Program-made: the position numbers and the translations under genes | The notes under the pieces: generated by a model | Database searches by the model: none | Told to the model about the DNA's origin: nothing | The model's input: only the letters and a program-made list of their open reading frames with translations | Shown: piece after piece, positions 1-64,000 of the stretch | How positions within the stretch are numbered: the first letter of the stretch is position 1 | Layout: every line of letters begins with the position of its first letter | Source of the DNA: a virus | Direction: 5' to 3' (one strand) | Virus record (IMG/VR): IMGVR_UViG_3300044638_008494 | Coordinates: 43,023 to 107,022 of that record | DNA: 64,000 bases

Positions 1-1145
1 CTCAATCCTGTTGGTACGCCACTTTTATACAAATTAACAGTAATGCCTGTTATGGTCCAATATTTTTTATGGTACTCTTGAATTCCGCTCTGTTGAAAAA
101 TTCTTCCACCAAATTCACTATTTGTGATATAGCCATTAGATGTATTACTGTATATATTTTGATTATTATTAGTATTGCTTGATAATATTAAATTATTCTT
201 TACCGGAAGATCAAAATTAAACCATGCAGTTGTATTTGCAGTATTTGGCTTTATAAACCATGATCCAGTAAAACTATCTTGATATCCATTTAAAAATCTA
301 TTATTGTTTTGCAAGCCAGACAAAGTTACAAAAAATCCAGAAGTTTTAGAATAGGTGCTATATAAGTCTAGAATAATATTCCAGTTTGAATATAAATCTG
401 AAATATTTAGCGTATCCAAAGATCCAACAACTACATTTCCTACAACGCTTAAAACGCCTGATTCAAGTGGATTTGAAAATCTTAATATTGATAATGTTTG
501 ATTTATAGTTCCAAAATTTGTATTTAAAACTAACGGAAGATAATAGCTAGAATACGGTTCGCTTTGTAAAATTGTTAAATCTACGTAAGACTGTGGATCT
601 ATCTGTATATTTTTATTTTGATTTCCAGAAAAAACAAAATAATTAGTAGCGTTACTTGTAGGATTTATATTAATATCATGTACAACAAATGGAAATGAAT
701 TATTTTGATCGCCAGATATTTTTAAATTTAATGGATTTTTATAATAATCAGCCTGCTTATATATAATATTATATAACGGCCTGTCTCCATTTATTTTAAT
801 ATCTAAATCTTTTTCAAAATTCAAACTACCGTTCCAAGATAAATTTATTCCAGAGCAAAATCCATAATCTCCTGTTGTATTATAAATAATATTATTGTCA
901 ATAGATAAATTAAAATTATTTTTTGATAAATTTCCAGATAGATTAAAAAATTTATTTTTTGGATCAACAAAATATATAAAATTATCACTTTTATCTTTTA
1001 TCTTGCCACTTTCTATTGTAATTTTTTCTCGCACATTTTGAGATAAAAAATCAAAATTCGTACTATAAAAATTATCATAATTCATATAGCTTATGCTAAA
1101 TGATATTCCACTTTGAGGATAAAAATTTATACCAGAATATTTCAT
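1..1145 (-). CDS. Partial tail-tip or tail-fibre-like structural protein (C-terminus off window)
   Basis: An open minus-strand frame begins with ATG at 1145 and runs without a stop to base 1, so at least 381 residues are present and the C-terminus is missing. Its ATG overlaps the TGA of the 766-residue gene before it (ATGA), which points to translational coupling. The protein is rich in Asn, Ser, Ile, Tyr and Phe and poor in charged residues, like a beta-rich virion protein. It has short Gly-Ser segments like those in the neighbouring tail genes. I recognise no catalytic motif. Its place as the last visible gene of the tail operon suggests a distal tail or fibre component; the exact role is unknown. 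Confidence 0.75.
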   Translation of the reverse strand, partial: MKYSGINFYPQSGISFSISYMNYDNFYSTNFDFLSQNVREKITIESGKIKDKSDNFIYFVDPKNKFFNLSGNLSKNNFNLSIDNNIIYNTTGDYGFCSGINLSWNGSLNFEKDLDIKINGDRPLYNIIYKQADYYKNPLNLKISGDQNNSFPFVVHDININPTSNATNYFVFSGNQNKNIQIDPQSYVDLTILQSEPYSSYYLPLVLNTNFGTINQTLSILRFSNPLESGVLSVVGNVVVGSLDTLNISDLYSNWNIILDLYSTYSKTSGFFVTLSGLQNNNRFLNGYQDSFTGSWFIKPNTANTTAWFNFDLPVKNNLILSSNTNNNQNIYSNTSNGYITNSEFGGRIFQQSGIQEYHKKYWTITGITVNLYKSGVPTGL

Positions 1146-3442
1146 GACATTCTATTACTGACGTTTGTTTGAACTGCCGAGACAAGATTTCTTTGCAGTT
1201 TAGGTTTAAATGGTATGTCTTTATAACTATATGAAACTAAAAGACCAGCACTATCTACAGTTGCCGTTAATGACTGTAAGGTTGGGACAATTGGCAAATA
1301 AAATCCATCACATGTTGCACTATAAGTTTTTAATGGCTCCGTTGTGCCCCCAGATTCTGGCGTGTAAAGTTCTTCTCGAACATCCGTTTCTTGCGGGGTA
1401 ATATCTGAAATATTTACAGTATGTGATAATGCTGTACTGCTAATTCCTCCACTTTTTGCCCATGTATTGCTTGGCGAAGTATTTCCATTAGCAATAGTTT
1501 TAGAATATTGCGCGGTAGTTCTTCTAACAACTCTATACTTAGAAAAAGATGGATATACAAATAAAACGGTCTGACCATTGCAAGAACATACATTTCCAAA
1601 ACCACGAGCAGATCCCAAACCAGGAAGGGGAGCGCTTTCGGTATCATCATACGAGGTATCGTCATCGAAATCTTTAATAACACTTTTACATGGATTATTG
1701 TATTCCTTGTCTTTTTCTGCTGCCTCTTCTAGTGCTTTTTCTTGATCTTCATTACTTATTGCATTTGGATCCTCGTAACCAATTGTATCAGGAAGATCAT
1801 TATAGTTAGTAAATTGTGGCATTATTGTAGATCCAGCAGTTACTAGTGGAAAAATTCCACGCTTTGGGTATCTTACATATACTATCCTAAAGCCATCATT
1901 TTCAATTGAACTTCTTAAACTTCCAGGAGCTACGACCTGCTTTTCGTTTCCGCCGCCAAGATCAATCCATGAATATCCATTATTATTATCGTAAAGACTG
2001 CAAAAAATATCATGACTTACTCCGACAAAACAATCCTGCACTGCATCATCAAACTCGGATGAGTCAGAGTTGCCTTCTATCCAAGTAGAAACTGACCTCC
2101 ACAACCCCATTCTTACAAGACCAACCTCATCTTCCCATGTTCCACCTATTGGATTCAATCCTCGCCTAGTTGTTGCTGGACTATATTCTACGCGCTTTAT
2201 TTTTAATGACCCGTCTGCCAATGAGCCTAACCGCGAAACATCAGATGTATTGCTATATGGATAAAAAAGTTCCATATTTTTTGGTGGCTTCTGTATATTC
2301 TCCAAATCTTTAACTAAATAAAATGAACCACCCTCTCCAACACCCAAATATTCCAATATGTTAGCTCTCAAACTTTTGTTAAAATTAAAATTATATTTAT
2401 AATATAAATTTTCTCTTTCATCCCCAGATGGGGAACCGGGTATACCAATTGATCCATAATTTTTTAGCCCAACTAAGCTAAAATTTTCTCCCCAAACAGC
2501 ATATGCAGTTCTGTAGGCTGGTATGGTATCAAATAGTATGTCAAAAGCAGATGGATAATTTGGGTGAGGTATTGGAGATACGTCAAACGAATCATGAACT
2601 ACAGTTGATGCAGATCCATCAATGGCTTCGAAACTTTTATCTCTTTGAAAAAGCCAAGAAGAAAGCGTATATGTCCCTTCTTTTGTCCATCCTTCGTCTA
2701 CAGATAAAATTCCGCAACCTTCTTTTGGTAAATCTTCTGGAACAGAAATGCTACCATTGAATTTTTTCAATGCCTGTCTGGCCGTTGCATATCTCCAATC
2801 CCACCAATAATAACATCCAACATCATTATATATGCTAGCAAGAACAGTTCTGTAAGATCCCTCATAAGACACCCTTCCGCCAGAAATATTTGGAGCGCCA
2901 ATAATATTCAAAGCTTCATTTGGATCATAATCCACATCACTTGGTTCACAAGGGTTAGTTGTAAATTTTTCTCTTCCCAATCCGCCCGCACCAGTGCCTT
3001 GAAACCTTGACACAACATAATACTCATCCCTTGTTTCTATTCTAAATTCAACACCGCGACTTCCTGCAGAAATTCTTAATCTGGTAATTCTTAATGTTTT
3101 ACCTACTGTTGTGGTAGTAGATGGCAATCCTCTTCTAAATAAAACTATAGAATTCTGATCCAGATATATAGAATTATCCATATATTGATAAGTTATTAAA
3201 TTTTTACCTTGCTCATAATGCCTATTATATCCAATGAGCGTTCCGGCAAATTGAATTCCATTAAAATTTAATACCTGAGCATTTTGATTAAAATTTGATT
3301 GAAACGCTCCACCACCAGCTGCAATTTCGCCAGCAGCGAGCGTTGTTACCGATAATTTTGCTGGAGAATCTGTAACTGAAGCACTTAAAGAAACATTGAT
3401 AATTCCCTGATTTGCCCCAATCGATCTGATATTTATTGCCAT
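1142..3442 (-). CDS. Putative tail-tip or hub structural protein, 766 aa
   Basis: This long gene lies in the tail module downstream of the tape measure, where siphoviruses encode distal tail and hub proteins. The N-terminal 120 residues look like an all-beta domain. The middle contains Trp/Tyr-rich stretches and several Cys residues (near CSCNG and NPCEPSD). An acidic linker (EDQEKALEEAAEKDKEY) precedes a C-terminal beta-rich part. No enzymatic motif was recognised. The gene starts 18 nt after the preceding gene and its stop overlaps the next ATG. Assignment to the tail tip rests on synteny; adhesin or tail-associated cell-wall protein are alternatives. Confidence 0.6.
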   Translation of the reverse strand: MAINIRSIGANQGIINVSLSASVTDSPAKLSVTTLAAGEIAAGGGAFQSNFNQNAQVLNFNGIQFAGTLIGYNRHYEQGKNLITYQYMDNSIYLDQNSIVLFRRGLPSTTTTVGKTLRITRLRISAGSRGVEFRIETRDEYYVVSRFQGTGAGGLGREKFTTNPCEPSDVDYDPNEALNIIGAPNISGGRVSYEGSYRTVLASIYNDVGCYYWWDWRYATARQALKKFNGSISVPEDLPKEGCGILSVDEGWTKEGTYTLSSWLFQRDKSFEAIDGSASTVVHDSFDVSPIPHPNYPSAFDILFDTIPAYRTAYAVWGENFSLVGLKNYGSIGIPGSPSGDERENLYYKYNFNFNKSLRANILEYLGVGEGGSFYLVKDLENIQKPPKNMELFYPYSNTSDVSRLGSLADGSLKIKRVEYSPATTRRGLNPIGGTWEDEVGLVRMGLWRSVSTWIEGNSDSSEFDDAVQDCFVGVSHDIFCSLYDNNNGYSWIDLGGGNEKQVVAPGSLRSSIENDGFRIVYVRYPKRGIFPLVTAGSTIMPQFTNYNDLPDTIGYEDPNAISNEDQEKALEEAAEKDKEYNNPCKSVIKDFDDDTSYDDTESAPLPGLGSARGFGNVCSCNGQTVLFVYPSFSKYRVVRRTTAQYSKTIANGNTSPSNTWAKSGGISSTALSHTVNISDITPQETDVREELYTPESGGTTEPLKTYSATCDGFYLPIVPTLQSLTATVDSAGLLVSYSYKDIPFKPKLQRNLVSAVQTNVSNRMS

Positions 3443-3460
3443 TTATTTTATTTAATATTA

Positions 3461-5263
3461 TTATATTTCAAATAATATATTTCCTCCATTTTTTATATAA
3501 AAAAGACTACTTGCTAAAAACTCATCTTCTAGCTCAATATAGTCTATATTATTTGTATACCTTACCCCATTAAGCCAAACAGATGATGTATTTTTTGCTA
3601 TACTATTTACATTAAATAATCTTCCAGAATCATTTAATACATATTTTATTTTAAAATTTTTATTAGCAATATTTTGTGTGGAAATTATATTATAACCAGA
3701 AGGAATGTTTCTTAATATTTTATTTGGCAGCTGATAGTCCATACCAGATGCAAGTAATTGTCCATTTAAAAAACATAATTTATTACTAAAATTAATATTA
3801 TTAATATTAGATCCGCTACTTATATTTCCAGTTACTATGTATTCTTGATTTGGCCAAGAATCAATTAAAATATTGCTCGTAGACAATTCAGAAGATATGC
3901 GATTGGTATATATGTATGCTCCGGTTGTAAAATAGTCTCTTGTTGGATTATAAAAAATTTGACCGCTGGAAACAATAGGATTATATGACTGTTCTTTTAT
4001 TTGTAATTGGCCGTTATAATAATACCCAGAAACATTTTGCAAATTATTAGAAAGGGTTGGCTTAAGTCGATTTGTATTATTTTCAAATATTGCATTTGAA
4101 TATCCAATATTGTCATCATATAAATTTGAACCAAGAATAAACAGCCTATCGCTATTATCAATTGAATTATTTAAAAATATATAATCTACATATTCTGTTA
4201 TATATTTATAATTAGAAGCTATAGGCAATTTATTAATAATAGTGTATTCAAGAACATAGCCAGATTCAAATTCAAAATTTCTAATTCCTGTTAGTGTTTG
4301 ACACACATTAACATTTATTGTTTGCGGCGTAAATCCACTTATTCCATTATTTGATACGCCTTGTAGAAATTCATTGTATATTTCATTGTTAAAATCATTA
4401 AGCTCTATATGGCTAGCAAAATATGTTGACTCATCTGTTAATTGAACAAACGATCCAGTCGTTTCTTGCCTAACGTAACACCTAACCAATTCAATAATTT
4501 CAGAATCAATAATGCCTGTCGTTCCGCTTATTAATCCAGTCAATATCTGATCTTGCAAATCTATAACGCTACCACTAATGAATGACTGCTCGTAATAAGA
4601 TTTATTAAAAACAGAAAGATCATAAATAAATATATCTGATATTTTTGCCTTCAATAAGTTCTTGCTGTTTTCAAAATTAATTCCACTGCCTAAAGTATAA
4701 TTATTAGAATAATTATTATTTATATCTCCGAATTGAACTGTTGATTTGTTAATAGATTTATTAATAGAACTATAACATCCAACCGAATAATTTATTGGAG
4801 ATATTTCACAATAAAAAATACCTGTTTTTGGAGCCTTGGCGTTATGACAATATGTTATTGGTCCAATAATATTATCATAATATTCTATATATGGAAAACC
4901 AAATGGACTTATTCCAAAATTAACTCCTGAATATGTTGAATTTGTTTTTCCAAAAGAGGAAATGAAAACGTTATTTTGTCCAGTAAAACTCTCTATTTCA
5001 TATGTCATTAGAAACGCAACATTTTGAGAATTTAAATTTCTAATTTTTGCAAAATCTTTATCTAAAAATCCAACCCCACTATATTTCCAAAAATTATTAG
5101 GATTAGCTATTTCTAAATTCAAAGATTGAGCAGACCATGCAGATCCAGATAATATTGACTTGCCGCTAACTCCACTTTCATTAAAATCAAAATATGCAAA
5201 AGCCGTATTTTTATTAAAAAACGGGTCTTTCTCTAAAAAAAACTGTGTAGATTTATTTGACAT
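3461..5263 (-). CDS. Putative distal tail protein with LamG/ConA-like N-terminal part, 600 aa
   Basis: Roughly residues 20-230 read like a laminin-G or concanavalin-type jelly roll: alternating hydrophobic strands, a GVNFGISPFG turn and an ISDIFIYD strand near its end, typical of phage carbohydrate-binding folds. The rest is Asn/Ser/Tyr-rich and beta-predicted, with two similar segments near the C-terminus (CFLNGQLLASGMDY and VWLNGVRYTNNIDY) that look like a duplicated small domain. It is packed between other tail genes, 4 nt after the previous stop. The likely role is surface recognition at the tail tip. Fold and function are inferred from sequence texture and position only. Confidence 0.55.
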   Translation of the reverse strand: MSNKSTQFFLEKDPFFNKNTAFAYFDFNESGVSGKSILSGSAWSAQSLNLEIANPNNFWKYSGVGFLDKDFAKIRNLNSQNVAFLMTYEIESFTGQNNVFISSFGKTNSTYSGVNFGISPFGFPYIEYYDNIIGPITYCHNAKAPKTGIFYCEISPINYSVGCYSSINKSINKSTVQFGDINNNYSNNYTLGSGINFENSKNLLKAKISDIFIYDLSVFNKSYYEQSFISGSVIDLQDQILTGLISGTTGIIDSEIIELVRCYVRQETTGSFVQLTDESTYFASHIELNDFNNEIYNEFLQGVSNNGISGFTPQTINVNVCQTLTGIRNFEFESGYVLEYTIINKLPIASNYKYITEYVDYIFLNNSIDNSDRLFILGSNLYDDNIGYSNAIFENNTNRLKPTLSNNLQNVSGYYYNGQLQIKEQSYNPIVSSGQIFYNPTRDYFTTGAYIYTNRISSELSTSNILIDSWPNQEYIVTGNISSGSNINNINFSNKLCFLNGQLLASGMDYQLPNKILRNIPSGYNIISTQNIANKNFKIKYVLNDSGRLFNVNSIAKNTSSVWLNGVRYTNNIDYIELEDEFLASSLFYIKNGGNILFEI

Positions 5264-5267
5264 ATTT

Positions 5268-6803
5268 TTATTCAGTATATACGTAAGTAAAACTTACTTT
5301 CCTACCATCAAGATCCTCATTTATAGTTTTTGCTGTTAAAATCGAAAGCTTATATTCATTTACAATTTGTTGTATAAAATTCAAAGTATCAATATACTTT
5401 CCACTTTCAAATGAGGCATTTCCCTGTATTTGTATTGTTTGTGGCTGCTCATGAGTTCCATAAGCGCTCCATTCAGAACAAAGTGGCTGTTTAAATTCAT
5501 ATTGCTGCAAAGAGTATGATTTTGTTATCCCATATGTTAAAGATTTTATATAGCACGGTATTACTGTATTTATCTTATTAATACTCCAATTACATTTATA
5601 AATTATTTTAGATGCAGACTCGCTATATGTAACGTTTTCCTGTGCAAGTTTAAAATATGATAAATTATAATCATTATTATTAAATTCATCTATGTTTTTT
5701 ATAAATTCATTTAGTGGGTTAAATTTAGTATTAAAATAATCAACAACGCGAGTGTATCTTTCGGATTGATTTCCAACTCTGCATGTTATTTCCGAGACCA
5801 TTTCTGCCGAATCTTGGTCGGCCTGTATATCGTATCCAAGATTAAAAGATGCCGTAGATTTGACAGCTATTATTGGACTATTATCATTATTGAATACTGC
5901 GTTGAATTCAATAGTGTTACTTTGCAAGTTCTCATTAACACCAGAAGTTAAATAAAATGAATTAAGATCTCCATTATTTGTACATCCACTATAAACATCA
6001 AAAGCCAAACTCCACAAATCTAAAGTTTTATATTGATTTCTTACATTTTGTATGTTATTTCCCAACCCGCCTTCGATACTTCCGTTAATACTAACCGTAG
6101 TAAAATTATCAAGATCTTTATTAATTGTATTGCTATATCTTATAATTCCAGTAACAATATTTGCTTGATCAAATATATAATCTTCTTTTATTGAATATGT
6201 TCCATTCAAACGATCTGAAAATTCTGAAATTGAAACAAGTGTTGGCAAATTATTATCATGAATATTAATAAAAGCAGGTTTAATAAAATTATTTAATCCA
6301 GTCCTTGAGTATACCCAGTTCCTTGCGTTATAAATTGCTGCGTTTTTATTAGTCACACCATTTGCCGAGACTGAGTGGCTTATATTTACGCTTCTATTAT
6401 TATTTTCTTCTACAACAAATTCATCTACAGGATTGGTTACAAAATGTTTTCCGCTAAACGATAATGGATCAAAAACTTCCACATTAACAGTAAATGGCAA
6501 AATATACGCATAGTTTGATTCATCAAAAGATATATCTCTAATAATAACATTATCGGCATTATAGATAATATTATTATCTTCTTTAATTTGAAAATTTTTG
6601 AAATTTTGCGCGAAATTACTTACCAACTGCTGCTGTTTTAATAACATGCCACTAAAACCCACACCACAGCCTACAATCTCCCCCTCTAAATTAAAAGTGT
6701 CAATAGATTGCCACCAACCATCACTTTCTCTATTAAAAGAGACAAATGGAGTGTAGCATATTCCACTAAATGCATTTTTATTATTATACCAAATTTCATT
6801 CAT
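5268..6803 (-). CDS. Distal tail structural protein, 511 aa, probable paralogue of the preceding gene
   Basis: The start codon lies within the end of the 523-residue gene (8-nt overlap), so the two are probably translationally coupled. Both proteins share a similar order of segments: an N-terminal beta region, a motif of the type SHS-x-N...NARNWVYSRTG matched by YSHNLNIEFDNAL...NIAKSIASG, then an IKEDYIFDQ/INKTFSFEE strand. This indicates an old duplication. No catalytic residues were identified. Position two genes after the tape measure suggests a role like Dit, hub or baseplate wedge. The protein is AT-biased in codon use like the rest of the tail operon. Confidence 0.55.
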   Translation of the reverse strand: MNEIWYNNKNAFSGICYTPFVSFNRESDGWWQSIDTFNLEGEIVGCGVGFSGMLLKQQQLVSNFAQNFKNFQIKEDNNIIYNADNVIIRDISFDESNYAYILPFTVNVEVFDPLSFSGKHFVTNPVDEFVVEENNNRSVNISHSVSANGVTNKNAAIYNARNWVYSRTGLNNFIKPAFINIHDNNLPTLVSISEFSDRLNGTYSIKEDYIFDQANIVTGIIRYSNTINKDLDNFTTVSINGSIEGGLGNNIQNVRNQYKTLDLWSLAFDVYSGCTNNGDLNSFYLTSGVNENLQSNTIEFNAVFNNDNSPIIAVKSTASFNLGYDIQADQDSAEMVSEITCRVGNQSERYTRVVDYFNTKFNPLNEFIKNIDEFNNNDYNLSYFKLAQENVTYSESASKIIYKCNWSINKINTVIPCYIKSLTYGITKSYSLQQYEFKQPLCSEWSAYGTHEQPQTIQIQGNASFESGKYIDTLNFIQQIVNEYKLSILTAKTINEDLDGRKVSFTYVYTE

Positions 6804-8367
6804 CGTCTATAGAAGTTACAGAGAATTGTGCGGTTCTTTCCATTGGATTTATGGATAATGTAGCGGATGTTGTTATTTCGCCCTCGCCGCCTTCATACAT
6901 ATCTTCAGGAAAAGTATTTAAAATCGTTTCCTTATTATATTTTCTTATTTTTGTTTTTGTTATTTCCTTAAAAGATTTTTGTTGGTGAAATTGTCTAACT
7001 AATTTATTAGATATTTTATATTCATCAAACAATCTTACTGGATAATTTATTGATTTAGACGATACACTTTCAGTATATTCTCCTGATAAGTTTATGTTCC
7101 TATCAGAATATATTGCTGTATAATCAAGGTCGCCATTATACTTAGAAACTGTAAGTGATTTGTTTTTTAAATTTAAAATTGGCTTTTTAATTTTATTACA
7201 AGAAATATTTTTATCTATTAAAGCCTCATAAGCATCATATGCAGCTGGATATAGTAAATTTATTTTTTGCTCATATCCATATTTCATATTTTCATATTTT
7301 TCTTGCGAATTTAATGGCCCATGTCCTTTTATTTTTAAATTTACTTGCGATGCAGATTCATATGGATCCGCAAAATTCGTCGTTGCATCTAATATCCAAG
7401 AAAATCGTGATGATATAAACTTCTGATCAGAATATTTTGACTCTAATTGAATTCTTCCATCAAACCTATTGGCCTGATATCCTTGCGATACGGCAAATGA
7501 ATTAAGAGTTCCGCTCGTATAATTCTGATAAAATGACTGGCATCTTGAATATGATAACCCTGAAATGGATTTTAATTTATTTTTTGCTCCATCAAATCTT
7601 GGATCAGACAATCCCAGAATATCTGCAGTTTCTGTTACTTCTGATACGCCTTCTTCATTTCTTAACAAAGAATATGAATAAAATACATCAGCATCATTAT
7701 CTCCATTTATTGATTTTGAAAAACTTTCTTCAAAAGAAAAAGTTTTATTTATTAAATCATATGTTTCAGAATAATTTTTTTTAACTGAAAAAAAGTTATT
7801 ACCACCGCTTAATAAAAAAAATGGAACCTCTTTTCCTATTATTCCAGACGCTATAGATTTAGCTATATTGCTTGCCAAATTCCCAACCAAGGCATTATCG
7901 AATTCAATATTTAAATTATGACTGTATTCATAAACATTATTTCGATTCAAATTTAAATTAAAATTTTCAGAAAAATTTGTTATCAAAGACAATCTGTTAT
8001 CGTTGATAAAATTAGACATACCGGTGAAATATGCACCGGTCATATTATACAAATTACCTGTGGATCTAATAATTATATCTGCTGTATATTCTGCAGTTCT
8101 AACCCAATTAGAAGAATCTACGCTTATATTAGTTATATATCCAGAACCGAAATTATGGCCATTAATAATTATTTCACTTGTAGATTTTGATAAGTTAATC
8201 AAGTCATTCAGCCCACTAAAAACGCCACTAACACCTTGACTGTTTTGAAGGTCTAATAAGAGTCCTTGTATTTGTAAATTTTTTTCTATAGCATAATTCA
8301 ACCCATAATCTCCAAAGAATTTTGGACTATGCGTGTACGTTAGTAGAGTTGCATTATCAAAAATCAT
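6796..8367 (-). CDS. Distal tail structural protein, 523 aa, first gene after the tape measure
   Basis: The gene starts 2 nt after the tape measure stop and overlaps the next gene by 8 nt. In siphoviruses the gene directly following the tape measure usually encodes the distal tail (Dit) protein, which caps the tube. The sequence fits a large all-beta virion protein: Asn/Ser-rich, few charged clusters, and short GVSGVFSG and SGGNNFFSV turns. The C-terminal 100 residues are more basic and may be a separate domain. It appears paralogous to the 511-residue gene. The Dit-like role is inferred from synteny, not from a recognised signature. Confidence 0.55.
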   Translation of the reverse strand: MIFDNATLLTYTHSPKFFGDYGLNYAIEKNLQIQGLLLDLQNSQGVSGVFSGLNDLINLSKSTSEIIINGHNFGSGYITNISVDSSNWVRTAEYTADIIIRSTGNLYNMTGAYFTGMSNFINDNRLSLITNFSENFNLNLNRNNVYEYSHNLNIEFDNALVGNLASNIAKSIASGIIGKEVPFFLLSGGNNFFSVKKNYSETYDLINKTFSFEESFSKSINGDNDADVFYSYSLLRNEEGVSEVTETADILGLSDPRFDGAKNKLKSISGLSYSRCQSFYQNYTSGTLNSFAVSQGYQANRFDGRIQLESKYSDQKFISSRFSWILDATTNFADPYESASQVNLKIKGHGPLNSQEKYENMKYGYEQKINLLYPAAYDAYEALIDKNISCNKIKKPILNLKNKSLTVSKYNGDLDYTAIYSDRNINLSGEYTESVSSKSINYPVRLFDEYKISNKLVRQFHQQKSFKEITKTKIRKYNKETILNTFPEDMYEGGEGEITTSATLSINPMERTAQFSVTSIDDE

Positions 8368-8369
8368 AT

Positions 8370-11300
8370 TTATGCAGTCTGACCATTTTTAGTTTGTAAT
8401 CCAGCAATTTGCCTATTAACAGCATCAATTGCCGATGCAAGTTCTGCTCTTAACTGCTCTTGAACTTCCGATATTTTTGCTCCAACCTCAGCAATTGCCT
8501 CTTCAGACATTGATACGTCTATTTTAAAATCAGTACTAATATCAACAGGAAAACTAATATCTTGATTTAAAGTCATTTCTTTTCCACCATCTTCTACTGG
8601 CTGCTGAGATACCTCTCTCTGTGGTGACTCTTGAACTTGCTTAGTTTGTTCTTCAACTATTCCACTATTTTTATTAACAGCCTCACGACTACCATCTAAT
8701 GACTTTTTCAATTCCCTTATTTCTTCTTTTCCTTGCTCGATATTTTTAGGAGGGGCCATCGGGGCTTGAGGCTCAACTCCGATTGGCGGTTTTGATTCTG
8801 GGTTAAAATTTGGATCATAATACCCTAATCCCCCATCTGGCTGTGGAAACATTTTCGGAGGAGGAAGCGTTGGTTTAGGAAATTGAGGAAAAGCTGGGCT
8901 TAACAAAGGAGACTGAGGTGTATATGGTCGAGTTAGTGGCCCACCAATTGGCTGCAATGGAGATTGGATTTGTGGATCCGCAAATTGACCAACCAAAGGA
9001 TTAACTCCTCGATTTGTAAATGGAGACGCAGTAGGTGGAACATATGGTGAAACTGCGGGGTTATTATAAGGAAAAGGCTTTGGAGCCTGAAGCGGCATAC
9101 CCACGCTACCAGCTCCACCCTCTCCGAAATTAGGATCATAAAATCCTTGACTTCCATCAGGCTGAGTAAATGTTTGCGGCGGAGGAAGCGTTGGTTTAGG
9201 AAATTGAGGAAAATTAGGTCTTGGCGTCAATACTTCTCGCATATTTTCCGCTGACCCACCCAACATAACAGATCCTTCTAGCGCACTTACTATCTTATCT
9301 CCATTTAAATCTATAGCACCTATCATTTTTATAGCAAATGGATTAAGAGAATTTTCTAAAACAGACTTTATAATCGGCATAACGTCAGTCGCCATTGTTC
9401 CATCTATACCCTTGTTTAACATACCATCTCTGGAAGCATTTGGGGCTTGATATGGCATTTGCGACAATAATGATGTTACATCATAAGTGTTTCCAGCCTT
9501 TAACTCATCTCTTAAATACTGTATTACTGATATCATTTTATCATCTGATATTTTTTGTCCAGCCAGTAATGCGTCAATTGAAGATTTTAATTGTTGCTGA
9601 AAATCATCGACATTTTTAATTTCAGAATTTGCATTCTGGCTCTTTTGTACGGCGAGCTGATTTACGGACCGACCAGTATCGGTCGCCTCCACTTTTAATT
9701 CGTTTTTCAAATATTTAGAAAAATTTTCTTTTAAACTATCCGCAAACTCTTTTCCATACTTATTCATAGCATCAACTGCCAATTTATTATTTGGATCTGC
9801 CCTCCATTGGGTTAACTGCTCTTTTGTCATTGATTGAGACCATTGGCCCGACATTCGACCTTCTTCATTAAACATTTGATGTGTTTGATATTTATCTCCC
9901 CAACTTAACAAATCAGCACCAGGATCATCTGGTCCGTAGTTGTATTTCCTACGAACTACATTTTGATAATTTTTTTCTTCAATTTCTTTTATTATTTCTT
10001 GAAATGATTTTCCTAATGGGCCACTTGATGCTCCTGATATGTTTGTATTCGGAAGTTTATTTAAAATTTGTTTTAGTATAGAAATATTTTGAGCTACAGC
10101 TTGGTCTTGCTGCGCTTGAGATGCTTCCATTGCTTTAGCGGCCGCTGGGCTTATAATTGTAAAATTTCCGCCACTAGAGCCGCCAACGCCACTAACACCA
10201 CCAACGCCGCCAGCACTACCAGCACCACTAACACTGCCAGTAGTAGCTGCTCCCCGCATTGCTGCTTTTATTGCACTTGCGGCTGCTGTGCTTGTTATTG
10301 GGGGATTTGTTGTGGCGCTTCCTCTAGCATTAGACTGCATACTAAATGCACCGCCAGAAGTTGATGGGCATAATGCATTAATAGCTGTTTGCGCACAATT
10401 TGCCAAATTTAGTAATTTTTCCGCAGCATTATCTGCTTCTTTTTGTAATCCAGTAAAGGCTTGTTGTGAAAATTTATCCATATTTATTCCCACATATCCA
10501 ATAGATTTAACCAGATCTTCAGCTGCTTGATTGAATGGGTTAGCAAATTTTTGCCCAGGCTTCATACCGCCAAACTGCTGATTAACCATATCAACCACAT
10601 TTGCTCGACCCAATCCCTTTAAATTACCCAAACCAATAGCATCAAGGTATTCATCGGATTGATCTTGCAACATTGCTGTTAATCTTGATCTTTCTCCTCT
10701 TTGGTAATTTTCTGGAATTCCAAGAGCTTCCATAGCTTCTAATCTTCTGATTGACTGTTCGCGCTCGAACTTGTCCATTTCTCTTTTATATTTTAATGGC
10801 CCAATTTCGCCAGCTTGGTATGCCCTACGAAGCTCAGTTCCCTCCATTTGTGTTGGGTCAAATCCTGATAATCCAGAAACCCCACCAGCATATCCTTGCA
10901 TTTTTTGCATGCGATCATTAAATCTACCAACTGCAATATCGAATGCCTGTTGAACTTTTTGTGCAGCATTGTTAAAATCTATATTTTGTAGCGCCTGTTT
11001 TAAATTAAAATTTGCATCTTCAAGGCTTTTCTCATATGCGTCCTGCAGCCCTTTAGGCAATTTTGATAAATCAATTTTTTGTATATCTTCTATAGTTACA
11101 GCTTTTGCAATTTGTTCGGATACATTTTGCAAATCTACAACCTCTCCACGGTTAGCAGATGTTGTTAAATCTGCATTTTTTATATTATCTTGCAATTGCG
11201 GAACAAATGATCCCTTTAATGTATCAGCCGCTTCTTTACTTGCTTCTATAAAATCAATATAACTTTGCTGATCAATTCTTGCTGCGCCAATTGCCGCTTC

Positions 11301-14300
11301 TTGTTCAAAAGATGGGGTTCTGTACTGCATAATCGCAGTATCAGTTTGCGTGGCTAAGCCTAAATTAAATTTAGGTATATCTATTTTTAAAATTTTATTT
11401 AAGCTTCCTATTAATTTTGCAGAATTATCAAGCGCGTTTTTATTTTTTCTAAAATTATTAATATAATCTTGAACTACTTGTGGCAATTGTGAAATATTTT
11501 TTCTACTCTGTTCTTCAAGTCGAAGAGTATTTTGATTTTCTTCTAAACGCTTTTTCAAATTTTTAGATAAATCTTCTGATAATCCTCTTAATTCTGCAGG
11601 TGATGCTTTTTTAAATGCTTCTTTTAATTTTTCAAGTTCTTCTGCGGTGCCTTCCCCGCCTTCTTTCAACATGCTTAAAATATTATCAAATTCTTCTCCA
11701 ATACGGACCGCGTCAAATCCTTTTAATTTTTCCACCGAAGGAATTACCTTGTTTAACATGTCTATGCGGCCCTTAGTATCAACATCTTCTCCACCGGCAT
11801 AATCAAATGTAGATAAAATAGAATCAGCAATTTTTTTAGATTGATCTTTTCCTATATTGGTCCATGATGTTATAAATTCTTTACCAATATCTGTAGTTAA
11901 CGATTCAATATTTGCACCTCTTGTTTGATCTTGTATATATTTAGCTAAAATTTCTTGCTGTTTTGCAACATCATTTGTCGCAGATATTTGGTTTTGTATG
12001 CTTGGTGGCAACTTTGATAATTGTCGCAAGTATTCATTTTCTGCTCTTGTTATATCTTTAATTGGGGCATTGGATTCAGTTAAATCACTTAATTTTTCTC
12101 TAGCTATTAGTAATCCTTGCGTAGACTCTTGTGCTCTTTGTGCATTTTCTGTTGCTTTTTGAACTCTTTGAGATGCATCGCCCAATCCATTTATAGATAA
12201 TGCTAGCGCATCTACAATTGGCTTTGCTGATAATGCAGCTCCAACTATTCCTCCTATTATTGCGCCTGGTGCTCCACCGCCAACTGCCGCGCCAGCCCCT
12301 GCAAAACCACCAATATTGCCTAATCCAGTCAAAAGTGACCCCGCAACTGTTTGATCTCCACCAGCTATCTGAGATCCTATTCCGCTTGCTGTTTGAAGGG
12401 CGAATCCCAACCCCAAACCTTTATTTTTTGCAAACTCATCAAACCTTTCTCTTTTAGTCAAGCTTCGTTTATTTATAGCAGATTGAATTGTTGCTGCTCT
12501 TTCTTCAGATTTGGCCTGATCTCTCGCTACACGCTCTCTTCTTTTTTCCCTTTCTATTTGACCAGCCATTCCAGTATCTGTCCATGTCCCTGCTTGGGCA
12601 TTATATAATGTAGGATTTTGTCTGGCTGTATTTTCCTGAATATCTAATTTTTGCAAAAGCTTGTTTTGCCTATTTATTCTTTGCTGGTTAGATTCAAATG
12701 CTTGATCTAATGTTTGTCCGGTGGATTTTAGTTCTCCTTTTAATTTTCTTAATTCTTTTGCTCCATCATCCAGCTGTCCTCCAAAAAATGCTAGAGAAAA
12801 TAGCAATCCAGAAATTGATGCTGAAATTGCTGTAAAATCTGTTGCTCCAGAGGTGAAATTTGTTGCTCCAGAGGTGAAATTTGTTTCATTATCTCCTGCG
12901 GCAAAATTTGGAATGAATCCAGAAGAGGCCAATAATCCAGCACCTTTCTGCATCTCTGCAGAATCCTTCATGGCGCGATTTTTTCCACCATGTTGGCGCA
13001 TAGCTGAGGCAAACGAAGGCTGACTTTTATTTCTTACGTGCAAGAATGGCTTATCATCTATTACGGCTTTTTTTCCAGAAATAGATTCTTCTAAAGCAAT
13101 AACTTCTTTGACATACTGATCTGATTTTGCAAAATTTGGTATAAAACCAGAAGCTGCCATATCAGAAGTTTTGCGTATATTTTGATTATAATTTCTTAAT
13201 TCTTTTATGGCCATTGGGCTACTAGCCAGCGACTGCAAATCCTTATCTGATAAGCCCAACTCTTTTGCTCCTTGAACAAGTGGCTTGTATTTTAAATCTC
13301 CGATCTTAATTGCGTCCAGATTAAATCCAGCATTAGATTTAGATCCGTACAGCAGTTCTTTAAATTTATTTAACTTGTCTGGCGTTCCAAGTTTTAACAA
13401 CGATCCTTGCTGTATTCTTGCCAAGGCAGATTGTGCCGCAGATCTTTCTCCAAGGGTAGCGCCGCGCTTCATCAATTCTTGAATTGCTTGTATATTTACA
13501 AAATTTGGTATAAAACCAGAAGCAAATTTACCAACATTCGGCTGACTTTCAGATGCAATCCTCTTAGCCATATGTCCAAATACTATTGGGTCAATAAGCC
13601 CTACTTTATTTGTTTTTATTAAACCTTCTGGAGAAATTCCACCTTCGCGCGCCTGTATTTGCGCTTCTTTTGGAAGTGGGCGCATAAATGTAAAATTCGC
13701 TGATGAGGCAGTATCTAAAGCTAATGCTTGCAACCAATTTGGCTTTTCGCTTACAGACCTTTTTGCACTCTCAAATCTTGAATTGACAATAGCAATTAAA
13801 GATTTTTCTACCTCATAATCGTTAATTTCATCTTTAAATGTATTACCAGCAAATCTTTGCGATGTTACCAATGAGTTACCAGAGACTCTTCTTAAAGGCA
13901 ATAATTGTAAATTTGAATCAGTTTTTTTTAGTTGCCTTGTAGCTTTTGCCCAATCTATTGAACCAATATCTCTTAATTTACCTCTTTGTTGCATTGGGGA
14001 CTTGTAATCTAAAGTCGGTAATTTTAGAACTTTACTTCCGGTTTTAAACGCATGAGATTCTGCCCCACTGCCTAGATATTGTAAATCAGGATATTGTTGA
14101 TATAATTTATTTATACGCTTTTCAACTGCTGGTTTTTGTTTAATCTCCTCAAAATTAAACGAACTCTTATTTCGTATTTGCTCTAAAATTGGGCTATCTG
14201 CAAAATTTGGTATAAACCCACTTGCCATAGCAAACATCCCTTGCTGGTTTGGATATTTTTTTGCAAATATTGCTCCTAATTTTGCTACAATATCAGGATC

Positions 14301-17300
14301 TCTTAAAGCTTCTTGTGGCAATCTATTCTTTTTGACAAAGTCTTTAATCCATTGTGCTTGAAATTTATTTCTTCCAGCCATCATTGGATTTGCTGCAAAT
14401 GCTGGAATAAAACCATCGGCAGCGCCAGAAGATTGTAACGCTGCCATTCTTTTCTCTACTTCTATTTCAAACTGTGATCGCGCTCCTCCCCTTCTAAGAA
14501 CTAGCCCTTCTTTTCTAATACTTTCAATAGCTTTTATTCTAAGAGCCTGAACTTTTCCAAAACCAGGCCCACTTTTTACTTGTTTAACTGCACCAGGTTT
14601 TGCTTCGTTGAGTAATTTTTGCATTACTTCATTAGTTGCACCCGATGAGCTTTTTGCATCATACATTCCAGGCGCACCATGAAATAATTTTCTTAATCTT
14701 GGCGTTATTCTTTCTTGTCTAAAATCAATACCAGCATTTTGAGAAGTTTTTTGTAAGCCTTGCTGAAGTAAAGTAATTAATCCACCCTCGAAGGCAACGC
14801 CAACGGCACCCTCTGCTGCTCCATAGTTAGGAAGATCTTTTGGTGATTTTAAAAAGTTTTCACCTCCTAAAACTTGTCCGAATTGATTCGCCTCACGAAC
14901 AAGTAGGTCGCCTAAATTTTTTTTCAAATCAGGGAGCTGGCCTTTAATAACATCTTTATTAATTCCAGCAACCGGTATTAGCCCTTTGTATTTTTTGCCA
15001 AGATACGAACCAGCGCCCGGTGCCATTGTGTAACCTTCAGAAATATTAGGATAAATAAGAGATACAACCTTGCCATTTAATGCTTTAGATGTTCTCGTAT
15101 CACCAAGATCAATAATTTCATCGCCTTCCTTTGATGATTTGGCAAAATTTGGTATAAAACCAGAAGCTGCATTTGGAACAACCAATTTATAATTGCTTGG
15201 CATAAAAATATTATCCTTTTGTGGAGGATTTTGTTTTTTGCTTTTTCCGTAATTAGTTTCAATAACTTTAGAAATTAAATTATCGTTGTCTATTGTTCCA
15301 AATTTCACCTCGCCCACTGGTTTTCCTTTTGAATTTAATAGGTCCATTCTTGCAGTTTTTGATTCTGCAACTTGCAAACCAAGACGATTCGCAGCAAATC
15401 TCTCGAAATATTTACCAACAAGATCATTTTTTACCCCAGTGAATTGTCTGTCCTTATTAACTAATTTTGTATTGCCAGATAATAAGCTAGGAACCTTTTC
15501 TTTATTTGTGAGCAAATTTTGTTTTAACTGGCCAATTTGTTTTATAGAATACCCATTTCTTGTAAAATATTTAACAGCAGTCTCTGATAGCTTTGAATCT
15601 TTGGAATTTAAATTATTTAATTGTTTATCAAATTGATTTTCAAATGAAGATCTACTACCAATCGAAATAATATCAAATGAAAATGGAGAATATGTATCTA
15701 AACCCTTATTTGCTACTTGAGATGATTGTACTCCAGTTATAGTACCACCTGGCAAAGATTTTTTATTTTTTGGTTGTGCGAAATTTGGCACAAACCCAGA
15801 TGCAGATATTTTTTTAGCTCCATCAGGTAGACCATATTTGCTTTTCATTTCCCTATTCCATACAGCAGTTCCATCACCACCACCATAATTAGGAACAGCC
15901 CATTCTCCAGTATGAGCCACCATTGTCCCCTTTTTATTATTTCCCATTGGGAAATTTTTCATTACAACTGGTCTATCTTTTGCTGGATTTGCGTCACCAA
16001 CTCTATTATTAATATTATTTTGCTCTGCTGCTAGATGCGGCAAAAAGCCACCAGCCGCAGTTTTAACCTTAGAACCTCTTTGTGTTATAAAAGATTTTCC
16101 ACCCACGTTTTGCACACCAACTTGAGACGCTGTTGTTTTTGCTATCTGTGCTGCTATAGAATTTTGCTTTTGCAACTCTATGGTTTGCTGCTTTACAATT
16201 TCTAAATATGCTTTTGCCCCAGAAGCAACAGAGGCTTGGCCGCTAGATATTGCCTTGTATATACTAGCATTATTTTGTAAAAATTTTACAACACTTTGCT
16301 GTATTACTGCTTGTTCTTTAGCTGCTTGATTTACCCCTAAAATACTTTTAAAAGCTTCAACACCATATCTAGAAAATTCTGCAAATAGTTTAACTACCGC
16401 TGCCGTTACCAAAGCAAGCCCTGGTCCGCCAATAAAATTTCCAATTCCGCTTATTATTCCGCTACCAATTTTTGCACCAATACTATCAGCATCAACATTG
16501 TTCACGGCACCAGTGAGAAATTCAGAAATATTTAAAACATTTTTTGCAGCTGGCTCAAAAAGTCCACCAGCAATATTTCCTCCAGCTTGCTGTATATTTG
16601 CCAAGGCACGCGTACCTCTAGCAGAAAGTGTTTCATTTAATTTTTCATTACGCCTTATGGCCTGATCAGTAGTTCCAAGTGATGTTTTTAAAGCTTGGTC
16701 ATATATTGAATATTCCTTACCAAGATCTCCCAGCGCAGCTTTTAATACGTTAATTTGGAATACACCGCCAACCTGCTCAGCTACATAGTTTTTTTGCGTT
16801 GCAGATAATCCATCGTAAACACTAGCAAGTTCTTTCAATAATTGTACTTGCGTTTTTACATTACCCTCGGCATCTGTAGATTGTATGCCTAGCCCACCCA
16901 AAACTTCTTGTGTTTTTTCTCTACCAAGTCTTGTAAATATAGTTTTTAATGAGTTACCTATAACAGCACCGCCTCGAGCCGTAACTTGTTGCGCGGTGGT
17001 TACTAAAGCGATCAACTCATCAAAAGAAATTCCAGCATCATCAGCGGAAGATCCAACGCGGCTAAGTGCGTTTGCTAAATCCGCAGAACTAACAGCAAAA
17101 GCAGCATCAACGTTAGCTAGTTTATTTACAATTTCAGTTGCTTGTAGCGCAGATCCCCCAAACGAGTTGATTGCGGCTGTTAATGCAGATACGCTAGCGG
17201 CGGCATCCAATCCACTTAAACGTGTTAAGATCAAAGCCGCTTCTGTTCGCTTTAATGTTTCTTCTACCCCAAGACCTTGACGAGAAAGTTCCGTAGCAGC

Positions 17301-17696
17301 TTCGGCAACCACATCAAACGATTGCGCTGTGTTCCCAGCGATATCGAATAATGAAGCTCCAAATTTCGCTAAATTTCTATCTGTCAAATTTAACAGAACA
17401 TTAACATCTGCTAATTTTTTTTCTACATTTACAAATGTATTAAATAAAGAAGTAACAGCGCTTTGTATCGCAAAGATTGCACCAGCAGATGCAGCAAAGG
17501 CAATAACGCGCGCGTTCGCTGCGGCCAAAGACTTGTCGATTTCTTGTATTTGACCGCTAATTTTGCCCAATGGCTGTGCTGCGCCACCTGCTGTTTGAAT
17601 ATTTAGAGTAACACCTTGCTTGGCAACCTGATCAATTTGCCGCCTAAGTTTCGCGGTATTACCATCAACATCTACTCTGATATTTGGATTAGCCAT
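8370..17696 (-). CDS. Tail tape measure protein, 3108 aa, with embedded cargo-like domains
   Basis: This is the largest gene. Residues 1-450 carry the typical tape-measure start: Ala/Leu-rich helices and a conserved-looking block around ELSRQGLGVEETLKRTEAAL with AGISFDELIALVTTAQQ. Hydrophobic segments occur near residues 415-440, about 1620 and about 1800. Residues about 547-1590 contain eight ASGFIPNFA-type motifs that separate mixed alpha/beta segments. Two of these resemble PD-(D/E)XK nucleases and one resembles a protein kinase fold. Long coiled coils, a duplicated Pro-rich region near the C-terminus and a final helical tail follow. At the usual 0.15 nm per residue the length would give a tail near 450 nm, less if the inserted domains do not span the tube. 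It lies between the assembly proteins and the tail-tip genes. Confidence 0.93.
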   Translation of the reverse strand: MANPNIRVDVDGNTAKLRRQIDQVAKQGVTLNIQTAGGAAQPLGKISGQIQEIDKSLAAANARVIAFAASAGAIFAIQSAVTSLFNTFVNVEKKLADVNVLLNLTDRNLAKFGASLFDIAGNTAQSFDVVAEAATELSRQGLGVEETLKRTEAALILTRLSGLDAAASVSALTAAINSFGGSALQATEIVNKLANVDAAFAVSSADLANALSRVGSSADDAGISFDELIALVTTAQQVTARGGAVIGNSLKTIFTRLGREKTQEVLGGLGIQSTDAEGNVKTQVQLLKELASVYDGLSATQKNYVAEQVGGVFQINVLKAALGDLGKEYSIYDQALKTSLGTTDQAIRRNEKLNETLSARGTRALANIQQAGGNIAGGLFEPAAKNVLNISEFLTGAVNNVDADSIGAKIGSGIISGIGNFIGGPGLALVTAAVVKLFAEFSRYGVEAFKSILGVNQAAKEQAVIQQSVVKFLQNNASIYKAISSGQASVASGAKAYLEIVKQQTIELQKQNSIAAQIAKTTASQVGVQNVGGKSFITQRGSKVKTAAGGFLPHLAAEQNNINNRVGDANPAKDRPVVMKNFPMGNNKKGTMVAHTGEWAVPNYGGGDGTAVWNREMKSKYGLPDGAKKISASGFVPNFAQPKNKKSLPGGTITGVQSSQVANKGLDTYSPFSFDIISIGSRSSFENQFDKQLNNLNSKDSKLSETAVKYFTRNGYSIKQIGQLKQNLLTNKEKVPSLLSGNTKLVNKDRQFTGVKNDLVGKYFERFAANRLGLQVAESKTARMDLLNSKGKPVGEVKFGTIDNDNLISKVIETNYGKSKKQNPPQKDNIFMPSNYKLVVPNAASGFIPNFAKSSKEGDEIIDLGDTRTSKALNGKVVSLIYPNISEGYTMAPGAGSYLGKKYKGLIPVAGINKDVIKGQLPDLKKNLGDLLVREANQFGQVLGGENFLKSPKDLPNYGAAEGAVGVAFEGGLITLLQQGLQKTSQNAGIDFRQERITPRLRKLFHGAPGMYDAKSSSGATNEVMQKLLNEAKPGAVKQVKSGPGFGKVQALRIKAIESIRKEGLVLRRGGARSQFEIEVEKRMAALQSSGAADGFIPAFAANPMMAGRNKFQAQWIKDFVKKNRLPQEALRDPDIVAKLGAIFAKKYPNQQGMFAMASGFIPNFADSPILEQIRNKSSFNFEEIKQKPAVEKRINKLYQQYPDLQYLGSGAESHAFKTGSKVLKLPTLDYKSPMQQRGKLRDIGSIDWAKATRQLKKTDSNLQLLPLRRVSGNSLVTSQRFAGNTFKDEINDYEVEKSLIAIVNSRFESAKRSVSEKPNWLQALALDTASSANFTFMRPLPKEAQIQAREGGISPEGLIKTNKVGLIDPIVFGHMAKRIASESQPNVGKFASGFIPNFVNIQAIQELMKRGATLGERSAAQSALARIQQGSLLKLGTPDKLNKFKELLYGSKSNAGFNLDAIKIGDLKYKPLVQGAKELGLSDKDLQSLASSPMAIKELRNYNQNIRKTSDMAASGFIPNFAKSDQYVKEVIALEESISGKKAVIDDKPFLHVRNKSQPSFASAMRQHGGKNRAMKDSAEMQKGAGLLASSGFIPNFAAGDNETNFTSGATNFTSGATDFTAISASISGLLFSLAFFGGQLDDGAKELRKLKGELKSTGQTLDQAFESNQQRINRQNKLLQKLDIQENTARQNPTLYNAQAGTWTDTGMAGQIEREKRRERVARDQAKSEERAATIQSAINKRSLTKRERFDEFAKNKGLGLGFALQTASGIGSQIAGGDQTVAGSLLTGLGNIGGFAGAGAAVGGGAPGAIIGGIVGAALSAKPIVDALALSINGLGDASQRVQKATENAQRAQESTQGLLIAREKLSDLTESNAPIKDITRAENEYLRQLSKLPPSIQNQISATNDVAKQQEILAKYIQDQTRGANIESLTTDIGKEFITSWTNIGKDQSKKIADSILSTFDYAGGEDVDTKGRIDMLNKVIPSVEKLKGFDAVRIGEEFDNILSMLKEGGEGTAEELEKLKEAFKKASPAELRGLSEDLSKNLKKRLEENQNTLRLEEQSRKNISQLPQVVQDYINNFRKNKNALDNSAKLIGSLNKILKIDIPKFNLGLATQTDTAIMQYRTPSFEQEAAIGAARIDQQSYIDFIEASKEAADTLKGSFVPQLQDNIKNADLTTSANRGEVVDLQNVSEQIAKAVTIEDIQKIDLSKLPKGLQDAYEKSLEDANFNLKQALQNIDFNNAAQKVQQAFDIAVGRFNDRMQKMQGYAGGVSGLSGFDPTQMEGTELRRAYQAGEIGPLKYKREMDKFEREQSIRRLEAMEALGIPENYQRGERSRLTAMLQDQSDEYLDAIGLGNLKGLGRANVVDMVNQQFGGMKPGQKFANPFNQAAEDLVKSIGYVGINMDKFSQQAFTGLQKEADNAAEKLLNLANCAQTAINALCPSTSGGAFSMQSNARGSATTNPPITSTAAASAIKAAMRGAATTGSVSGAGSAGGVGGVSGVGGSSGGNFTIISPAAAKAMEASQAQQDQAVAQNISILKQILNKLPNTNISGASSGPLGKSFQEIIKEIEEKNYQNVVRRKYNYGPDDPGADLLSWGDKYQTHQMFNEEGRMSGQWSQSMTKEQLTQWRADPNNKLAVDAMNKYGKEFADSLKENFSKYLKNELKVEATDTGRSVNQLAVQKSQNANSEIKNVDDFQQQLKSSIDALLAGQKISDDKMISVIQYLRDELKAGNTYDVTSLLSQMPYQAPNASRDGMLNKGIDGTMATDVMPIIKSVLENSLNPFAIKMIGAIDLNGDKIVSALEGSVMLGGSAENMREVLTPRPNFPQFPKPTLPPPQTFTQPDGSQGFYDPNFGEGGAGSVGMPLQAPKPFPYNNPAVSPYVPPTASPFTNRGVNPLVGQFADPQIQSPLQPIGGPLTRPYTPQSPLLSPAFPQFPKPTLPPPKMFPQPDGGLGYYDPNFNPESKPPIGVEPQAPMAPPKNIEQGKEEIRELKKSLDGSREAVNKNSGIVEEQTKQVQESPQREVSQQPVEDGGKEMTLNQDISFPVDISTDFKIDVSMSEEAIAEVGAKISEVQEQLRAELASAIDAVNRQIAGLQTKNGQTA
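8803..9214 (-). repeat. Duplicated proline-rich segment inside the tape measure gene
   Basis: Two copies of a roughly 85-bp stretch (about 8805-8892 and 9127-9212) share long identical blocks. They encode FPQFPKPTLPPP followed by QPDG and YDPNF in both copies. This is a local in-frame duplication in a Pro/Gly-rich, probably unstructured part of the protein. Confidence 0.75.
12841..12882 (-). repeat. Perfect 21-bp tandem duplication in the tape measure gene
   Basis: A 21-bp unit occurs twice in direct succession (12841-12861 and 12862-12882), with a partial third match beside it. It encodes the heptad NFTSGAT repeated in frame, so it lengthens the protein without breaking it. It looks like recent replication slippage. 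Confidence 0.85.
12902..16058 (-). repeat. Eight dispersed ASGFIPNFA-type motif repeats in the tape measure
   Basis: Copies occur at about 16032-16058 (AAGGFLPHLAAE), 15778-15804, 15142-15168, 14393-14421 (ADGFIPAFAA), 14201-14227, 13499-13523, 13129-13154 and 12902-12929. The consensus peptide is ASGFIPNFA. They are spaced 55-240 residues apart, and the segments between them are unrelated to each other. The motif therefore looks like a linker or docking element that punctuates separate domains. Confidence 0.85.
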
Positions 17697-17766
17697 ATAT
17701 TCCGTAATTTGTACCTTTTACCTAAGATAAATTACAGATTTTAAATGTAAAAATCGCTGCTTATAA

Positions 17767-18753
17767 TCAGCTCTTGCTAGCCAATTCGTATATTCCCATG
17801 CTTCCCTTTGTTTGGGATTCAGAAATTATTTTATCTCCCAATATATCACCGCCAGCAATGCTTTTAACGTCATCCCTATCTCCAAATAAGAAAGTAGATC
17901 CCTTATTTCCTTTTTTATTTTTACTGGTAGATTCTACTCGTTTCCTATTCTTTAAAGATTCAAGCCATTGATCTAATTTATCGGGGTTATCGTAAACCCC
18001 ATCTGGAATTTCAGCGTCAGAGTTTTTAATTATATTTTGATAATATTTCCCCCAAATTAAAACTTCATGCTGATTTTTTGTTAGTTTTATTACTGGCTTT
18101 CCAAACACTTCCATAGATGTGCTCCCTATATACAAGATATTTTGAAAATGATGAGATATGGCTGTTTTTTTTATTATTTTAGAAGAGAAATCGGATAAAT
18201 ATTTAAAATAGTAATATGTTGCCCAATCTAAGATATTTTCAGACTCTTCATCTAGATTTTTATTAAATAATAACTCTTTTAAATCTTCATTTTTAAATAA
18301 AAAATTTTGCAAGAAAAAATCAGAAGTTTTTTTTGTGGCCCACTCCTCTGATGTCATTACGATAAAGGATGATCTTTCTTTATTTAACTTATCTAATTTT
18401 TCATGCTCAGAATTAACTTGCTCGTCAATACGCTTTTTATCAGAATCATAGATTAGTTTTGATCTTGTTGTATTTAATCTATTAATTGTTGATTTTAATA
18501 TTCGAATTTGATTCTCTTTTTCTTCACTCCACCACCCATATTTGGATGCAAGCGCCACCTGATCTTCTTCTCCAAGTATTCCATTAACGCTGGCTTCATT
18601 TAAAAATCTATCATAAATATCTCTTATCTGAAGAGACTCTGATTGGGTTAAATGCTTTAAGTATATTTTTCCGTAATTTTCTATTTGGTATACGGAATAG
18701 CCATTAGATATATCTTCAAAAACGGCCAATACATCAACACTTTGGCCACTCAT
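17767..18753 (-). CDS. Putative tail assembly protein, 328 aa, between tail tube and tape measure
   Basis: The gene sits where siphoviruses encode tail assembly chaperones, directly upstream of the tape measure. The N-terminal half is mostly helical with a charged coiled-coil stretch (about residues 85-125). The C-terminus is Lys/Ser/Gly-rich and looks disordered. It starts 9 nt after the stop of the 258-residue gene. No slippery heptamer producing a fused product was evident, so the classical frameshifted chaperone arrangement is not supported. It may coat the tape measure during assembly; that is inference from position. Confidence 0.5.
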   Translation of the reverse strand: MSGQSVDVLAVFEDISNGYSVYQIENYGKIYLKHLTQSESLQIRDIYDRFLNEASVNGILGEEDQVALASKYGWWSEEKENQIRILKSTINRLNTTRSKLIYDSDKKRIDEQVNSEHEKLDKLNKERSSFIVMTSEEWATKKTSDFFLQNFLFKNEDLKELLFNKNLDEESENILDWATYYYFKYLSDFSSKIIKKTAISHHFQNILYIGSTSMEVFGKPVIKLTKNQHEVLIWGKYYQNIIKNSDAEIPDGVYDNPDKLDQWLESLKNRKRVESTSKNKKGNKGSTFLFGDRDDVKSIAGGDILGDKIISESQTKGSMGIYELASKS

Positions 18754-18762
18754 AATGTTAGT

Positions 18763-19539
18763 TTATTCCTCGCTTGGCTTTGTGTCTTCTATTTTATTTT
18801 CTTTATTTTCTTCAGTATCAGCGGCAGTACTGTCATCTGCTGATCGATTTGACCCAGAATCGCTATCTTTAAAATCTTGCCAATTCGAGATTCTGTTTAA
18901 AAACCAAAGCGTAATTAAATAATTAAATCTTTGACCAACCTTTATAATAAAGGCTTCATCTTCATTGTCTGGATCAAGCTGATCATACCAGTCCAGCATT
19001 TCATCGTAATTTTCACCATTAAAAAACTGCTCGTCTTCGCTTTTATAAGCTAATTGTGTTAACCACCATTGGATGGTTGCATTTCTTGCCTTAGCCTCTG
19101 CCGTATTTTCAAAAATGTAAATTTGCTCAAGCTCAAATGTTTGAATCTCCCTTTTTGATTCTTCAATTTGCAATTCAAGTTTTGCTTTTTGAAGTTTTTG
19201 TTTATTATCTAATTCGGGCAATTGGTTTAATTTGTTCAACTCGATACTTGATTCAAAAAATGTTCTTTTGGCTTTAGTATAATCCTCTGCTTCAGAGTTT
19301 GAAATTGTTCCTCCTAAGTTTTCTAAAATAGTATTCCAAGCGGCTTTTGGCAATAGGCCAGCCTTAACAAAGCTCGCTAACTGTTTTGCGTATTCAACTT
19401 CGCCAAGTTGCCGCAAGCTTCTTGATGGTTTTAAAATATAAAATCTTTTCTCTTCATTCTTATTGTTTTTAGCAATGAATGAGTAAATCCATTTTTTAGT
19501 ATCAAAGTCCGGTTTATCCTGCACATCATTATTATTCAT
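18763..19539 (-). CDS. Putative tail assembly chaperone, 258 aa
   Basis: An acidic, mostly helical protein with an N-terminal beta/helix part (FYILKPSRSLRQLGEVEYAKQLA), a central coiled coil (about residues 90-140) and a disordered acidic Ser/Glu/Asp tail. It lies between the tail tube and tape measure genes, the standard chaperone position, and the sequence at its start (resembling a description of substrate-binding core residues) fits that role only loosely. It begins 5 nt after the 79-residue gene. It could instead be a minor tail protein. Confidence 0.5.
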   Translation of the reverse strand: MNNNDVQDKPDFDTKKWIYSFIAKNNKNEEKRFYILKPSRSLRQLGEVEYAKQLASFVKAGLLPKAAWNTILENLGGTISNSEAEDYTKAKRTFFESSIELNKLNQLPELDNKQKLQKAKLELQIEESKREIQTFELEQIYIFENTAEAKARNATIQWWLTQLAYKSEDEQFFNGENYDEMLDWYDQLDPDNEDEAFIIKVGQRFNYLITLWFLNRISNWQDFKDSDSGSNRSADDSTAADTEENKENKIEDTKPSEE

Positions 19540-19544
19540 ATTTA

Positions 19545-19784
19545 TTACTTTCTATTATTATCATCATTAATAAACAAAAAATCAAAATTTTCTAATTCTT
19601 TTGTTATATCTCTTATTGTATTATTTCCGTGATCAAGAATTCTCTTTCTAATTTTTTGAAATTCTTCATCTGACATGCGGCCATCAGCTACAATATCTTC
19701 TAATACATAGATAAAAGACAAAAAAAGCCTAGTCACAGACTTTTTAATATATCCGAGTACAAATTCTTTTATATTAAATTTCAC
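19545..19784 (-). CDS. Small helical protein of unknown function, 79 aa (GTG start)
   Basis: The reading frame opens with GTG at 19784, and an AAAAGG stretch lies about 9 nt upstream. This is one of few plausible Shine-Dalgarno sites on this side of the window. The protein is short, helical and charged. It lies just downstream of the tail-tube terminator and upstream of the two putative assembly proteins, so it may be the first gene of a separate tail-assembly transcript or be reached by read-through. No family was recognised. Confidence 0.6.
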   Translation of the reverse strand: MKFNIKEFVLGYIKKSVTRLFLSFIYVLEDIVADGRMSDEEFQKIRKRILDHGNNTIRDITKELENFDFLFINDDNNRK

Positions 19785-19823
19785 CTTTAAAAACCTTTTA
19801 CCTTACATGGTATTACACCATAA

Positions 19824-19858
19824 AATAAAAAAAGGGGCAGAAACTGCCCCTTTTTTTT
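19824..19858 (-). terminator. Intrinsic terminator after the tail tube gene
   Basis: A 7-bp GC-rich stem (GGGGCAG / CTGCCCC) with a 3-nt loop is flanked by A and T runs on both sides, so it can act in both directions. On the minus strand it follows the tail tube stop by about 20 nt and ends in a T run. It would limit transcription into the tape measure relative to the abundant tube protein. Confidence 0.9.
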
Positions 19859-19877
19859 GAATTTATTTTGTTTATAA

Positions 19878-20987
19878 TTATACCAAAGCAGCTGCTGGAA
19901 AACTTCCAGACAAGAAGATACCACGTTGATTATCTTCTGGGCCACCAATTGGAACTTCAAAACTTGCAGTTAGCGTAGCATTGTCTCCGATTGATGTTGA
20001 CAAGCTTTGACTTACAAGCTTAGCACCTTTAAGTGTTGCGCTCATTGCCAAATCTCCTGCACCAGAGCAGTCGATCTTCTTAAGCTTTAAGGTTAAATCG
20101 TATACTCCAGTATCGCAAAGAAGGCTAGAAATATTTCCATCTGAAAGATTTCCAACTTCAGCATCTATATCTAGCGTAGCTGTAACTGGAAAGTCAATTT
20201 CTCTAGCAAATGAGAAGCGGCTTCCCAATTTGTTCAATGGCGTTCTTGCTAAATCAAAACTCATGGTTGCTGATTGAACTTTCAAGTCAGAAGCTGAGTA
20301 CCCAATGATTCCAGTAATATCGATAGTAGCATCGCCTGGAAGAAGTGCTGTTGGTTGTGCGCCATAAGCGTTTGTTTTGTGCTGAGGCAATCTGAATGCC
20401 TGTGACGTAATTGGCAATCCATTTACTGGATTAACAGCAGGAACATCGTTATTACCATCAACTGATGAGTAAATTCTAGCATTAAGTGCTTCCAAATCAA
20501 CTGTAGCTGTTGGAATATCGCCCACTGCAACATTCAAGCTATATGAAGTAACATAACTATTTCCAACACCAACAACTCCGGTTACCCCTGCATAGTTTGA
20601 TGCGTCACTACCTTCAGATGCGACTAAAAGATATAGATTTTTTTCGTCGGTTGTCTTTTGAAGAATATCTTTTAAGCATGAAACTTGTGCTTGGGTTCCT
20701 GTAGCAACAGTTAGTCCTAGCAATTTTTCATTTAAACCATCTGTTACATAGTAAGATAAGCTTGCTGAAACTGTTGGGGCTTCTGTGTCAAGACGATCAA
20801 TTGCTGCAAGATTTCCAAATTGGTTAATATCTTGTAGATTTCTTGTGAAATCTGAATCAAATGATTGAACACGGGTAAGCTGTTTGATATCAGCTGATCC
20901 GGTTTGCGCCACTCTAGCACCGTTTGTTCCAGTAGTTTGGCTTGCGAATACTCCTAGTGATTGATATATAATGCGATTTCTGCTCAT
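19878..20987 (-). CDS. Major tail tube protein, 369 aa
   Basis: The protein has the composition of a tail tube subunit: Thr/Ser/Ala/Gly/Val-rich, low charge, with recurrent beta strands and matched halves (SYSLNVAVGDIPTATVDLEA and PVTATLDIDAEVGNLSDG resemble successive tube folds). It lies between neck proteins and tail assembly genes and is followed immediately by a strong terminator, as expected for a high-copy product. An AT-rich leader with no clear Shine-Dalgarno precedes the ATG. A duplicated tube fold would explain its length, which exceeds that of simple tube proteins of 150-250 residues. No tail sheath-like gene was seen next to it. Confidence 0.75.
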   Translation of the reverse strand: MSRNRIIYQSLGVFASQTTGTNGARVAQTGSADIKQLTRVQSFDSDFTRNLQDINQFGNLAAIDRLDTEAPTVSASLSYYVTDGLNEKLLGLTVATGTQAQVSCLKDILQKTTDEKNLYLLVASEGSDASNYAGVTGVVGVGNSYVTSYSLNVAVGDIPTATVDLEALNARIYSSVDGNNDVPAVNPVNGLPITSQAFRLPQHKTNAYGAQPTALLPGDATIDITGIIGYSASDLKVQSATMSFDLARTPLNKLGSRFSFAREIDFPVTATLDIDAEVGNLSDGNISSLLCDTGVYDLTLKLKKIDCSGAGDLAMSATLKGAKLVSQSLSTSIGDNATLTASFEVPIGGPEDNQRGIFLSGSFPAAALV

Positions 20988-21062
20988 AATTTTATATTTT
21001 ATTTAAATAAAGTGTTATTCTTATACTAATTACATTTAAAAAGCCCAAAAAGCCAATTTTTT

Positions 21063-21935
21063 TTAATTTATTCGCGGCTCTCTAACGTAACTTAAAGTAA
21101 AATCTGCAAATGCCCCATAAGAGTTATTTCCTACTAGTTTATTAACTGAAGGGGCAAATTTAGATATCGTTACGGAAGAGACTAGTGCCATTAAACTTCC
21201 TGTTTGGGAATATTGATGGCATAAATTTAAATAATTATAATTCTGATTTTTATAATCCCCATATATATTAAATGGCATATCTTTAGGGTGCAAAACAGGA
21301 AAATATTTCCTAGCCATATCTGTTGCGATTGAAACGCCAGCATCTAGTAAGTATGGTGAATCTGCCAAAAATATAGTTCTTATATTAACTACGCTTTCAT
21401 CTAATCCACCGAACGCGAAAGGTTGATTTTCTGTATATTGTGTTTTAACAAAAATAGCCGGATATGTTAACTGGTCATAACTTAATGGCGTTTTAGCATC
21501 ACTTCCAAAAGAGTCATTTGGTCTTACCGGATATTTAGATTCAAATATTAGAGTATCATCTTGAGATTCAGTATAGTATACATTATATTCTTTATAGGCA
21601 TATGAGCATTTTACACTCGATAATGATGTTGATAATGTGTTGTTAAAAATCGCTCTTCCCAATTCATAATCAATGTAAAGACCACCTGTTGTTTTTGGAT
21701 TAAAGGTATTGTTTATGTAAACGCCAGATGGTATATTTGCTCCATTTATTGAATAATCAGAAACAAATTGTCTGTACGGACTGGCATAAATTGTTTTATT
21801 AGAAAAATTTGGATCTTGCGTGTTATATAAATTTCCACTATTGACGTTTATATATGCAGACCCTTTTCTTAAAATTTCATGGTCAATGAAATGTGTAAAG
21901 CTCGGCGCAATTCTATTTAAAAATTGAGGTACCAT
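21063..21935 (-). CDS. Putative neck or tail-terminator protein, 290 aa
   Basis: A mixed alpha/beta protein rich in Tyr, Asn and Ser, encoded just upstream of the tail tube gene. Its C-terminal third (SVTISKFAPSVNKLVG...FADFTLSYVREPRIN) reads like the strand-rich end of tail-terminator or tail-completion proteins. The N-terminal third contains a strand pair around GLYIDYELGRAIF. Synteny with head-tail joining genes suggests it caps the tail or joins it to the head. No family was recognised with certainty. Confidence 0.5.
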   Translation of the reverse strand: MVPQFLNRIAPSFTHFIDHEILRKGSAYINVNSGNLYNTQDPNFSNKTIYASPYRQFVSDYSINGANIPSGVYINNTFNPKTTGGLYIDYELGRAIFNNTLSTSLSSVKCSYAYKEYNVYYTESQDDTLIFESKYPVRPNDSFGSDAKTPLSYDQLTYPAIFVKTQYTENQPFAFGGLDESVVNIRTIFLADSPYLLDAGVSIATDMARKYFPVLHPKDMPFNIYGDYKNQNYNYLNLCHQYSQTGSLMALVSSVTISKFAPSVNKLVGNNSYGAFADFTLSYVREPRIN

Positions 21936-21936
21936 A

Positions 21937-22521
21937 TTATTTCAAATCTATTAAAAATTTTTTCCACATTGATGACCAGTACTGCTTTCTTTGATATTGT
22001 CCAGATCTTACCTTATTATCAGCTTGAATACCGCCGCCAGATCTTCCCAATTTTTTAGAAATATAAAAGGAAAATCCAGATATTCCTTGCTCAATTGATT
22101 TTATCCATGACCTGCCAAGCTCCCAAGGCATTTGGGCATTAGCTGTAAGATCTGCATCTGAAACTCCGTTGACATCAAATTCAAATAATATTTTATCTCC
22201 ACTTTCTGATGTTTTGGGATTTTTATTTTTAATTTGTATTTTATTTTTTAAAAAAGCTATCCACAAATCTACTGGATTATTTCCAGCATCAAATCCTATA
22301 AAAGAAAAAAGATTTCCATAACCACCTAAAGTTCCAGATATATTTGTCGAGCTTGGACCAGCTTTAATCTCTCTCGATACTGAGTGCGATCCAAAATCAT
22401 TAATTAGTTCATTTTTAGCTTTTTCTAATTTTGATTGAGCGATTTCAAATGCCTGTTTTTTAATTTGCTTATTACTTAGAACAGCAATATTCAAATCATT
22501 TTGATTAACTCCTTTAGCCAT
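21937..22521 (-). CDS. Putative neck protein, 194 aa
   Basis: The start codon overlaps the stop of the preceding gene (TAATG), which suggests translational coupling. The protein begins with a helical region, has a Gly-rich centre (GTLGGYGNLFSFIGFD) and ends with a basic, Trp-containing segment (QYWSSMWKKFLIDLK). Similar size and placement are seen for HK97 gp10-like and other head-tail joining proteins. The function is inferred from gene order only. Confidence 0.5.
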   Translation of the reverse strand: MAKGVNQNDLNIAVLSNKQIKKQAFEIAQSKLEKAKNELINDFGSHSVSREIKAGPSSTNISGTLGGYGNLFSFIGFDAGNNPVDLWIAFLKNKIQIKNKNPKTSESGDKILFEFDVNGVSDADLTANAQMPWELGRSWIKSIEQGISGFSFYISKKLGRSGGGIQADNKVRSGQYQRKQYWSSMWKKFLIDLK

Positions 22522-22967
22522 TACTGCATGTCCCTTCTTTTTGCGTATATTGTATAATACTGCACATCAAATAATCCGTGAAGCCTTGGAACGCCCACAG
22601 CTTCACATGCAATATTGTCAACATAAAATGATTGACTGCCGTTTAAAAATTCATAAGCGTCTTGCTTCATTTTTAATCGGCAAACTTGACCAGGTAATGG
22701 ATTTTCTATACCAGGTATCAACTCTTCTTCTTTGCCATTTAACCATTTTATTCTCATTAAAAATTGGCCAGTAACGGGCACTGTATCAAAGTTAAAATTA
22801 TCGGCCTGTCTATAATTTCTATATGATGAAATATAATCATCGTTAGTAATTACGTCCACTCTTTCTGGATCACGATAAATAACAACATTTCTACCAAATG
22901 TCTCATGCAAATTATTAAACTGCGAAGACATTTCTGCTTTTTCTGCGGCTGATAAAAAAGATGGCAT
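22521..22967 (-). CDS. Putative head-tail connector protein, 148 aa
   Basis: The ATG at 22967 was preferred because it falls 3 nt past the previous gene's stop and begins a normal-looking sequence (MPSFLSAAEKAEM). The upstream extension to 23024 would lie inside the previous gene and read through a basic, unconserved-looking peptide. The body is beta-rich (FMRIKWLNGKEEE, CRLKMKQDAYEFL, SFYVDNIACEAVG) and resembles a small connector or stopper fold. It ends by overlapping the next start codon. Confidence 0.5.
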   Translation of the reverse strand: MPSFLSAAEKAEMSSQFNNLHETFGRNVVIYRDPERVDVITNDDYISSYRNYRQADNFNFDTVPVTGQFLMRIKWLNGKEEELIPGIENPLPGQVCRLKMKQDAYEFLNGSQSFYVDNIACEAVGVPRLHGLFDVQYYTIYAKRRDMQ

Positions 22968-22969
22968 AA

Positions 22970-23518
22970 TTATAAACCTGGTTCGCTTCTTGGATAGTAT
23001 ACACTGCGATTTGCGCCCGCCCAATACCCTCCGTCAATAACATCAGTTCCGTCAACTGATTGTGGTTTAGATTTTGATTTTAAATATTGTTTTACTAAAT
23101 TATTAGCATTGTCCTGAGCGTCTTTACGAAAGCCTTGGTAAGTTCTAGCAAGCTCTGACCTGTTAACTCTTGTTATTGTCGAGTCGCCCTCTTTTAAAGT
23201 AGTCCATGCGCCAATATTATATGCGCCAGAAAGAGCCATTTTAGCCTCCCTGCTGTAGAAAAATGTATCAAAATTAGCCTTATAAATTGCTTGCTCTTGG
23301 TTTTCTAACGGTGGCTCTATTGCAATTCCGGTTACTTTTCCAATAGGGGAATATTTTGGACTAACCTCAAAGCATCCATCAATTTGATTATTTAAATATC
23401 CCAAGTTGGCAGGATCTAAAAACCATCCGACTAAATAAGTATACGAATAATCGTCTCGATCTCCAAGATCCAGAACTACATTATTTACAAAATCATTAAA
23501 CCATTTAGGGTATTGCAT
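22970..23518 (-). CDS. Putative head-tail adaptor, 182 aa
   Basis: ATG at 23518 was chosen over a TTG at 23536 that would add six residues. The N-terminal half has a Tyr/Trp-rich segment (YSYTYLVGWFLDPANLGYLNNQ) followed by helices. The C-terminal third is Lys/Asn/Gly-rich and may be disordered. It is the second small gene after the MCP in a run of four similar-size genes, the usual position of adaptor and connector proteins. No motif allows a firmer name. Confidence 0.5.
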   Translation of the reverse strand: MQYPKWFNDFVNNVVLDLGDRDDYSYTYLVGWFLDPANLGYLNNQIDGCFEVSPKYSPIGKVTGIAIEPPLENQEQAIYKANFDTFFYSREAKMALSGAYNIGAWTTLKEGDSTITRVNRSELARTYQGFRKDAQDNANNLVKQYLKSKSKPQSVDGTDVIDGGYWAGANRSVYYPRSEPGL

Positions 23519-23560
23519 GTTACTAATTACACGCAATTAGCTCTTAATTAATCTATAAAA

Positions 23561-23926
23561 TTAAGCGCCCTCTCTCAATATTTTATGAATGGTTTTTGGT
23601 ACCGATGACGGTGCAGAAGCTGTGTTAACCTGTCCAGATTTGAACGATGCCACATGCCTCAAGAATTCATTTACCAATCTTTCTTTTAAGATATGAGATT
23701 CAACATCTGGTCTCAGGCCAATATCTCTAGCATGGTTTTGAAGATCTACTGGCAGCATATCATTCAATTTGGCAGTATAGACATCTAAATCCATAGTACC
23801 ATATTTAGATAAGCCATCTGAGCCCCAAATCTGCTCTAGTGCGGTTGGTTTATTGGCGGCAATTTTACCGTCAATTTCAACATTTTCATTTAAAATTTCT
23901 TTAGATGTGCGTTTTTTTCTTGGCAT
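23561..23926 (-). CDS. Small head or neck protein with SAP-like helical segment, 121 aa
   Basis: The protein opens with a basic tail (PRKKRTSKE). Residues about 55-95 have the pattern KLNDMLPVDLQNHARDIGLRP followed by a helix ending in RLVNEFLRHV, reminiscent of a SAP helix-hinge-helix DNA-binding motif. It lies between the capsid terminator and the neck genes, so it may be a head-completion protein touching packaged DNA. The SAP resemblance is by eye and uncertain. Confidence 0.5.
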   Translation of the reverse strand: MPRKKRTSKEILNENVEIDGKIAANKPTALEQIWGSDGLSKYGTMDLDVYTAKLNDMLPVDLQNHARDIGLRPDVESHILKERLVNEFLRHVASFKSGQVNTASAPSSVPKTIHKILREGA

Positions 23927-23989
23927 AATATTATTTATTCAATTTATTATAACAAGAACAAACTACAATTTCAATTTTATATTTAATAT

Positions 23990-24023
23990 ATAAAAAAGAA
24001 AAAGCCCTGATTTCTCAGGGCTT
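23990..24023 (-). terminator. Intrinsic terminator after the major capsid gene
   Basis: A perfect 9-bp stem (AAGCCCTGA / TCAGGGCTT) with a 4-nt loop begins 29 nt beyond the capsid stop codon. On the minus strand it runs directly into TTTTTCTTTTTT. It would separate abundant capsid mRNA from the neck and tail genes downstream. Confidence 0.92.
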
Positions 24024-24051
24024 AATCTTTGATTAACTTCTTGAACTTTGA

Positions 24052-25167
24052 TTAGACAATCAAGCCAACTACTGCGCGGCTGTCGAGACATACGCGACCT
24101 TCGCGTAGTTTCATGTACCAGCCCATTTTGTTTGCGCGAGCTTGGAATTGATCGTCAACAAATGTTTGAACTTGACCACCGTTGTCGTCAAATGTTTCGA
24201 CTGGGCGTAGGAAAGCTCCACGGGCCATGTCGAAGCCAATTAATAGCTCGTCTGTTGCATTGGTGAATGCAGCAGCGTTTGTTCCGTCTGCTTCTGCGAA
24301 GGTTTTGCTTCCGGCAAAGAAGTCGAAGAGTTCATTGTATCTCTTTCCTTCGCCAAGCTCTAGCAATTCATGAATTGTCACACCGAAGATTTCGGATGTG
24401 CCAGCACTACGATAGATTTGGCTGCGAACTTCATCAGGAAGAGCAACGTTACCAGCTGTTGTTCCAGCGCCGCTACGGGTGTTAACTGGGTTGTAAGCAA
24501 AGGAACGAATTTGTCCTTTGATTTCTGGGCTAACATAGATATCTGTAAGTCCAGCAGCTGATGCTGTTGATGTTCCGCCTAGGTAATCGCTATTGAAGCG
24601 GCTTACTAGTGTCCAGAGTGAACTTAGATCATCTGGTGTGAATACGCCAGCTGCTGCTGAGCGAATGGCGTGATTTTTTCCATTTGAGCTTGCGTCAGCA
24701 AGAACTTTCATAATAACAGCCCATGCATTGCGCTCTTGTTTTACTAAGAGTTGGTTTGCTGCGAATTCGATGTAGCGAGCTACAACATTTAGGCGTGCTC
24801 TGCGAGCATAACGCTTGTCGAAGCTGATTGCACTGTCGAGATCATATGTGCGAAGTTTGATTTCGCTTGCTCCTGCAACTTCATTTGTTGGGAGACCACC
24901 ACCGACAGTTTGTGACCAAATGGAGATGTCGCCATATCCTTGACCAAAAAGTGTGTCGATTGGGAATGAAGGAGAATCATCCTCATTGTATGCTTCGTCA
25001 CGGTAGATTTGAGCGGCTGATCCAGCGTGCATCAAAACTTCTTGAACGACTGGGCTTAAGAATGCTGCGAAAGCTTCTTGAGCTTCAGCGGCTTCGACTT
25101 TATTGTTAGAAGCCATGGCCTTGATTAGGGCTACTTGCTCTGGTGTATTTTTGAATTCGATTTTCAT
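24052..25167 (-). CDS. Major capsid protein, 371 aa
   Basis: The gene follows the prohead protease and a small head protein, and it is followed by a terminator. The protein has the balanced composition of an HK97-fold capsid protein, with a helical N-terminus, a DYLGGTSTASAAGLTDIYVSPEIKGQIR segment typical of the A-domain region and a C-terminal region with strands (MARGAFLRPVETF, GWYMKLREGRVCLD). GC content is visibly higher than in neighbouring structural genes (about 55% in one 60-base line sampled), suggesting codon adaptation for high expression. An AAGGAG lies 19 nt before the ATG, too far for a standard ribosome site. Confidence 0.85.
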   Translation of the reverse strand: MKIEFKNTPEQVALIKAMASNNKVEAAEAQEAFAAFLSPVVQEVLMHAGSAAQIYRDEAYNEDDSPSFPIDTLFGQGYGDISIWSQTVGGGLPTNEVAGASEIKLRTYDLDSAISFDKRYARRARLNVVARYIEFAANQLLVKQERNAWAVIMKVLADASSNGKNHAIRSAAAGVFTPDDLSSLWTLVSRFNSDYLGGTSTASAAGLTDIYVSPEIKGQIRSFAYNPVNTRSGAGTTAGNVALPDEVRSQIYRSAGTSEIFGVTIHELLELGEGKRYNELFDFFAGSKTFAEADGTNAAAFTNATDELLIGFDMARGAFLRPVETFDDNGGQVQTFVDDQFQARANKMGWYMKLREGRVCLDSRAVVGLIV

Positions 25168-25199
25168 ATGTTTATATTTTTATTTATTCTCCTTTTAAA

Positions 25200-25739
25200 T
25201 TAGTTAAGATTGAACTCCAATGGAGCGTATCCTTCGTCATTCTTAGGACCTAGGAAACGTCCGATTGAGTTTGCGCTTGTTGCTGCAACAACTTTGAGTG
25301 AGCCGTCACCAGCGTCTGCGATTGCTGCGCCGGAACCAAAAGCTGGTGTTCCGACGATACCACTATAAAGAACAAAGCCTTTTGTTGCAACTGGAGCGGC
25401 TTGTCCGCTTACTGTTACATCCATTTCGGCTGCTTTACGTGGGTCATAAATTAGTGGGTAGCCATTTTCATCAACTGTGCGAACATCTTTAAGAAGCATT
25501 CCAAGAACGCTTGCTTTAGCTGTGCCAGATGGGGCTGCTGTTACGAGCCAAGGAACATTGAATGTTGCTGAAAGCGTACCTTCAACAGAAGATAGATTTT
25601 CAAGCGTTAGCTCGTTTTTTAGGTTTAGACCTTCGCCAACAGCGGTAACAAATGTACCTTTATTGGCAGCTGCTCCGTTGTATGAGAAGAACGGAACAAT
25701 GTCATATTGATTTACTGCACGTAGAGGTTTGATATTCAT
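25200..25739 (-). CDS. Putative head decoration or minor capsid protein, 179 aa
   Basis: A small Ala/Gly/Val/Thr-rich, strand-rich protein directly upstream of the capsid gene, sharing its higher GC content. Gene order protease, small protein, MCP matches that of many phages in which the middle gene encodes a decoration or head-stabilising protein. Features such as GKRYYP are absent, but loops such as FVLYSGIVGTPAFGSGAAIADAG fit a surface trimer. The leader upstream contains CTGTAATATATACT, a possible promoter element. The function is inferred from position. Confidence 0.6.
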   Translation of the reverse strand: MNIKPLRAVNQYDIVPFFSYNGAAANKGTFVTAVGEGLNLKNELTLENLSSVEGTLSATFNVPWLVTAAPSGTAKASVLGMLLKDVRTVDENGYPLIYDPRKAAEMDVTVSGQAAPVATKGFVLYSGIVGTPAFGSGAAIADAGDGSLKVVAATSANSIGRFLGPKNDEGYAPLEFNLN

Positions 25740-25799
25740 AGTGTTTTATTTTTTCTTAGTATATATTACAGTTAATTTTTATTTTTTACCTAAATATTT

Positions 25800-27389
25800 T
25801 TATCTATTTAAATTAATTTTGATGTTGTCTCCGCTAAATGCAGAAGCCATACGATCTTTAAGAGATTCTACTGCACCAGCAGCATTTACTACATCATTAG
25901 TAACAGCAGCCTCTGCAATTGCTTGTGCGGCAGCTACTTCTGCTTTGACTTCTTCTGGCATTTGCGGATCAATTTCAACAGTTGCAGCCGTAGCTACAAT
26001 CTCTTCATTTGATTTGGCCATTTTCATTTTTTCTTCTTCTTTCATCTTTTCGGCCATTGCTTTTTTGGCAGCTTTATTTTTAGCAGATGCCAATGTTGAA
26101 AATTTCTTGAACCATTTTTGAAAATCATCTTCGCTAGCAACTGCTTTTAGATCTTCAGCGATAATTTCACGATCTTCATCTGTAAGATCATACTCTGAAT
26201 CGATAGTTGACATGCGAGCTTGGAATACTTCTTCAGCTTCTTTAGCTGCGATTTGATTTTTAAGTTCATTAAGAGCTGTTTCTGAATCTTCTTTTGATTT
26301 CTTAAGCTCGTCTAATTGTGCTTGCAATTGGGCAATTTGTTCGCCAAGATTTGTTGCAAGTGTTTCTTTTTCATCAGCTTGTTTTTTCCATGCTTCAGAG
26401 TTTTCTGCAATTTTTTCAGCAATAAAGTCTGTTACTGCTGTTGCAGAAAGTTCCTTCATAGAGCTGTCATTGATTTCTTTGATGTCTGTTATTTTCATAA
26501 TTAAATTAATTGATGCTTCCTCATTTATTACATTTTCTAATTGAATTTTATCACATTTTTTTTCATTCTCTTCAGATCCAACCTTTACAAGTTTTAAATC
26601 TACAGGCTCCTCATCAGGATTGTCTGTTGTGATAATGCCCTTAACTTCTGCTGCTGGAGTTTCAGTCAATCCAATACCAAGGCTCAAAATAGTGTCACCT
26701 TGTAGGTTTAAATATACTGGATTGCCCTCTTCGTCAGCGCCATTGCCGCCAAATGTTTTCAATCTGGCTTTTAATTCATTAACAGCTTCGCCATCTACAA
26801 TTTCACATTCTTTAAGATATTTAGATCCTTTAGCAATATTGAATTCTTTAAATGCAACCTCCCAAGACGCAGAAATAGAACCAAATTTATCAGATGCCAA
26901 ATCTCCTGATTCAGATACAGCATCAGCAAAGTCAGGATTTACTGCTCTCCAAATAATTCCAGAAAGCACAACATTAAATACTTTTCCTTCAGCGGCTAGT
27001 TCGCGCGCACTTGCCTCAGCTATTGGTTGGTCATCTGGAAATGAAGAAAATCCATAATCTGTAATGCATCCAACAACATTCTGCCTTTCATGTTCGATAT
27101 TGATATATTTTCCCTTAAAGCTTTTTGCTATTTCTATACCACGCTCGCCAGAAATCATGTGGCCATTTTTATTGCCAAGATTTGGAGTATAAGCATTGAA
27201 TGCAACGCCTAGAATATCATAACTAGATTCAAAATCAAAATCTTTTGGAAGTAGATTTTTTAGCTTATCTGCGCTAGCTTTAGCAATATATTGGAGATCT
27301 TCTTTATCCATTGATACCGCTTTGATTTGGATGCTATCAAAACGCGCATGAAATGGATAGTCTTTTAATGAAATTTTTTTCTTTTTCAT
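25800..27389 (-). CDS. Prohead protease fused to scaffold-like C-terminal region, 529 aa
   Basis: Residues about 1-230 resemble a phage prohead protease: a conserved-looking His in NIEHERQNVVG and a Ser in FGSISASWE fit the His/Ser catalytic pair of U35/S78-type and gp21-type enzymes. Residues about 290-460 form a Lys/Glu/Ala-rich coiled coil like scaffolding proteins, so protease and scaffold appear to be one polypeptide. An internal in-frame ATG at 26498 lies just where the coiled-coil region begins and could yield scaffold alone. The gene precedes the small head protein and the MCP. It would process the immature capsid and itself. Confidence 0.8.
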   Translation of the reverse strand: MKKKKISLKDYPFHARFDSIQIKAVSMDKEDLQYIAKASADKLKNLLPKDFDFESSYDILGVAFNAYTPNLGNKNGHMISGERGIEIAKSFKGKYINIEHERQNVVGCITDYGFSSFPDDQPIAEASARELAAEGKVFNVVLSGIIWRAVNPDFADAVSESGDLASDKFGSISASWEVAFKEFNIAKGSKYLKECEIVDGEAVNELKARLKTFGGNGADEEGNPVYLNLQGDTILSLGIGLTETPAAEVKGIITTDNPDEEPVDLKLVKVGSEENEKKCDKIQLENVINEEASINLIMKITDIKEINDSSMKELSATAVTDFIAEKIAENSEAWKKQADEKETLATNLGEQIAQLQAQLDELKKSKEDSETALNELKNQIAAKEAEEVFQARMSTIDSEYDLTDEDREIIAEDLKAVASEDDFQKWFKKFSTLASAKNKAAKKAMAEKMKEEEKMKMAKSNEEIVATAATVEIDPQMPEEVKAEVAAAQAIAEAAVTNDVVNAAGAVESLKDRMASAFSGDNIKINLNR

Positions 27390-27450
27390 TTGTATTATTT
27401 ATCTATTACACTTAAAAAAAACATGAAACACATTTAATAAAATATTAATA

Positions 27451-28245
27451 TTATTGTAATTTTAAATCTGATGCTGGGCCATTATTAAATAATAAATTAA
27501 ATAATCCATCCATTTCAGATATATTAGAGAAACTTCTATTTATAAAAAGACCAAGGCGCATGGTTCCAGAAAATCCATAAAGTTGGTGCCCAAAGCCAGG
27601 AAAGCCATTAAAAGTGGTGCCATTATTAGCTGATACAGTTCCATTTAAATTACCAGATGGCTTTCTTGTTGCATATCTCACAGTTCCATTATTTAGAAAT
27701 GAACATGCAAAAAAATACCACTCTGTGCCGTTTGGTAGATATCCTGTTGTTTGATTATCCTGACCATTATAAGGCATCAACGTCTGGAACGTTCTTGTGA
27801 AAATATGTGGCCCTGGAAAACTTGCTTGATTGTATCCATTAGCTGCGGTATTGCAATGCATTAGAACATTTTCACTAGTAGGAGTTGCAATAGTATTATC
27901 TGTAATTGCTACAAAAACCATTGTAAAAGGATATCGAAAAAGAATAGAAGTATTTGAATAGGCCCAACTACCTATAGATTTTGAAAACAATAAGCCATCT
28001 TTATTGGGTATCACCCCAAAAGTTTGAAGATTGGGGCCTATTTTTGAAAGCAAATTAGGCCCATCAAGATCTCTAAAATCATATGCCGCAACAATATTAC
28101 TAGCAAAATTGCTTTCTAAAATATTTCTCCATAAATTCCTTTTACTTGTAAAAGCTAAAGGTTTTAAAGCGGCGCCAAGAGGGCCATTATACAATCCGTT
28201 ATCTAATGGCGCACCCAATGAGGAGCTTCGAGTATCTCCATCCAT
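27451..28245 (-). CDS. LamG/ConA-like structural protein, 264 aa
   Basis: From about residue 50 the sequence follows a jelly-roll lectin pattern: NIVAAYDFRDLDGPNLLSKIG, then a buried strand with PFTMVFVAIT, a loop with FFACSFLNNGTVRYATRKPSG, and a final strand MRLGLFINRSFSNISEMDG. This matches LamG/pentraxin-type domains of phage fibres that bind glycans. It lies between the portal gene and the prohead protease with three other fibre-like genes, an unusual place for tail fibres. It may therefore decorate the capsid or neck. It begins 6 nt after the previous stop. Confidence 0.55.
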   Translation of the reverse strand: MDGDTRSSSLGAPLDNGLYNGPLGAALKPLAFTSKRNLWRNILESNFASNIVAAYDFRDLDGPNLLSKIGPNLQTFGVIPNKDGLLFSKSIGSWAYSNTSILFRYPFTMVFVAITDNTIATPTSENVLMHCNTAANGYNQASFPGPHIFTRTFQTLMPYNGQDNQTTGYLPNGTEWYFFACSFLNNGTVRYATRKPSGNLNGTVSANNGTTFNGFPGFGHQLYGFSGTMRLGLFINRSFSNISEMDGLFNLLFNNGPASDLKLQ

Positions 28246-28251
28246 AAGAAA

Positions 28252-28674
28252 TTAATAGTTTTCTATTATTGAAGTAATATTAATTGCACCAATACTGCTT
28301 GGATTATTTCTGCACGTTGCGCGTATTTGCGTTCCAGAACCAATAGGGTAATATCTTTTTCCAGCATTATCTAATGGAAGAGATGGAATGCCAGATGTTG
28401 CAAATACATCAACAGATGGCGCAATTCCAGACCCTGCAAATGCACCAACTGGAACTGTTACTATTGGATATCCACTAGAAGTCTGCTCTGAAAATATTGA
28501 AAAAACTATTTGTACTGGTATGCTAGAAGTGCTATGTATATTAATTGATTTTACGATACTATCGTCCATACCGGCTGGCGCCACAATTTTGTCAACCAAA
28601 GCATCTCCACTGACAAATGTTTGGCCGGTATTTATAATTTGTTGAGTTAAAAATAGTGATGTTTGTTTTGACAT
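28252..28674 (-). CDS. Small beta-rich virion protein, 140 aa
   Basis: A compact protein with alternating hydrophobic strands and Pro/Gly/Ser turns, low in charge. It may be a small decoration or fibre-associated subunit. An AAAGGA lies about 8 nt before the ATG, giving this gene one of the few convincing Shine-Dalgarno sites on the minus strand. It lies between a 669-residue fibre-like gene and a LamG-like gene, so all three may form one appendage. No family was recognised. Confidence 0.5.
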   Translation of the reverse strand: MSKQTSLFLTQQIINTGQTFVSGDALVDKIVAPAGMDDSIVKSINIHSTSSIPVQIVFSIFSEQTSSGYPIVTVPVGAFAGSGIAPSVDVFATSGIPSLPLDNAGKRYYPIGSGTQIRATCRNNPSSIGAINITSIIENY

Positions 28675-28689
28675 ATAGTATCCTTTACA

Positions 28690-30699
28690 TTAAATATATC
28701 TTAAAATAGTTAAATTTCTAATTGTTGTATAATTATCTATCTCTTCTTCTGGTTTTATTACAAGTATTTTTCCATCATTAGTAGAATTTAAAGCGTATGC
28801 AATTTTAATTCTTTTTCCACCAACAGGATCTTTTGTTAAATTTCCAACTAGCACATTGGATAAATATAAAATATCTCCAGCATTGTAAGTTGATGTGTTT
28901 ACGCCCCCAACAACACCAAAAGTTGTAATAAGACCCTCCTCATTATTTAAAATATTATGTGTTGCTACTCCAATTAAATGAGAAGTGTGGAAATCATTGC
29001 TTCCAATTGCTGGCCAAATCCTCGGTCTATTTCCTTGCACTCCTGAAATGTAAACAACCATCCCATTAGATATTGTGCTATTTGATTTATTAACTCCGCG
29101 AACATATTGTTCTTGCCCAATATTTAAAGTAACATCTGGCTTATCTAAATAAGCATTAAATGTTTTTGTATCATCGCTGTAAAAAATTCTACCCTCTTTA
29201 TATGGGATATTAGCATCTAAATTTGTAGCAAAATCAATAGTATTAAAATTTCCACTCGTATATTTAACAGTTATATTTTGTGATGGGTAACCATCCTTAC
29301 TAATCTCTATCCCGCTTACGCCATCTATATCTACTGCGCCATATGAATTATTTAAACTTGTAATTCCAGAATTTCCCGCCTCAACAAGTCCTGTCAAAAA
29401 TCCAGAAAGATAATAAAAATCTCCGGTCATTTGCCCAGAAAAAGAATCAACATATCCAGAAATTTGGTTTATATTATTTGAATAATTATTTAATGTTCCC
29501 GTAACTATACCTGAAAGCGTGTTAAAGTTTCCGGTAATTTGTCCAGATAATTGAATAAATGCGCTTGTCAAATCATTTTCAAAACCAGAATATTGCGCCC
29601 AAACCTGTCCAGAAAATGTTGTATACTGCCCAGTTATTTGTCCAGAAAAAGTATCAAATTGATTTTGTAATCCGCTAGTAAAAACATCATAAGATCCTGT
29701 TTGGAAACCTCCGGAAAATATTTCAAATATATCTTGGGTAACAACATTTTTAAAATAATTAGCCGAAGATATTGACCTTCCACCAAGAACAATATTTAAA
29801 TTTCTTAAATCATTAAGGCCATTATAAAGATCTACCCCTACAATTTTTCTAAATGGAACATAAAATGGAGTATCGAATCTTTTCCAATTTGCAAAACTAC
29901 CCGTACTTAAATTAAAAGCCGCTATTGTATATTTTATATCGTCTTTTGGATCTCTATAATAAAATCTCCCACTAAGAGGAGTGACTGGCGTTAATGGGTC
30001 TAGATTTAATGTTCCCCATCCGGTAGTCATCGAATATATTCCCCACCGTGTTGCTACAAACTGATTCGCGCTATAATATTCTAAAACTCCTTCTCCGGTA
30101 ATTGCCCCATATTCTAAAAAGAACGATATAGCAGCATCACCACTTGACATAATTACGCCTTGGCTGACATTTCCTTCATAGAGATCATGGTATCTACCTC
30201 TTAAAGAAACAGATAAATCTTCAGCATTAGGAAGGCCAGAATAAATATCCCAGCCTAAAATACAATCGCCACTAACTCTAGTTTCTGGTATAACCCCAGA
30301 GCTATAATATTCAGTACCACTAATATAAAACGGTGCAATAATTGTTTTATCTAAAGGATCATATAATGATCTAATATATATTGCTCCGCTCAATGTTGAT
30401 CCGGTAACGCCAGGTATTCTTAAACTACAACTCCATCCAGTAGCTAAATAATTTGATGCATTATATTCTTCGTACAGTGCTATTCCAGTATATGGATATG
30501 ATGCAAAAAAATTTGGAGGCTGTAAGCCTATTTCTGATGGCAGTACTACAAATTGATTATTACCAGGCACAACAATAGGCCTCTCGTCAAGAAGCAATGT
30601 CTCCTCCCAATCATCAAGCCTAATATTTACACCGCTTAAATATAGCTGAGCTACACTTAGCGTTGAATCAGACCTTCCAAATCTTAATTTATTAGTCAT
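28690..30699 (-). CDS. Fibre-like structural protein with SGQ repeats, 669 aa
   Basis: Residues about 1-330 contain two similar beta domains (YNASNYLATGWSCSLRIPG and YYSANQFVATRWGIYSMTT). About 335-440 is a run of 14-17-residue repeats of the type FSGQITGQYTTFSGQV, typical of a trimeric shaft. The C-terminal 200 residues hold a domain seen in many phage fibres, recognisable by GRIFYSDDTKTFNAYLDKP and GQEQYVRGVNKSNSTISNG. Its start overlaps the end of the upstream gene by 8 nt. It is encoded next to the portal rather than among tail genes, so a head or neck fibre is possible. Confidence 0.65.
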   Translation of the reverse strand: MTNKLRFGRSDSTLSVAQLYLSGVNIRLDDWEETLLLDERPIVVPGNNQFVVLPSEIGLQPPNFFASYPYTGIALYEEYNASNYLATGWSCSLRIPGVTGSTLSGAIYIRSLYDPLDKTIIAPFYISGTEYYSSGVIPETRVSGDCILGWDIYSGLPNAEDLSVSLRGRYHDLYEGNVSQGVIMSSGDAAISFFLEYGAITGEGVLEYYSANQFVATRWGIYSMTTGWGTLNLDPLTPVTPLSGRFYYRDPKDDIKYTIAAFNLSTGSFANWKRFDTPFYVPFRKIVGVDLYNGLNDLRNLNIVLGGRSISSANYFKNVVTQDIFEIFSGGFQTGSYDVFTSGLQNQFDTFSGQITGQYTTFSGQVWAQYSGFENDLTSAFIQLSGQITGNFNTLSGIVTGTLNNYSNNINQISGYVDSFSGQMTGDFYYLSGFLTGLVEAGNSGITSLNNSYGAVDIDGVSGIEISKDGYPSQNITVKYTSGNFNTIDFATNLDANIPYKEGRIFYSDDTKTFNAYLDKPDVTLNIGQEQYVRGVNKSNSTISNGMVVYISGVQGNRPRIWPAIGSNDFHTSHLIGVATHNILNNEEGLITTFGVVGGVNTSTYNAGDILYLSNVLVGNLTKDPVGGKRIKIAYALNSTNDGKILVIKPEEEIDNYTTIRNLTILRYI

Positions 30700-32131
30700 C
30701 GGTTAACGTAAGATTAAATTGAGTATAATACAGATTGGCCATAAAAACAGCATCATGCCCAGAAAAACCACTAGCCAATATATATAATTTAGTATCATTA
30801 GCGCCACTTAAAAATATACTATATTTATCATTTCCACCAAACAAATCGGCTTGATCTTTTATATCAATTTTTAAATTTGTTCCCCGCTGCACAACGAAAT
30901 GCTTGCGTCCATATATGCCATCCGAAGCAACATCATAACTGGCATAAAAATCTTGAATATTATATCTTGCAGCTACATAATCAATATGGCCCATAATTAC
31001 AGAGCCTGTTTGAACAAAAATTCCATCGTAATTACTTTTTGGAACGCGCATTTTTTTAATAGGATTAAATCCAGTAACGCCAAATCCGCCAGAAATTACC
31101 GCTTTCATGTGGATTGAATTGTAGAATGTATTATCTGAAGATGTTCCAACAGCGAAACCATATGGATGATTATAGGTAGATCCATGAAAATTATTAGCAT
31201 TTATTAATGTAGCGCCTTTTGTTTCAAAAAACGTTGAGCCTGTAGAATTTATTATGCAAGTATTTTCGCACCGTTGAGCAACGTTATTGCTGCTTCTTAT
31301 TAAAGATGAATTTTTATTGCCAGACGTAAAATTGCTAGATCCATGAACGAACAAATCTTGATCTCCGCCAAAATTATTTGCATTTCCAATAAATGAAGTT
31401 CTGTTATCAGAAACGTTAATAAGCGTATTGTTTGCCCCCCAACCACTTCCTATATAGTCTAATATGATTGTTTTTTGCCCTGTTCCGTTAAATATTCCCA
31501 TGTCTTTACCTGGCAACAAAAACAGTGGACCACCTTGTATGCCATTAATTGCATTTACTCCAGAAAATGCAGCTTGTCCAGCATCAATAATTATTGATTG
31601 TCCCGTTGGAATTACTTCTACCCCATTTCTTCCAATTAAATTAATGTCTCCTGATCTTGAATTAATTCTATATACCGCATCTGCCCTTATTCTTAAATTA
31701 TTTCCAGAAATATACGTTTGAACCCCTTGTTCACCAACAATTGTATATCCACTAATTGCTATTTGATTTGAATTTAATGGCCACACTACAACACTTCCCA
31801 TTCCAGTAAGGCTTACATTGCCAGACAAAGAATTTAAAGTCCCAACTGTTCCACCACCGCTAGGAAAAATATATAATGTAGAATTTTGAAAATAAGTGCC
31901 AATGCCACTGAATCCAGTAATATTGATAGCGCCTGTTACTCCGTTAATATTATTTAAGATTCCCCTATTTCCATTTTGAACTGTTAAAATTAAAGAATCT
32001 CCACTTTCTATTCCAACCAGCCCAGAAGTAGCATATATATTATTATAATTAGGATATAAAGGAGAAGTATATGCTGTTACTAATCCAGAAACATCAGGGT
32101 GCAGTTGAGAGGCGCGAATAAGAGTATTCAT
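30692..32131 (-). CDS. Fibre-like beta-structural protein, 479 aa
   Basis: The N-terminal 190 residues contain repeated INGVTGAINITGFSGIG-like stretches (LNSLSGNVSLTGMGSV, INSRSGDINLIGRNGV), a repeat seen in phage fibre shafts and capsid fibres. The C-terminal half has short repeated strands with Asn at turns (ANNFGGDQDLFVHGSSNF, ANNFHGSTYNHPYGFAVG) that suggest a right-handed beta-helix. The ATG overlaps the portal stop codon. The next gene overlaps its end, so portal and both fibre genes seem co-translated. Head-proximal fibre is the favoured but unproven role. Confidence 0.6.
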   Translation of the reverse strand: MNTLIRASQLHPDVSGLVTAYTSPLYPNYNNIYATSGLVGIESGDSLILTVQNGNRGILNNINGVTGAINITGFSGIGTYFQNSTLYIFPSGGGTVGTLNSLSGNVSLTGMGSVVVWPLNSNQIAISGYTIVGEQGVQTYISGNNLRIRADAVYRINSRSGDINLIGRNGVEVIPTGQSIIIDAGQAAFSGVNAINGIQGGPLFLLPGKDMGIFNGTGQKTIILDYIGSGWGANNTLINVSDNRTSFIGNANNFGGDQDLFVHGSSNFTSGNKNSSLIRSSNNVAQRCENTCIINSTGSTFFETKGATLINANNFHGSTYNHPYGFAVGTSSDNTFYNSIHMKAVISGGFGVTGFNPIKKMRVPKSNYDGIFVQTGSVIMGHIDYVAARYNIQDFYASYDVASDGIYGRKHFVVQRGTNLKIDIKDQADLFGGNDKYSIFLSGANDTKLYILASGFSGHDAVFMANLYYTQFNLTLTDD

Positions 32132-34026
32132 TATTTTTTAGAATGATAAAGTACAGCTGCCTCATCTGGCCCAATTTCATGATATGCGGCTATATCAAAA
32201 ACTTCTTTTGATATTTCATTTTTTGTAACATCAGATATTGGATTTTCAATATAGTTATTAATTGATTTCGTCCAGTTTGTTTTTTCTTCAGAAGAGACGA
32301 TAATGTTGGCAACATCTAATGCTATATTTTTTTGTGCTTGGTTTAATTTTTTAATTTTATATTTTTTCTTCAAAGCGTCACAAATACCCGCTTCCAAAGC
32401 GTCTTTATCTTTAAGAGTCTGGCTAATCAATTTTGTACTAAATTTGTATGAAGCTACAGATTTTTGACCAACTGGGGTGATTTTTTGTGTTGTTTGCGCT
32501 GCTGGCGTAGCTGATGGCCTGCCTGCTTGCCCTGCTGGCTGTTTTGGGTTTAAAAGTGGCTCATAAAATCCCTGCTCTTTTTCCAATATCATTTCTTTTT
32601 GCGATTCAGCCAACTCATAAGGTTCCGGCAACACATTTGTATTGATTGCAGAAATTGCATCTTTCGGAGATATTGCTCCTAACTCAAGAAGTCTTGTATA
32701 AACTCTTGACAAAACAGCAGAATCATTTCTAAAATTATGCGTTTTCCATTTTGGTTCTGGTGCCGATTTAAAATTCATAGTTTTAGCGATTTCACGAATT
32801 TGTGGCCCCAGAAATTTAGTCATAAATTCTTGCCTTGCAAACTCAAGCCTTTTGAAAAATGCATCCATTTTTGCGCTTGCATTTGCAAATTTATCATCAC
32901 CAAAAATAATATTATTTAAACCTAAACGAATATCACGATCTACAATTTCATACTTTTTAGGATCTAAAATGTCTCCAATTTGCGGTATCACAAATTGTGC
33001 CTTTGTTGTATAGTCTGCTATCAAAACTCTTCCAACGCTACCATTTTCAAAAATTTTTCGAAGCACTTCTTGGCTTTTTTGGCTTGGTGGCCCAAGCTCT
33101 TCATCGCCTTGAGTTATTAACAATACAGCTTGCTGTATAGTTCTTGAAATAGCCATGTCTACCTTTTTAAGCTCAAGCTTCCAATTTATATCTTCCAAAA
33201 CAGGAAAGCCCATAGGAACAGCAAGTGGTTCATAATCTTGTTTTTTATAAAAAATACTAACCAAACGATCTGAATCTAATGATATTTCTAAAGATTGATT
33301 TCCATTTTTTATATTTTTAAGCTCTGGGATAGTCGATGCAATTTTTTTATCTTCTTCGCTTGTTGGTTTTAATAAAGCACCTATCTCAAATGAATTCAAT
33401 CGCTTTTTGTAAATTGGCGCGGTAAAACTAGAAGATGCTAATACTTGAATATCATATGGATTCAAAATAATATACTTTAATGGAATTTTAAGCGCTGCTT
33501 CCATAATATTCATTTGCTGCAGCTTGCGTAAACTTTCTCTAGGAAATTCTCCAAATAATTTATAAATGAAAACATTTCCACTGCGGAAATATTCGCGGAA
33601 AAACATATCCGTTAATTGCCATAAATTAATTTTTTCTGCCCAAATATTAAAAAAGTTTCTTGACTCTTTATTTCCGCCAGAAAATGTAATTTCTGAAATT
33701 GCAAATTCTGTCATCAAGTCAATTGTGTTTCTAAAAATTGGCACATTCCAATATGCTTTTTGACACAATAAGATTGTATCTTGCAATGAAATATTTGTAG
33801 CATATTTGCCGCTATTTTTTTCATATAAAAACGGAGCAACTCCAGCTTCAAGATTTGCAAACCTTTGAATTCTGGTTATGCTACCAGCAGAATTCGACCT
33901 TGAACCCCTTTCTGGGGTTGTATCGCAAGAGCCAATTAGCTTATCATAATCATCCAAGCTAGCTGTTAGTGGCTCCGAAATCTCCTTTTTGCTCTTTTTA
34001 GACCTTGTACCTTTTTTAGATATCAT
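32131..34026 (-). CDS. Portal protein, 631 aa
   Basis: The gene directly follows TerL. After a basic disordered start, residues about 90-160 show the pattern of portals: AYWNVPIFRNTIDLMTEFAI, then FFREYFRSGNVFIYK, and residues about 175-190 IPLKYIILNPYDIQV. The middle contains the helix-rich stem region, and the C-terminus is a Pro/Gln/Lys-rich tail followed by a helical domain. It would form the dodecameric ring through which DNA is packaged and ejected. A CTGTAATA element lies upstream of the start. No protease or ADP-ribosyltransferase fusion was recognised. Confidence 0.88.
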   Translation of the reverse strand: MISKKGTRSKKSKKEISEPLTASLDDYDKLIGSCDTTPERGSRSNSAGSITRIQRFANLEAGVAPFLYEKNSGKYATNISLQDTILLCQKAYWNVPIFRNTIDLMTEFAISEITFSGGNKESRNFFNIWAEKINLWQLTDMFFREYFRSGNVFIYKLFGEFPRESLRKLQQMNIMEAALKIPLKYIILNPYDIQVLASSSFTAPIYKKRLNSFEIGALLKPTSEEDKKIASTIPELKNIKNGNQSLEISLDSDRLVSIFYKKQDYEPLAVPMGFPVLEDINWKLELKKVDMAISRTIQQAVLLITQGDEELGPPSQKSQEVLRKIFENGSVGRVLIADYTTKAQFVIPQIGDILDPKKYEIVDRDIRLGLNNIIFGDDKFANASAKMDAFFKRLEFARQEFMTKFLGPQIREIAKTMNFKSAPEPKWKTHNFRNDSAVLSRVYTRLLELGAISPKDAISAINTNVLPEPYELAESQKEMILEKEQGFYEPLLNPKQPAGQAGRPSATPAAQTTQKITPVGQKSVASYKFSTKLISQTLKDKDALEAGICDALKKKYKIKKLNQAQKNIALDVANIIVSSEEKTNWTKSINNYIENPISDVTKNEISKEVFDIAAYHEIGPDEAAVLYHSKK

Positions 34027-34082
34027 ATGCAGTTATTTATTACAGTAATGTATTCTGAAATTCATTTTATTTAAAAATTAAA

Positions 34083-35987
34083 TTAAATTAGGGTTGGTAT
34101 AAACTGTTCTCTTTTAATTTGAACCTGAGTTTTAACCAATTCAAAATAACACTTTACTCCCCAGTTTCCTAATAATAGCGTGCTGTAGTTATCTTTTCTA
34201 GGTTTATTATTGGCGGTTGAAGTTCTAGCTGACCTTGGGAGATCAAAGCTTTGATGACCTCTGGAAGTTGATGTTACCTCAATATTCGCGCACTGCTCTT
34301 TTGTTGAAATAATAATATCGTCTTGAAGTTCAATAAATTCTCTTATTGATAATTTTCTATTATCTTCTTTGGAGTCGCCCTCTAGAACGCCAGATCCATG
34401 AGGAAATACTAATTTTAATGGAATTCTTAAATTAAACATATAGGACATATATTCTGGATGATTGCTCGCGCGAGAAGCAAACCATATTTTTTTATGATCA
34501 ATACATGATTGCAAATAAGAATTAGATCTCATAATCCAATCAGTACTTGGTGTTTGCCTGATGCACATGCATCCCATATCTGGGCTATATTGCTTTTTTG
34601 CTTTAATAAGCATATCCACTTGATCCTGACCATCTTTAGTAGAATCCCATTCTGTTATATATGTTATTTTTTTACTTATACCCTTAAATAATTCACTTTC
34701 ATTACATGCATCAATAATTGTATCCAAGTTCGAAGAGTCGGCAATTATTAAAACAACGTTAAAATGTGTTAGTACATAATAAATATATTTTATATGATCT
34801 TGAAGATCTGCGCCAACCCTCTGATATCCGTGAACAAGAACTCCTTCTTCTTTTTCCTCATCAAGCTCTATAACTGACATGGCAAAAAAGTCTGATGAGG
34901 CACTTTTTGAATAGTTTGGGTCAATTGATAATATATATTTTTTTAATGGGTCTCCAGTAACTTTAGAATGTGGATACTCACCATCTGGAATGGTACATTC
35001 GTTCATTTTACGCATTGAAAAATACCCATCGCCACCATCACGAAATTGCGCGCCATATTCGCGTTGAAATGAATCTTCTGATATGCTTGCTCTTTGTGAT
35101 TGGATAAATTCTCGGTTTAATATAGTTGCCGGTATAGCCTCCCATCCCATTTGTGATATAAAATAAGTCGGTCTTTCTTCTTCCTTATTATTCATCGTCA
35201 AAATATCCGGACGTTCTACAAAATCAGTCCAGTCAGAATACATTTTATACAAATGCTGAAATTGATAAGATGCAGATGATAAGCAAATCATTTGCGCGGC
35301 ATTTTCAAAAATCATTTTATTATTGGGATGTAATGTGCCAGCTTTAATTAACTCGTCCTCTAACTTTCTAACTTTAATTCTAAATGCTGCATCCCTTGGC
35401 GAAGAAAGGAATGGCGCCAATACATCATTAATCATCTGTGGAGATAATAACAACACCTCATCGAGAATAAGAACGTCACAGCGCATACCTCGCGTATCTT
35501 CGGAAAGCGGAATGGCACATATATATCCGCCATTAACATCCCATTGAAACTTATCGTTTCTTAAATATGGCTTTTTGTCAAAGCATGACCTTGCAAGCTG
35601 AGCCTCTTCCGTGTTTAATAGCCTTACAATTTCTTCAAAAATTCTACGGCTTGTTCTAAAATTTGCTGAAGCAATAACAATTCTAGTACCAGGCTCAAAT
35701 ATGCATTTTAATATACAATACCAACCCGCCAAAGTAGATTTTCCACCACCACGACTAAAAATAAGCATGCAATTATTCTTTTCAAACATTGCATTTATAT
35801 GCATAACCTGCATAGGCTCCATATTAATTCCAAGAATTAACTGCGATGTAAAGCCAATGTTGTGACGCAAGAATTTTGCCAAAGTTATTTTAGCCGTTCT
35901 ATCATCAATCTCGCCATGAAGATTTAGCAGCTCTTTATTTACATCTACTATATCTTTTGCTGGTTGATTTCCTGCCCAAATTGCCAT
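34083..35987 (-). CDS. terL: Terminase large subunit, 634 aa
   Basis: The packaging motor ATPase has a Walker A motif near residue 80 (FSRGGGKST) and a Walker B near residue 172 (CDVLILDEVLLLS). It also has a C-terminal nuclease domain with acidic clusters at YILSIDPNYSKSASSD (about residue 345) and VLIIADSSNLDTIID (about residue 410). The length is normal for the family. It starts 1 nt after the preceding gene, after an AAATAATATAG sequence, and lies upstream of the portal. TerL translocates DNA into the prohead through the portal and cuts the concatemer. Confidence 0.95.
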   Translation of the reverse strand: MAIWAGNQPAKDIVDVNKELLNLHGEIDDRTAKITLAKFLRHNIGFTSQLILGINMEPMQVMHINAMFEKNNCMLIFSRGGGKSTLAGWYCILKCIFEPGTRIVIASANFRTSRRIFEEIVRLLNTEEAQLARSCFDKKPYLRNDKFQWDVNGGYICAIPLSEDTRGMRCDVLILDEVLLLSPQMINDVLAPFLSSPRDAAFRIKVRKLEDELIKAGTLHPNNKMIFENAAQMICLSSASYQFQHLYKMYSDWTDFVERPDILTMNNKEEERPTYFISQMGWEAIPATILNREFIQSQRASISEDSFQREYGAQFRDGGDGYFSMRKMNECTIPDGEYPHSKVTGDPLKKYILSIDPNYSKSASSDFFAMSVIELDEEKEEGVLVHGYQRVGADLQDHIKYIYYVLTHFNVVLIIADSSNLDTIIDACNESELFKGISKKITYITEWDSTKDGQDQVDMLIKAKKQYSPDMGCMCIRQTPSTDWIMRSNSYLQSCIDHKKIWFASRASNHPEYMSYMFNLRIPLKLVFPHGSGVLEGDSKEDNRKLSIREFIELQDDIIISTKEQCANIEVTSTSRGHQSFDLPRSARTSTANNKPRKDNYSTLLLGNWGVKCYFELVKTQVQIKREQFIPTLI

Positions 35988-35988
35988 A

Positions 35989-36909
35989 CTATATTATTTC
36001 TTTTTCAATGCAATATTGCAAATCTATTTTTTTAACTTCTTCTCCAAGTCCTAAAATTTTTAAAATTAAATCAGTCATATGCTTTCTGCCATCACAATAT
36101 ACAACTTGAAAGCATTCATATTTTTTATATAAATCTCTAACTCTATGAAATATGTATTCTGGGCTTGTTGCAAACCACCGTTTTTTATTATAGGCTAAAG
36201 AGCTATATGATGCTTCGACCATTATAATAATATATCCGTTATTATTTTGCGCTCTTAATAATTCTTTTTCAAATCTTTCAAGATTGGCACCAAAAGTTCC
36301 AAAAAAATCACTGAAACTTTTACGCTCAATAACGATTCTGGAAGCTGGAGATAAGGCATAGTCGCCATAATCAAGCGCAACATTTACTTTTCTCAAATCT
36401 TTTGCAAATTTTAAAGGTCTCTTTTCGCGCGTGTCAATTACTATTTGCTTTGCAGGTTTTGAATTCGTAGCCCGTACATCTAAATTATAATAATCATATT
36501 TAGATTCTTTATTGCTTTTGATACATATTTCGTTATAGTTAGCCGAGCATAATTTTTCTATAAAGCGAATTGATGGCAAGCAGCTTATTGTTTGTACGAA
36601 AAATTCTGGCGGTGCATTTTTTAAATTTTTAATATCACAATATTTTTTAATTTTTCCAGATATATAATCTAAAGCCTTCTCTTGACCAATTTTGGCAAGC
36701 CAAGATTTCATAGAAATTTTATCTTCAAAATCTGAAAGAAAATATTGCTCTACTGATTTGAAATGTATTTTTTTGTTATTCGACAAATCATGTCTTGGGT
36801 AAAATTGTTCGAAATATCTTTTTTGAGATATCTTATGTTGCTTTAAATGCTTTGAAAGCTCTATCACGCCGCTAAATTTTTTAGCACAAAACTCGCATTT
36901 GATTTCCAT
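35989..36909 (-). CDS. ERCC4-type nuclease with N-terminal C2H2 zinc finger, 306 aa
   Basis: Residues 1-25 form a C2H2 finger (CEFCAKKFSGVIELSKHLKQH). Residues about 150-290 carry the XPF/ERCC4 nuclease signatures: VIDTREKRPL, a GDYAL segment and IVIERKSFSDFFGTF, matching the GD(x)n-ERK active site. XPF-family enzymes cut branched or flapped DNA. The location directly upstream of TerL and downstream of a coiled-coil protein suggests a role in resolving branched replicated DNA before or during packaging. The gene is tightly packed with its neighbours. Confidence 0.85.
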   Translation of the reverse strand: MEIKCEFCAKKFSGVIELSKHLKQHKISQKRYFEQFYPRHDLSNNKKIHFKSVEQYFLSDFEDKISMKSWLAKIGQEKALDYISGKIKKYCDIKNLKNAPPEFFVQTISCLPSIRFIEKLCSANYNEICIKSNKESKYDYYNLDVRATNSKPAKQIVIDTREKRPLKFAKDLRKVNVALDYGDYALSPASRIVIERKSFSDFFGTFGANLERFEKELLRAQNNNGYIIIMVEASYSSLAYNKKRWFATSPEYIFHRVRDLYKKYECFQVVYCDGRKHMTDLILKILGLGEEVKKIDLQYCIEKEII

Positions 36910-36910
36910 A

Positions 36911-38023
36911 TTAACCTACCAATTCTTCTACAGTTGCTCCACGAAGAAGGGCTTTTATTTCGGTCATAGAATTAATACGACCAGCCTCTTCTTTAATTTT
37001 CATTTTTTCCAGTTCAGCTAAATGTATTGTTTTTTTTCTAAACTCTTCATCTTTCCAAGCCTGTACTAAATTTATAAGCTTTTCAAAGCCATCACTTTTT
37101 TCTTCTAAACGCTTATTTCTTTTTGTTGTCAAATCATTATATAATTTTGTCTTGATATTTTCACATGAATTTAGTTCTGTTTGAAGTACGTTAATAGCTT
37201 CATTCATCTTCATTGAAATTTCACCAGCGGCCATAGTTGCGCGCAATGACTCTATTCTTCTTTGAATTTCTGCCGCTCTGACGATTTGATTGCACAAAGT
37301 AATAAATTGATCCAAATCTTCCTGTGTTAAATCTGGCTTGTCGTGAGTATACCTAATAAAAGCATCTTCAAAAAGATCTCGATCTCCTTGAATTTTGTAA
37401 GTATTAATTTGATATATAAAGCGAAATATATTAAGATACTTTTTAAGCTGCTGCATTTCAAAAAGCTGTTGTTTTTTCAACGTCTCTTCATTATATCCAT
37501 AATTTAAATATTTGTTTACACGCTCAATTGTTTGCTTTAAAGTTTTTGGTGGCTTATATTCAGAATCTATTAACTCTTCTGGGTTATAATTAATATTAAC
37601 AATTTCTAGCTCATCTTTTGGCTGCGGTACATTATCTTTTTTAATAGCATCTTTGATTTCTTCAATTTTCGCATTGATCGTTCTATATTCTTGGCTTAAG
37701 TTTGTAAGATCATCGTTATTAAAAAGCTCTCTTGCTATTTCTAGCGCACTTTTAACTCTGAAATTATTTTTTATATAAATAATTTGCTCTTCAGCTAAGC
37801 TAATAAAGCCTTTTAAAATAACTGTTCTTGTTTTGAATTTCAACCCACTCTCTTTGCAAAATGCTTTAATTGCCCTAGCTTCTTTTGTTTTTCCGTCCAG
37901 AGCATCATTTTCAAAAACGCTTTTAACAATGTTTGAAAGCTCAGGCTCCAAATCTATAGAAAAAAAATCAAGCACTTTCTTTTTGTGCTCTTCAGAAAGT
38001 TCAAAATTTACTGAATCAGACAT
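36911..38023 (-). CDS. Helical coiled-coil protein, 370 aa; possible terminase small subunit
   Basis: An all-helical charged protein. The first 120 residues have a helix-turn-helix-like run (DGKTKEARAIKAFCKESGLKFKTR) and the remainder is coiled coil (about residues 220-340). It is the third gene upstream of TerL and the nuclease separates them. The size exceeds that of most small terminases, but DNA-binding N-terminus plus coiled coil fits that idea. It starts directly after the sigma-like gene with the junction ATAATATAATATG. Structural scaffold for packaging is an alternative. The call is tentative. Confidence 0.4.
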   Translation of the reverse strand: MSDSVNFELSEEHKKKVLDFFSIDLEPELSNIVKSVFENDALDGKTKEARAIKAFCKESGLKFKTRTVILKGFISLAEEQIIYIKNNFRVKSALEIARELFNNDDLTNLSQEYRTINAKIEEIKDAIKKDNVPQPKDELEIVNINYNPEELIDSEYKPPKTLKQTIERVNKYLNYGYNEETLKKQQLFEMQQLKKYLNIFRFIYQINTYKIQGDRDLFEDAFIRYTHDKPDLTQEDLDQFITLCNQIVRAAEIQRRIESLRATMAAGEISMKMNEAINVLQTELNSCENIKTKLYNDLTTKRNKRLEEKSDGFEKLINLVQAWKDEEFRKKTIHLAELEKMKIKEEAGRINSMTEIKALLRGATVEELVG

Positions 38024-38024
38024 A

Positions 38025-38708
38025 TTATATTATCATTTCTTTGACAATTTTCTTTGCTTTTATTACAATCTGTGCCCTTATCTTTTTAACAAATTTATAA
38101 CCAGTTTTTGTAGATCCGTTTTTATAACCAAGCATTGTTATAACTTCTGTTTCTGGATACCCATCTACAAACAAATATGTGTAAACCTTTTGCTGAACTG
38201 GCGTTAAAGATTTTAACATTTCGCTATGAACTTTTGGAACAAACGATTCAAAATCAAAACCGCTAGAATCTGATGCGCGAGCATCAAACTCATTGCCTTC
38301 ACCAAAAATTCTTTCATCATTTACGCTAACTGGCAACTTGACATCATAAGCATGTTTCTTTGTTTTCTCCCATTTTGCATAATCAGCACATTTAGAAGAT
38401 TGAACGTTATATAATTTACAATTATTTCCGCCAGCATTATGTGGGCAATTTAAACACGGTCTGGCATAGTTGGAATAATTGTTTCTAACAAGGTTAATAA
38501 TTTGATTTGTAATAACAGTATTTAACCACGGAAGGAGGGCCATCTCTGGATTCCACTTTTCCCATTTTTTAAAAATATGTAGTCTTAATTTTTGTTCTAC
38601 ATCATTAAAGTCCATCCACGCAATGGATGTTAGCTTCCATTGGGAGCGTCTTTTTGCTATTTCCTGATTTATTACATCCAAGCAGGATTCGAAAGATGGG
38701 CGCTCCAT
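38025..38708 (-). CDS. Sigma-70-family-like transcription factor with Cys-rich insert, 227 aa
   Basis: Residues about 30-75 resemble sigma region 2 (DVEQKLRLHIFKKWEKWNPE, then LLPWLNTVITNQIINLVRN). Residues about 165-220 resemble region 4 with a helix-turn-helix (SLTPVQQKVYTYLFVDGYPE, then VITMLGYKNGSTKTGYKFVKKIR). Between them lie four Cys in a CLNCPHNAGGNNCKLYNVQSSKC-like arrangement, which may bind zinc and is not typical of sigma factors. The length fits ECF-type sigma factors. In the structural operon it could direct late transcription. I rate the sigma-like fold as probable, and its target promoters as unknown. Confidence 0.65.
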   Translation of the reverse strand: MERPSFESCLDVINQEIAKRRSQWKLTSIAWMDFNDVEQKLRLHIFKKWEKWNPEMALLPWLNTVITNQIINLVRNNYSNYARPCLNCPHNAGGNNCKLYNVQSSKCADYAKWEKTKKHAYDVKLPVSVNDERIFGEGNEFDARASDSSGFDFESFVPKVHSEMLKSLTPVQQKVYTYLFVDGYPETEVITMLGYKNGSTKTGYKFVKKIRAQIVIKAKKIVKEMII

Positions 38709-38710
38709 AT

Positions 38711-39178
38711 TTATTCTTCGTTATCTATTATATTAATATCATTATCATTTTGATAATTTCTACCTGACATTTTAGCTTCTGAAATAAAACTCGCAGGCAA
38801 CGACTTCGCTATTTTTTTTCTTCCACGCTTTTGTTTTATAGATTTTTTTATACCAACTCCTTGTTTTTGCACCGGCTCATCAGATACCAAGTCGGCAAGT
38901 TTGATGCCATCATTTTGATTGTATTTTTCTATATTAACATCTAGTCCGCGCATAGAACTGTAATCAGTAATATAATCAGCTTCATTTTCAACTTCCTCTA
39001 CTGTATTGCTTTTATTTAAATTTGGCTTTGCTATATTAACCTCAAATTTATTGCTTTTAATATTGCTAATTGAAGACGCCTCAATAGAAAAAGATGACCC
39101 ACAATGAGAGCAAAATTTTGGTTTTTGAAATTGGTAAAGATTTTTACCGCCACATTTTGGACAAAAATAACTTAACAT
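38711..39178 (-). CDS. Zinc-ribbon protein of unknown function, 155 aa
   Basis: I chose the ATG at 39178, which begins MLSYFCPKCGG; an upstream TTG at 39214 would add 12 residues. The first 30 residues form a zinc ribbon (CPKCGG...CSHCGS). The remaining part is charged, Asn/Lys-rich and looks disordered, with a basic KKSIKQKRGRKK stretch. It lies between PhoH and the sigma-like gene. The arrangement suggests a nucleic-acid or RNA-polymerase-associated protein, but no partner is shown. The 2-nt gap to the next gene suggests co-translation. Confidence 0.6.
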   Translation of the reverse strand: MLSYFCPKCGGKNLYQFQKPKFCSHCGSSFSIEASSISNIKSNKFEVNIAKPNLNKSNTVEEVENEADYITDYSSMRGLDVNIEKYNQNDGIKLADLVSDEPVQKQGVGIKKSIKQKRGRKKIAKSLPASFISEAKMSGRNYQNDNDINIIDNEE

Positions 39179-39246
39179 AATTAAAATAAATTTATTATGT
39201 AATATTCTACCCAATAAAAGAGTAAAAATCTAATTTTAATTTATTT

Positions 39247-40101
39247 TTATATTTTTTGGCTTGGGCACCAGCTATCCTGATAAACTTGAGAAATATTTGT
39301 GCTATGAGGCTTATTTTTCTTTTCTTTTTCTTTTTCAGCCAGCTTAATAGCCTCTTCTTTTTTATACTCTGTTATTTTTTTAACAACAAATTTGCAAAGC
39401 TCAGATCTTAAAATATCATCTTCTGTAAAATGAAAATGATGTATTCCTTTATTTTTTGACTCTTCGCATGAAAATAATTCTACTATTTTTTCAAAAGCGC
39501 CCTGCTTGTTGTATGGAAGATCAGATTGTGATGGATCTGCACATATAATCATTTTTGTAAATTTGCCAATTCTCGTAAGTAGCGTGCCAAATTCAGACAA
39601 CGTAGCATTTTGCATTTCGTCCATAAGCACAACTCTTGCTGCAAAACTTAATCCGCGACAAAAATTAATAGGCTGATTAGTAATTCTATTGTCGCCTTTT
39701 AATCTTTTAATCTGATCTATTGGCAATAGCTCTTCTAATTTGTCAGCAAACGGCATCATATAAACATCATATTTTGATTGCAAATCGCCTGGTAAATAAC
39801 CAAGTTTTGAATCTGCGCTTTCTACAGCTGCCCTTACGCAAATAATGTCCGAAGCTTTTTTATCATTAAGCATTTGTAGCGCAGCCCTTACAGCTATTAA
39901 AGTTTTTGATGATCCGGCTGGGCCACTTACAAATACAATTCTCGTATCCTTATTACTAATTAATTTAAAAAATTCTTTTTGCTTGTCAGTCCACTCTAAT
40001 TCTCTTATTTTAAGCTCAAAGTCGATTTTATCTCTTTGATAAACCTTTGGGCTCTTATCCTCAGCTTTGCGCATACCACGCGCTGGTTGCTTTTTAGACA
40101 T
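39247..40101 (-). CDS. phoH-like: PhoH-like ATPase, 284 aa
   Basis: Walker A at about residues 59-67 (GPAGSSKT), followed by PhoH-typical sequence (RAAVESADSKLGYLPGDLQSKYDVYMMPFADKL) and a Walker B near residue 155 (VVLMDEMQNAT). PhoH-like ATPases are common in large phages; they are proposed to couple ATP hydrolysis to RNA handling, though the function in phages is not settled. It is the first gene of the minus-strand cluster and starts 102 nt from the divergent plus-strand cassette. TGTAATAT lies 6 nt before the ATG. Confidence 0.9.
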   Translation of the reverse strand: MSKKQPARGMRKAEDKSPKVYQRDKIDFELKIRELEWTDKQKEFFKLISNKDTRIVFVSGPAGSSKTLIAVRAALQMLNDKKASDIICVRAAVESADSKLGYLPGDLQSKYDVYMMPFADKLEELLPIDQIKRLKGDNRITNQPINFCRGLSFAARVVLMDEMQNATLSEFGTLLTRIGKFTKMIICADPSQSDLPYNKQGAFEKIVELFSCEESKNKGIHHFHFTEDDILRSELCKFVVKKITEYKKEEAIKLAEKEKEKKNKPHSTNISQVYQDSWCPSQKI

Positions 40102-40203
40102 ATATTAATATTACAGTAATTATATTTAGATATTTTTTTAAAAATATTTATTTATTTTTTTATATTTAATAGTGTATACTTACATATTTATGTAATATAA
40201 GTT
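40102..40203. promoter_or_regulatory. Divergent intergenic region with opposing promoters
   Basis: This AT-rich 102-bp gap separates the two divergent structural transcription units. On the plus strand TGTATACT (40173-40180) is a good extended -10, and TAATAT at 40193-40198 lies 5 nt before the ATG. On the minus strand TGTAATAT lies 6 nt before the phoH-like ATG. No strong -35 is visible on either side. Confidence 0.55.
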
Positions 40204-41421
40204 ATGCAAGTTTATCCGTTAAGAGATGCGTTACACCCATCAGCACTATTTTTTATTGAAAAATGTGACAGCTTAGGGGTTGAATTAAATGCTCAGGAAG
40301 CAGAAGCTGTTAATTTTTTAGTCACCAGATTAATACAAACAAATTTGTGGAATAAATTTAGAGTAATATATCCATTTGTTGGAAGAAGTGCTAAAACACA
40401 TAGTTTAAATTTAAGAAATATTTTTAGACATAAAGTAAATTGGTTTGGTGGAATTTGGCATGATAAATTTGGAATAAATGCAGATGGTGTTTCCGGATAT
40501 GGAAATACCTATTTTGCGCCATCTTGGCTTGATGATGAAGACATTCATGTTTCAGTTTATACTGGAACGTACTGGTCGGACGCAAATGAAAACTGCCCCT
40601 TGATAGGTACAAGCAGCAGTTCTGTTAGTGTGCCCAATCGTGGCTTGGGCTGGATGCACGCAATATATTTAAGATCCCCAACGCCAACCATAGCTTATGA
40701 AGAAAATGGAATCACGCATTATAAGTTACCCCCAGTTTTCACATACTCGTGCACGCCACCAGACAGTACAGCTTCATCTGGAATGTTTGCCGGAGAAGAT
40801 GCTTCGAATCAAAATCATTGGTTAGCGCACGGTTTAATTGCTGGAACAAATGGAAGAAATTGCTATGTGTGTGGTAAAAGATTTGGAGTTAGCATGTCTC
40901 AAGGAGGATTTAGAAATCCAATCAATCCAGAGTCCGGAAATGACCCCATAGAAGGTAAACGTATTTTATATAGTCAGTTTCCTTTTTTATTATTTGGCAA
41001 TGGGCGTTTTGGAAGCAGCGGTCAGGCAAGAGGCAAAGGAAATTTACGATTTGCTAGCATTGGTTATAATTTAACTGAAAGTGAAAATAAAATTTTTTAT
41101 GATATAGTTAATGGGTTTCAAACAATTTTAAATAGAAATGTTCCGTGCAATGAAATAAACCCAGTACCGGCTTTGTATAAGGAAAAAACAACATTTTATC
41201 CATCAATAAATATAACAGGTGGCAAAAGAAAAATTGGTCGGTTAATTAACCAAATGAAGGACTTTACAAGATTAACTCCAGATAAATCTTCGAGATATAA
41301 AAGAGATGCTCTGTCAGCATCAATGACAATAAAATCATGTACAAGAGTTGGTCCAAGAAGAATTTTTTTGGGTGATGGCGCGATGCCATCTGTTGCAATA
41401 CTAGATTTAATAGAAAACTAA
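40204..41421 (+). CDS. Structural protein with LWNKF/IYPFVGR module, 405 aa
   Basis: The first gene of the rightward fibre cassette. An N-terminal helical part (about residues 1-50) leads into LWNKFRVIYPFVGRS and a beta-rich domain with a final NLRFASIGYNLTESENKIFYDIVNGFQT. The same two ends appear in the 280-residue gene at 46284, so the two are paralogues. The layout resembles LamG-like domains found in many phage structural proteins. Residues about 315-405 form a basic C-terminal extension (GGKRKIGRLINQMKDF) not found in the paralogue. A role as tail-fibre or receptor-binding subunit is inferred. Confidence 0.6.
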   Translation: MQVYPLRDALHPSALFFIEKCDSLGVELNAQEAEAVNFLVTRLIQTNLWNKFRVIYPFVGRSAKTHSLNLRNIFRHKVNWFGGIWHDKFGINADGVSGYGNTYFAPSWLDDEDIHVSVYTGTYWSDANENCPLIGTSSSSVSVPNRGLGWMHAIYLRSPTPTIAYEENGITHYKLPPVFTYSCTPPDSTASSGMFAGEDASNQNHWLAHGLIAGTNGRNCYVCGKRFGVSMSQGGFRNPINPESGNDPIEGKRILYSQFPFLLFGNGRFGSSGQARGKGNLRFASIGYNLTESENKIFYDIVNGFQTILNRNVPCNEINPVPALYKEKTTFYPSINITGGKRKIGRLINQMKDFTRLTPDKSSRYKRDALSASMTIKSCTRVGPRRIFLGDGAMPSVAILDLIEN

Positions 41422-41451
41422 AGATATAATTTTATTATAACTAATCGCTTA

Positions 41452-42582
41452 ATGAATGTTTTTTTAAGAAAATTTAAAGAATACAATATTTCTCCAAATA
41501 TTGGTATAGGCGGCTATTGGAATATAGCAATAGTTAACAAAAATGGCCAAGAAAAATTTCCATTTGGTCATCATATGAAAAAAAATATGATACTTGATCA
41601 AGGACTTGACATATTAGCTTCCAATAAATATTATACTAGTTATGGCGGATTGAACTGGAACGCCACTTCTGCATTTCTATTAGGCGATGCTGTCCTTGGC
41701 GGATCTTCTATACCAGTAAGCCCTTCAGACGTTTCGCTTAACAATGAGTTACAATCGACTAATATTATTAATGATGATTCTTGTACAATAAATGATGATT
41801 ATATAAATGGATCCAGAACTTTTAGAAAAGTTTATGACTTCCAAACCCCCCAATCTCCAATAGCGGTAAGAGAGTTTGGAATTAGAACTAGATTTAATGC
41901 CGTGAACAATCAAAATAAAATGTTTTCAAGATTTGTGTTGCCTGAAAATATTTCTATAGGCACGCAAGAATTTGTAAGGTTATTTTATGATTTTACAATA
42001 AAATGCGATGCAATTGTTAATCCCATAAATGTTACAAGATCTTCCGGAACATTAAACTGTAATGGTGTTTTAAAATTATGCGGCAGATTTGATGATATAT
42101 TCGGAGCATATGATGCTAATGGAAATCCAATTATAAGATACGGAGATTCGCCCCAATCAACATTTATGCCATATTGTGAAGAATTTTGTGTGCAGGAAAA
42201 TTGCTTGCATAAATGCATCGGCACTGCCTATTTAATAGCGGACATATTTATACCAACTAGTCCCGGCTCATCAATTATTGGCGAGTGGGTTGGTTCAAAA
42301 CCAACAGAGGATGAAAATACAGTAATAGCATCATCATATATAAATGGCAATTTTTACAGAGACATAACATATATATTTGAAAGAGGAAATCCTTTTGAAA
42401 ATAAACCCTTTCAAGGTTTTTTATTTAGTACGGCAAAGTCTGATAGAGAAAATACGGTAGCCGGATGGTTTTGGGAATTTAATAATAAACAAATTAAATT
42501 AATAGAAAAAGAAATTGTAATACAGATAAGGCAATCTATGTCAAGGATAGATACGCCAGATACCATGTCGTATGCACCATAA
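41452..42582 (+). CDS. Fibre-cassette protein with PFG/KN-ILD module, 376 aa
   Basis: Residues about 20-60 contain VNKNGQEKFPFGHHMKKNMILDQGLDIL, a pattern repeated in the genes at 42572, 53656 and 54806. After it comes a beta-rich domain with SRTFRKVYDFQTPQSPIAVREFGIRT and a later FSRFVLPENISIGTQEFVRLFYDFTI, both shared with its paralogues. A small Cys cluster (CEEFCVQENCLHKC) occurs near residue 245. The gene ends by overlapping the next start by 11 nt. It is probably an adaptor or collar subunit for the fibres; that is inference. Confidence 0.6.
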   Translation: MNVFLRKFKEYNISPNIGIGGYWNIAIVNKNGQEKFPFGHHMKKNMILDQGLDILASNKYYTSYGGLNWNATSAFLLGDAVLGGSSIPVSPSDVSLNNELQSTNIINDDSCTINDDYINGSRTFRKVYDFQTPQSPIAVREFGIRTRFNAVNNQNKMFSRFVLPENISIGTQEFVRLFYDFTIKCDAIVNPINVTRSSGTLNCNGVLKLCGRFDDIFGAYDANGNPIIRYGDSPQSTFMPYCEEFCVQENCLHKCIGTAYLIADIFIPTSPGSSIIGEWVGSKPTEDENTVIASSYINGNFYRDITYIFERGNPFENKPFQGFLFSTAKSDRENTVAGWFWEFNNKQIKLIEKEIVIQIRQSMSRIDTPDTMSYAP

Positions 42583-45500
42583 TCAAAGCAATAATATTAA
42601 AGCAGATGCCAATGCCGATGCTTTTGTATCGGCAAAATGGAATATTCAGATATGCCAATCTGGAGATATTGACGGTTCTAAAACAATATACCCGTTTGGT
42701 AAAAAAATGAGAAAAAATGCCATTTTAGATAACTGGCTTAGATCGGTAATATTACTATTTCAACAAACTCAATCAAATGTGAAGACCTTAGATGGGTCTG
42801 TAAATATGCGAGAGCTTACTCGTGGATATATACAATTAGGAACCGGAATTAAACCAATATCTTATTCAGATGTTCAATTATCATCATTTATAAGAGAGAG
42901 TGATTATATAAGGCCCTTTTATGGGTTTGAGACTGGTTATGGAATAATAGAATCAGGCGCAGCAATTTTTAGAAGAAGTTATGATTTTTTACCAGAAGTT
43001 AAAAATATAACATATACAGAGGCTGGTTTCAGGCCATACGCCGCATCTCTTATAAACGATAATAATTTAAAAAATAAAATATGGTCTAGATTTTTGTTTA
43101 CTGCAGAAACAGGAGTGATAGGCTTTTTAAGCGGATATATAGATAATAGTGGTATTTTTAGAATGTTTGATCATGAGATTGATCATGTAAGTGGTGTTTT
43201 TGTAGCCAATGATAAATATAATATTTCACCATTCAAATCCCGAAGAAATGAAAGAATAATTGGATTTGTAAGCGGATTTAGATTTCCAAACGGGCAATTC
43301 TCTGGGTATGCTCCAGACCCAAGATATAACTTAAGTGGTTACTTTGTAAGCGGTACAAAATATAATTTTAATCCAATTACAGAACTTTCCAACCAGCCAA
43401 TAACAGGTTATATATCTGGATATGCAGATGAGTTTGGTAATTTTTCAGGGTTTAGTAATCGTTCAATATCTGGAGTTAGTGGTTATTTTATAGATAATAA
43501 TGCTTACAAATTTAAACCAAATAGATATTTTGAATCGGAAACGATCACTGGCTTTATAAGCGGATCAATTGACAAATACAATAATTTTTCAGGAAATATT
43601 AACAATCCTTCAAGTGGGTATCTAATAAATAGCGAAAAATATAATTTTCCAACAGGAAATATGTTTTCTGGCTTTTCAGGTCAAGATTATTTTTATGACG
43701 ATTGGGGTTATAATTATAGTGGATTTAATAATATTAACAGTGGATTTTCAGGCAATAATAAATTTAATGAAAAAATAATTGGATATATAAGTGGATATTT
43801 AAATGTATCTGGAGTTTTTTCCGGATTGAATCTTTTGAATACATCATCCGGATCAAGTGGTTATTTTATTGACAATCAAAGATTTCAATTCCCATCCATT
43901 GGATTTAATAAATTTGATAATCAATATTTGTTTAACAAAAACATCGGATATAATTATACTGGGTTTAACTTTGCTGATGGTAGTGGATTTTCTGGCGTAG
44001 AATTTGGCAATTCTGGCTTATGTATAGTAACTGGATTTATTGGTGATAGAAATTTTTATACAGGAAACGGCATTTATACTAATGATATTGGAAATAGAAT
44101 TTTATTAAAATATAGTGGAGAATTTAGCGGTTTTGATGGAGAAATATTAACTCAAGACATAAAAACATATTCATATTCAACTGTTAATTTCTTCATTAGC
44201 GGAACTAGTGGATTTAGCGGTATCAGTGGAGCGATATCTGGTTATGGAATATTAACAGGAATAATTGGTAGCCGCACAATATTTTATAAAAGTGGTCAAT
44301 TCGAAGCCTTTGAAAATAATCAATTATTTCAAAAATATTTGGATTATAAATATACTGGATTTTCTTTTCCGCAAGGTAGTGGTTTTTCTGGTACAGATTT
44401 TTTAAATTCCGGTCACGGCATAATGACTGGATTTATTGGAGATAGAAATACAGTTAATTTTTCTGGTAGATACAGTGGCCTGAGCGGAATACCAACTCAC
44501 GAATATGGATGGTACTATACAGAAGAAGGTTTTTTTGGCTCAGGGCTTCCAAATTTTACAGGAACTTTTACTGGCGGAAAATTTGATATAGGCCTAACTG
44601 GATTTAGCGGAACACCATTTCCTTCTGGAGAAAAAATTATAGGTTTTATAAGTGGATACGTAAATGAATTAAATAGTTTTGTTAGATTTGACAACGTCAA
44701 CGTTCCAAATTTTACAGGATATAGTGGTTATTATACAGACAATAGACAAAGATTTTTTCCAACAGGAGATTTATTCTCTGGATTTTCTGGGCAAAGCGGC
44801 TTTGATGCTAATTTGCAATACAGATTTACGGGGTTTAGCTTTCCAGAAGGAAGTGGTTTTTCGGGAAATGCCTGGCCTATAATTCAGAAAGAAAACGTTG
44901 TTGGATTTATAAGCGGTTTCATGACTGAAGTTCAGCAATTTATACCATTTCAAAACCTATATCCAGAACTATCATCAAGCGGATATTATATCAGTGGAGC
45001 CCAAAGATTTTTTCCAACTGGAAATTTATTCTCTGGATTTTTTGGACAGTCAGGGCTAGATGTGTCAGCATATGAATATTCTGGATTTTTCTTATCTGGC
45101 CCGAGTGGTTTCAGTGGTGCCAACTTTATTGGATCCGGAACTGGAATATTAACTGGAATTATAGGATATAGAAAATATCCAACATACCCATTTTCTGGAA
45201 GTGGAGTAATAACTGGATACATTGGCGACCGAAATGTTTTAAAATATAGCAATACTGGCATACTTACAGGACTTATTGGTTACAAAGATTATATCTCCGG
45301 TGTCCAACTTGAATATGGTCAATTTGTTAGAGTTACTTATGAAGTTATGAGCCGTATCCCAATGCTTACTGGAGCAATTCAAGTAACAGGGTCTAATTTA
45401 GTAGACGGAGGTTTTAATGCAAGTGGACAATTAAAGCTTATTGGTTTATATGAATATATTTTTGGCTACTGGAAAATGAGAAACAACGGAAGACACACTG

Positions 45501-46282
45501 AAGGGCCATTTGTTGAAGGCTTTTGGTGGCCATCAAATCCGGTTCATTGCTTTAGAGATTGGAGAGTTCCTAATGTTGCCTGCCCATACCCGCTAACACA
45601 TTTAAGTGCAAACTTAATACAGTCTGGGTATGGAACATTTCCGCCAATAGATCAAGTGCGAAGATTACCAGCAGTTAACTTCAATAATGATGAGGCTGGC
45701 TGCATGACAGCATCTACTAGAGGCCCTGACTGCTCACAAGGAGCAAATCAATTTATTTTAGATATTAAAAGGCAAGTAAGGTGGTCTTCAAGGGAGGAAA
45801 TACCAGATGATGGAGATGATAGAATAGACTCTCGTGTTCCAATCTATCCCGTTGTAAGCAATGGTCTTGTTCAAGAAACTTATGACCAAAACACAAAGCC
45901 AGCATATGTAGATATAAAAATAATATTTCCAGCAGAATATCCAAATGCAGATGTTGCTATTAATGGTATATATATATCACCATCAATAGATGAGTGTGTT
46001 TTGTGTCAAGGAGGAAACAGTTGCTTTAATCAATTCTTAAAACCTTACAGTCCAGATCCTGAATGGATAGTCTACCCGTGCAAATCTGGATGGACACCAG
46101 ATCAAGGAGACTATCATGTTGTAAAAAATGAAGATATGCCTGACAGTATAAAAGCAAGCTATGGGATAAGCGGCAGGCAGGGCGTCGGATGGGCATATCT
46201 TTTCAACACGCCGCAAATGAAATATGAAGATCAAAAAATAGAAGTAGATTTTAGATTTTCTATGGTTAGAGACATAATATAA
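42572..46282 (+). CDS. Giant repeat fibre protein with GFSG/SGYF repeats, 1236 aa
   Basis: Residues 15-180 hold the same PFG/KN-ILD module as the neighbouring paralogues. About residues 180-910 are a long Gly/Ser/Phe/Tyr-rich repeat region with units such as IIGFVSGF, SGYFIDNNAYKFKP, FSGFSGQSGFD, GFSFPEGSGFSG and GIMTGFIGDRN. The repeats recur with variation every 30-100 residues. The C-terminal 320 residues return to a beta-rich domain with several Cys (CVLCQGGNSC). Such a layout suits a long fibre shaft between an attachment module and a tip. I do not recognise a named repeat family. Confidence 0.7.
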   Translation: MHHNQSNNIKADANADAFVSAKWNIQICQSGDIDGSKTIYPFGKKMRKNAILDNWLRSVILLFQQTQSNVKTLDGSVNMRELTRGYIQLGTGIKPISYSDVQLSSFIRESDYIRPFYGFETGYGIIESGAAIFRRSYDFLPEVKNITYTEAGFRPYAASLINDNNLKNKIWSRFLFTAETGVIGFLSGYIDNSGIFRMFDHEIDHVSGVFVANDKYNISPFKSRRNERIIGFVSGFRFPNGQFSGYAPDPRYNLSGYFVSGTKYNFNPITELSNQPITGYISGYADEFGNFSGFSNRSISGVSGYFIDNNAYKFKPNRYFESETITGFISGSIDKYNNFSGNINNPSSGYLINSEKYNFPTGNMFSGFSGQDYFYDDWGYNYSGFNNINSGFSGNNKFNEKIIGYISGYLNVSGVFSGLNLLNTSSGSSGYFIDNQRFQFPSIGFNKFDNQYLFNKNIGYNYTGFNFADGSGFSGVEFGNSGLCIVTGFIGDRNFYTGNGIYTNDIGNRILLKYSGEFSGFDGEILTQDIKTYSYSTVNFFISGTSGFSGISGAISGYGILTGIIGSRTIFYKSGQFEAFENNQLFQKYLDYKYTGFSFPQGSGFSGTDFLNSGHGIMTGFIGDRNTVNFSGRYSGLSGIPTHEYGWYYTEEGFFGSGLPNFTGTFTGGKFDIGLTGFSGTPFPSGEKIIGFISGYVNELNSFVRFDNVNVPNFTGYSGYYTDNRQRFFPTGDLFSGFSGQSGFDANLQYRFTGFSFPEGSGFSGNAWPIIQKENVVGFISGFMTEVQQFIPFQNLYPELSSSGYYISGAQRFFPTGNLFSGFFGQSGLDVSAYEYSGFFLSGPSGFSGANFIGSGTGILTGIIGYRKYPTYPFSGSGVITGYIGDRNVLKYSNTGILTGLIGYKDYISGVQLEYGQFVRVTYEVMSRIPMLTGAIQVTGSNLVDGGFNASGQLKLIGLYEYIFGYWKMRNNGRHTEGPFVEGFWWPSNPVHCFRDWRVPNVACPYPLTHLSANLIQSGYGTFPPIDQVRRLPAVNFNNDEAGCMTASTRGPDCSQGANQFILDIKRQVRWSSREEIPDDGDDRIDSRVPIYPVVSNGLVQETYDQNTKPAYVDIKIIFPAEYPNADVAINGIYISPSIDECVLCQGGNSCFNQFLKPYSPDPEWIVYPCKSGWTPDQGDYHVVKNEDMPDSIKASYGISGRQGVGWAYLFNTPQMKYEDQKIEVDFRFSMVRDII

Positions 46283-46283
46283 T

Positions 46284-47126
46284 ATGTTTAATAGGCAAGG
46301 TACAGATTTTGTAAATGGTCTTGTATATCCGCTTATAAATGCAGCGGGTGGTGAAGATAAATTTTTAAGACACGAAATCGGAGCACTCTCTGAGCTTGCA
46401 GATGCACTAGTTCAATTTAATTTATGGAATAAATTTATAGCCATTTATCCATTTGTGGGAAGAAATATAATCACATCGTCTTTTAATTTTAAAAACCCAC
46501 AACAATATAGAATATCATGGTATGGCGGATTACTTTTTGATAAAAATGGCGTTACAAACAATACAAACTCCTCTTATGGCCAAACAAATATTCCACTGAC
46601 TTTTTTTCAAAAGAATATTAATAATGTTCATATTTCTGCTTATAACAGAACAGACATAAAAGATGTTATTGGAGATGGTAGAATGATTGGTGTGAATACA
46701 TTAGAAATTGAAAGAAATGTAAAAGATATGGGGGCATTTGAACTAAACTTTGGCAATAACAATGGGATTATTGGATATGTTTATAACAAAATAAATGATC
46801 TGGGAGGCTTTGGTCTTCTAAGAAACGAAATGATAAGTAGTGGTATTTCTGGCAAAGGCCTGATGATAGGTCTTAATACAAGCCATTGCTATCTAAATGG
46901 CCAAACCTTTGGGCGCTGGTTTCCGGCATTACCAACGGAAATTCACGATACAAATAATAAAACATTATTATTATTTGGAAATAGATTTTTTACAAGAGTT
47001 ACTTCGAGTGCAAATATCAACCTGTCATTTGCTAGTGTTGGTTATGGATTAAATAAAATAGATGTATATAATTATACAAATATTGTAGAAAACTTTCAAA
47101 AAGCAATGTTCAGATCAGCACTGTAA
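46284..47126 (+). CDS. Structural protein with LWNKF/IYPFVGR module, 280 aa
   Basis: A paralogue of the 405-residue gene at 40204, without the basic C-terminal extension: LWNKFIAIYPFVGRN near residue 50, SWYGGLLFDKNGVT and the closing block LSFASVGYGLNKIDVYNYTNIVENFQKA. It lies between two giant repeat fibres and starts just after the previous stop at a TAATATAATATG junction. It may be a capping or linking subunit for one of the giant fibres. A LamG-like fold is likely but not proven. Confidence 0.6.
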   Translation: MFNRQGTDFVNGLVYPLINAAGGEDKFLRHEIGALSELADALVQFNLWNKFIAIYPFVGRNIITSSFNFKNPQQYRISWYGGLLFDKNGVTNNTNSSYGQTNIPLTFFQKNINNVHISAYNRTDIKDVIGDGRMIGVNTLEIERNVKDMGAFELNFGNNNGIIGYVYNKINDLGGFGLLRNEMISSGISGKGLMIGLNTSHCYLNGQTFGRWFPALPTEIHDTNNKTLLLFGNRFFTRVTSSANINLSFASVGYGLNKIDVYNYTNIVENFQKAMFRSAL

Positions 47127-47135
47127 TATAAATAT

Positions 47136-50100
47136 ATGCCAAGCGTCTTTTCCATCGAATCTATCAATCTAAATGGCTCATTATTAACAGCCAATAATGA
47201 TAGGCTGTACATAAATGGCCAACAAGTAAAAAATACTTCTGGTGTTCAAATAAGCGAAAACTTTTTTATAAAAGGATATGCGCCTATTTCTTTTTATAGC
47301 CGATGGGCGGTTAGAGGTCAATATTTAAATGAAACATTATTGAATGACCTATTTATGGCCACTGGGTATGTTATTACCTGCGGATATCCAGCAACAGGAT
47401 CTATACCTTTGCAGGGAAGATTTTATCAAAGAAAAGTAGATTCAGTCATAGATGTTAAGCCAATAGCTGATTTTGAACTGCCACCAAGACAGGTGTATGT
47501 GCAAAAAGCTATTTCTGAAAAAATATATCCAGATAGTGTTTTGGGCCTTGATATAGCGCAAGCGCCAAATGAAATGCGAGCAATATCATGCCATTTGCTC
47601 GGATATTTTCCAGCGGCTGGCCACTTTGATAAGATGCCAAGAACTTTTAATTTTTATAGCCAATCTGAGCCAAAAGTTGGAAATGGAGCATACGAAGAGT
47701 ACATGCAATATAACGCAACATTTACAGGTGTTTCATTGTATTGTAGCGAAACGGGTCGTGGCCCAACCACATACCGTCAAGAAATAACAGGATATATAAG
47801 CGGATTTTTACAAAACGAACCGTTATATATTCCACTAAGTAGAGAGGCTGTTTATCAAACTTGTGATCCGTGCTATTCTCCACCAAATATGAGTGACTGG
47901 AGTGGATATTTTATAGATGGTAAAAAATATAATTTTAATACAGGAAATCAATTTTCTGGATTCAACGGAATATCTTTATTCTCGCAACAGTCTGGTTATG
48001 AATATTCTGGTTTTAAATTAAACAGCGGTACGTTTTTCAGCGGCTACTCTGATAGTGAATATGGGTTTGGCGAAATGCTGGAAACAGTAGGGTGGAGAGT
48101 GGCGCCATATCCAGAAACTGTTTCCGGCTTTATAAGCGGATACAGAACATCTGGCGGTAGTTTTATATTGCTTAGTGAAATAACAGGCTCTCGTGTTAGC
48201 AATTTTCCTCTTGATCCTAGCGGATATATAATAGGATCTAGTGGTTACTTTTTGAGTGGACAACAATACTTCTTCCCAGATATGATGCCAAGAAGGCAAA
48301 AAGTGGTTGGCTTTTTAAGTGGGTTTATGAGTAGTAATGGTATATTTACCCCATACCATACAACCAATCCTTTTACAAGCGGAAACAGCGGTTACTTTAT
48401 AACAAGACAATATTTTTTCCCAACAGGAAGATTTTTTTCTGGCTTTTCTGGTATGCCAGGCTTTTTAAATAATGCTACTGGTTATGGTTTTGTTTATTCT
48501 GGATTCGGTTTTCCAGAAGGTAGTGGATTTTCAGGCATGCAATTTACAACATCTGGAAGCGGCATAATGACTGGGATTATTGGTACTGGTGTTGTAATTC
48601 CAGATACAATATTTACAAGATTCAGCGGAATGTTTGGGTTTCAAGAAAATATGGGGTATGAATACTCTGGAATATTTTCAGATATATCAAGTAACTTTTT
48701 TTCCGGAATATTTCCTGATAGTTCTGGGGGAATTACTGGAATGGTAATTGGAAAAATTGGATATAGAAATGTTCCTACAAGGCGAGAAATTTCTGGCTTT
48801 ACAAAAGCCAAGTCTGTTACCAATTTTAGTGGATTTAATATTACTGGAAATAACATATCTGGCCTTAGCGGATATTTTATAGACAACAGGACAGTTTCAT
48901 TTTTAACAGGCGCCCCAAACCGCGATCTTTTAATAAAAGGCTTTGAAGGTTTTGATAATGAAAGTGGTTTTGATAATTTTGGATATGAGTATTCTGGGTT
49001 TCTTACAATGCCAAGCAGTGGATTTTCTGGACTCGGTATGCCATATCTTTTTTCAGAGCCTGTGACTGGATTTGTTAGTGGATTTTTAAGCGGACAAAGT
49101 AATACATTCATTAGGTTTACTGGATTTTCTGGTTCTAGCGGATATATCCTTGACGGAGACAAATATCATTTTCTACCAGCAAGATGGAAGAGTGGTCAGA
49201 ATATAAGCGGCTTTCAAAGTGGCACTGTAGACATATCCACCGAACAATTTGTACCTTTCAGCTTTCCAAATTCATCGAGTGGTTATTACATAAATGGAGT
49301 TCAATACTTTTTTCCAACAGGAACTGGGATAGATAATAGATTTAATGGATTTGATGATTCGCTGTTTGGATTTGACATGTCTATTGGATATTCTTATACT
49401 GGATTTGCAGGATTTAGCGCGGCTACAAATTTTAATCAACCGCCGAGGTTTCAAAAAGTTATTGGGTATATAAGTGGACTCCAAGATACATTCAATAGAT
49501 TTACCGGATTTCAACTTTTAAATTCAGCGTCTGGCTCAAGCGGATATTTTATAAATGGCAGAAGATATGTTTTTCCAATTTCTAATATGAGTGGATTTTC
49601 TGGATTAGGCCAGTTCTTTTATAATAATTTGGGCTTTTCATATACTGGATTTAGTTTTCCAGAAGGTAGTGGGTTTTCCGGTACAGTTGCTCAGCCATAT
49701 ACCCGAGGAATAATGACAGGCTTTATTGGTTTTAGATTGCTGCCCTCAGGTACTGGCATGATTACTGGCATGATAGGCTCTCGAAATGTTCCGCAAAGTT
49801 CTGGAACTTTTAATGGATTTAATGGGCTTAGCGGGTTCAATTTACAACAGGGCTACCAATACAGTATAGATATAAATACTTTTAATTATACAAATGCTAA
49901 TTTTATAGGTGAAAGCGGTCTAACATCTGGTCTTGGAGTTATAACTGGAAATATTGGGTATAGAAACGTGATCAGGCTTGATAAAAATTTTGGGACAGGA
50001 ATAATAACTGGAATTATAGGTTATAGAAATGTGCCATACATGAGCGCATTTAGCGGAAAATTTTACCGAAAAGACAAGTATGGAAATAAAAATATTCTTT

Positions 50101-50258
50101 TTCCATTTTCTATAAATTCTGGTGAATTATATAAAGAATATGACTCTAATTCTGTTGGATTTTTTATATCGGGCGGTAGCAGGCTAGGAATAGATATAGA
50201 CAATACACTTTCAGGAATTGGTGGTGTTAATATAGTAATGGAAGGTTTTTACGATTAA
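47136..50258 (+). CDS. Giant repeat fibre protein with GFSG/SGYF repeats, 1040 aa
   Basis: The first 200 residues form a distinct N-terminal domain that does not carry the PFG/KN-ILD module. From about residue 205 to the C-terminus the same repeat vocabulary as in the 1236-residue protein occurs: ITGYISGF, SGYFIDGKKYNFNTG, GFSFPEGSGFSG, GIMTGIIG and YRNVP. Three paralogous giant proteins in one cassette suggest serial duplication and divergence. TAATAT lies 6 nt before the ATG. Its role is probably in a fibre shaft; no enzymatic domain was seen. Confidence 0.7.
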   Translation: MPSVFSIESINLNGSLLTANNDRLYINGQQVKNTSGVQISENFFIKGYAPISFYSRWAVRGQYLNETLLNDLFMATGYVITCGYPATGSIPLQGRFYQRKVDSVIDVKPIADFELPPRQVYVQKAISEKIYPDSVLGLDIAQAPNEMRAISCHLLGYFPAAGHFDKMPRTFNFYSQSEPKVGNGAYEEYMQYNATFTGVSLYCSETGRGPTTYRQEITGYISGFLQNEPLYIPLSREAVYQTCDPCYSPPNMSDWSGYFIDGKKYNFNTGNQFSGFNGISLFSQQSGYEYSGFKLNSGTFFSGYSDSEYGFGEMLETVGWRVAPYPETVSGFISGYRTSGGSFILLSEITGSRVSNFPLDPSGYIIGSSGYFLSGQQYFFPDMMPRRQKVVGFLSGFMSSNGIFTPYHTTNPFTSGNSGYFITRQYFFPTGRFFSGFSGMPGFLNNATGYGFVYSGFGFPEGSGFSGMQFTTSGSGIMTGIIGTGVVIPDTIFTRFSGMFGFQENMGYEYSGIFSDISSNFFSGIFPDSSGGITGMVIGKIGYRNVPTRREISGFTKAKSVTNFSGFNITGNNISGLSGYFIDNRTVSFLTGAPNRDLLIKGFEGFDNESGFDNFGYEYSGFLTMPSSGFSGLGMPYLFSEPVTGFVSGFLSGQSNTFIRFTGFSGSSGYILDGDKYHFLPARWKSGQNISGFQSGTVDISTEQFVPFSFPNSSSGYYINGVQYFFPTGTGIDNRFNGFDDSLFGFDMSIGYSYTGFAGFSAATNFNQPPRFQKVIGYISGLQDTFNRFTGFQLLNSASGSSGYFINGRRYVFPISNMSGFSGLGQFFYNNLGFSYTGFSFPEGSGFSGTVAQPYTRGIMTGFIGFRLLPSGTGMITGMIGSRNVPQSSGTFNGFNGLSGFNLQQGYQYSIDINTFNYTNANFIGESGLTSGLGVITGNIGYRNVIRLDKNFGTGIITGIIGYRNVPYMSAFSGKFYRKDKYGNKNILFPFSINSGELYKEYDSNSVGFFISGGSRLGIDIDNTLSGIGGVNIVMEGFYD

Positions 50259-50267
50259 AAAATAGCA

Positions 50268-53200
50268 ATGTTACATGAAGATATCATCGATCCGCTTGTT
50301 ACTGATTACATCGACAGAGTTACTGGCGAAGGACTAAACTATTTTAATGCCAACGCCACCACTAGATTAAATGATTTTGTAAAATATTTAGTTAGCGTTA
50401 TTCCGGATAGACAGTTTGGCTTTTACCCGCTCAGAAGTGACCAAAATATCGGTAACGGAAATAAAGCGTTTGGAATAGGCAGGTTAGCCTCTGGAAGTCC
50501 AATGATTTTTCCTGGCTTAGCTCAGTGGACAGAAAGCGGCGTAATGTTTGGTGATAAGGTTAGACCTGGCGGAACGTTTGGACCAACATATGAAACGGTT
50601 GGCATGATAGATTTTTCTGGCAAAGTTGAAGGGGGATTTGCTTTTAGAGAAAATGACTTTTCTATATTTTATTTTTTAAAACACCAAAGAGCTGGTGAAT
50701 TTGCAACCTCACTGTATCGTGGCGAAGGTGGCTTATGCCCATATTTTATATGTGATAAATCTCCAGATTGGTTTCAGGCTATTGCTCCAGAGTTTTCAAC
50801 AAGCCGTTTTCGTCCAAGAGGTACAACATATATATATGATGAAATATTTGGCGAAGATAAAAAAGGATTACAAATAGACTGGAGCCAAAAAGAAACTGAA
50901 AAATATTATGCGCCCACCGCAATAAGTTTTTACGATCCTGATAAAGACCAGACAGAGCCGAGATTTTATTGTCTTAATTTAAATGGAAATTTAAACCATT
51001 ATTCCATGAAATTTATCTACGGCAGAGATCCAAACATGCTTTCTGGAAATTTTTTATCACCATACGTTGCTGTTGCTGGGTTAGAAGGTCAGCCAGTTAG
51101 ATATGATATGCCGAAAAGATTTGTTGCTGGCGCTGGCGCAACAAACGACAGAGCTACAGAATATAACAGAGATGGGTTGCCTCATATAGTTCCTGGTATT
51201 TTAATTACAAAAGGCAATTATTCATATATTCATGAAGAAATAGCACAAAATATGGCTGAAGCTATTGGCTTGCTATTTGCAGTAAAACCAGTACAAATTT
51301 CAGGTCTTCAAGACCATGCTTCTAATATTTGTAGTCCAAAAATCGTATCATTAGATTATTATAAAACAGAACCAAAAATATATGATAAGGTATTACAAGG
51401 ATTTGCAAATTTTACAGCAAAAATAAGCTCAATAATAATTGAAGATTATGGTAGGTGGTTGACTGATTTTATTGCTAGCTTATGCGGAACAGATATTGGC
51501 GGCGTTGTTAGATGTTTTGGTGGATGGACTGCTAGATCTCCAATTGAAAAAGCAGAAATACGCCCAACGCTAAATTCTGGATTGTATATTACTGGCAACC
51601 AAATAACAGGAACATATGGAAATTTAAAATTGGGAGAATTTCACAATAACGGAATAGTAGGTTTTGTTAGTGGATATATGGACGTTTCTGGAAACTTTAG
51701 CGGGTTCCAATCACGTACAATTTCAGGACACAGTGGATTTTACTATACAGGATCTTATAATGTTTTCCCCCCATATCAATTTTTTGAAGTACAAAAAATT
51801 ACCGGATACGTTAGTGGGTTTTTAAACAATAGCGGATCATTCGATATATTTAATTCCACACATCCATATTACAATAGTGGATATTTTTTAAGTGGCCAGA
51901 TTACAGATTTTACATATTCATTAATTGAACAAGAAGATATATCTGGATTTCAATATGGTTTTTTAAATAATTTATTAAATTCTTGGGAGCCATTTGCTTC
52001 AACAAATAAATTATCATCAAGCGGATACCTATTAAATGGACAATTTATTGAATTTTTACCAGAAAAAATAATCGAAAAAACTCCAGTTACTGGATTTCGT
52101 GTTGGTTTTATGAACGGCCTTGGTATTTTTTCTGGATACTCAACTGGAGAAGGTGGTACAAGCGGTATATTATTAACTGGTGACGTTTTTTCTGACGATC
52201 CAAATTCAAGAATATTTTTTCCACTCGATGGCAATTTTGTAGGATTTGATGGCATTTCTGGATTTGATCCCGAAATTGGGTATGAGTATAGCGGATTTGA
52301 TTTTTTTGATTCTAGCGGATTTATTTCTTTTGATCAAGCTAATCCGTTTTTTGGAACCGGAGAAATGACGGGGCTTATTGGTTATAAATACATTGTTTAT
52401 TTATCTGGGGAATTTTCTGGGGAAAATAGCATTACTGGCGTCAATGAAGGCTTTGGGCTAGATTTCAATGGATTTTTTGATGGAGACACTTATTTTTCGG
52501 GAGTTGAATTTGACCCACTAACAAATAGTTTTTTGAATTATGGAACTGGATATTTAATAGGCAAAATAGGTACAAAAAATGTTCAAAACTTTTATGGTGA
52601 TCCTGGTTTTGATAATAGACCAGGGTTTGATCCGCTTGCTGGTTATAGCTATACTGGCTTTTCATTTCCAGAAGGTAGTGGCTTTGCTGGTATAAACGGA
52701 AATACTTTCGGAACAGGGTACATGTCAGGATTTATTGGTTCAAGAAATTTTATTGACTATACTGGCATATATTCTGGATTTACTGGTTTACTAGATAAAT
52801 ACAACCAGTATTTACCATGGGTTATATTTCCAAACTTTGAATTTACTCGAGGAAGTGGATTTATTGGATCAGTTCCTGGTTATGGTTTATTAACTGGAGT
52901 AATAAGTACTGGAGATGTGAGCGGCGATGCAGCGTTTGTTGTAAGCAATATTGGATCAGGCCTTTATCTAACTGGCCTACAAAGAACGGGAATAAATATA
53001 TCTGGTATTGATTTTGGACCAATAGATTTTTCAATTGGAAATATAAGCGGAATGGTTACTGGGGCAAGCTATACTCTCGCTATTATAAGCGGAGGAACGT
53101 TTTTTGAAACAGGATATACTGGATTTAATTCAGGAACAGATTCTGGATATTATGATATAAAATCTGGAACATATATGAGTGGACATATTACTGGATTAAG

Positions 53201-53627
53201 TTATATTACAGGAAATCTGTCAATTGGCAGTGGCTTGTTTTATGAACTAGAAACTGGATTTACGTTTGAGTCTGGATATATTGATGCAAACGTAACAAGC
53301 GTAACATTAACAGAAGCAATCTCTGTATTATTAGTGGTTCAAGACGGTGTTCCAGAAACCACATCTTTTACTTCAAGCATTACTGGTATTATATATGCAT
53401 CGGCTGATATAAATACTGGCCTAAGTATGGAAACTGGATCGGTTTCTGCAACCATCACTTCTATCGATCACTATACATTCTTACGTAACGATGTGACTGG
53501 AAATTTTGAAACTGGTTATTATAATATAAGTGGACTATATAGGATCAGCACTGCATATCCAGCAATAACCGGAGAAAATATATACTACAACATATCTGGA
53601 GTGCTATTAAAAACAGGGTCCCCATAA
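50268..53627 (+). CDS. Giant fibre protein with LamG-like N-terminal part and GFSG repeats, 1119 aa
   Basis: Residues about 1-430 form a globular region with beta strands and many aromatic residues (FGFYPLRSDQNIG, EGGFAFRENDFSIFYFLKH, RFYCLNLNGNLNHYSMKF), compatible with a LamG-like or receptor-binding fold. Residues about 460-890 carry the GFSG/SGYF repeats. The final 200 residues change to a Thr/Ser/Gly-rich beta segment without them. The gene lies 9 nt after the second giant fibre gene. Compared with its two relatives the repeat block is shorter and the head larger, so it may be the tip of the appendage. Confidence 0.65.
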   Translation: MLHEDIIDPLVTDYIDRVTGEGLNYFNANATTRLNDFVKYLVSVIPDRQFGFYPLRSDQNIGNGNKAFGIGRLASGSPMIFPGLAQWTESGVMFGDKVRPGGTFGPTYETVGMIDFSGKVEGGFAFRENDFSIFYFLKHQRAGEFATSLYRGEGGLCPYFICDKSPDWFQAIAPEFSTSRFRPRGTTYIYDEIFGEDKKGLQIDWSQKETEKYYAPTAISFYDPDKDQTEPRFYCLNLNGNLNHYSMKFIYGRDPNMLSGNFLSPYVAVAGLEGQPVRYDMPKRFVAGAGATNDRATEYNRDGLPHIVPGILITKGNYSYIHEEIAQNMAEAIGLLFAVKPVQISGLQDHASNICSPKIVSLDYYKTEPKIYDKVLQGFANFTAKISSIIIEDYGRWLTDFIASLCGTDIGGVVRCFGGWTARSPIEKAEIRPTLNSGLYITGNQITGTYGNLKLGEFHNNGIVGFVSGYMDVSGNFSGFQSRTISGHSGFYYTGSYNVFPPYQFFEVQKITGYVSGFLNNSGSFDIFNSTHPYYNSGYFLSGQITDFTYSLIEQEDISGFQYGFLNNLLNSWEPFASTNKLSSSGYLLNGQFIEFLPEKIIEKTPVTGFRVGFMNGLGIFSGYSTGEGGTSGILLTGDVFSDDPNSRIFFPLDGNFVGFDGISGFDPEIGYEYSGFDFFDSSGFISFDQANPFFGTGEMTGLIGYKYIVYLSGEFSGENSITGVNEGFGLDFNGFFDGDTYFSGVEFDPLTNSFLNYGTGYLIGKIGTKNVQNFYGDPGFDNRPGFDPLAGYSYTGFSFPEGSGFAGINGNTFGTGYMSGFIGSRNFIDYTGIYSGFTGLLDKYNQYLPWVIFPNFEFTRGSGFIGSVPGYGLLTGVISTGDVSGDAAFVVSNIGSGLYLTGLQRTGINISGIDFGPIDFSIGNISGMVTGASYTLAIISGGTFFETGYTGFNSGTDSGYYDIKSGTYMSGHITGLSYITGNLSIGSGLFYELETGFTFESGYIDANVTSVTLTEAISVLLVVQDGVPETTSFTSSITGIIYASADINTGLSMETGSVSATITSIDHYTFLRNDVTGNFETGYYNISGLYRISTAYPAITGENIYYNISGVLLKTGSP

Positions 53628-53655
53628 ACATTTAACTGTAAATAAATAAAATAAG

Positions 53656-54741
53656 ATGAATGAAAAAAATATAATTATTTCACAAAATAATGTGGCCGGA
53701 ATAAGTGGAGAATATTTAATCCAAGTTATTAAAAGTGATGGAAGTGTTGAATTTCCATTTGGGCAAGAAAAAAGAAAAAATTTAATACTTGATAGTTTTT
53801 TCCGTGCAATTTTGACTGGATATAAATTTGGAATACAGTCATTCGTACAAACCTGCCGAGTGGGTAATAATATTCAAGCACCAGTTAGAACAAACACAGG
53901 TCTTGTTGGGACTATTCTTGGGCAAACATATAAGAGTGATAATTTTATATCTCAAATAAACAGTCAAAACAATACCATTTCGCTAACACGCGATTTTATT
54001 TTTGACGCTATCCCTGGTGGAATTGGGCAAGTTTCTTATGCCGAGGCCCTAATTGGTAGCTTTGCAATAAATGAAATTAGCGAAATTGCAACAAGTAGAT
54101 TTGTTTTTCCCGGCACGCTAATTTTACAGAGCGGAGATCGCTTAAAAGTACAATATACATTGACGATTTATCTCCCATATTTAAATAGCGATTTGCCAAT
54201 AACGCTGACTGGCGATGGATTAAATTTTACGGGAAAGGTAAGGCTATCATCAAATGTTACTGGAATAATAGGTCAATTGAGCGGCAGTAAAACCTATGTT
54301 GGTTTGGGCGATAGCGACACAACTGTATTTAGAGATTATACAGCAAACAGCAATGCTTTTTCTACAACCACAGAATTTCAAGAATACGGTAGGTATCAAA
54401 ATATTTTTGGCACGCCACTATGGGCCAACAATATTGGTTTTTATCCGAGTGGGCACATTCCAGCCAATTATCCTACGGGAAGGCTTGATTATACACCAAC
54501 AGGAAGCCGAGCAACATTAACAACGGGCCTTATAGATCAAAATGATAATTACAGTTCAGTTCCTATAACATACTATTTCCCACCATTTTCTGGAGATCGC
54601 AGCGTTGGTGGCATATATTTGTGGCACCATAATACAGGCTCATCATACAGCGCGATATATTATTCATTTAATAGTGGGCAAGTAATACCATCCGGGCTGC
54701 CCGTAACAATAACCTTAGACTGGCGATTCTCCAGATCATAA
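53656..54741 (+). CDS. Fibre-cassette protein with PFG/KN-ILD module, 361 aa
   Basis: A paralogue of the genes at 41452, 42572 and 54806: VIKSDGSVEFPFGQEKRKNLILDSFFRAIL near residue 25, a later SRFVFPGTLILQSGDRLKVQYTLTIYLP and a closing ITLDWRFSRS. The rest is low-charge, Gly/Thr/Ser-rich and beta-predicted. It starts after a CTGTAAATAAATAAAA leader with no Shine-Dalgarno. It probably assembles with the giant fibres as an adaptor or collar. Function is inferred from paralogy and position. Confidence 0.6.
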   Translation: MNEKNIIISQNNVAGISGEYLIQVIKSDGSVEFPFGQEKRKNLILDSFFRAILTGYKFGIQSFVQTCRVGNNIQAPVRTNTGLVGTILGQTYKSDNFISQINSQNNTISLTRDFIFDAIPGGIGQVSYAEALIGSFAINEISEIATSRFVFPGTLILQSGDRLKVQYTLTIYLPYLNSDLPITLTGDGLNFTGKVRLSSNVTGIIGQLSGSKTYVGLGDSDTTVFRDYTANSNAFSTTTEFQEYGRYQNIFGTPLWANNIGFYPSGHIPANYPTGRLDYTPTGSRATLTTGLIDQNDNYSSVPITYYFPPFSGDRSVGGIYLWHHNTGSSYSAIYYSFNSGQVIPSGLPVTITLDWRFSRS

Positions 54742-54805
54742 ATAATAAAAATAATATTTTAATTCCAATTGGATGTGTATATAATAGAGAAAGTAATATA
54801 AAATT

Positions 54806-56050
54806 ATGGCGAATTTAATAATTAATCGTACTCGTGAAGTAGAGGTTGGTACTGAAACATTTGTAAAAGGAATGTGGAAGCTAGAAGTGGTTTGCCCAAA
54901 TGGGGAAATAAAAAAACCATTTGGCGATGGGTGGAGACCAAACTTGCTTATGCGCAGAGGCTTACAGCAGCTAGTTGGCGGCCTTGATGGGTTCTCAAGT
55001 ATAGCATATCTAATGAATACAGCGCAGTACGGTAACGTGGTTACCTCACCAACAGATAGAACTTTTAATGGCGGGCTTGTTAATAGCACAGCCTATCCAA
55101 GTATTACAAACGATACCCAGCTTGGCATATTTGGTTTTAGTGCTTTTAGTAGCGTTGGCGCGGCAGGAAATATAATAACTGACAATTTAAATACTGGATC
55201 AAGAACTTTTCAAAAAACATATGATTTTTTAGCAACACCAAACCAGCAAACAGTAAGAGAAATTATAATAACTGACTATCGGGACCCTAACAACCCAACC
55301 GTTAGAGGTACTGGTCGTGCGGATAGCGACATGCTTTCAAGATTTATATTGCCATCGCCAGTTGTACTCGCTCAATACCAATTTTTGAGACTTACATATG
55401 CTTTGCAAATTACCATCCCAGCAATTACTGCCGCTGGTGAAGTAAATATTGATGTACAAAGCGGAAGTTTTAACGGTCTTGGCAAATTAAGATGTGTTGG
55501 CTCTTTTAATCAAATATTTGGCTCAATGACTACGAATGGTGAGCCAATTGATACTCTTTTTCGTTCTGCATTCTGTGGAAATATTACCAAAAGAAATCCA
55601 TGGTGTCTTGTTAGTAGTTTTAGAACACATGCAACGCTTGTTCCTGGCGGTGACCTGTCTGGAACCGCACAAATGGCATTTCCGGCAGTTAATACAGATG
55701 TTAATGCATCCATAGCAGCACAAACTAGCGCGGCATCTGTTCAAAGTGATGGTGCTGGCGGAAGCGTTATTGATCTAGGGCTTTCAAATGGAAACTTGTC
55801 GTGGACACGAGGTGCAACACTATTATTCCCAGCAACAAATCCAAACCTGCCAGATCAATATATAGGCGGAGTTTTTTTTACGCCAGGAGCTAGTACAGGA
55901 TCTAGCTGTAATACTGCACTAAGTACAGGATTTGACTTTTCTGGCTGGTACTGGAGATTTGTAGATCTTTCTGGAAACCCTCGTGGACAACTCAAAGACA
56001 TTAACTTTGCCCTTGCCATTAATGTAGCACACACGGCATCTATTACATAA
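54806..56050 (+). CDS. Fibre-cassette protein with PFG/KN-ILD module, 414 aa
   Basis: The last gene of the rightward cassette and the fourth PFG/KN-ILD paralogue (CPNGEIKKPFGDGWRPNLLMRRGLQQLV, then SRTFQKTYDFLATPNQQTVREI and SRFILPSPVVLAQYQFLRLTYALQI). It contains an additional Ala/Thr/Ser-rich stretch near residues 275-330. TATAAT at 54780-54785 with a TG before it and TAATAT 6 nt before the ATG offer possible initiation signals of its own. It ends 10 nt from the convergent metallophosphoesterase gene with no strong terminator between them. Confidence 0.6.
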   Translation: MANLIINRTREVEVGTETFVKGMWKLEVVCPNGEIKKPFGDGWRPNLLMRRGLQQLVGGLDGFSSIAYLMNTAQYGNVVTSPTDRTFNGGLVNSTAYPSITNDTQLGIFGFSAFSSVGAAGNIITDNLNTGSRTFQKTYDFLATPNQQTVREIIITDYRDPNNPTVRGTGRADSDMLSRFILPSPVVLAQYQFLRLTYALQITIPAITAAGEVNIDVQSGSFNGLGKLRCVGSFNQIFGSMTTNGEPIDTLFRSAFCGNITKRNPWCLVSSFRTHATLVPGGDLSGTAQMAFPAVNTDVNASIAAQTSAASVQSDGAGGSVIDLGLSNGNLSWTRGATLLFPATNPNLPDQYIGGVFFTPGASTGSSCNTALSTGFDFSGWYWRFVDLSGNPRGQLKDINFALAINVAHTASIT

Positions 56051-56060
56051 TAGATAAACC

Positions 56061-56726
56061 TTAATTATCTAAAAACTTTAGTTTGATTTTGCCATTGCTG
56101 TCTATTAATGCATAGCTAACTGGCAGGTCGCACTGTGAGCCTAAGTTTACACACTCTACCCCATCCACAGTTTTGTGTTCGGGCATATGGGTGTGACCAA
56201 AAACAACCGTATTGCATCCGAGATCTCGGCCATGATGGGCAACCCGGCGCAACACTCTTTCCGCCGAAGAACGCCACGTTTTTATTTTTCGCTTGAGTTT
56301 CCGGGTGAATTTTTGCCCACGATCTATTTTTTGCAAGAAATAATACACTCCAGATGCTATTTCAGTGAGTACTGGCCGCATTTTAATAATATAATCCCAA
56401 CGATCACCGTGGACAAAATAAAAACGCTTTCCATTAATAACCTCAATGTGTTCGTGTTTAAAATCAAAACCTAATAGCGCACTAACAGTATCCAGATCGC
56501 GGTCATGATTACCCTTAATAAAAATGCATTTTTTATTTTTTGATAGCTTACGTAACAGCGATAATACCTTCCACTGACGTTTGCATAAACGATGAATATT
56601 GTACGAATCCAGCAAATCTCCACATATTATTAAACTATCATACGTTTCCTCTTCAAGTATTTTTAAAACTAAATCTGCTTGGCATACAGGGCTGCCAAGA
56701 TGTATGTCTGAAAGGCACAGTATCAT
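56061..56726 (-). CDS. Calcineurin-like metallophosphoesterase, 221 aa (LpxH-like)
   Basis: All signature blocks of the family are visible in order: SDIHLG (residue 6), CGDLLD (about 35), KGNHDRD (about 70), FVHGDRWD (about 107) and GHTHMPEH (about 178). The arrangement resembles UDP-2,3-diacylglucosamine pyrophosphatase-like and related phosphoesterases, with a basic insert (KFTRKLKRKIK) after the fourth block. The substrate is not predictable; nucleic acid, nucleotide and lipid headgroups are all possible. It is the only minus-strand gene between the fibre cassette and the early module, so it is probably expressed from its own promoter. Confidence 0.88.
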   Translation of the reverse strand: MILCLSDIHLGSPVCQADLVLKILEEETYDSLIICGDLLDSYNIHRLCKRQWKVLSLLRKLSKNKKCIFIKGNHDRDLDTVSALLGFDFKHEHIEVINGKRFYFVHGDRWDYIIKMRPVLTEIASGVYYFLQKIDRGQKFTRKLKRKIKTWRSSAERVLRRVAHHGRDLGCNTVVFGHTHMPEHKTVDGVECVNLGSQCDLPVSYALIDSNGKIKLKFLDN

Positions 56727-57041
56727 AATGTTTTATATTATTTTTTTTATTTACTACTTTTTACCTCACTTGATTACACTCTTCGACCATTTATAGCATA
56801 TTACAATATAGAAACAAACAGCCCATGCATTTTTAATTCTTTTTTATTATATATGGGTTGATTTTATTGGTGTTAGGATACCCTAGCCCCCTGATAAGTA
56901 AAAGAAGGATAGATTTAAAAGTTGTAGAGTTTTAAAAATAGGCCCCAGCGAGCAAAAGTTCAAACGCTCGTATGAATTTTTTTCAAAAATGGGGGGGGTG
57001 TTTGTCAACAAAAAAAGTTTCATTAATCGTAAAAAAATCCC
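56727..57041. other. Non-coding boundary region between fibre and early modules
   Basis: No credible gene was seen. The stretch is AT-rich up to about 56870, then holds a short GC-richer patch (GATACCCTAGCCCCC), a weak inverted repeat CGAGC...GCTCG near 56950 and a run of eight G at 56991-56998. Codon and base composition change sharply here, so it may be a recombination joint between modules. The first leaderless promoter lies at its right end. Confidence 0.6.
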
Positions 57042-57069
57042 TTGCTTTCTGGCTGTTTTGTGTTACCTT
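57042..57069 (+). promoter_or_regulatory. Sigma70-like promoter, leaderless type
   Basis: TTGCTT, a 16-bp spacer and TACCTT preceded by TGT, with an A-tract just upstream. The -10 ends 6 nt before ATG 57076, so transcription should start at the ATG. Confidence 0.75.
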
Positions 57070-57075
57070 GTAGAC

Positions 57076-57366
57076 ATGAAAGAAATAGAAAACAAATTCA
57101 CCAAAGGACAAATCTACCGCCTCGAGTATCTGTCTCGGATGGGTCGCTTCCACTACCACAACGTAGAGTTCGTTCGCTACGTTGGCCCCTTCTACTTTGA
57201 AGGTCGCTACTCTTGGGATGATAACTCGATCCCTTGCGGCAACTACTGGTTCCGTAACGAAAAGGATGAGCCTACTCAAGTCGTCGAGTGGCAAGTCAAC
57301 GAAAAGACTCAAGAAGTCGAAGCGTTCGGCAAGTGGGAAAGAAACTTCCGCTACCAAGACTGGTAA
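57076..57366 (+). CDS. Small protein of unknown function, 96 aa
   Basis: ATG at 57076 was preferred to an upstream ATG at 56989, because the promoter -10 box would otherwise lie inside the gene. The protein is rich in aromatic and charged residues (Arg, Glu, Tyr, Trp, Phe), with YRLEYLSRMGRFHYHNVEF and several beta-like stretches, and no recognised motif. It is the first gene of a three-gene early operon with GC-richer codons (CGC, ATC, CTC) than the structural genes. The role is unknown; a host-interaction protein is plausible from location. Confidence 0.7.
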   Translation: MKEIENKFTKGQIYRLEYLSRMGRFHYHNVEFVRYVGPFYFEGRYSWDDNSIPCGNYWFRNEKDEPTQVVEWQVNEKTQEVEAFGKWERNFRYQDW

Positions 57367-57372
57367 AAAATC

Positions 57373-57603
57373 ATGAACACATACGATAACGAAATCATCC
57401 ACAAAGGTAAGGAATACTACCTCTCGACGGAGTATGGCTTTGACCATACTGACACCCTGCAACTCTCGGGCTTTCTCTTGACCGATGAGGATGGAGAAGA
57501 AATCTCGCAAGAGGACTTTGAGGCGAACACCGATCTTTATGATCATGTTTGCACTATCCTCGCAAACGAAAGTGCCGTCTGTTATGGCGGCGCACCTTGC
57601 TGA
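57373..57603 (+). CDS. Acidic small protein of unknown function, 76 aa
   Basis: The start codon lies 6 nt after the previous stop with no promoter or Shine-Dalgarno of its own, so it is expected to be co-transcribed with the 96-residue gene. The protein is acidic with a strand-rich first half (HKGKEYYLSTEYGFDH) and a segment TDEDGEEISQEDFEANTDLY. The C-terminus contains two Cys. No family was recognised. Confidence 0.65.
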   Translation: MNTYDNEIIHKGKEYYLSTEYGFDHTDTLQLSGFLLTDEDGEEISQEDFEANTDLYDHVCTILANESAVCYGGAPC

Positions 57604-57607
57604 CACT

Positions 57608-57694
57608 ATGACAAAGAACGCTATGACATACATCGCTGAAGCACTCGCCGTGGTGCTCATCCTCCTGCTCGGCGTTGCGATTCTTTCGCTCTAA
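57608..57694 (+). CDS. Small single-pass membrane peptide, 28 aa
   Basis: A 28-residue reading frame starting 4 nt after the previous stop. It encodes a short N-terminus followed by one hydrophobic helix (ALAVVLILLLGVAILSL). Its TAA stop is also the first part of the repeat arm that follows, suggesting that the repeat is tied to operon ends. Small phage membrane peptides often affect the host envelope or lysis timing; that is speculation here. Confidence 0.5.
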   Translation: MTKNAMTYIAEALAVVLILLLGVAILSL

Positions 57695-57795
57695 GTTGTT
57701 GTAAATCAACGACTTACAGAGCCGGGCCGGGCCGCCGGGCGTAAGTCCTTGGTATTCAACGACTTACACAAATACACGTTCAAGAAGTGTGCCAA
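57692..57795 (+). repeat. Composite intergenic repeat, copy 1
   Basis: Left palindromic arm 57692-57717 overlaps the preceding stop codon. The GC core spans 57721-57740 and the right arm spans 57741-57767. A TTCAAGAAGTGTGCCAA element follows at 57779-57795. Both arms can fold on themselves with 8-10 paired bases. Confidence 0.9.
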
Positions 57796-57835
57796 CTCTC
57801 CGAAAAAAAGTTTTACATAATCGAAAAAAAATCCA

Positions 57836-57863
57836 TTGACTTTTCCGAGTCTTGTGCTATTCT
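57836..57863 (+). promoter_or_regulatory. Sigma70-like promoter with extended -10, leaderless type
   Basis: TTGACT, 16-bp spacer and TGC-TATTCT, one of the best matches in the set. The -10 ends 6 nt before ATG 57870. An A-tract lies directly upstream. Confidence 0.88.
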
Positions 57864-57869
57864 ATATAC

Positions 57870-58244
57870 ATGAACAAAAACGAAACCACATTCAACGTCA
57901 ACGGAACCCTCTGCACCCTCGTCATCTCTGAGGACAACGATGGCGACTGCATCAAACTCTGGCACGATCTCGTCAGCGTCGAGACTGGCAAGGTTCTCGC
58001 AACCCTCGACTGGTCGCCCTACTCCATCCCTTCCGATGAGGAAGTGCAACAGATCATCGACTTGGGGGAAGTCGTTCTCGGAAAATTCACCTTGCCCGAA
58101 GGTTTGCGCTGGTCTAACTCTCACCCCATGTCCCGCATGAACTTCTGCTCGGACGTTCTCGCCATGTTCCTCGCTGGCGAGGAGCATCCCCAAGGCGGGA
58201 AGCTGGAGCTTGTGTTCCGCGTGCGTCATTCCGTTGCCGCATAA
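57870..58244 (+). CDS. Small protein of unknown function, 124 aa
   Basis: The start at 57870 sits 6 nt from the -10 box; an in-frame ATG six codons upstream would fall inside the promoter. The protein has balanced composition and alternating strand/helix character, with segments VNGTLCTLVISEDNDGDC and TGKVLATLDWSPYSIPSDEEV. Two Cys occur. It is a single-gene unit preceded by repeat copy 1 and followed by another promoter. No homologous family was recognised. Confidence 0.75.
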   Translation: MNKNETTFNVNGTLCTLVISEDNDGDCIKLWHDLVSVETGKVLATLDWSPYSIPSDEEVQQIIDLGEVVLGKFTLPEGLRWSNSHPMSRMNFCSDVLAMFLAGEEHPQGGKLELVFRVRHSVAA

Positions 58245-58252
58245 AAAATCTC

Positions 58253-58281
58253 TTGCGTTTCCGCTCAACATCCCATACTCT
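58253..58281 (+). promoter_or_regulatory. Sigma70-like promoter, leaderless type
   Basis: TTGCGT, 17-bp spacer and TACTCT. The -10 ends 6 nt before ATG 58288. It begins 9 nt beyond the previous stop codon, in an A-tract context. Confidence 0.78.
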
Positions 58282-58287
58282 AACAAC

Positions 58288-58503
58288 ATGAACAGCATCC
58301 ACGACGACTACAGCACGCAACCGCAATCCGACGAATACGCGACCGAGCACGAGGAAGTGCGCGGCGCGTTCGCCGCCGAGCCTGCCGTTGAGCAGGAGCC
58401 CGAGCCCCAACCCTATGATGGGTTCGAGGGCCAATGGGCAGGCGATGGATCGGGCTTCGACGACCTCGCGGACTTGGGTGAGCAGGAGGGCTGGGACACG
58501 TAA
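58288..58503 (+). CDS. Highly acidic small protein, 71 aa
   Basis: The protein has 20 Asp/Glu but only one Arg and no Lys in 71 residues, so its net charge is close to -19. Aromatic and Gly residues are scattered near the C-terminus (GFEGQWAGDGSGFDDL). Strongly acidic small phage proteins sometimes mimic DNA and block host nucleases or restriction enzymes; here that is an inference from charge alone, since no fold is recognisable. A strong terminator follows about 70 nt later. ATG 58288 was chosen from its position relative to the promoter. Confidence 0.7.
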   Translation: MNSIHDDYSTQPQSDEYATEHEEVRGAFAAEPAVEQEPEPQPYDGFEGQWAGDGSGFDDLADLGEQEGWDT

Positions 58504-58624
58504 GAGTGTCATAAACTTTCTCCGAACGTTTCGATGCGCGTCTCCATGGCGCGGGAATAAACGATGAGGAGAGTGAAACGCTCGTTCTAAACGGGCGTTT
58601 CTTTTTGCCTAAATTGCTTCTTGT
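58504..58624. other. Intergenic region before the terminator and repeat copy 2
   Basis: Together with the following repeat and promoter this forms the 322-bp gene-free stretch 58504-58825. It contains GTGTCATAAAC and a CGCG-flanked imperfect inverted repeat near 58536-58554, besides the terminator listed separately. No gene is evident. Confidence 0.5.
58575..58606 (+). terminator. Intrinsic terminator
   Basis: A 12-bp stem (58575-58586 with 58590-58601, one G-T pair) closes a 3-nt loop and is followed by five T. It ends the acidic-protein operon. Confidence 0.92.
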
Positions 58625-58702
58625 GTAAACCCTTGATATTCAACCGCTTACGCAACCGGGCGGGGCGCCCGGCTCTAAGTCCTTGATACTCAACCACTTA
58701 CG
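58625..58702 (+). repeat. Composite intergenic repeat, copy 2 (divergent core)
   Basis: Arms at 58625-58652 and about 58675-58702 flank a different GC core (58656-58673) that forms a perfect 7-bp hairpin, CCGGGCG-GGG-CGCCCGG. It lacks the TTCAAGAAGTGTGCCAA element. This is the only copy whose core departs from the other six. Confidence 0.85.
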
Positions 58703-58791
58703 TAATGCCTTGCGAACCCGCATGGATACTGGCTTCGCGGGCGTCAAGCTTTTTTATGAAAAAAAATTCTTCATCAAATCAAAAAAATCCG

Positions 58792-58819
58792 TTGTTTTCT
58801 GCGAGGCCCGTGCTATTCT
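58792..58819 (+). promoter_or_regulatory. Sigma70-like promoter with extended -10, leaderless type
   Basis: TTGTTT, 16-bp spacer and TGC-TATTCT. The -10 ends 6 nt before ATG 58826, and an A-tract lies upstream. Confidence 0.83.
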
Positions 58820-58825
58820 GTATAC

Positions 58826-59017
58826 ATGAGAAACAACAGAAGCTGGCGCGACGAAGAACGCGAAGCAACCCTCGACTACCCGCTGGCCGTGGATCGTGAA
58901 GATCCCGCCTACCGGCAGAACCCAGACGCTTACGAGCGTGAAATCGAGCGCCTTAATCGGCACGAAGGCTGGGAGCGTAGCCGTTGCGGTTACTACTATA
59001 GCCGCAACTACCGCTGA
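58826..59017 (+). CDS. Small Arg/Glu-rich protein of unknown function, 63 aa
   Basis: A highly charged peptide with many Arg and Glu (SWRDEEREATLDYPLAVDRE, NPDAYEREIERLNRHEGW) and a Tyr-rich end (GYYYSRNYR). It may be helical and nucleic-acid binding, but nothing identifies a family. It stands alone between its own promoter and the next promoter 10 nt beyond the stop. The start is fixed by the promoter position. Confidence 0.7.
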   Translation: MRNNRSWRDEEREATLDYPLAVDREDPAYRQNPDAYEREIERLNRHEGWERSRCGYYYSRNYR

Positions 59018-59026
59018 AAAAGCCTC

Positions 59027-59055
59027 TTGACTTTCAGCCCATTTTCACCGATACT
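59027..59055 (+). promoter_or_regulatory. Sigma70-like promoter, leaderless type
   Basis: TTGACT, 17-bp spacer and GATACT. The -10 ends 6 nt before ATG 59062. It lies in the short gap after the preceding stop codon. Confidence 0.75.
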
Positions 59056-59061
59056 TTCGAT

Positions 59062-59229
59062 ATGACAGAAAACACCACACCTACTGGCTGGCCCGAAGTC
59101 TGGAACTTCGACGAACCCAAAGACGACAACCTCACCCCAGAGGAAGCGTTTGACATCCTTTTCGGCTACGCCGAGGAGCGTCATCGCAACGACCCGTGCG
59201 CTCGTCCCGCCCCCAAACCCAAACACTAA
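59062..59229 (+). CDS. Small protein of unknown function, 55 aa
   Basis: The gene opens a three-gene operon. The protein is Pro/Asp/Glu-rich in its first half (MTENTTPTGWPEVWNFDEP), then helical (LTPEEAFDILFGYAEERHR), with a Pro-rich basic end. Only its placement and promoter support it; no motif was recognised. Confidence 0.65.
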   Translation: MTENTTPTGWPEVWNFDEPKDDNLTPEEAFDILFGYAEERHRNDPCARPAPKPKH

Positions 59230-59233
59230 CACT

Positions 59234-59443
59234 ATGACAAACACAGACGGCATCATCAAGTCGCTTGAAACCCTTATCAAGCATGAAAAAGCAATTCAAC
59301 GCCAAGGGGATCAAATCGAAGAAATAAAAAATGTCATTCAAGGAACCTTGCAAACAATTCAAGGCTTGATTGTGGTCAACGCTGTTCTCACAAGAGAGAT
59401 TGAAAATTTGCGAAATAACAAGCCTTTCTTTGGACTGAACTAA
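59234..59443 (+). CDS. Small coiled-coil protein, 69 aa
   Basis: ATG 59234 lies 4 nt after the preceding stop. The frame is also open upstream to 59150, but that extension lies inside the preceding gene. A helical, heptad-like pattern runs through most of the sequence (SLETLIKHEKAIQRQGDQIEEIKNVIQ), ending in a short basic segment. Self-assembly or partner binding by coiled coil is plausible. It shares the operon with the genes on both sides. Confidence 0.65.
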   Translation: MTNTDGIIKSLETLIKHEKAIQRQGDQIEEIKNVIQGTLQTIQGLIVVNAVLTREIENLRNNKPFFGLN

Positions 59444-59444
59444 C

Positions 59445-59600
59445 ATGAGCAGAATCATTATGACAATCGACACGCGACCGCTTGCGCGTGTCATAGAGCG
59501 CAGCGTCCGCAAGACATCTTGCCGCCCATCCTTCGCTATGCGCGTCAAGACAAAATTCTCACGCAAGGCAAAGTTTTTTCGCGGTTGGAAAGACGAGTAA
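59445..59600 (+). CDS. Small basic protein of unknown function, 51 aa
   Basis: Starts 1 nt after the previous stop and is strongly basic (many Arg/Lys: RPLARVIERSVRKTSCRP, KTKFSRKAKFFRGWK). Its TAA stop is part of the left arm of repeat copy 3. The charge suggests nucleic-acid contact. The reading frame is short, so the call rests on compact operon spacing. Confidence 0.55.
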   Translation: MSRIIMTIDTRPLARVIERSVRKTSCRPSFAMRVKTKFSRKAKFFRGWKDE

Positions 59601-59672
59601 AGCGTTGGTAATCAAGCACTTGCGTTACCGGGCCGGGCCGCCGGGCGTAAGTCGTTGATAGTGAAAGACTTA
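59597..59672 (+). repeat. Composite intergenic repeat, copy 3
   Basis: The left arm 59597-59624 contains the stop codon of the preceding gene. The core is at 59628-59646 and the right arm at 59647-59672. No TTCAAGAAGTGTGCCAA element follows. Confidence 0.88.
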
Positions 59673-59700
59673 TATAAAATGTTTTTTTAAAAAAAATTCA

Positions 59701-59728
59701 TTGACTTTATTCAAAAATCACTCATAAT
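59701..59728 (+). promoter_or_regulatory. Sigma70-like promoter, leaderless type
   Basis: TTGACT, 16-bp spacer and CATAAT. The -10 ends 6 nt before ATG 59735. Confidence 0.82.
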
Positions 59729-59734
59729 AAAGTT

Positions 59735-60040
59735 ATGAAAAAAATAATTAAAAGAGTTATAGTTACCGCATTAGCAACTGTCAGCATTGCAATGAACTGC
59801 ATTTTTGGCTTTATAATATATGCCTCATTGAAGTCAGAAGCGAACATGAAAACTTTTTGCAATTCCGAGATCGCACAAAAAGCATCTGTCACTACTCTGA
59901 AAGAAAATGGCCAATTAATGCTGCTGCTTAACAGAGATGGTAAAGAAATAAAAATAAATATTCTTGAAGCTGCTAAAAATAAACTGGCATTTGATATTCT
60001 GTCAGGTTTTTCTGCCCACGAAAAACATATTAAAAATTAG
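59735..60040 (+). CDS. Small membrane-anchored protein, 101 aa
   Basis: A basic N-terminus (KKIIKRVIV) and one hydrophobic helix (about residues 8-32) suggest an inner-membrane anchor with the rest outside or in the periplasm. The C-terminal part is charged and helical. Its codons are more AT-rich than those of the other genes in this module, closer to the structural genes. No family was recognised. Superinfection exclusion is one possible role for such a protein. Confidence 0.65.
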   Translation: MKKIIKRVIVTALATVSIAMNCIFGFIIYASLKSEANMKTFCNSEIAQKASVTTLKENGQLMLLLNRDGKEIKINILEAAKNKLAFDILSGFSAHEKHIKN

Positions 60041-60046
60041 TTTTAT

Positions 60047-60151
60047 ATAAACCCTTGAAAATCAACAACTTACGTAGCCGGGCCGGGCCGCCGGGCGTAA
60101 GTGCTTGATAATGAACGACTTATGCAAAACACCATTCAAGAAGCGTGCCAA
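60047..60151 (+). repeat. Composite intergenic repeat, copy 4
   Basis: Left arm from 60047 (near-identical to that of copy 5), core 60077-60096, right arm 60097-60123. A TTCAAGAAGCGTGCCAA element at 60135-60151 differs from the commonest form at one base. Confidence 0.9.
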
Positions 60152-60212
60152 GTCTGGGCGAAATGATAAAAAATCTTGCAAAAAATTTTTCAAGGTTGTG
60201 AAAAAAAATCGC

Positions 60213-60241
60213 TTGCACTTTTTCCGAGGTCGTGCTACTTT
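60213..60241 (+). promoter_or_regulatory. Sigma70-like promoter with extended -10, leaderless type
   Basis: TTGCAC, 17-bp spacer and TGC-TACTTT. The -10 ends 6 nt before ATG 60248. An A-tract lies upstream. Confidence 0.82.
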
Positions 60242-60247
60242 TTAACC

Positions 60248-60775
60248 ATGAAAGAGAAAAAAACAATCGAAGAAAGAAAGGCGTATTGTCTTTTGATGTT
60301 TTGTTTTTTTTCATTCATAGCTTTTTTGTTAGCACGCGCAGGAATGTTGTTTGCTGCTGCGAATATCATTGTGGGAACAATCATTCTTTTGCTCTCTTTT
60401 TTCTTCCTGTATGTTGGATCAGCCTTTTTGGCGATTCAAGTAGTTTCTTGGATCGGTAACAATTTTGGAAAAATTTTTACTTTTGGCGGCCACTTCAATA
60501 AACCACAACCCGCTTACAGCCTGCCAGATGGCCTTGCCGCTACCGGACAAAACGCTTGCGCTATCCTTGCCTACAATGAACTTGCAAAAAATCATCCCGA
60601 AGAAATCTTGCCCCATCTTCGCGTGATGAGGATATGGATTGAAAAAATGAATGACGTTGACGCTGCGGTTATGGCTTACAATCTCGCCTTAAAAAAAATT
60701 CGCGGACAAAAAAATCGCAATGAGTTTGTAAAAATGGCAAAAAATAACTTCAGCAAATTCATCAGCTTTGAATGA
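60248..60775 (+). CDS. Two-helix membrane protein, 175 aa
   Basis: ATG 60248 was chosen from the promoter; the frame is open 24 codons further upstream. Two hydrophobic segments lie at about residues 14-35 and 38-62 (CFFSFIAFLLARAGMLFAAA and GTIILLLSFFFLYVGSAFLA). A soluble C-terminal domain of about 110 residues is helical and TPR-like in texture (ACAILAYNELAKNHPEEILP, DAAVMAYNLALKKI). It is a single-gene unit bounded by promoter and terminator. An envelope-associated early protein is plausible. Confidence 0.75.
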   Translation: MKEKKTIEERKAYCLLMFCFFSFIAFLLARAGMLFAAANIIVGTIILLLSFFFLYVGSAFLAIQVVSWIGNNFGKIFTFGGHFNKPQPAYSLPDGLAATGQNACAILAYNELAKNHPEEILPHLRVMRIWIEKMNDVDAAVMAYNLALKKIRGQKNRNEFVKMAKNNFSKFISFE

Positions 60776-60793
60776 GTGTCATAGTAATGTCAT

Positions 60794-60824
60794 AAAGCGT
60801 CCGCGCAAGCGGGCGTTTTACTTT
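60794..60824 (+). terminator. Intrinsic terminator with GNRA loop
   Basis: An 11-bp stem (60794-60804 with 60809-60819, two G-T pairs) closes a GCAA tetraloop. The T-rich 3' strand supplies the run (TTTT-A-C-TTT). Confidence 0.82.
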
Positions 60825-60842
60825 GCGCGAATCCAATTCTCC

Positions 60843-60947
60843 ATAAACCCTTGAAAATCAACAACTTACGTAGCCGGGCCGGGCCGCCGGGCGTAACCCC
60901 TTGATAATCAAGCACTTATGCATTATAGCATTCAAGAAGTGTGCCAA
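60843..60947 (+). repeat. Composite intergenic repeat, copy 5
   Basis: Left arm 60843-60870 matches that of copy 4. The core spans 60873-60892 and the right arm 60893-60920. A TTCAAGAAGTGTGCCAA element is at 60931-60947. Confidence 0.9.
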
Positions 60948-60986
60948 TCGTAGCGAATGGGCAAAAATAAAAAATAAAAAAATCCC

Positions 60987-61014
60987 TTGCATTTCTGCGG
61001 CTCTGTGATATTCT
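60987..61014 (+). promoter_or_regulatory. Sigma70-like promoter with extended -10, leaderless type
   Basis: TTGCAT, 16-bp spacer and TGA-TATTCT. The -10 ends 6 nt before ATG 61021, with an A-tract upstream. Confidence 0.85.
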
Positions 61015-61020
61015 TTAAAC

Positions 61021-61173
61021 ATGGAAAAGAAAATGACTCAATACGCGGACAAGCTCAATGCCTTCCGCGCTGGCGAAATCACCGAGGACGAATGGAAAGC
61101 GTTCTGCTTTGAAGCTCTCTCCGAGATCCTCGAAGACACGAAAGATGTCCTCATCAGGCTGAAAAACGCTTGA
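61021..61173 (+). CDS. Small helical protein of unknown function, 50 aa
   Basis: A short acidic, helical protein (MTQYADKLNAFRAGEITEDE, then CFEALSEILEDTKDVLIRL) with no recognised family. Its TGA stop overlaps the -35 box of the following promoter, which starts at 61170. The start is fixed by the leaderless promoter. The small size and charge pattern fit an early regulatory or inhibitory peptide, but this is speculative. Confidence 0.68.
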   Translation: MEKKMTQYADKLNAFRAGEITEDEWKAFCFEALSEILEDTKDVLIRLKNA

Positions 61174-61198
61174 CTCAATCGCAACAATTAAACATACT
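61170..61198 (+). promoter_or_regulatory. Sigma70-like promoter overlapping the previous stop codon
   Basis: TTGACT, 17-bp spacer and CATACT. The -10 ends 6 nt before ATG 61205. The -35 box uses the TGA stop of the preceding gene. Confidence 0.78.
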
Positions 61199-61204
61199 AT
61201 CACC

Positions 61205-61384
61205 ATGAATAAACAAACACCACAAAAAGCCCAACTCTGGGCAGTCGGAAACAAAGTCTATCGCGTCATCCGTAACGAAGGCGACAAGACTCACGTTCAC
61301 CATCACGGAGAAATGGCCCTGTTCTACACGCGCCATTTGAAAATGGCGACACCTTCCCAAGTTGCGGAATACTTGGGAAAATAG
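61205..61384 (+). CDS. Small protein of unknown function, 59 aa
   Basis: A basic, His-containing protein (THVHHHGEMALFYTRHLKM) with a strand-rich start and a helical end (ATPSQVAEYLGK). The three consecutive His could bind metal, though this is not a known motif here. It is a single-gene unit followed 2 nt later by the next promoter. No family was recognised. Confidence 0.68.
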   Translation: MNKQTPQKAQLWAVGNKVYRVIRNEGDKTHVHHHGEMALFYTRHLKMATPSQVAEYLGK

Positions 61385-61385
61385 T

Positions 61386-61414
61386 TTGACAATCACCACA
61401 AAACCTAACAGAAT
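61386..61414 (+). promoter_or_regulatory. Sigma70-like promoter, leaderless type
   Basis: TTGACA (perfect -35), 17-bp spacer and CAGAAT, a weaker -10. The -10 ends 6 nt before ATG 61421. Confidence 0.7.
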
Positions 61415-61420
61415 AACAAC

Positions 61421-61609
61421 ATGACAAAAAAACAATTCACCGCCATTGCTCACATCTTGGCAAAACGCTTGGCCGAAAAAGTCAAAGCTCCCATCGGAGA
61501 ATACGAAGTTGTCGAAGTCCTCGCCTTGGACTTGGCGAAATACTTCTCGACAGAAAACCCTCGTTTCGACGAAGATCGCTTTTTGGAAGCTGTCTACACT
61601 CACAGATAA
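61421..61609 (+). CDS. Small helical protein of unknown function, 62 aa
   Basis: The first gene of a five-gene operon. The protein is helical with mixed charge (KKQFTAIAHILAKRLAEKVK, DLAKYFSTENPRFDEDRFLE). A compact fold of three helices is plausible. No family was recognised. Downstream genes lack promoters of their own. Confidence 0.7.
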   Translation: MTKKQFTAIAHILAKRLAEKVKAPIGEYEVVEVLALDLAKYFSTENPRFDEDRFLEAVYTHR

Positions 61610-61614
61610 AAACC

Positions 61615-61704
61615 ATGTCAATCTGGGTTCCACTCTTTTACCTTTGCATCATGCCAGCCGCTTGCGGATTCTTAATCCTCTGGGCTGATTCCAGAAAAAA
61701 ATAA
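61615..61704 (+). CDS. Membrane micro-peptide, 29 aa
   Basis: Starts 5 nt after the preceding stop. One hydrophobic helix fills most of the peptide (WVPLFYLCIMPAACGFLILW), ending in a basic tail. It resembles small phage membrane peptides such as lysis or envelope regulators. Confidence is limited by its small size and by the lack of a Shine-Dalgarno site. Confidence 0.45.
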   Translation: MSIWVPLFYLCIMPAACGFLILWADSRKK

Positions 61705-61708
61705 TCAC

Positions 61709-61888
61709 ATGAAAAAATACATCACATTCGACAAGATTGCTTACGCAATGTCCCTCTCAACCTTCATCTTCATCGCGGTAACGCTTTGCGCTGCTTGTGT
61801 TAACTTGCAAAACAGAACCAGCAAGAACCAAAAGCAAATGCAGGAAGAAGTCCGCGCAATGTTTGCCCACATCGAGGCACCTCTATGA
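61709..61888 (+). CDS. Small single-pass membrane protein, 59 aa
   Basis: Starts 4 nt after the micro-peptide. One hydrophobic segment (about residues 12-31, MSLSTFIFIAVTLCAACVNL) is followed by a charged helix (SKNQKQMQEEVRAMFAHIE). Its TGA overlaps the next ATG, indicating coupled translation. The topology suggests a cytoplasmic coiled-coil tail or a periplasmic one. Rz- or spanin-like pairing with neighbours is possible but no motif supports it. Confidence 0.6.
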   Translation: MKKYITFDKIAYAMSLSTFIFIAVTLCAACVNLQNRTSKNQKQMQEEVRAMFAHIEAPL

Positions 61889-62085
61889 TTACCCCCAATA
61901 TCCAAAAAGCTCTTGAGTCAAACGGAGTCCGTTTCTTTGCAAAAGACTTTCTCATGGAAGGCATGAGGAAAGATTGCGTTGACGCTGTGCATGATGCAAA
62001 ACTCGTTTATGAGTTGCTGCGCGAACGCATGGAAGCTATTCTTTCACTCACGCCAACTTATCCAGAAACAGAAACAAATGAGTAA
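61885..62085 (+). CDS. Small helical protein of unknown function, 66 aa
   Basis: The ATG overlaps the preceding stop (ATGA), so translation is probably coupled. The protein is helical and acidic overall (FAKDFLMEGMRKDCVDAVHD, KLVYELLRERMEAIL). It overlaps the next gene by 8 nt. No family was recognised. Confidence 0.62.
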   Translation: MITPNIQKALESNGVRFFAKDFLMEGMRKDCVDAVHDAKLVYELLRERMEAILSLTPTYPETETNE

Positions 62086-62266
62086 AGACCAAGTCAAAGC
62101 CGTGTGCGATTACTCGCATGATGTCATAATGAAAATCAAAGCCGTGTTGGGGTTCAAAAAGAAAAGTCCTTCGCTTCTTTGTCATAGTCTCGCGCACCTC
62201 AACACCGCGACATGGCTTGAGCGCGCGGTCTGCAACGGCACAATCATGGACTACAAGCCGCGATAA
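62078..62266 (+). CDS. Small basic protein of unknown function, 62 aa
   Basis: ATG 62078 was chosen because it overlaps the end of the previous gene by 8 nt and begins a well-formed sequence (MSKDQVKAVCDYSHDVIMK); a frame extension to 61979 would lie wholly inside that gene. The protein is basic with three Cys and two His, perhaps able to bind metal. It is the last gene of the operon and repeat copy 6 follows within 2 nt of its stop. Confidence 0.62.
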   Translation: MSKDQVKAVCDYSHDVIMKIKAVLGFKKKSPSLLCHSLAHLNTATWLERAVCNGTIMDYKPR

Positions 62267-62267
62267 C

Positions 62268-62345
62268 GTAAGTCGTTAGCAATCAAGCACTTATGCTACC
62301 GGGCCGGGCCGCCGGGCGTAAGTCGTTCAAAATCAATAACTTATG
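62268..62345 (+). repeat. Composite intergenic repeat, copy 6
   Basis: Left arm 62268-62295, core 62299-62317, right arm 62318-62345. It lies between an operon end and the promoter of the RNA candidate. There is no TTCAAGAAGTGTGCCAA element. Confidence 0.88.
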
Positions 62346-62428
62346 AATAAGTGCAGATACTATCATGCCCATGAGAGAATTTCAAGTAAAAAAGCAAAAA
62401 ATAATTTTTAAAAAAATAAAAAAATTCA

Positions 62429-62456
62429 TTGCGTTTTCCATGATGTGTGGTATACT
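62429..62456 (+). promoter_or_regulatory. Sigma70-like promoter with extended -10, drives RNA candidate
   Basis: TTGCGT, 16-bp spacer and TGG-TATACT. The predicted start is 62463, the A of ATG ATT TAA. No substantial gene begins there. Confidence 0.84.
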
Positions 62457-62462
62457 GCTTAC

Positions 62463-62663
62463 ATGATTTAAAAACAAAAGACATAATCCAGCCCAAAGAG
62501 AACCTTGGGTGTGCAAGCTGGATGTCTCACTTTCACCCTACTTTTTCTTTGAAATTTTTGATAGGACAAGAGGTTCTCCATCGAGAAGGGTTGATCGCCG
62601 GAAAAAAGGTGGAGACGTAAGCGTCGGATCGTAATGACAAGGCCTACTCCTATCAATTTTTTT
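62463..62663 (+). ncRNA. Structured small RNA candidate, about 200 nt
   Basis: Seen directly: the promoter just upstream; a 5' hairpin with ATCCAGC (62486-62492) pairing with GCTGGAT (62517-62523) and CCAA/TTGG inside it; a closing stem TTGATAGGA (62558-62566) with TCCTATCAA (62648-62656), followed by seven T. Inside that stem are AGG/CCT, TTCTC/GAGAA and GACG/CGTC. GAGAACCT in the first loop (62498-62505) is the exact complement of AGGTTCTC (62571-62578), so a pseudoknot or a switch is possible. The only AUG-led frame is two codons long. Known RNA families were not recognised. It could be a free sRNA or a leader controlling the zinc-ribbon gene, but that gene has its own promoter. Confidence 0.7.
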
Positions 62664-62664
62664 C

Positions 62665-62693
62665 TTTACTTTTTTTTCTGATTCTGTTACTTT
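62665..62693 (+). promoter_or_regulatory. Sigma70-like promoter, leaderless type
   Basis: TTTACT, 17-bp spacer and TGT-TACTTT. The -10 ends 6 nt before ATG 62700. It begins right after the RNA terminator T run. Confidence 0.7.
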
Positions 62694-62699
62694 AGCTTT

Positions 62700-62894
62700 A
62701 TGACAAAAGAAACCACTAAATGCCCCAAGTGCGGGGGGAAAGCCACGCAAACCTACGAGCCACCCTATCAGGAATACGCTGGAGCCAGCGTGCAGGGCGG
62801 CTACTACTTCGTGGAGTGCGCTTGCGGCCACGAAGGCTTCGAGAAGGCCAGTCTCGACGACTACAACTGGCAAGAGAATACAAGGGGCTGGTAA
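62700..62894 (+). CDS. Small zinc-ribbon protein, 64 aa
   Basis: Two metal-binding half-sites are visible: CPKCGG near residue 8 and ECACGHEGFE near residue 40, giving a C-x2-C and C-x-C-x-H-like pattern. The layout recalls small Lar-type restriction-alleviation proteins, in which a CxFCGG motif is followed by a second Cys pair, but the second site differs, so this is only a possible relation. Its stop codon forms part of repeat copy 7. A short promoter directly upstream drives it. Confidence 0.68.
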   Translation: MTKETTKCPKCGGKATQTYEPPYQEYAGASVQGGYYFVECACGHEGFEKASLDDYNWQENTRGW

Positions 62895-62995
62895 CCCCTT
62901 CATTCTCAAGGACTTGCGTTACCGGGCCGGGCCGCCGGGCGTAAGTCGTTGAATATCAGCAACTTATAGATTATCCCGTTCAAAAAGTGTGCCAA
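62891..62995 (+). repeat. Composite intergenic repeat, copy 7
   Basis: The left arm 62891-62918 includes the stop codon of the preceding gene. Core 62922-62940, right arm 62941-62968. A TTCAAAAAGTGTGCCAA element is at 62979-62995. Confidence 0.9.
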
Positions 62996-63044
62996 GTCTC
63001 GCACCAAGTAGAAAAAAAATATTTTTTTAATCATAAAAAATCCC

Positions 63045-63072
63045 TTGCGTTTTTGCGCGGCTGTGCTACTCT
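63045..63072 (+). promoter_or_regulatory. Sigma70-like promoter with extended -10, leaderless type
   Basis: TTGCGT, 16-bp spacer and TGC-TACTCT. The -10 ends 6 nt before ATG 63079. An A-tract lies upstream. Confidence 0.86.
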
Positions 63073-63078
63073 ATAAGC

Positions 63079-63231
63079 ATGACAGAGAAAGAAAAAGAAT
63101 TGGCGAAGCTCTACGCTCAACTTGAACAAGCCGCAGAGGACTTACTCAACCCTTGTCTGGACGATCAAACAACTTGCTTGCTTGTCCACATGAACAAGCT
63201 CCGCAAAAAAATCCGCGAAGCTCAAAAATAA
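63079..63231 (+). CDS. Small helical protein of unknown function, 50 aa
   Basis: A charged, helical peptide (TEKEKELAKLYAQLEQAAED, then basic HMNKLRKKIREAQK) with two Cys in the middle. It is a single-gene unit, and the -35 box of the next promoter begins 4 nt after its stop. No family was recognised. The start is fixed by its promoter. Confidence 0.68.
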   Translation: MTEKEKELAKLYAQLEQAAEDLLNPCLDDQTTCLLVHMNKLRKKIREAQK

Positions 63232-63234
63232 TCC

Positions 63235-63263
63235 TTGCAACCGAAAACAAAATCAAAGAAAAT
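63235..63263 (+). promoter_or_regulatory. Sigma70-like promoter, leaderless type (weak -10)
   Basis: TTGCAA, 17-bp spacer and GAAAAT. The -10 ends 6 nt before ATG 63270. It immediately follows the preceding stop. Confidence 0.6.
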
Positions 63264-63269
63264 AAAATT

Positions 63270-63512
63270 ATGAAAATCACCAAGACTGACCTCTACGACA
63301 CCCTCATCCAAGCTCGCGTAGCTTTGTCAAAAGACATCCGCGAAACCTTGCGCGGTCGCCGTCACTCTTTCTCTCCGAACCTCTTGCGGGAATCTGTCCG
63401 CGAAAAAATCGCTGCCTATCGGTTGCTCTCCAACCTCTCGGAAATCAACGCGGAAACCTACACGCACAGCAAGCGTGACCTCGCTCGCGTAAAAAAAGCT
63501 CTTGCCAAGTAA
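63270..63512 (+). CDS. Small basic helical protein, 80 aa
   Basis: ATG 63270 was chosen because the promoter spacing fits; an open extension to 63153 lies within the preceding gene. The protein is helical and basic throughout (DLYDTLIQARVALSKDIRET, LRESVREKIAAYRLLSNL), compatible with a small nucleic-acid-binding or inhibitor protein. No family was recognised. The following promoter -35 lies inside its last codons. Confidence 0.7.
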   Translation: MKITKTDLYDTLIQARVALSKDIRETLRGRRHSFSPNLLRESVREKIAAYRLLSNLSEINAETYTHSKRDLARVKKALAK

Positions 63513-63530
63513 CGCAATCTCTGACAAAAT
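63502..63530 (+). promoter_or_regulatory. Sigma70-like promoter overlapping gene end (tentative)
   Basis: TTGCCA inside the end of the previous gene, 17-bp spacer and CAAAAT. The -10 ends 7 nt before ATG 63538, the only case with a 7-nt distance. Confidence 0.5.
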
Positions 63531-63537
63531 CACCACC

Positions 63538-64000
63538 ATGACACTACTAAGCACCAACAACACCAAAATCAAAAAAGGCGAAAAGCTCGGCTGGCGCACT
63601 TACGGCCTTTCACTCTCACCCGCTGGCAAAAGTGGCAAACAATTCTGTCCGCATCGCTCGGCTGGCTGTGAGTTTGCTTGTCTCGACACTTCGGGCATGG
63701 GCATCTTTTCAAACGTGCAAGACGCACGCCTTGCAAAGTCGCGTTTCTTCATCGACAACCGCAACGAGTTTCTTTCTCAGTTGCATAAAGAATTGCACAA
63801 TGCAGAAAAGTGGAGCGCAAAAAATAATATGCCTGTCGCCGTTCGTCCGAACGTGCTTTCTGATCTGCCTTGGCATAAGCTGATCGACATGGCGCGCTTT
63901 CCGTCAATTCAGTTTTACGATTACACGCCGAACCTTCAACGCATGATGCAGTTTCTAAACGGCGAGTTGCCTAAAAATTATCATCTGACCTTCTCGCGCA
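63538..64000 (+). CDS. GP88-like phage protein, N-terminal 154 aa (runs off window)
   Basis: The open frame starts with ATG at 63538 and is still open at the window end. Residues about 20-55 contain RTYGLSLSPAGKSGKQFCPH followed by SAGCEFACLDTSGMG, matching the phage gene-product-88 family as I remember it (a conserved SPAGKSG and Cys-rich block). Later blocks AVRPNVLSDLPWHKLI and FPSIQFYDYTPNLQRM are also family-like. The Cys residues suggest a metal or iron-sulfur site. The family's function is not known to me, and the C-terminus is outside the window. Confidence 0.72.
   Translation, partial: MTLLSTNNTKIKKGEKLGWRTYGLSLSPAGKSGKQFCPHRSAGCEFACLDTSGMGIFSNVQDARLAKSRFFIDNRNEFLSQLHKELHNAEKWSAKNNMPVAVRPNVLSDLPWHKLIDMARFPSIQFYDYTPNLQRMMQFLNGELPKNYHLTFSR

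Follow-up and report, generated by a model that had tools for sequence, protein, structure and literature searches.

The tape measure gene carried by the 64,000-nucleotide stretch of viral DNA analysed here (the window) raises the question of why a phage tail protein should be punctuated by repeated copies of one short motif, and what the segments between those copies might do. The gene is an uninterrupted ORF of 3108 aa, assigned by a Pfam PhageMin_Tail match above the gathering score (E=6.7e-29) and by matches to several PHROG tape-measure families (best 1.6e-42), and the same phage record holds terminase and portal matches. Eight copies of GF(I/V/L)P(N/H/A)F lie within aa 547–1599 of the protein, that is DNA positions 12900–16058, at most 2 bases from the limits of 12902–16058 given for this array in a preliminary description made from the sequence. 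Degenerate forms stand at the first (GFLPHL) and fourth (GFIPAF) places, and the other six read GFIPNF or GFVPNF. In 5000 shuffles of the protein the mean number of motif matches was 0.003 and the maximum 1, compared with the 8 observed, and the motif was absent from the other frames of the window and from the 43 kb of the 107-kb virus record that lie outside it. The inter-motif segments (55–239 aa), already described as dissimilar and cargo-like, indeed fall into different sequence families. They are rich in Pro/Gly, with no Pro/Gly-free run longer than 34 residues, and a single continuous helix through the cargo, which the preliminary description counted as a finding against its reading, was therefore rejected on composition. 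The features are as follows.

8370–17696, minus strand: tape measure protein gene, 3108 aa (Pfam PhageMin_Tail, PHROG)
16065–17696, minus strand: N-terminal tape domain, aa 1–544, 39–78 % identity across the lineage; hydrophobic segments at aa 64–82 and 421–439 (hydropathy)
16029–16058, minus strand: motif 1, AAGGFLPHLA, degenerate, aa 547–556
15807–16028, minus strand: N-side bracket module, 74 aa, family c5, 24 homologues
15777–15806, minus strand: motif 2, SASGFVPNFA, aa 631–640
15171–15776, minus strand: cassette A, 202 aa, nuclease-like by pattern (GKYFE...D...EVK)
15141–15170, minus strand: motif 3, AASGFIPNFA, aa 843–852
14424–15140, minus strand: cassette B, 239 aa, core PD-(D/E)XK-like family c0, with invariant residues
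14394–14423, minus strand: motif 4, AADGFIPAFA, aa 1092–1101, left indel junction relative to L318
14229–14393, minus strand: small module, 55 aa, family c25, homologues L012 and L044
14199–14228, minus strand: motif 5, MASGFIPNFA, aa 1157–1166
13527–14198, minus strand: cassette C, 224 aa, kinase-like by eye only (GSGAESHAFKTGSKVLKLP; LIDP)
13497–13526, minus strand: motif 6, FASGFIPNFV, aa 1391–1400, right indel junction relative to L318
13158–13496, minus strand: cassette D, 113 aa, profile match to family c8
13128–13157, minus strand: motif 7, AASGFIPNFA, aa 1514–1523
12930–13127, minus strand: C-side bracket module, 66 aa, family c4, 31 homologues
12900–12929, minus strand: motif 8, ASSGFIPNFA, aa 1590–1599, closing the cargo bay
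8370–12899, minus strand: C-terminal tape domain, aa 1600–3108, weakly conserved across the lineage; hydrophobic segments at aa 1621–1639 and 1817–1835 (hydropathy)

Three scans of IMG/VR yielded at least 235 ORFs with two or more motif copies. The tape-measure N-terminus was present in all 123 listed ORFs that had at least two motifs and an intact 5' end, and the reversed motif, used as a control, occurred once in the 3029 ORFs listed. When relatives were picked by their tape N-terminus and not by the motif, every complete one (68 of 68) carried at least two copies; judged by this distribution, the motif belongs to the tape measure of a large, uncultured phage group. In the 108 complete proteins the cargo is internal and enclosed by two tape domains, the order being N-terminal tape domain, motif, bracket, motif, n units of cassette plus motif, bracket, motif and C-terminal tape domain. 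The c5 bracket stands directly behind the first detected motif of its own ORF in 23 of 24 homologues, and the c4 bracket directly ahead of the last detected motif in 29 of 31. The segmented layout is thus common to the homologues, with 36 cassette arrangements, protein lengths of 1012 to 3516 aa and cargo spans of 51 to 2193 aa among the complete proteins, so that the lack of any such homologues, named in the preliminary description as evidence against its reading, is not what we found. Among the best-scoring cultured relatives of the N-terminus is SPbeta YomI (~28 % identity). A tblastn search of cultured phages with the window cargo and representative P-loop, core and HAD cassettes gave no match, and the SNase cassette gave two remote ones.

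Comparison of these proteins suggests how the arrangements arise. When motifs were masked and the count was restricted to interior positions, 79 % of homology breakpoints lay no more than 8 aa from a motif, compared with 10 % by chance; these counts are not independent, the same ORFs recurring across pairs, and as unique sites 44 % lie within this distance. The window and its relative L318 are 76 % identical over window aa 1–1103, and the extra DNA of the window runs exactly from motif 4 to motif 6: cassette A is intact in L318, the small c25 module is missing and cassette C has been gained or lost as a whole unit. A second pair, L267 and L282, is 96–97 % identical over long stretches, yet two cassettes differ, the crossovers fall inside the motif and DNA identity at one junction is 90 % on one side and 99.7 % on the other. 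In-frame insertion, deletion and exchange of cassettes, with crossovers within the ~20-bp motif coding sequence, are documented by these alignments. The whole phage lineage shares this cassette system, in which the motif both joins the modules and is where crossing over takes place. Conservation is confined to positions −3 to +6. Synonymous codon sharing among motif copies of one gene is barely above expectation (Pro 0.51 vs 0.40 expected; Asn 0.68 vs 0.68), and the conserved unit is therefore mainly protein; the motif as a purely DNA-level recombination signal was rejected by this codon test. One protein-level alternative is that the motif is a proteolytic processing site, cleavage at which would split the tape measure into separate effectors, either while the particle assembles or once the protein is inside the cell. 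Its short, near-invariant sequence, present at every junction and unconserved beyond these positions, is protease-site-like, but we think such cutting unlikely, because no protease was linked to the motif in this analysis, no metallopeptidase domain was found by Pfam among 140 scanned cassettes, and the motifs flank brackets beside the tape domains, so that cleavage there would break the ruler apart. Processing is in any case compatible with the delivery model set out below and bears on the role of the motif only.

The cassettes themselves differ from one another, are mostly soluble domains and resemble enzymes in a number of cases. A core nuclease-like cassette (c0 or c3) is present in 97 of the 108 complete relatives, and in the alignment of 70 c0 members G125, D150 and K174 are invariant (100 %) and E129 is conserved in 97 %. 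The conserved E, D and (D/E)xK residues by which PD-(D/E)XK nucleases are recognized are all found, so the core cassette appears PD-(D/E)XK-like by residue pattern; its profile found no solved relative among PDB sequences. For the accessory cassettes the resemblance is to GNAT, SNase, P-loop NTPase, HAD, GHKL ATPase and kinase domains, in many cases with the catalytic residues conserved; the kinase-like ones were assigned by eye only. Walker A is kept in 20/20 P-loop cassettes and DxDGT in 7/7 HAD-like cassettes. In PDB sequence searches, P-loop proteins were recovered with the P-loop alignment (6c2u, 2.4e-6), and nothing significant with the HAD and kinase alignments. Pfam matches above the cut-off were to SNase (1.8e-9), GNAT (2.1e-5, in relative L096) and HIGH_NTase1_ass (3.3e-8); most cassettes matched no known family, and weaker matches (e.g. 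Diphtheria_C, E=0.13) were treated as noise. In the window, cassette A has a profile match to family c41 (L001, L048; hhalign 94.7 %) and a below-cut-off match to Pfam DUF6998 (E=0.007), cassette D matches the nine-member family c8 (hhalign 83 % and 70 %), and cassette C matched neither Pfam nor PDB sequences. Single-sequence searches of viral contigs with cassettes A and C found no relatives, and a weak match of cassette A elsewhere in the genome was discarded since it falls in a DNA polymerase III alpha-like ORF. Muralytic cargo was rejected, there being no Pfam match to it among the 140 cassettes. The median cargo dN/dS of 0.17 indicates purifying selection, which, with the conserved residues, is evidence for selected proteins and not for delivery. 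These data bear on the possibility that the cassettes only add length as structural spacers, or are neutral filler, with the motif a conserved tube-contact repeat and the enzyme resemblance vestigial. Tape measures tolerate insertions, and the lengths given above vary widely; even so, invariant active-site-type residues, recognizable enzyme families, purifying selection and a Pro/Gly-rich composition that is not coiled-coil-like make this improbable. Least probable of all is that the cassettes are selfish elements, a nuclease-like core driving homing-like insertion at motif DNA while the others hitchhike, for although such a core is present in most complete proteins, crossovers lie in motif DNA and homing endonucleases are known to interrupt tape measure genes (PMC10448857), every cassette is in frame within one ORF, many are not nuclease-like, the codon test points mainly to protein, and the 140 cassettes gave no Pfam homing-endonuclease family and a single PHROG endonuclease match (E=3.7e-4).

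Because domains are swapped, gained and lost at the motif, the tail probably delivers a changeable set of proteins. We therefore favour, as the rather more probable reading of these sequences, the tape measure as a delivery chassis carrying enzymatic cargo that reaches the host along with the DNA or earlier; the swapping can be read from the alignments, whereas delivery and enzymatic activity are inferred. A conserved N-terminal and a faster-evolving C-terminal tape domain enclose the cargo bay, and our working model is that this bay, being a portion of the tape measure, would sit inside the tail tube. The inner width of the tube is only about 4 nm, and the cargo is therefore probably extended or unfolded there; folded domains of 20–25 kDa would be hard to fit, which counts against delivery. 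The cargo would leave the tail together with the DNA or ahead of it, the hydrophobic stretches flanking the bay would enter the host membrane, and the cargo would reach the cytoplasm and fold. Of the 108 proteins, 93 have hydrophobic 19-mers before the bay, 62 have them after it and only 5 have them inside the cargo; the earlier suggestion that the repeats are membrane-interacting linkers fails on this hydropathy, the segments lying outside the cargo. The delivered proteins might act early, the nuclease-like core for example against host or rival DNA, with accessory enzymes directed at the defences or metabolism of the host. Most probably the motif would be a joint of uniform design at the protein level, a short element for docking or spacing that the tube, a chaperone or neighbouring chains recognize, through which any motif-ended cassette would fit any other and which would supply short DNA homology for swapping. 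More tentatively, and falling just short of what we would call probable, this may be an undescribed, widespread platform in which folded enzyme cassettes are exchanged like cartridges through a universal nine-residue joint and a custom payload is injected before or with the genome.

Our literature search found no paper on a motif-bounded cassette bay inside a tape measure, and the closest systems differ in instructive ways. The preliminary description likened the protein to injected multidomain proteins, an analogy that seems apt given several distinct cassettes in one polypeptide: the polyvalent proteins of phages and conjugative elements combine numerous small effector domains, kinase and GNAT types among them, are encoded near virion genes and are proposed to enter with DNA (Iyer et al., 2017, PMC5512222), in a text in which the word ‘tape’ does not occur. 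Several effector-type domains per polypeptide, encoded among late genes, are shared; here, in contrast, the carrier is the tape measure itself, with cassettes inside the tail gene, and one short universal motif, at which recombination occurs, bounds each domain. A zincin-like metallopeptidase for self-processing is common, though not universal, in polyvalent proteins, whereas Pfam found none among the 140 cassettes. The Streptomyces contractile injection system effectors Sle1 and Tme are tape-measure-derived, have exchangeable functional domains and are ejected from the tail tube, and domain swapping in Sle1 altered phenotype experimentally (PMC13277306, PMC11126660). They share with our proteins a tape-measure-related carrier of exchangeable domains; belonging to bacterial contractile injection systems, however, they have an N-terminal coiled-coil tape part and a C-terminal functional domain, not the internal multi-cassette bay and motif-bounded tandem array of this phage tape measure. 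The MuF polymorphic toxins of temperate phages are also virion-linked, with variable effector domains (PMC5576092). There the variable toxin domain sits on MuF, a protein of the head region, and neither the tape measure protein nor its cassettes matched a MuF domain. Muralytic or Rpf-like domains occur in tape measures (SPbeta YomI; actinobacteriophages) and are likewise extra domains within this protein, but the recognizable domains here are mostly of intracellular enzyme types, none of the 140 scanned cassettes being muralytic by Pfam, and we know of no tandem motif array in those proteins. Homing endonuclease insertions take the form of an intron, an intein or a free-standing gene, unlike the uninterrupted ORF described here, and Pfam matched no homing family among the 140 cassettes.

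These observations touch on how long phage tails could deliver proteins and on what shapes the very long tape measures of metagenomes. Over a hundred segment families, most without a known match, now have boundaries marked in the sequence, and the single motif allows candidate effectors to be defined directly, listed and tested. If the cargo is delivered, the lineage would possess a recombining arsenal of early effectors comparable to the polymorphic toxins, and the chassis would show how a tape measure can take in foreign domains and still work.

The preliminary description held that ASGFIPNFA repeats split the tape measure protein into cargo-like domains (window 12902-16058), and the repetition proved to be real. 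The gene concerned is:

8370-17696, minus strand: tape measure protein, 3108 aa, matching Pfam PhageMin_Tail (aa 121-311, E=6.7e-29) and several PHROG tape-measure families

Eight copies of GF(I/V/L)P(N/H/A)F lie at aa 547-1599 (DNA 12900-16058), against a mean of 0.003 and a maximum of one match in 5000 shuffles of the protein, and no further copy was found elsewhere in the window or in the other 43 kb of the 107-kb record. In the C-terminal part of the protein (window 8370-9300), a Pro-rich stretch is almost duplicated in translation (FPQFPKPTLPPPQTFTQPDGSQGFYDPNF and FPQFPKPTLPPPKMFPQPDGGLGYYDPNF).

The motif was then followed through IMG/VR. Pattern scans of the DNA for GFIPNFA, GYIPNFA and GFVPNFA, which give lower bounds, returned at least 235 ORFs with two or more motifs, and among the matches listed all 123 such ORFs with an intact 5' end shared the tape-measure N-terminus, although these counts share sequences and are not independent; the reversed motif occurred once in 3029 ORFs. 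Because selection for the motif had to be removed, an N-terminal alignment was also scanned against IMG/VR and 80 of at least 585 relatives were fetched; in this motif-blind sample, two or more motifs were present in 68 of 68 complete ORFs, and two incomplete sequences without a match to the strict pattern (L307, L373) have variant forms, among them GMVPNYA and GHVPNFS. The consensus over 1030 copies is A-[AS]-[SG]-G-[FY]-[IV]-P-N-F-A, with N at 97% and with G and P set by the search pattern, and no conservation extends beyond positions -3 to +6. Four other 5'-complete ORFs of about 1820-1830 aa (L229:3714-9170, L257:22-5517, L273:8848-14334 and L297:6992-12487) have one GGFVPNFA near the C-terminus and an N-terminus without homology to that of the window protein; these are possibly a second tape-measure type sharing the motif element.

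Across the relatives the order is N-terminal tape domain, motif, a small module termed the bracket, motif, one or more units of cassette plus motif, and a second bracket; a final motif then leads into the C-terminal tape domain. Brackets measure about 55-90 aa on the N-side and about 50-70 aa on the C-side, alternative families exist on each side, and a degenerate or undetected outermost motif is seen in some relatives. The window bay holds four cassettes and one 55-aa module, whereas four motifs, corresponding to one cassette between brackets, are present in 61 of the 108 relatives with complete proteins. Inter-motif segments of 900-1240 aa, as against the usual 55-300 aa cassette, were seen in L051:1384-5097, L134:787-4101 and L069:822-3530. 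Of the 108 complete proteins, 93 have hydrophobic 19-mers before the bay, five inside it and 62 after it. The N-side bracket of the window (15807-16028; AHTGEWAVPNYGGGDGTAVWN...YGLP), for which tblastn gave no match in cultured phages, recalls the GEFVV element of many siphophage tape measures, and may show the origin of the motif.

The commonest cassette, formed by families c0 and c3 and present in 97 of the 108 complete proteins, has the pattern GxxFE, then D, then (D/E)xK; among 70 aligned members G125, D150 and K174 never vary, and 97% have E129. These residues are the signature of PD-(D/E)XK nucleases, making this a putative nuclease, and profile search found no solved relative. Walker A is present in all 20 members of a cassette of about 153 aa, whose profile also hits a P-loop protein of the PDB (2.4e-6); one of 138 aa, with no database match, has DxDGT in all seven members, as in HAD phosphatases. 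SNase (1.8e-9), GNAT (in L096; 2.1e-5) and HIGH_NTase1_ass (3.3e-8) cassettes exceed the Pfam cut-off and a HATPase_c cassette falls just under it. Four relatives have a kinase-like cassette (GSGAE or GRG, VGVKK, DLHG and a DPG motif), which window cassette C resembles by eye only; the majority of other cassettes match no known family. The cargo is under purifying selection, with a median dN/dS of 0.17 (0.09 and 0.26 for the N- and C-terminal tape domains, respectively).

The cassettes are exchanged at the motif. The 556 segments of 209 non-redundant ORFs fall into 133 families (phmmer E<1e-4), and 108 complete proteins display 36 architectures. Homology breakpoints between ORFs lay within 5 aa of a motif in 61% of cases, compared with 7.7% of random positions. 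As a conserved motif can draw alignment ends to itself, the test was rerun on interior positions with motifs masked; 79% of breakpoints then lay within 8 aa of a motif (10% at random), or 44% if every site was counted once, these counts sharing sequences and not being independent. Individual cases are clear. L318, 76% identical to the window over window aa 1-1103, lacks exactly the 55-aa module and cassette C, a stretch running from motif 4 to motif 6; the one motif that it has there is flanked on the left as motif 4 is and on the right as motif 6 is. L267 and L282 are 96-97% identical across long stretches, with two whole cassettes different; at one junction DNA identity is 90% to the left and 99.7% to the right, with the change inside the 21-nt motif, which includes a near-identical 18-nt stretch in common. 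L319 and L320, whose N-terminus is 75% identical to that of the window, each have just one cassette. Synonymous codons among motif copies of one gene agree only slightly more than expected, and the motif is therefore maintained mainly as protein, its DNA acting as short homology.

The virus is apparently a member of a deep, uncultured lineage. INPHARED yielded no close cultured relative (the N-terminal matches listed, SPbeta YomI and others, are about 24-31% identical), no match to the cargo or the presumed capsid protein, and just 21-27% identity for the terminase. In bacterial genomes, close relatives were found only in metagenome-assembled genomes labelled Flavobacteriales, Flavobacteriaceae, Neomarinimicrobiota, Halobacteriovorax, Proteobacteria and Verrucomicrobiales. 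Among the structural genes scanned only the tape measure, the terminase and, weakly, the portal match PHROGs, and ten head and tail genes around the tape measure (window 1142-28000) do not. The neighbouring genes are:

17767-18753 and 18763-19539: two adjoining genes in the position expected for tail assembly chaperones, between the tube-like gene and the tape measure; no PHROG match
19878-20987: tube-like gene, by position only
32131-34026: portal, weak PHROG match
34083-35987: terminase, PHROG match

As there is a tape measure and no evident sheath gene, the tail is presumed to be long and non-contractile.

A full-text literature search found no description of any phage tape measure with a cassette bay bounded by motifs, although an earlier one, for example in a subscription paper or preprint, is possible. 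The window protein would work in a manner similar to polyvalent proteins (PMC5512222) and to MuF toxins (PMC5576092), but lacks defining features of MuF toxins, and it resembles tape-measure-like CIS effectors (PMC13277306, PMC11126660) but lacks defining features of these as well. The preferred reading of the motif itself is that of a standard protein joint, at which tube or chaperone may dock; it may also be a cleavage site. At the level of sequence, then, this tape measure holds an internal bay of in-frame, selected and exchangeable domains, with one uniform peptide linking them. Tape measures occupy the tail tube and are ejected from it, and a membrane-conduit role has been proposed for them (PMC9022992; PMC13277306); we infer from this that the tail would carry the cargo and let it out together with the DNA or before it, membrane-prone stretches flanking the bay on both sides. 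A tail tube of 4 nm, the figure stated for a contractile tail (PMC9022992), suggests that the domains would travel extended and then fold after entry, as has been proposed for the C-terminal domain of Sle1 (PMC13277306).

Follow-up and report, generated by a model that had tools for sequence, protein, structure and literature searches.

In integrons every gene unit ends in an attC site, in which a spacer separates two simple sites, and REP/BIME elements are composite palindromic repeats of intergenic DNA. In the PeSLs of T4-type phages an early promoter is joined to a stem-loop terminator as a repeated unit (Arbiol et al. 2010, 10.1093/gbe/evq006; Comeau et al. 2014, 10.1093/gbe/evu129; as cited in PMC4503421). 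ESAS consist of two inverted 17-bp repeats, separated by a spacer of varying length (mostly 4-13 bp), and are located beside a 13-bp sequence at the start codon (PMC3203893). Stoperators of cluster A mycobacteriophages are 13-bp asymmetric sites that are spread genome-wide and bound by the immunity repressor (PMC6550527, PMC9283540).

The window, a stretch of 64,000 nucleotides, is part of a phage record of 107,022 bp (G000, a 107-kb fragment), the right end of which harbours seven elements with the order arm, core, arm (Table 1). Each element is 78 bp long (28, 22 and 28 bp), with exactly 50 nt between the starts of the two arms in 7/7 copies, and all are located on the + strand. The original prediction of seven equally oriented copies, six with an identical core and one with a hairpinned core, was borne out by the sequence. 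Six of its start coordinates were right and the first was 1 nt off (57691, not 57692). As to its size range of 76-105 bp, the ‘105 bp’ form comprises the 78-bp element and, separate from it, a conserved motif farther downstream, TTCAAGAAGTGTGCCAA, which is clear in four copies. The core sequence CCGGGCCGGGCCGCCGGGC, a shared 19-mer, is identical in six of the seven cores and always on the + strand, where shuffles expect 0, and the core of element 2 is a perfect hairpin (CCGGGCG-GGG-CGCCCGG). The arms, described beforehand as imperfect palindromes, are indeed imperfect 27-nt dyads, and in three copies (elements 1, 3 and 7) the TAA of arm 1 is the stop codon of the preceding ORF, as had been noticed. 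All seven elements are found at boundaries of small-gene units, one per boundary, 3' of the end of a unit and 5' of a promoter. They occupy only the last 7 kb of the record, where GC content is 44-45 % compared to ~34 % in the rest, and a scan of that rest revealed zero further copies. Copies at random sites, which would have pointed to inert repeats, were not encountered; the copies are confined to arrays at unit boundaries. We favour, at about an even chance, the view that the element is a composite putative protein-binding DNA site at the borders of transcription units, which would act on the downstream promoter or as a boundary and would also serve as a recombination joint.

Table 1 Elements and neighbouring features in the G000 array (window coordinates)
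Feature	Position	Strand	Details
Element 1	57691-57768	+	arm 1 57691-57718 (stop codon of preceding ORF), core 57719-57740, arm 2 57741-57768
Element 2 (variant, perfect-hairpin core)	58625-58702	+	arm 1 58625-58652, core 58653-58674, arm 2 58675-58702
Element 3	59597-59674	+	arm 1 59597-59624 (stop codon of preceding ORF), core 59625-59646, arm 2 59647-59674
Element 4	60047-60124	+	arm 1 60047-60074, core 60075-60096, arm 2 60097-60124
Element 5	60843-60920	+	arm 1 60843-60870, core 60871-60892, arm 2 60893-60920; ortholog in G769/G778 has a different core
Element 6	62268-62345	+	arm 1 62268-62295, core 62296-62317, arm 2 62318-62345; left joint of the unit missing in G769
Element 7	62891-62968	+	arm 1 62891-62918 (stop codon of preceding ORF), core 62919-62940, arm 2 62941-62968; right joint of the unit missing in G769
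Downstream motif TTCAAGAAGTGTGCCAA	57779-57795 (after element 1), 60135-60151, 60931-60947, 62979-62995	+	clear in four copies
Likely leaderless sigma-70-type promoter after element 1	57836-57872	+	TTGACT-16-TATTCT, ATG 57870
Similar promoters before ATGs	58826, 59735, 60248, 61021, 62463, 63079	+	predicted from sequence
Intrinsic-terminator-like hairpin and T run, upstream of element 2	58575-58601	+	predicted from sequence

The search of other records, suggested with the original prediction, revealed that the element is common to many other phages: approximately 600 arm-core-arm elements were found across more than 100 IMG/VR stretches. The exact arm consensus matches 23 viral stretches and a relaxed form at least 120, with a chance expectation, estimated from information content, far below one. 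The spacing of the arms is mostly fixed per phage, 50 bp being commonest, followed by 58 and 42 bp and others. Seven large array-bearing records that were compared have ~30 gene families in common, among which DNA polymerase III alpha, primase, DnaB, a RecA-like protein, a sigma-like factor, an ERCC4-type nuclease, portal and terminase, and in all seven the array lies at most ~25 kb from the terminase operon. Judged by gene content, these records form one lineage of large uncultured phages. An eighth record (G783) carries the same genes and no element, and ends beside the terminase operon. Close relatives of the array phages were not found among the annotated phages searched, which leaves them without close cultured relatives. 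Array genes can be up to 100 % identical between phages with terminases that are only ~55 % identical, which indicates exchange. Beyond the elements the exact core was not found in the G000 record, either as guide or as target; its two matches in other viral contigs lie in GC-rich contigs (61-65 %) that lack arms, and were taken as chance. No description of the arm sequence was found in the literature, and among the matches listed the text looks like primers in unrelated papers. An Rfam search of the window gave no match at the gathering score. The data suggest that a widespread phage lineage has retained a family of putative regulatory elements, and the element offers a sequence handle for finding and comparing such phages. 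Five array-bearing phages encode a RuvB-like Holliday-junction helicase (in G778 at L313:15378-16346), which may, along with the ERCC4-type nuclease (window 35989-36909), be relevant to any recombination among the repeats.

The promoters downstream of the G000 elements have the form TTGnnn-N16/17-TAnnnT (CATAAT once) and lie 6-7 nt before the ATG, so that the transcripts are probably leaderless. A likely leaderless sigma-70 promoter was located at most 170 bp away from 64 % of the elements compared to 19 % of random sites, and the elements lie at a median of 60 bp upstream of the -35 box. These promoters and leaderless starts are likely on the basis of sequence. Like SAS and ESAS of cluster K mycobacteriophages, the elements recur in front of some of the phage genes, contain imperfect inverted repeats and have a consensus that is specific to the phage (PMC3203893). 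However, they stand upstream of promoters, are built of 27-nt dyads with a core of fixed length, and do not supply the 13-bp sequence at the translation start. In the unit after element 6 (62346-62700), which is missing from G769, the promoter is followed by an ATG and almost directly by a stop; ~200 nt lack a convincing ORF and contain complementary stretches (GAGAACCUU/AAGAGGUUCUC). This region is possibly a small RNA; its folding is no stronger than that of shuffled sequence, and a search of Rfam gave no match. Two proteins (window 38025-38708 and L008:14138-14743) show weak matches to sigma-70 regions 2/4, the first just over the Pfam cut-off, and are possible phage sigma factors for promoter classes outside the array. 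A partial GP88-family protein (PF17338) is encoded at the end of the record (63538-64000).

The arms were analyzed for signs of pairing. In the half-site, GTAASTCSTTGA, positions 3, 4 and 10 are nearly invariant, and the four half-sites are all alike. Pairing of dyad positions was generally not above the within-phage shuffle, the exception being one pair out of 13 (2-26) that was slightly above, and pairing between the arms tended to fall below that shuffle. G-T and A-C mismatches in the dyads were about equally frequent. This pattern is consistent with a protein that recognises double-stranded DNA, and the arm is probably a site bound in this way; the same data argue against RNA hairpins as well as attC-type folding. 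Hairpins that terminate transcription or protect 3' ends at operon ends would agree with where the elements lie, at unit ends, and with the folding of the complete element, which is stronger than that of mononucleotide-shuffled sequence (z ~ -4.5). However, both strands fold equally well, as for any dyad, the cores alone are barely structured (z ~ -0.5), a T tract 3' of the element is lacking, and a separate terminator precedes element 2, indicating that element 2 itself is not the terminator there. An RNA-level role is thus considered unlikely. Similarly, the promoter is present as in T4-type PeSLs, but the missing T tract, the separate terminator at element 2 and the lack of covariation do not agree with the terminator part of a PeSL (PMC4503421). 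The repeated part consists here of two dyads around a phage-specific GC core instead of a stem-loop terminator.

The arms are conserved lineage-wide, whereas the cores, GC-rich in most phages, are specific to each phage. Core identity averaged 0.71 for copies of one locus and 0.56 for copies of different loci, against 0.43 after shuffling. Homogeneity differs among phages, cores being nearly perfectly homogeneous in G000 and far less so in others, and this variation counts against the favoured reading. G778 (170.5 kb) and G769 share 98 % terminase identity with G000, and their array genes mostly match the G000 orthologs at 80-94 % DNA identity. In six element comparisons between G000 and G769, one of which uses a G769 element for a second time, opposite another G000 element, as G769 lacks the intervening unit, identity was 85 % for the upstream flank, 85 % for arm 1, 77 % for arm 2 and 76 % for the downstream flank, but 58 % for the core, which is near the level of unrelated GC-rich sequence. 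All orthologous cores compared between G000 and its closest relative differ. The G000 core is close to those of the slightly more distant G775/G777 (terminase 96 %), and the G778 core to that of G007, also a fragment, although the terminase of G007 is only ~55 % identical. At the locus of element 2 a hairpin core occurs in G769/G778 as well, with different sequences in G000 and G778. A second case of switching was found between L026/L082 and L130/L137 (flanks 88-97 %, cores 57-65 %). Many other phage pairs retain their cores, and switching is therefore episodic. In 32 of 285 scored copies (L017, L027, L067, L080) the core is flipped relative to the coding direction, as if inverted between the palindromic arms. 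Shared arms with phage-specific cores that change at many copies together look like a two-part protein-recognition code. That cores differ at every compared ortholog while arms and flanks are retained demands a mechanism, for example gene conversion or co-evolution with a core-reading factor, and the differences between close relatives make phage identity signals testable.

Sites that are phage-specific and differ as a set between close relatives are reminiscent of the stoperator divergence in cluster A mycobacteriophages (PMC6550527), and both systems have many oriented sites per genome. It can be speculated that the array consists of operators or stoperators of an immunity repressor, the core type setting the immunity specificity. 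However, a search for CI-type HTH_3 repressors in 20 array records, many of them fragments, gave none above cut-off, and a search for tyrosine recombinases/integrases (PF00589) in 31 array records including G000, most of them fragments, gave none. Without integrase and HTH_3 repressor the phages look lytic; since many records are fragmentary, the absence of these genes is provisional. Unlike the genome-wide 13-bp stoperators, moreover, the sites are long dyads of 27 nt, and in both G000 and G778 they occur only in a single array region. A repressor array is accordingly quite doubtful. The original reading as boundary sites with an unfamiliar arm-core-arm layout stands, while its analogy with repressor sites is weakened.

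Where G000 has two elements with a unit between them (window 62268-62968), G769 has a single element. On the left, the two sequences align right up to the element's first base; on the right, the match starts again inside the region downstream of the second element. Judging by this alignment, one unit has been gained or lost exactly at the element. Overall, 11 of 64 indel junctions fall inside elements, which make up 4.5 % of the sequence; the other 53 lie outside and count against the favoured reading. The elements are, on these counts, preferred but non-exclusive joints. Inert or selfish repeats of the REP/BIME or MITE type, spreading in intergenic DNA, might also be palindromic, composite and homogenised within a phage. 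Such repeats would, however, hardly explain the fixed anatomy and spacing, one copy per unit boundary, the association with promoters, the phage-specific core, the lineage-wide retention near one genome position, the invariant half-site bases or a relative in which the flank is matched as far as the element's first base, and the selfish-repeat explanation carries little probability. Integron-like or other site-specific recombination, with the arms as recombinase sites and the units as cassettes moved by the recombinase, would agree with the attC-like arrangement of two simple sites around a spacer at unit ends, with units gained or lost at elements, with the inverted cores and with movement of array genes between distant phages. 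Nevertheless it is rather improbable: the 31 records searched yielded no PF00589 recombinase, the arms lack the covariation for mutual pairing expected of a folded attC-type strand, and most indel junctions lie elsewhere. Being repeated, elements could shuffle units by recombination between copies. In common with T4-type PeSLs, they are cassettes that recur between the small genes of a plastic region and come with a promoter, and they are associated with apparent modular shuffling (PMC4503421), units being gained or lost at elements and genes being common to distant phages, yet with the majority of junctions elsewhere. Unlike in PeSLs, the cores switch as a set and the lineage-wide dyads also occur in bacterial chromosomes. 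The element is best read as working like a T4 PeSL in shuffling units while being built differently.

From the anatomy, the distribution, the promoter association, the lack of pairing covariation, the exact gain or loss of one unit and the core differences at all compared orthologous sites, we infer the participation of proteins in the following way. The two 27-nt dyads would be bound by a dimeric protein with a specificity common to the phage lineage and with sites in Fibrobacterota chromosomes as well. Reading of the GC-rich core would fall to another factor, or to another domain, with a specificity per phage type. The complex, with a likely leaderless promoter of the sigma-70 type ~60 bp downstream, might separate or control the adjoining small-gene units, and recombination between element copies would add, remove and exchange units. 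A more tentative elaboration holds that each boundary carries two keys: the arms may be read by a conserved or host protein and the core may be an identity tag read by a fast-changing phage factor, so that a switch of the tag would change all copies in a genome at once. Helical phase is lost between spacing classes that differ by 8 bp, which sits uneasily with one rigid protein-DNA complex.

Single coreless dyads are also present in bacterial chromosomes. They were found in 60 of 151 Fibrobacterota genomes (40 %), where control matches were almost nil, and in 5 of 289 genomes from the phylum of a Lentisphaerae MAG; among 297 genomes from the phylum of a Flavobacteriaceae MAG (Bacteroidota-type) only the phage-like contig of that MAG itself had the dyad. 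Nearly all chromosomal dyads examined are intergenic, with several sites per genome. The Fibrobacterota sites, being coreless and without a common neighbouring function, speak against the preferred reading of a protein-binding boundary site. The 28-bp length and the modular units, for which no phage recombinase would be needed, are reminiscent of Xer/dif-like sites used with the host XerCD, as in pdif modules. However, in the sole genome tested (G123, Fibrobacterota) the site lies at 790 kb, ~165 kb from the GC skew change near 955 kb that would mark the replication terminus. The skew is unchanged at the dyad, so the site is probably not dif. Several sites per genome and the lack of a match to known dif halves make this explanation highly improbable.

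The dyad common to phages and Fibrobacterota is a lead to the hosts or to an exploited host protein, with Fibrobacterota as the candidate host of these phages. Beside the Verrucomicrobiota and Fibrobacterota sites no clear common gene function was found; the neighbours include several genes that are repeat-rich or concern cell-surface polysaccharides. In Fibrobacter MAGs (L035:5617, L038:3138, L039:4206) the best dyad lies between a gene for a conserved protein of 136-145 amino acids, which adjoins a peptidase-like gene, and a long repeat-rich gene. This location is conserved in several Fibrobacterota genomes.

Follow-up and report, generated by a model that had tools for sequence, protein, structure and literature searches.

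Bacteriophage T4 makes two small stable RNAs, C and D, which lie in its tRNA region and whose function is obscure. As small phage RNAs in a tRNA region they are comparable to the RNA described here, but no sequence relation was seen and there was no significant match in 50,697 phage records. GOLLD and ROOL, phage RNAs found near tRNAs, assemble into complexes made of RNA alone; in GOLLD the 3' region is conserved and the 5' region variable (PMC12286853). Phage theta ribozymes, which are HDV-like, adjoin tRNAs (PMC10879173).

The present RNA lies at 62463 to about 62663 of the window, the whole 64,000-nt stretch of viral DNA that was analysed; coordinates are those of the window, and labels of the form L0xx denote loci on other viral contigs. 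Like GOLLD and ROOL, which are often near tRNA genes (PMC12286853), it is a phage-encoded non-coding RNA of obscure function. GOLLD and ROOL measure about 660 to >800 nt, however, against a core of ~95 nt in a unit of ~200 nt here, and neither covariance model matches. By genomic setting the RNA most resembles GOLLD and ROOL, but it is a member of neither. With theta ribozymes it shares small size, structure and a place beside tRNAs, the last in two carriers only; most carriers have no adjoining tRNA, and the HDV-like models of Rfam gave no match at E up to 10. The closed P1 stem, covarying arms and invariant loops recall a riboswitch aptamer such as the M-box, but here no downstream gene class is conserved (each lineage has different genes), the promoter is autonomous, and the M-box match, the best of a local Rfam search of the window at E up to 10 that returned chance matches only, is insignificant (E = 7.4). 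At the gathering cut-off the Rfam 15 covariance models gave 0 matches in the window, and among the relatives they matched only tRNAs. ARAGORN and Rfam do not identify the RNA as a tRNA or tmRNA. The family is absent from the current RNA-family library (Rfam 15), and the term GGGTTGATCGCC appears in none of the papers searched. A preliminary description, made by a model from the sequence, had likewise recognised no known family.

Relatives of the RNA

Seven relatives were identified. L009 and L012 were found by BLASTN over loci fetched via the neighbouring gene at 63502, and L043, L044, L046 and L062 were found in a viral collection by patterns from the shared core. A covariance model of relatives, which the preliminary description had named as a check, was built from six sequences (R1), and compensatory changes appeared in both the core and the 5' domain. 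Six of the relatives score 85-115 bits against R1, among them L062, which lies outside the model (85 bits). The seventh, L016, is a divergent copy that R1 detected with 23.2 bits (E = 0.0044 over 486 kb). The low score notwithstanding, we regard it as a true orthologue because its position equals that of L044: in both, the RNA is flanked by the same leader on one side and the same tRNA-Thr on the other, both conserved. The core helices of L016 are rewritten with compensation.

Five of the eight family members come from one phage group with related terminase. When 26 whole virus records were searched with R1, each carrier had a single copy and most near relatives had none, even records whose terminase is 98% identical. 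At the sensitivity used, no true copies were found in ~85,000 prokaryote genomes, 50,697 phage records and 72,556 plasmids. BLASTN searches of phages and plasmids with the locus as query gave chance matches only. R1 had zero matches in ~1,185 genomes of three phyla, a shallow search that scored only about 10 candidates per genome and is weak evidence of absence. Ten matches from a pattern scan of genome contigs were all unrelated judging by their surrounding sequence. A half-motif scan yielded L057/L059/L060 and L058/L061, which have only a 19-nt stretch in common and were excluded as members; L045, L063 and L073 are chance matches.

The conserved core

The features of the locus are listed in the table. 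Compensatory substitutions demonstrate, at the level of predicted pairing, a structured RNA family, new to Rfam, in which the core is conserved and the 5' domain exchangeable.

Features of the RNA locus and its surroundings in the window
Feature	Position	Strand	Remarks
Left copy of 62-nt repeat	62283..62344	.	bounds RNA and small-gene cassette; 87% identical to right copy
Leaderless-family promoter of the phage	62429..62462 (boxes 62429-62456)	+	TTGCGT-16-TATACT; predicted transcription start about 62463
Vestigial leaderless frame	62463..62471	+	ATG-ATT-TAA (two codons)
Variable 5' domain	62479..62538	+	stem S1 and pseudoknot stem S2; compared with L012
Stem S1	62479-62482 with 62524-62527; 62486-62492 with 62517-62523	+	
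Pseudoknot stem S2	62507-62511 with 62534-62538	+	
Conserved 3' core (model R1)	62556..62660	+	~95 nt, shared with seven other viral contigs
P1, 5' strand	62558..62566, pairs with 62648-62656	+	TTGATAGGA/TCCTATCAA
Inner P1	62571..62574, pairs with 62642-62645	+	outer pair varies, then conserved G-C, G-C, U-G
P2	62575..62582, pairs with 62608-62615	+	main covarying helix; double changes in 7/8 pairs
Conserved P2 loop	62583..62607	+	GAGAAGGGUUGAUCGCCGGAAAAAA; holds small hairpin GGU-UGAUC-GCC at 62589-62599
P3 mini-hairpin	62616..62623	+	CG-UAAG-CG
P4 hairpin	62629..62637	+	UCG-UAA-UGA
T run (T7)	62657..62663	+	possible terminator, directly 3' of P1
Next gene, 64-aa cysteine-rich protein	62700..62894	+	in cassette
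Right copy of 62-nt repeat	62906..62967	.	

Two alignments were scored with a model of 20 pairs. A1 is a free alignment of six sequences (without L062 and L016); A3 is a model-based alignment of all eight, fitted to the structure and hence biased towards it, which was used because MAFFT misplaced P4 of L062. In A1, 99.2% of the 120 cells are paired and seven pairs show double changes; the covariation score is 0.433 against 0.177 +/- 0.034 for shuffled alignments, and 0/500 shuffles reach it. The corresponding values for A3, with that bias, are 98.1% of cells paired, double changes in 11/20 pairs and a score of 0.532 against 0.214 +/- 0.031 (again 0/500), and shifting the partners by 1-3 columns lowers the score to 0.05-0.16. 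The structural result from A1 thus agrees with that from A3 even without L062 and L016, and compensatory changes exceed the controls, as expected of a structured non-coding RNA. G-U pairs on one strand are preserved in 7-8 of the 8 sequences, which argues for an RNA rather than a DNA element.

Most of the covariation signal comes from P2. The predicted helices P1, P2 and P4 are backed by compensatory change, and P3 weakly so. In L012, L044, L046 and L016, P1 has another sequence in an equivalent role, and the outermost pair of inner P1 is A-U, G-U, U-A or C-G among the relatives. The P4 register at A1 columns 89-97 was adopted in place of the RNAalifold version because a pair there covaries (U-A/C-G) and L062 lengthens the hairpin, its counterpart being a 5-bp hairpin (CCGAG-GTTA-CTCGG). 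P3 and the small P2-loop hairpin hardly vary and are therefore only proposed. The P2 loop is nearly invariant (AAGGGUUGAUCGCCGGAAAA), and its segment GGGUUGAUCGCC is retained even in the divergent L016. At its foot, G/A at A1 column 43 covaries, judged by eye, with A/G (or C) at column 66, as if the two were in non-Watson-Crick contact. In all, more than 40 core residues are invariant in 7/8 sequences. This invariance, together with a fold kept despite rewritten helices, indicates that the RNA is under strong selection.

The core folds better than shuffled sequences (z = -2.25); the whole interval 62463-62670 does not (z = -0.37). The minimum free energy structure of the window sequence differs from the consensus fold, and P1 and P2 of the model are the minimum free energy fold of L046 (z = -5.1) and L016 (z = -2.9). 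A ten-C run lies immediately 3' of P1 in L046 (2500-2525) and L062 (5290-5305, minus strand), the two carriers linked to PRTRC genes.

The 5' domain

A 5' domain like that of the window is present in only one relative, L012, which is the sole basis of the comparison. All 16/16 pairs of two crossing stems are kept between the two, six of them through compensatory double changes. Twelve of the 17 substitutions in L012 fall within these six pairs, and the other 5 are unpaired. Only 23 of 200,000 random substitution sets of equal size preserved all pairs. The crossing stems S1 and S2 are predicted to form an H-type pseudoknot, which the short last loop would make sterically tight, so that the foot of S1 may open. 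In L009 the whole 5' domain is missing and the promoter is followed directly by the core, which indicates that the 3' part is a unit in its own right. The 5' domain is thus exchangeable: a pseudoknot in the window, another leader in the tRNA-linked copies, and absent from L009.

The fold originally proposed for the locus holds in part. The RNA is structured, the bulged 5' hairpin is present, and so is the long closing stem followed by a T run. The 3' half folds differently, however, and the supported pseudoknot lies inside the 5' domain. The pseudoknot or two-state switch first suggested would instead pair the 62498-62505 loop with 62571-62578 and open P2. This 8-nt complement is exact, but at least one such match occurs in 35% of dinucleotide shuffles of the 201 nt. 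Six contiguous pairs, two of them G-U, could form in L012 too, but with one mismatch and zero compensatory changes. The 5' partner is absent from L009, and the 3' partner is already engaged in P2 and inner P1, the best-supported helices with which the proposal clashes; its residues (GGUUC) are conserved in carriers without a window-type 5' domain, where they are part of P1/P2. The helix may exist as a transient state.

Promoter, terminator and coding potential

The promoter belongs to a family of the phage itself, as the preliminary description had noted. Its motif (TTGC...TGTGSTAYTCT...ACATG) occurs in seven copies between 57 and 63 kb, at 57042, 57836, 58792, 60213, 60987, 62429 and 63045, and each of the six other copies opens a leaderless ORF (50-175 aa), but the ATG at the RNA starts a frame of just two codons. 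L012 has an equivalent promoter followed by ATG-AGA-TAA, and an equivalent promoter sequence stands upstream of the L009 RNA. A generic sigma-70 scan of the window promoter region was not above chance, so the evidence for this promoter is its family resemblance. Upstream of L043, L044/L016, L046 and L062 the same type of scan found promoters indistinguishable from chance. No frame common to the relatives was seen and there is no credible protein gene over the RNA: among the relatives, stop positions vary frame by frame. The family promoter, together with covariation in eight sequences and the lack of an Rfam match, upholds the earlier proposal of a structured RNA of no known family with its own promoter; it is the comparative evidence, which went beyond what that proposal could draw on, that leads us to judge the RNA real.

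The proposed terminator fares less uniformly. P1 followed by a T-rich run in the window, L009 and L012 makes a terminator plausible there, but the stem does not resemble the short hairpin of a classic terminator, and there is no T run in L043 or L044.

Genomic context

The RNA and the 64-aa gene form a cassette bounded by the two repeats; L003/L004 have a single repeat copy at the corresponding site, and RNA and gene are absent. The gene downstream of the RNA differs between the window, L009 and L012. In L044 and L016 a tRNA-Thr begins a few nt downstream of P1, and in L046 and L062 PRTRC-like genes follow, where the E2-like and ThiF-like calls are weak profile matches below curated cut-offs and the Ub-like call was made by eye only. 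The contigs of L043, L046 and L062, which may be fragments, lack the terminase and portal of the window; that of L062 has a weak terminase match of its own. No protein common to all carriers was found within 20-kb regions, and the few clusters with members in more than one lineage consist of ORFs that overlap the RNA, plus one small protein. The RNA thus behaves as an independent cassette, optional in phages without a common neighbouring gene.

Several further features were observed. Between 57000 and 63100 of the window, small leaderless genes that share one promoter type form an array with palindromic repeats (TAAGTCSTTGATATTCAACGACTTA) between them, and the region looks like a zone of cassette exchange. 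The Gp37/Gp68-like protein encoded at 63502-64000 is distantly related to proteins of Pelagibacter and other phages. The terminase of the window phage is no more than ~20-24% identical to those of the deposited phages listed, which makes the phage look like a member of a deep, uncultured group. Directly 3' of the core in L043, ~0.8 kb (9630-10420) without convincing genes and without an Rfam match may hold another large structured RNA. A tRNA at 8425-8540 of L016 (Rfam, 44 bits; missed by ARAGORN) contains an insertion of ~40 nt that seems to lie in the anticodon region.

Possible functions

The best explanation, which we consider probable, is that 62463 to about 62663 is an autonomously transcribed gene for a structured non-coding RNA outside the Rfam families, acting in trans on a host factor. 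Transcription would start at about 62463 from the leaderless-gene promoter and stop after the P1 stem and T run. Autonomy is suggested by the family promoter with its aborted frame and by the fact that the window, L009 and L012 each have another gene downstream. The RNA would act in trans, presumably on a host target, since no cis target or partner is shared. A factor that the hosts of several phage lineages have in common may bind to a surface made up of the invariant P2 loop and the P3/P4 junction. Because of the tRNA linkage in two carriers, the target is most likely to lie in the translation, tRNA or RNA-processing machinery, though its identity would be a guess. The 5' domain may contribute a lineage-specific function.

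The invariant loop and junction residues around variable stems would also suit a catalytic RNA, a ribozyme (self-cleaving or processing) that would trim transcripts of the phage, releasing itself for instance from the tRNA transcript in L044/L016, where the tRNA-Thr starts so close to P1; theta ribozymes offer a precedent (PMC10879173). We consider this unlikely: not one Rfam ribozyme matched even at E = 10, most carriers have no tRNA beside the RNA, and no conserved candidate substrate lies outside the closed P1 stem. It is rather less probable that the RNA is a scaffold acting as an oligomer through loop-loop dimers of the GAUC palindrome in the P2 loop. This GAUC (loop of 62589-62599) is identical in 8/8 sequences, and GOLLD and ROOL, as tRNA-adjacent RNAs in RNA-only complexes, the former with the same conserved 3' and variable 5' arrangement, set an example (PMC12286853), but a four-base palindrome is weak evidence and the RNA is far smaller, with no match in sequence or structure.

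A cis-acting leader, in which P1 and the T run form a conditional terminator for the next gene as in a riboswitch or attenuator, would fit the aptamer-like architecture, P1 followed by T7, the place of the RNA between leader and tRNA-Thr in L044/L016 and its position upstream of the PRTRC-like genes in L046/L062. We regard it as distinctly improbable, and favour a trans-acting RNA over it, because the neighbouring genes differ and no partner protein is common to the carriers: the downstream genes are wholly different (the 64-aa protein, other small ORFs, a tRNA, PRTRC-like genes), the sequence of outer P1 varies, and no conserved alternative anti-P1 pairing was seen. Where the RNA directly precedes the tRNA-Thr, in L044 and L016, a cis role on that tRNA is possible. 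As a compact RNA in an accessory cassette beside small genes, it might instead work together with a phage protein dedicated to it, as a guide or antitoxin RNA (ToxI-like, RNA anti-CRISPR-like or guide-like). This has very little probability, given that the carriers have no protein family in common within 20-kb regions, the RNA has no tandem repeats and the core has no guide-like variable segment. The two-state switch, at chance level and clashing with P2, is the least likely of all.

A bolder reading, which we offer tentatively, is that the RNA represents a new class of phage RNA with its own activity, a small conserved core with an exchangeable 5' domain passed among unrelated phages, that may take over, inhibit or replace a conserved host machine, or may itself be a catalyst or an assembly. 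Only a few families of non-coding RNA have been described in phages, and for almost none of them is the function known. The present family spans phages that share neither the terminase of the window nor a common set of neighbouring genes, and an RNA of ~95 nt with a defined consensus is directly amenable to synthesis, probing and use as bait.
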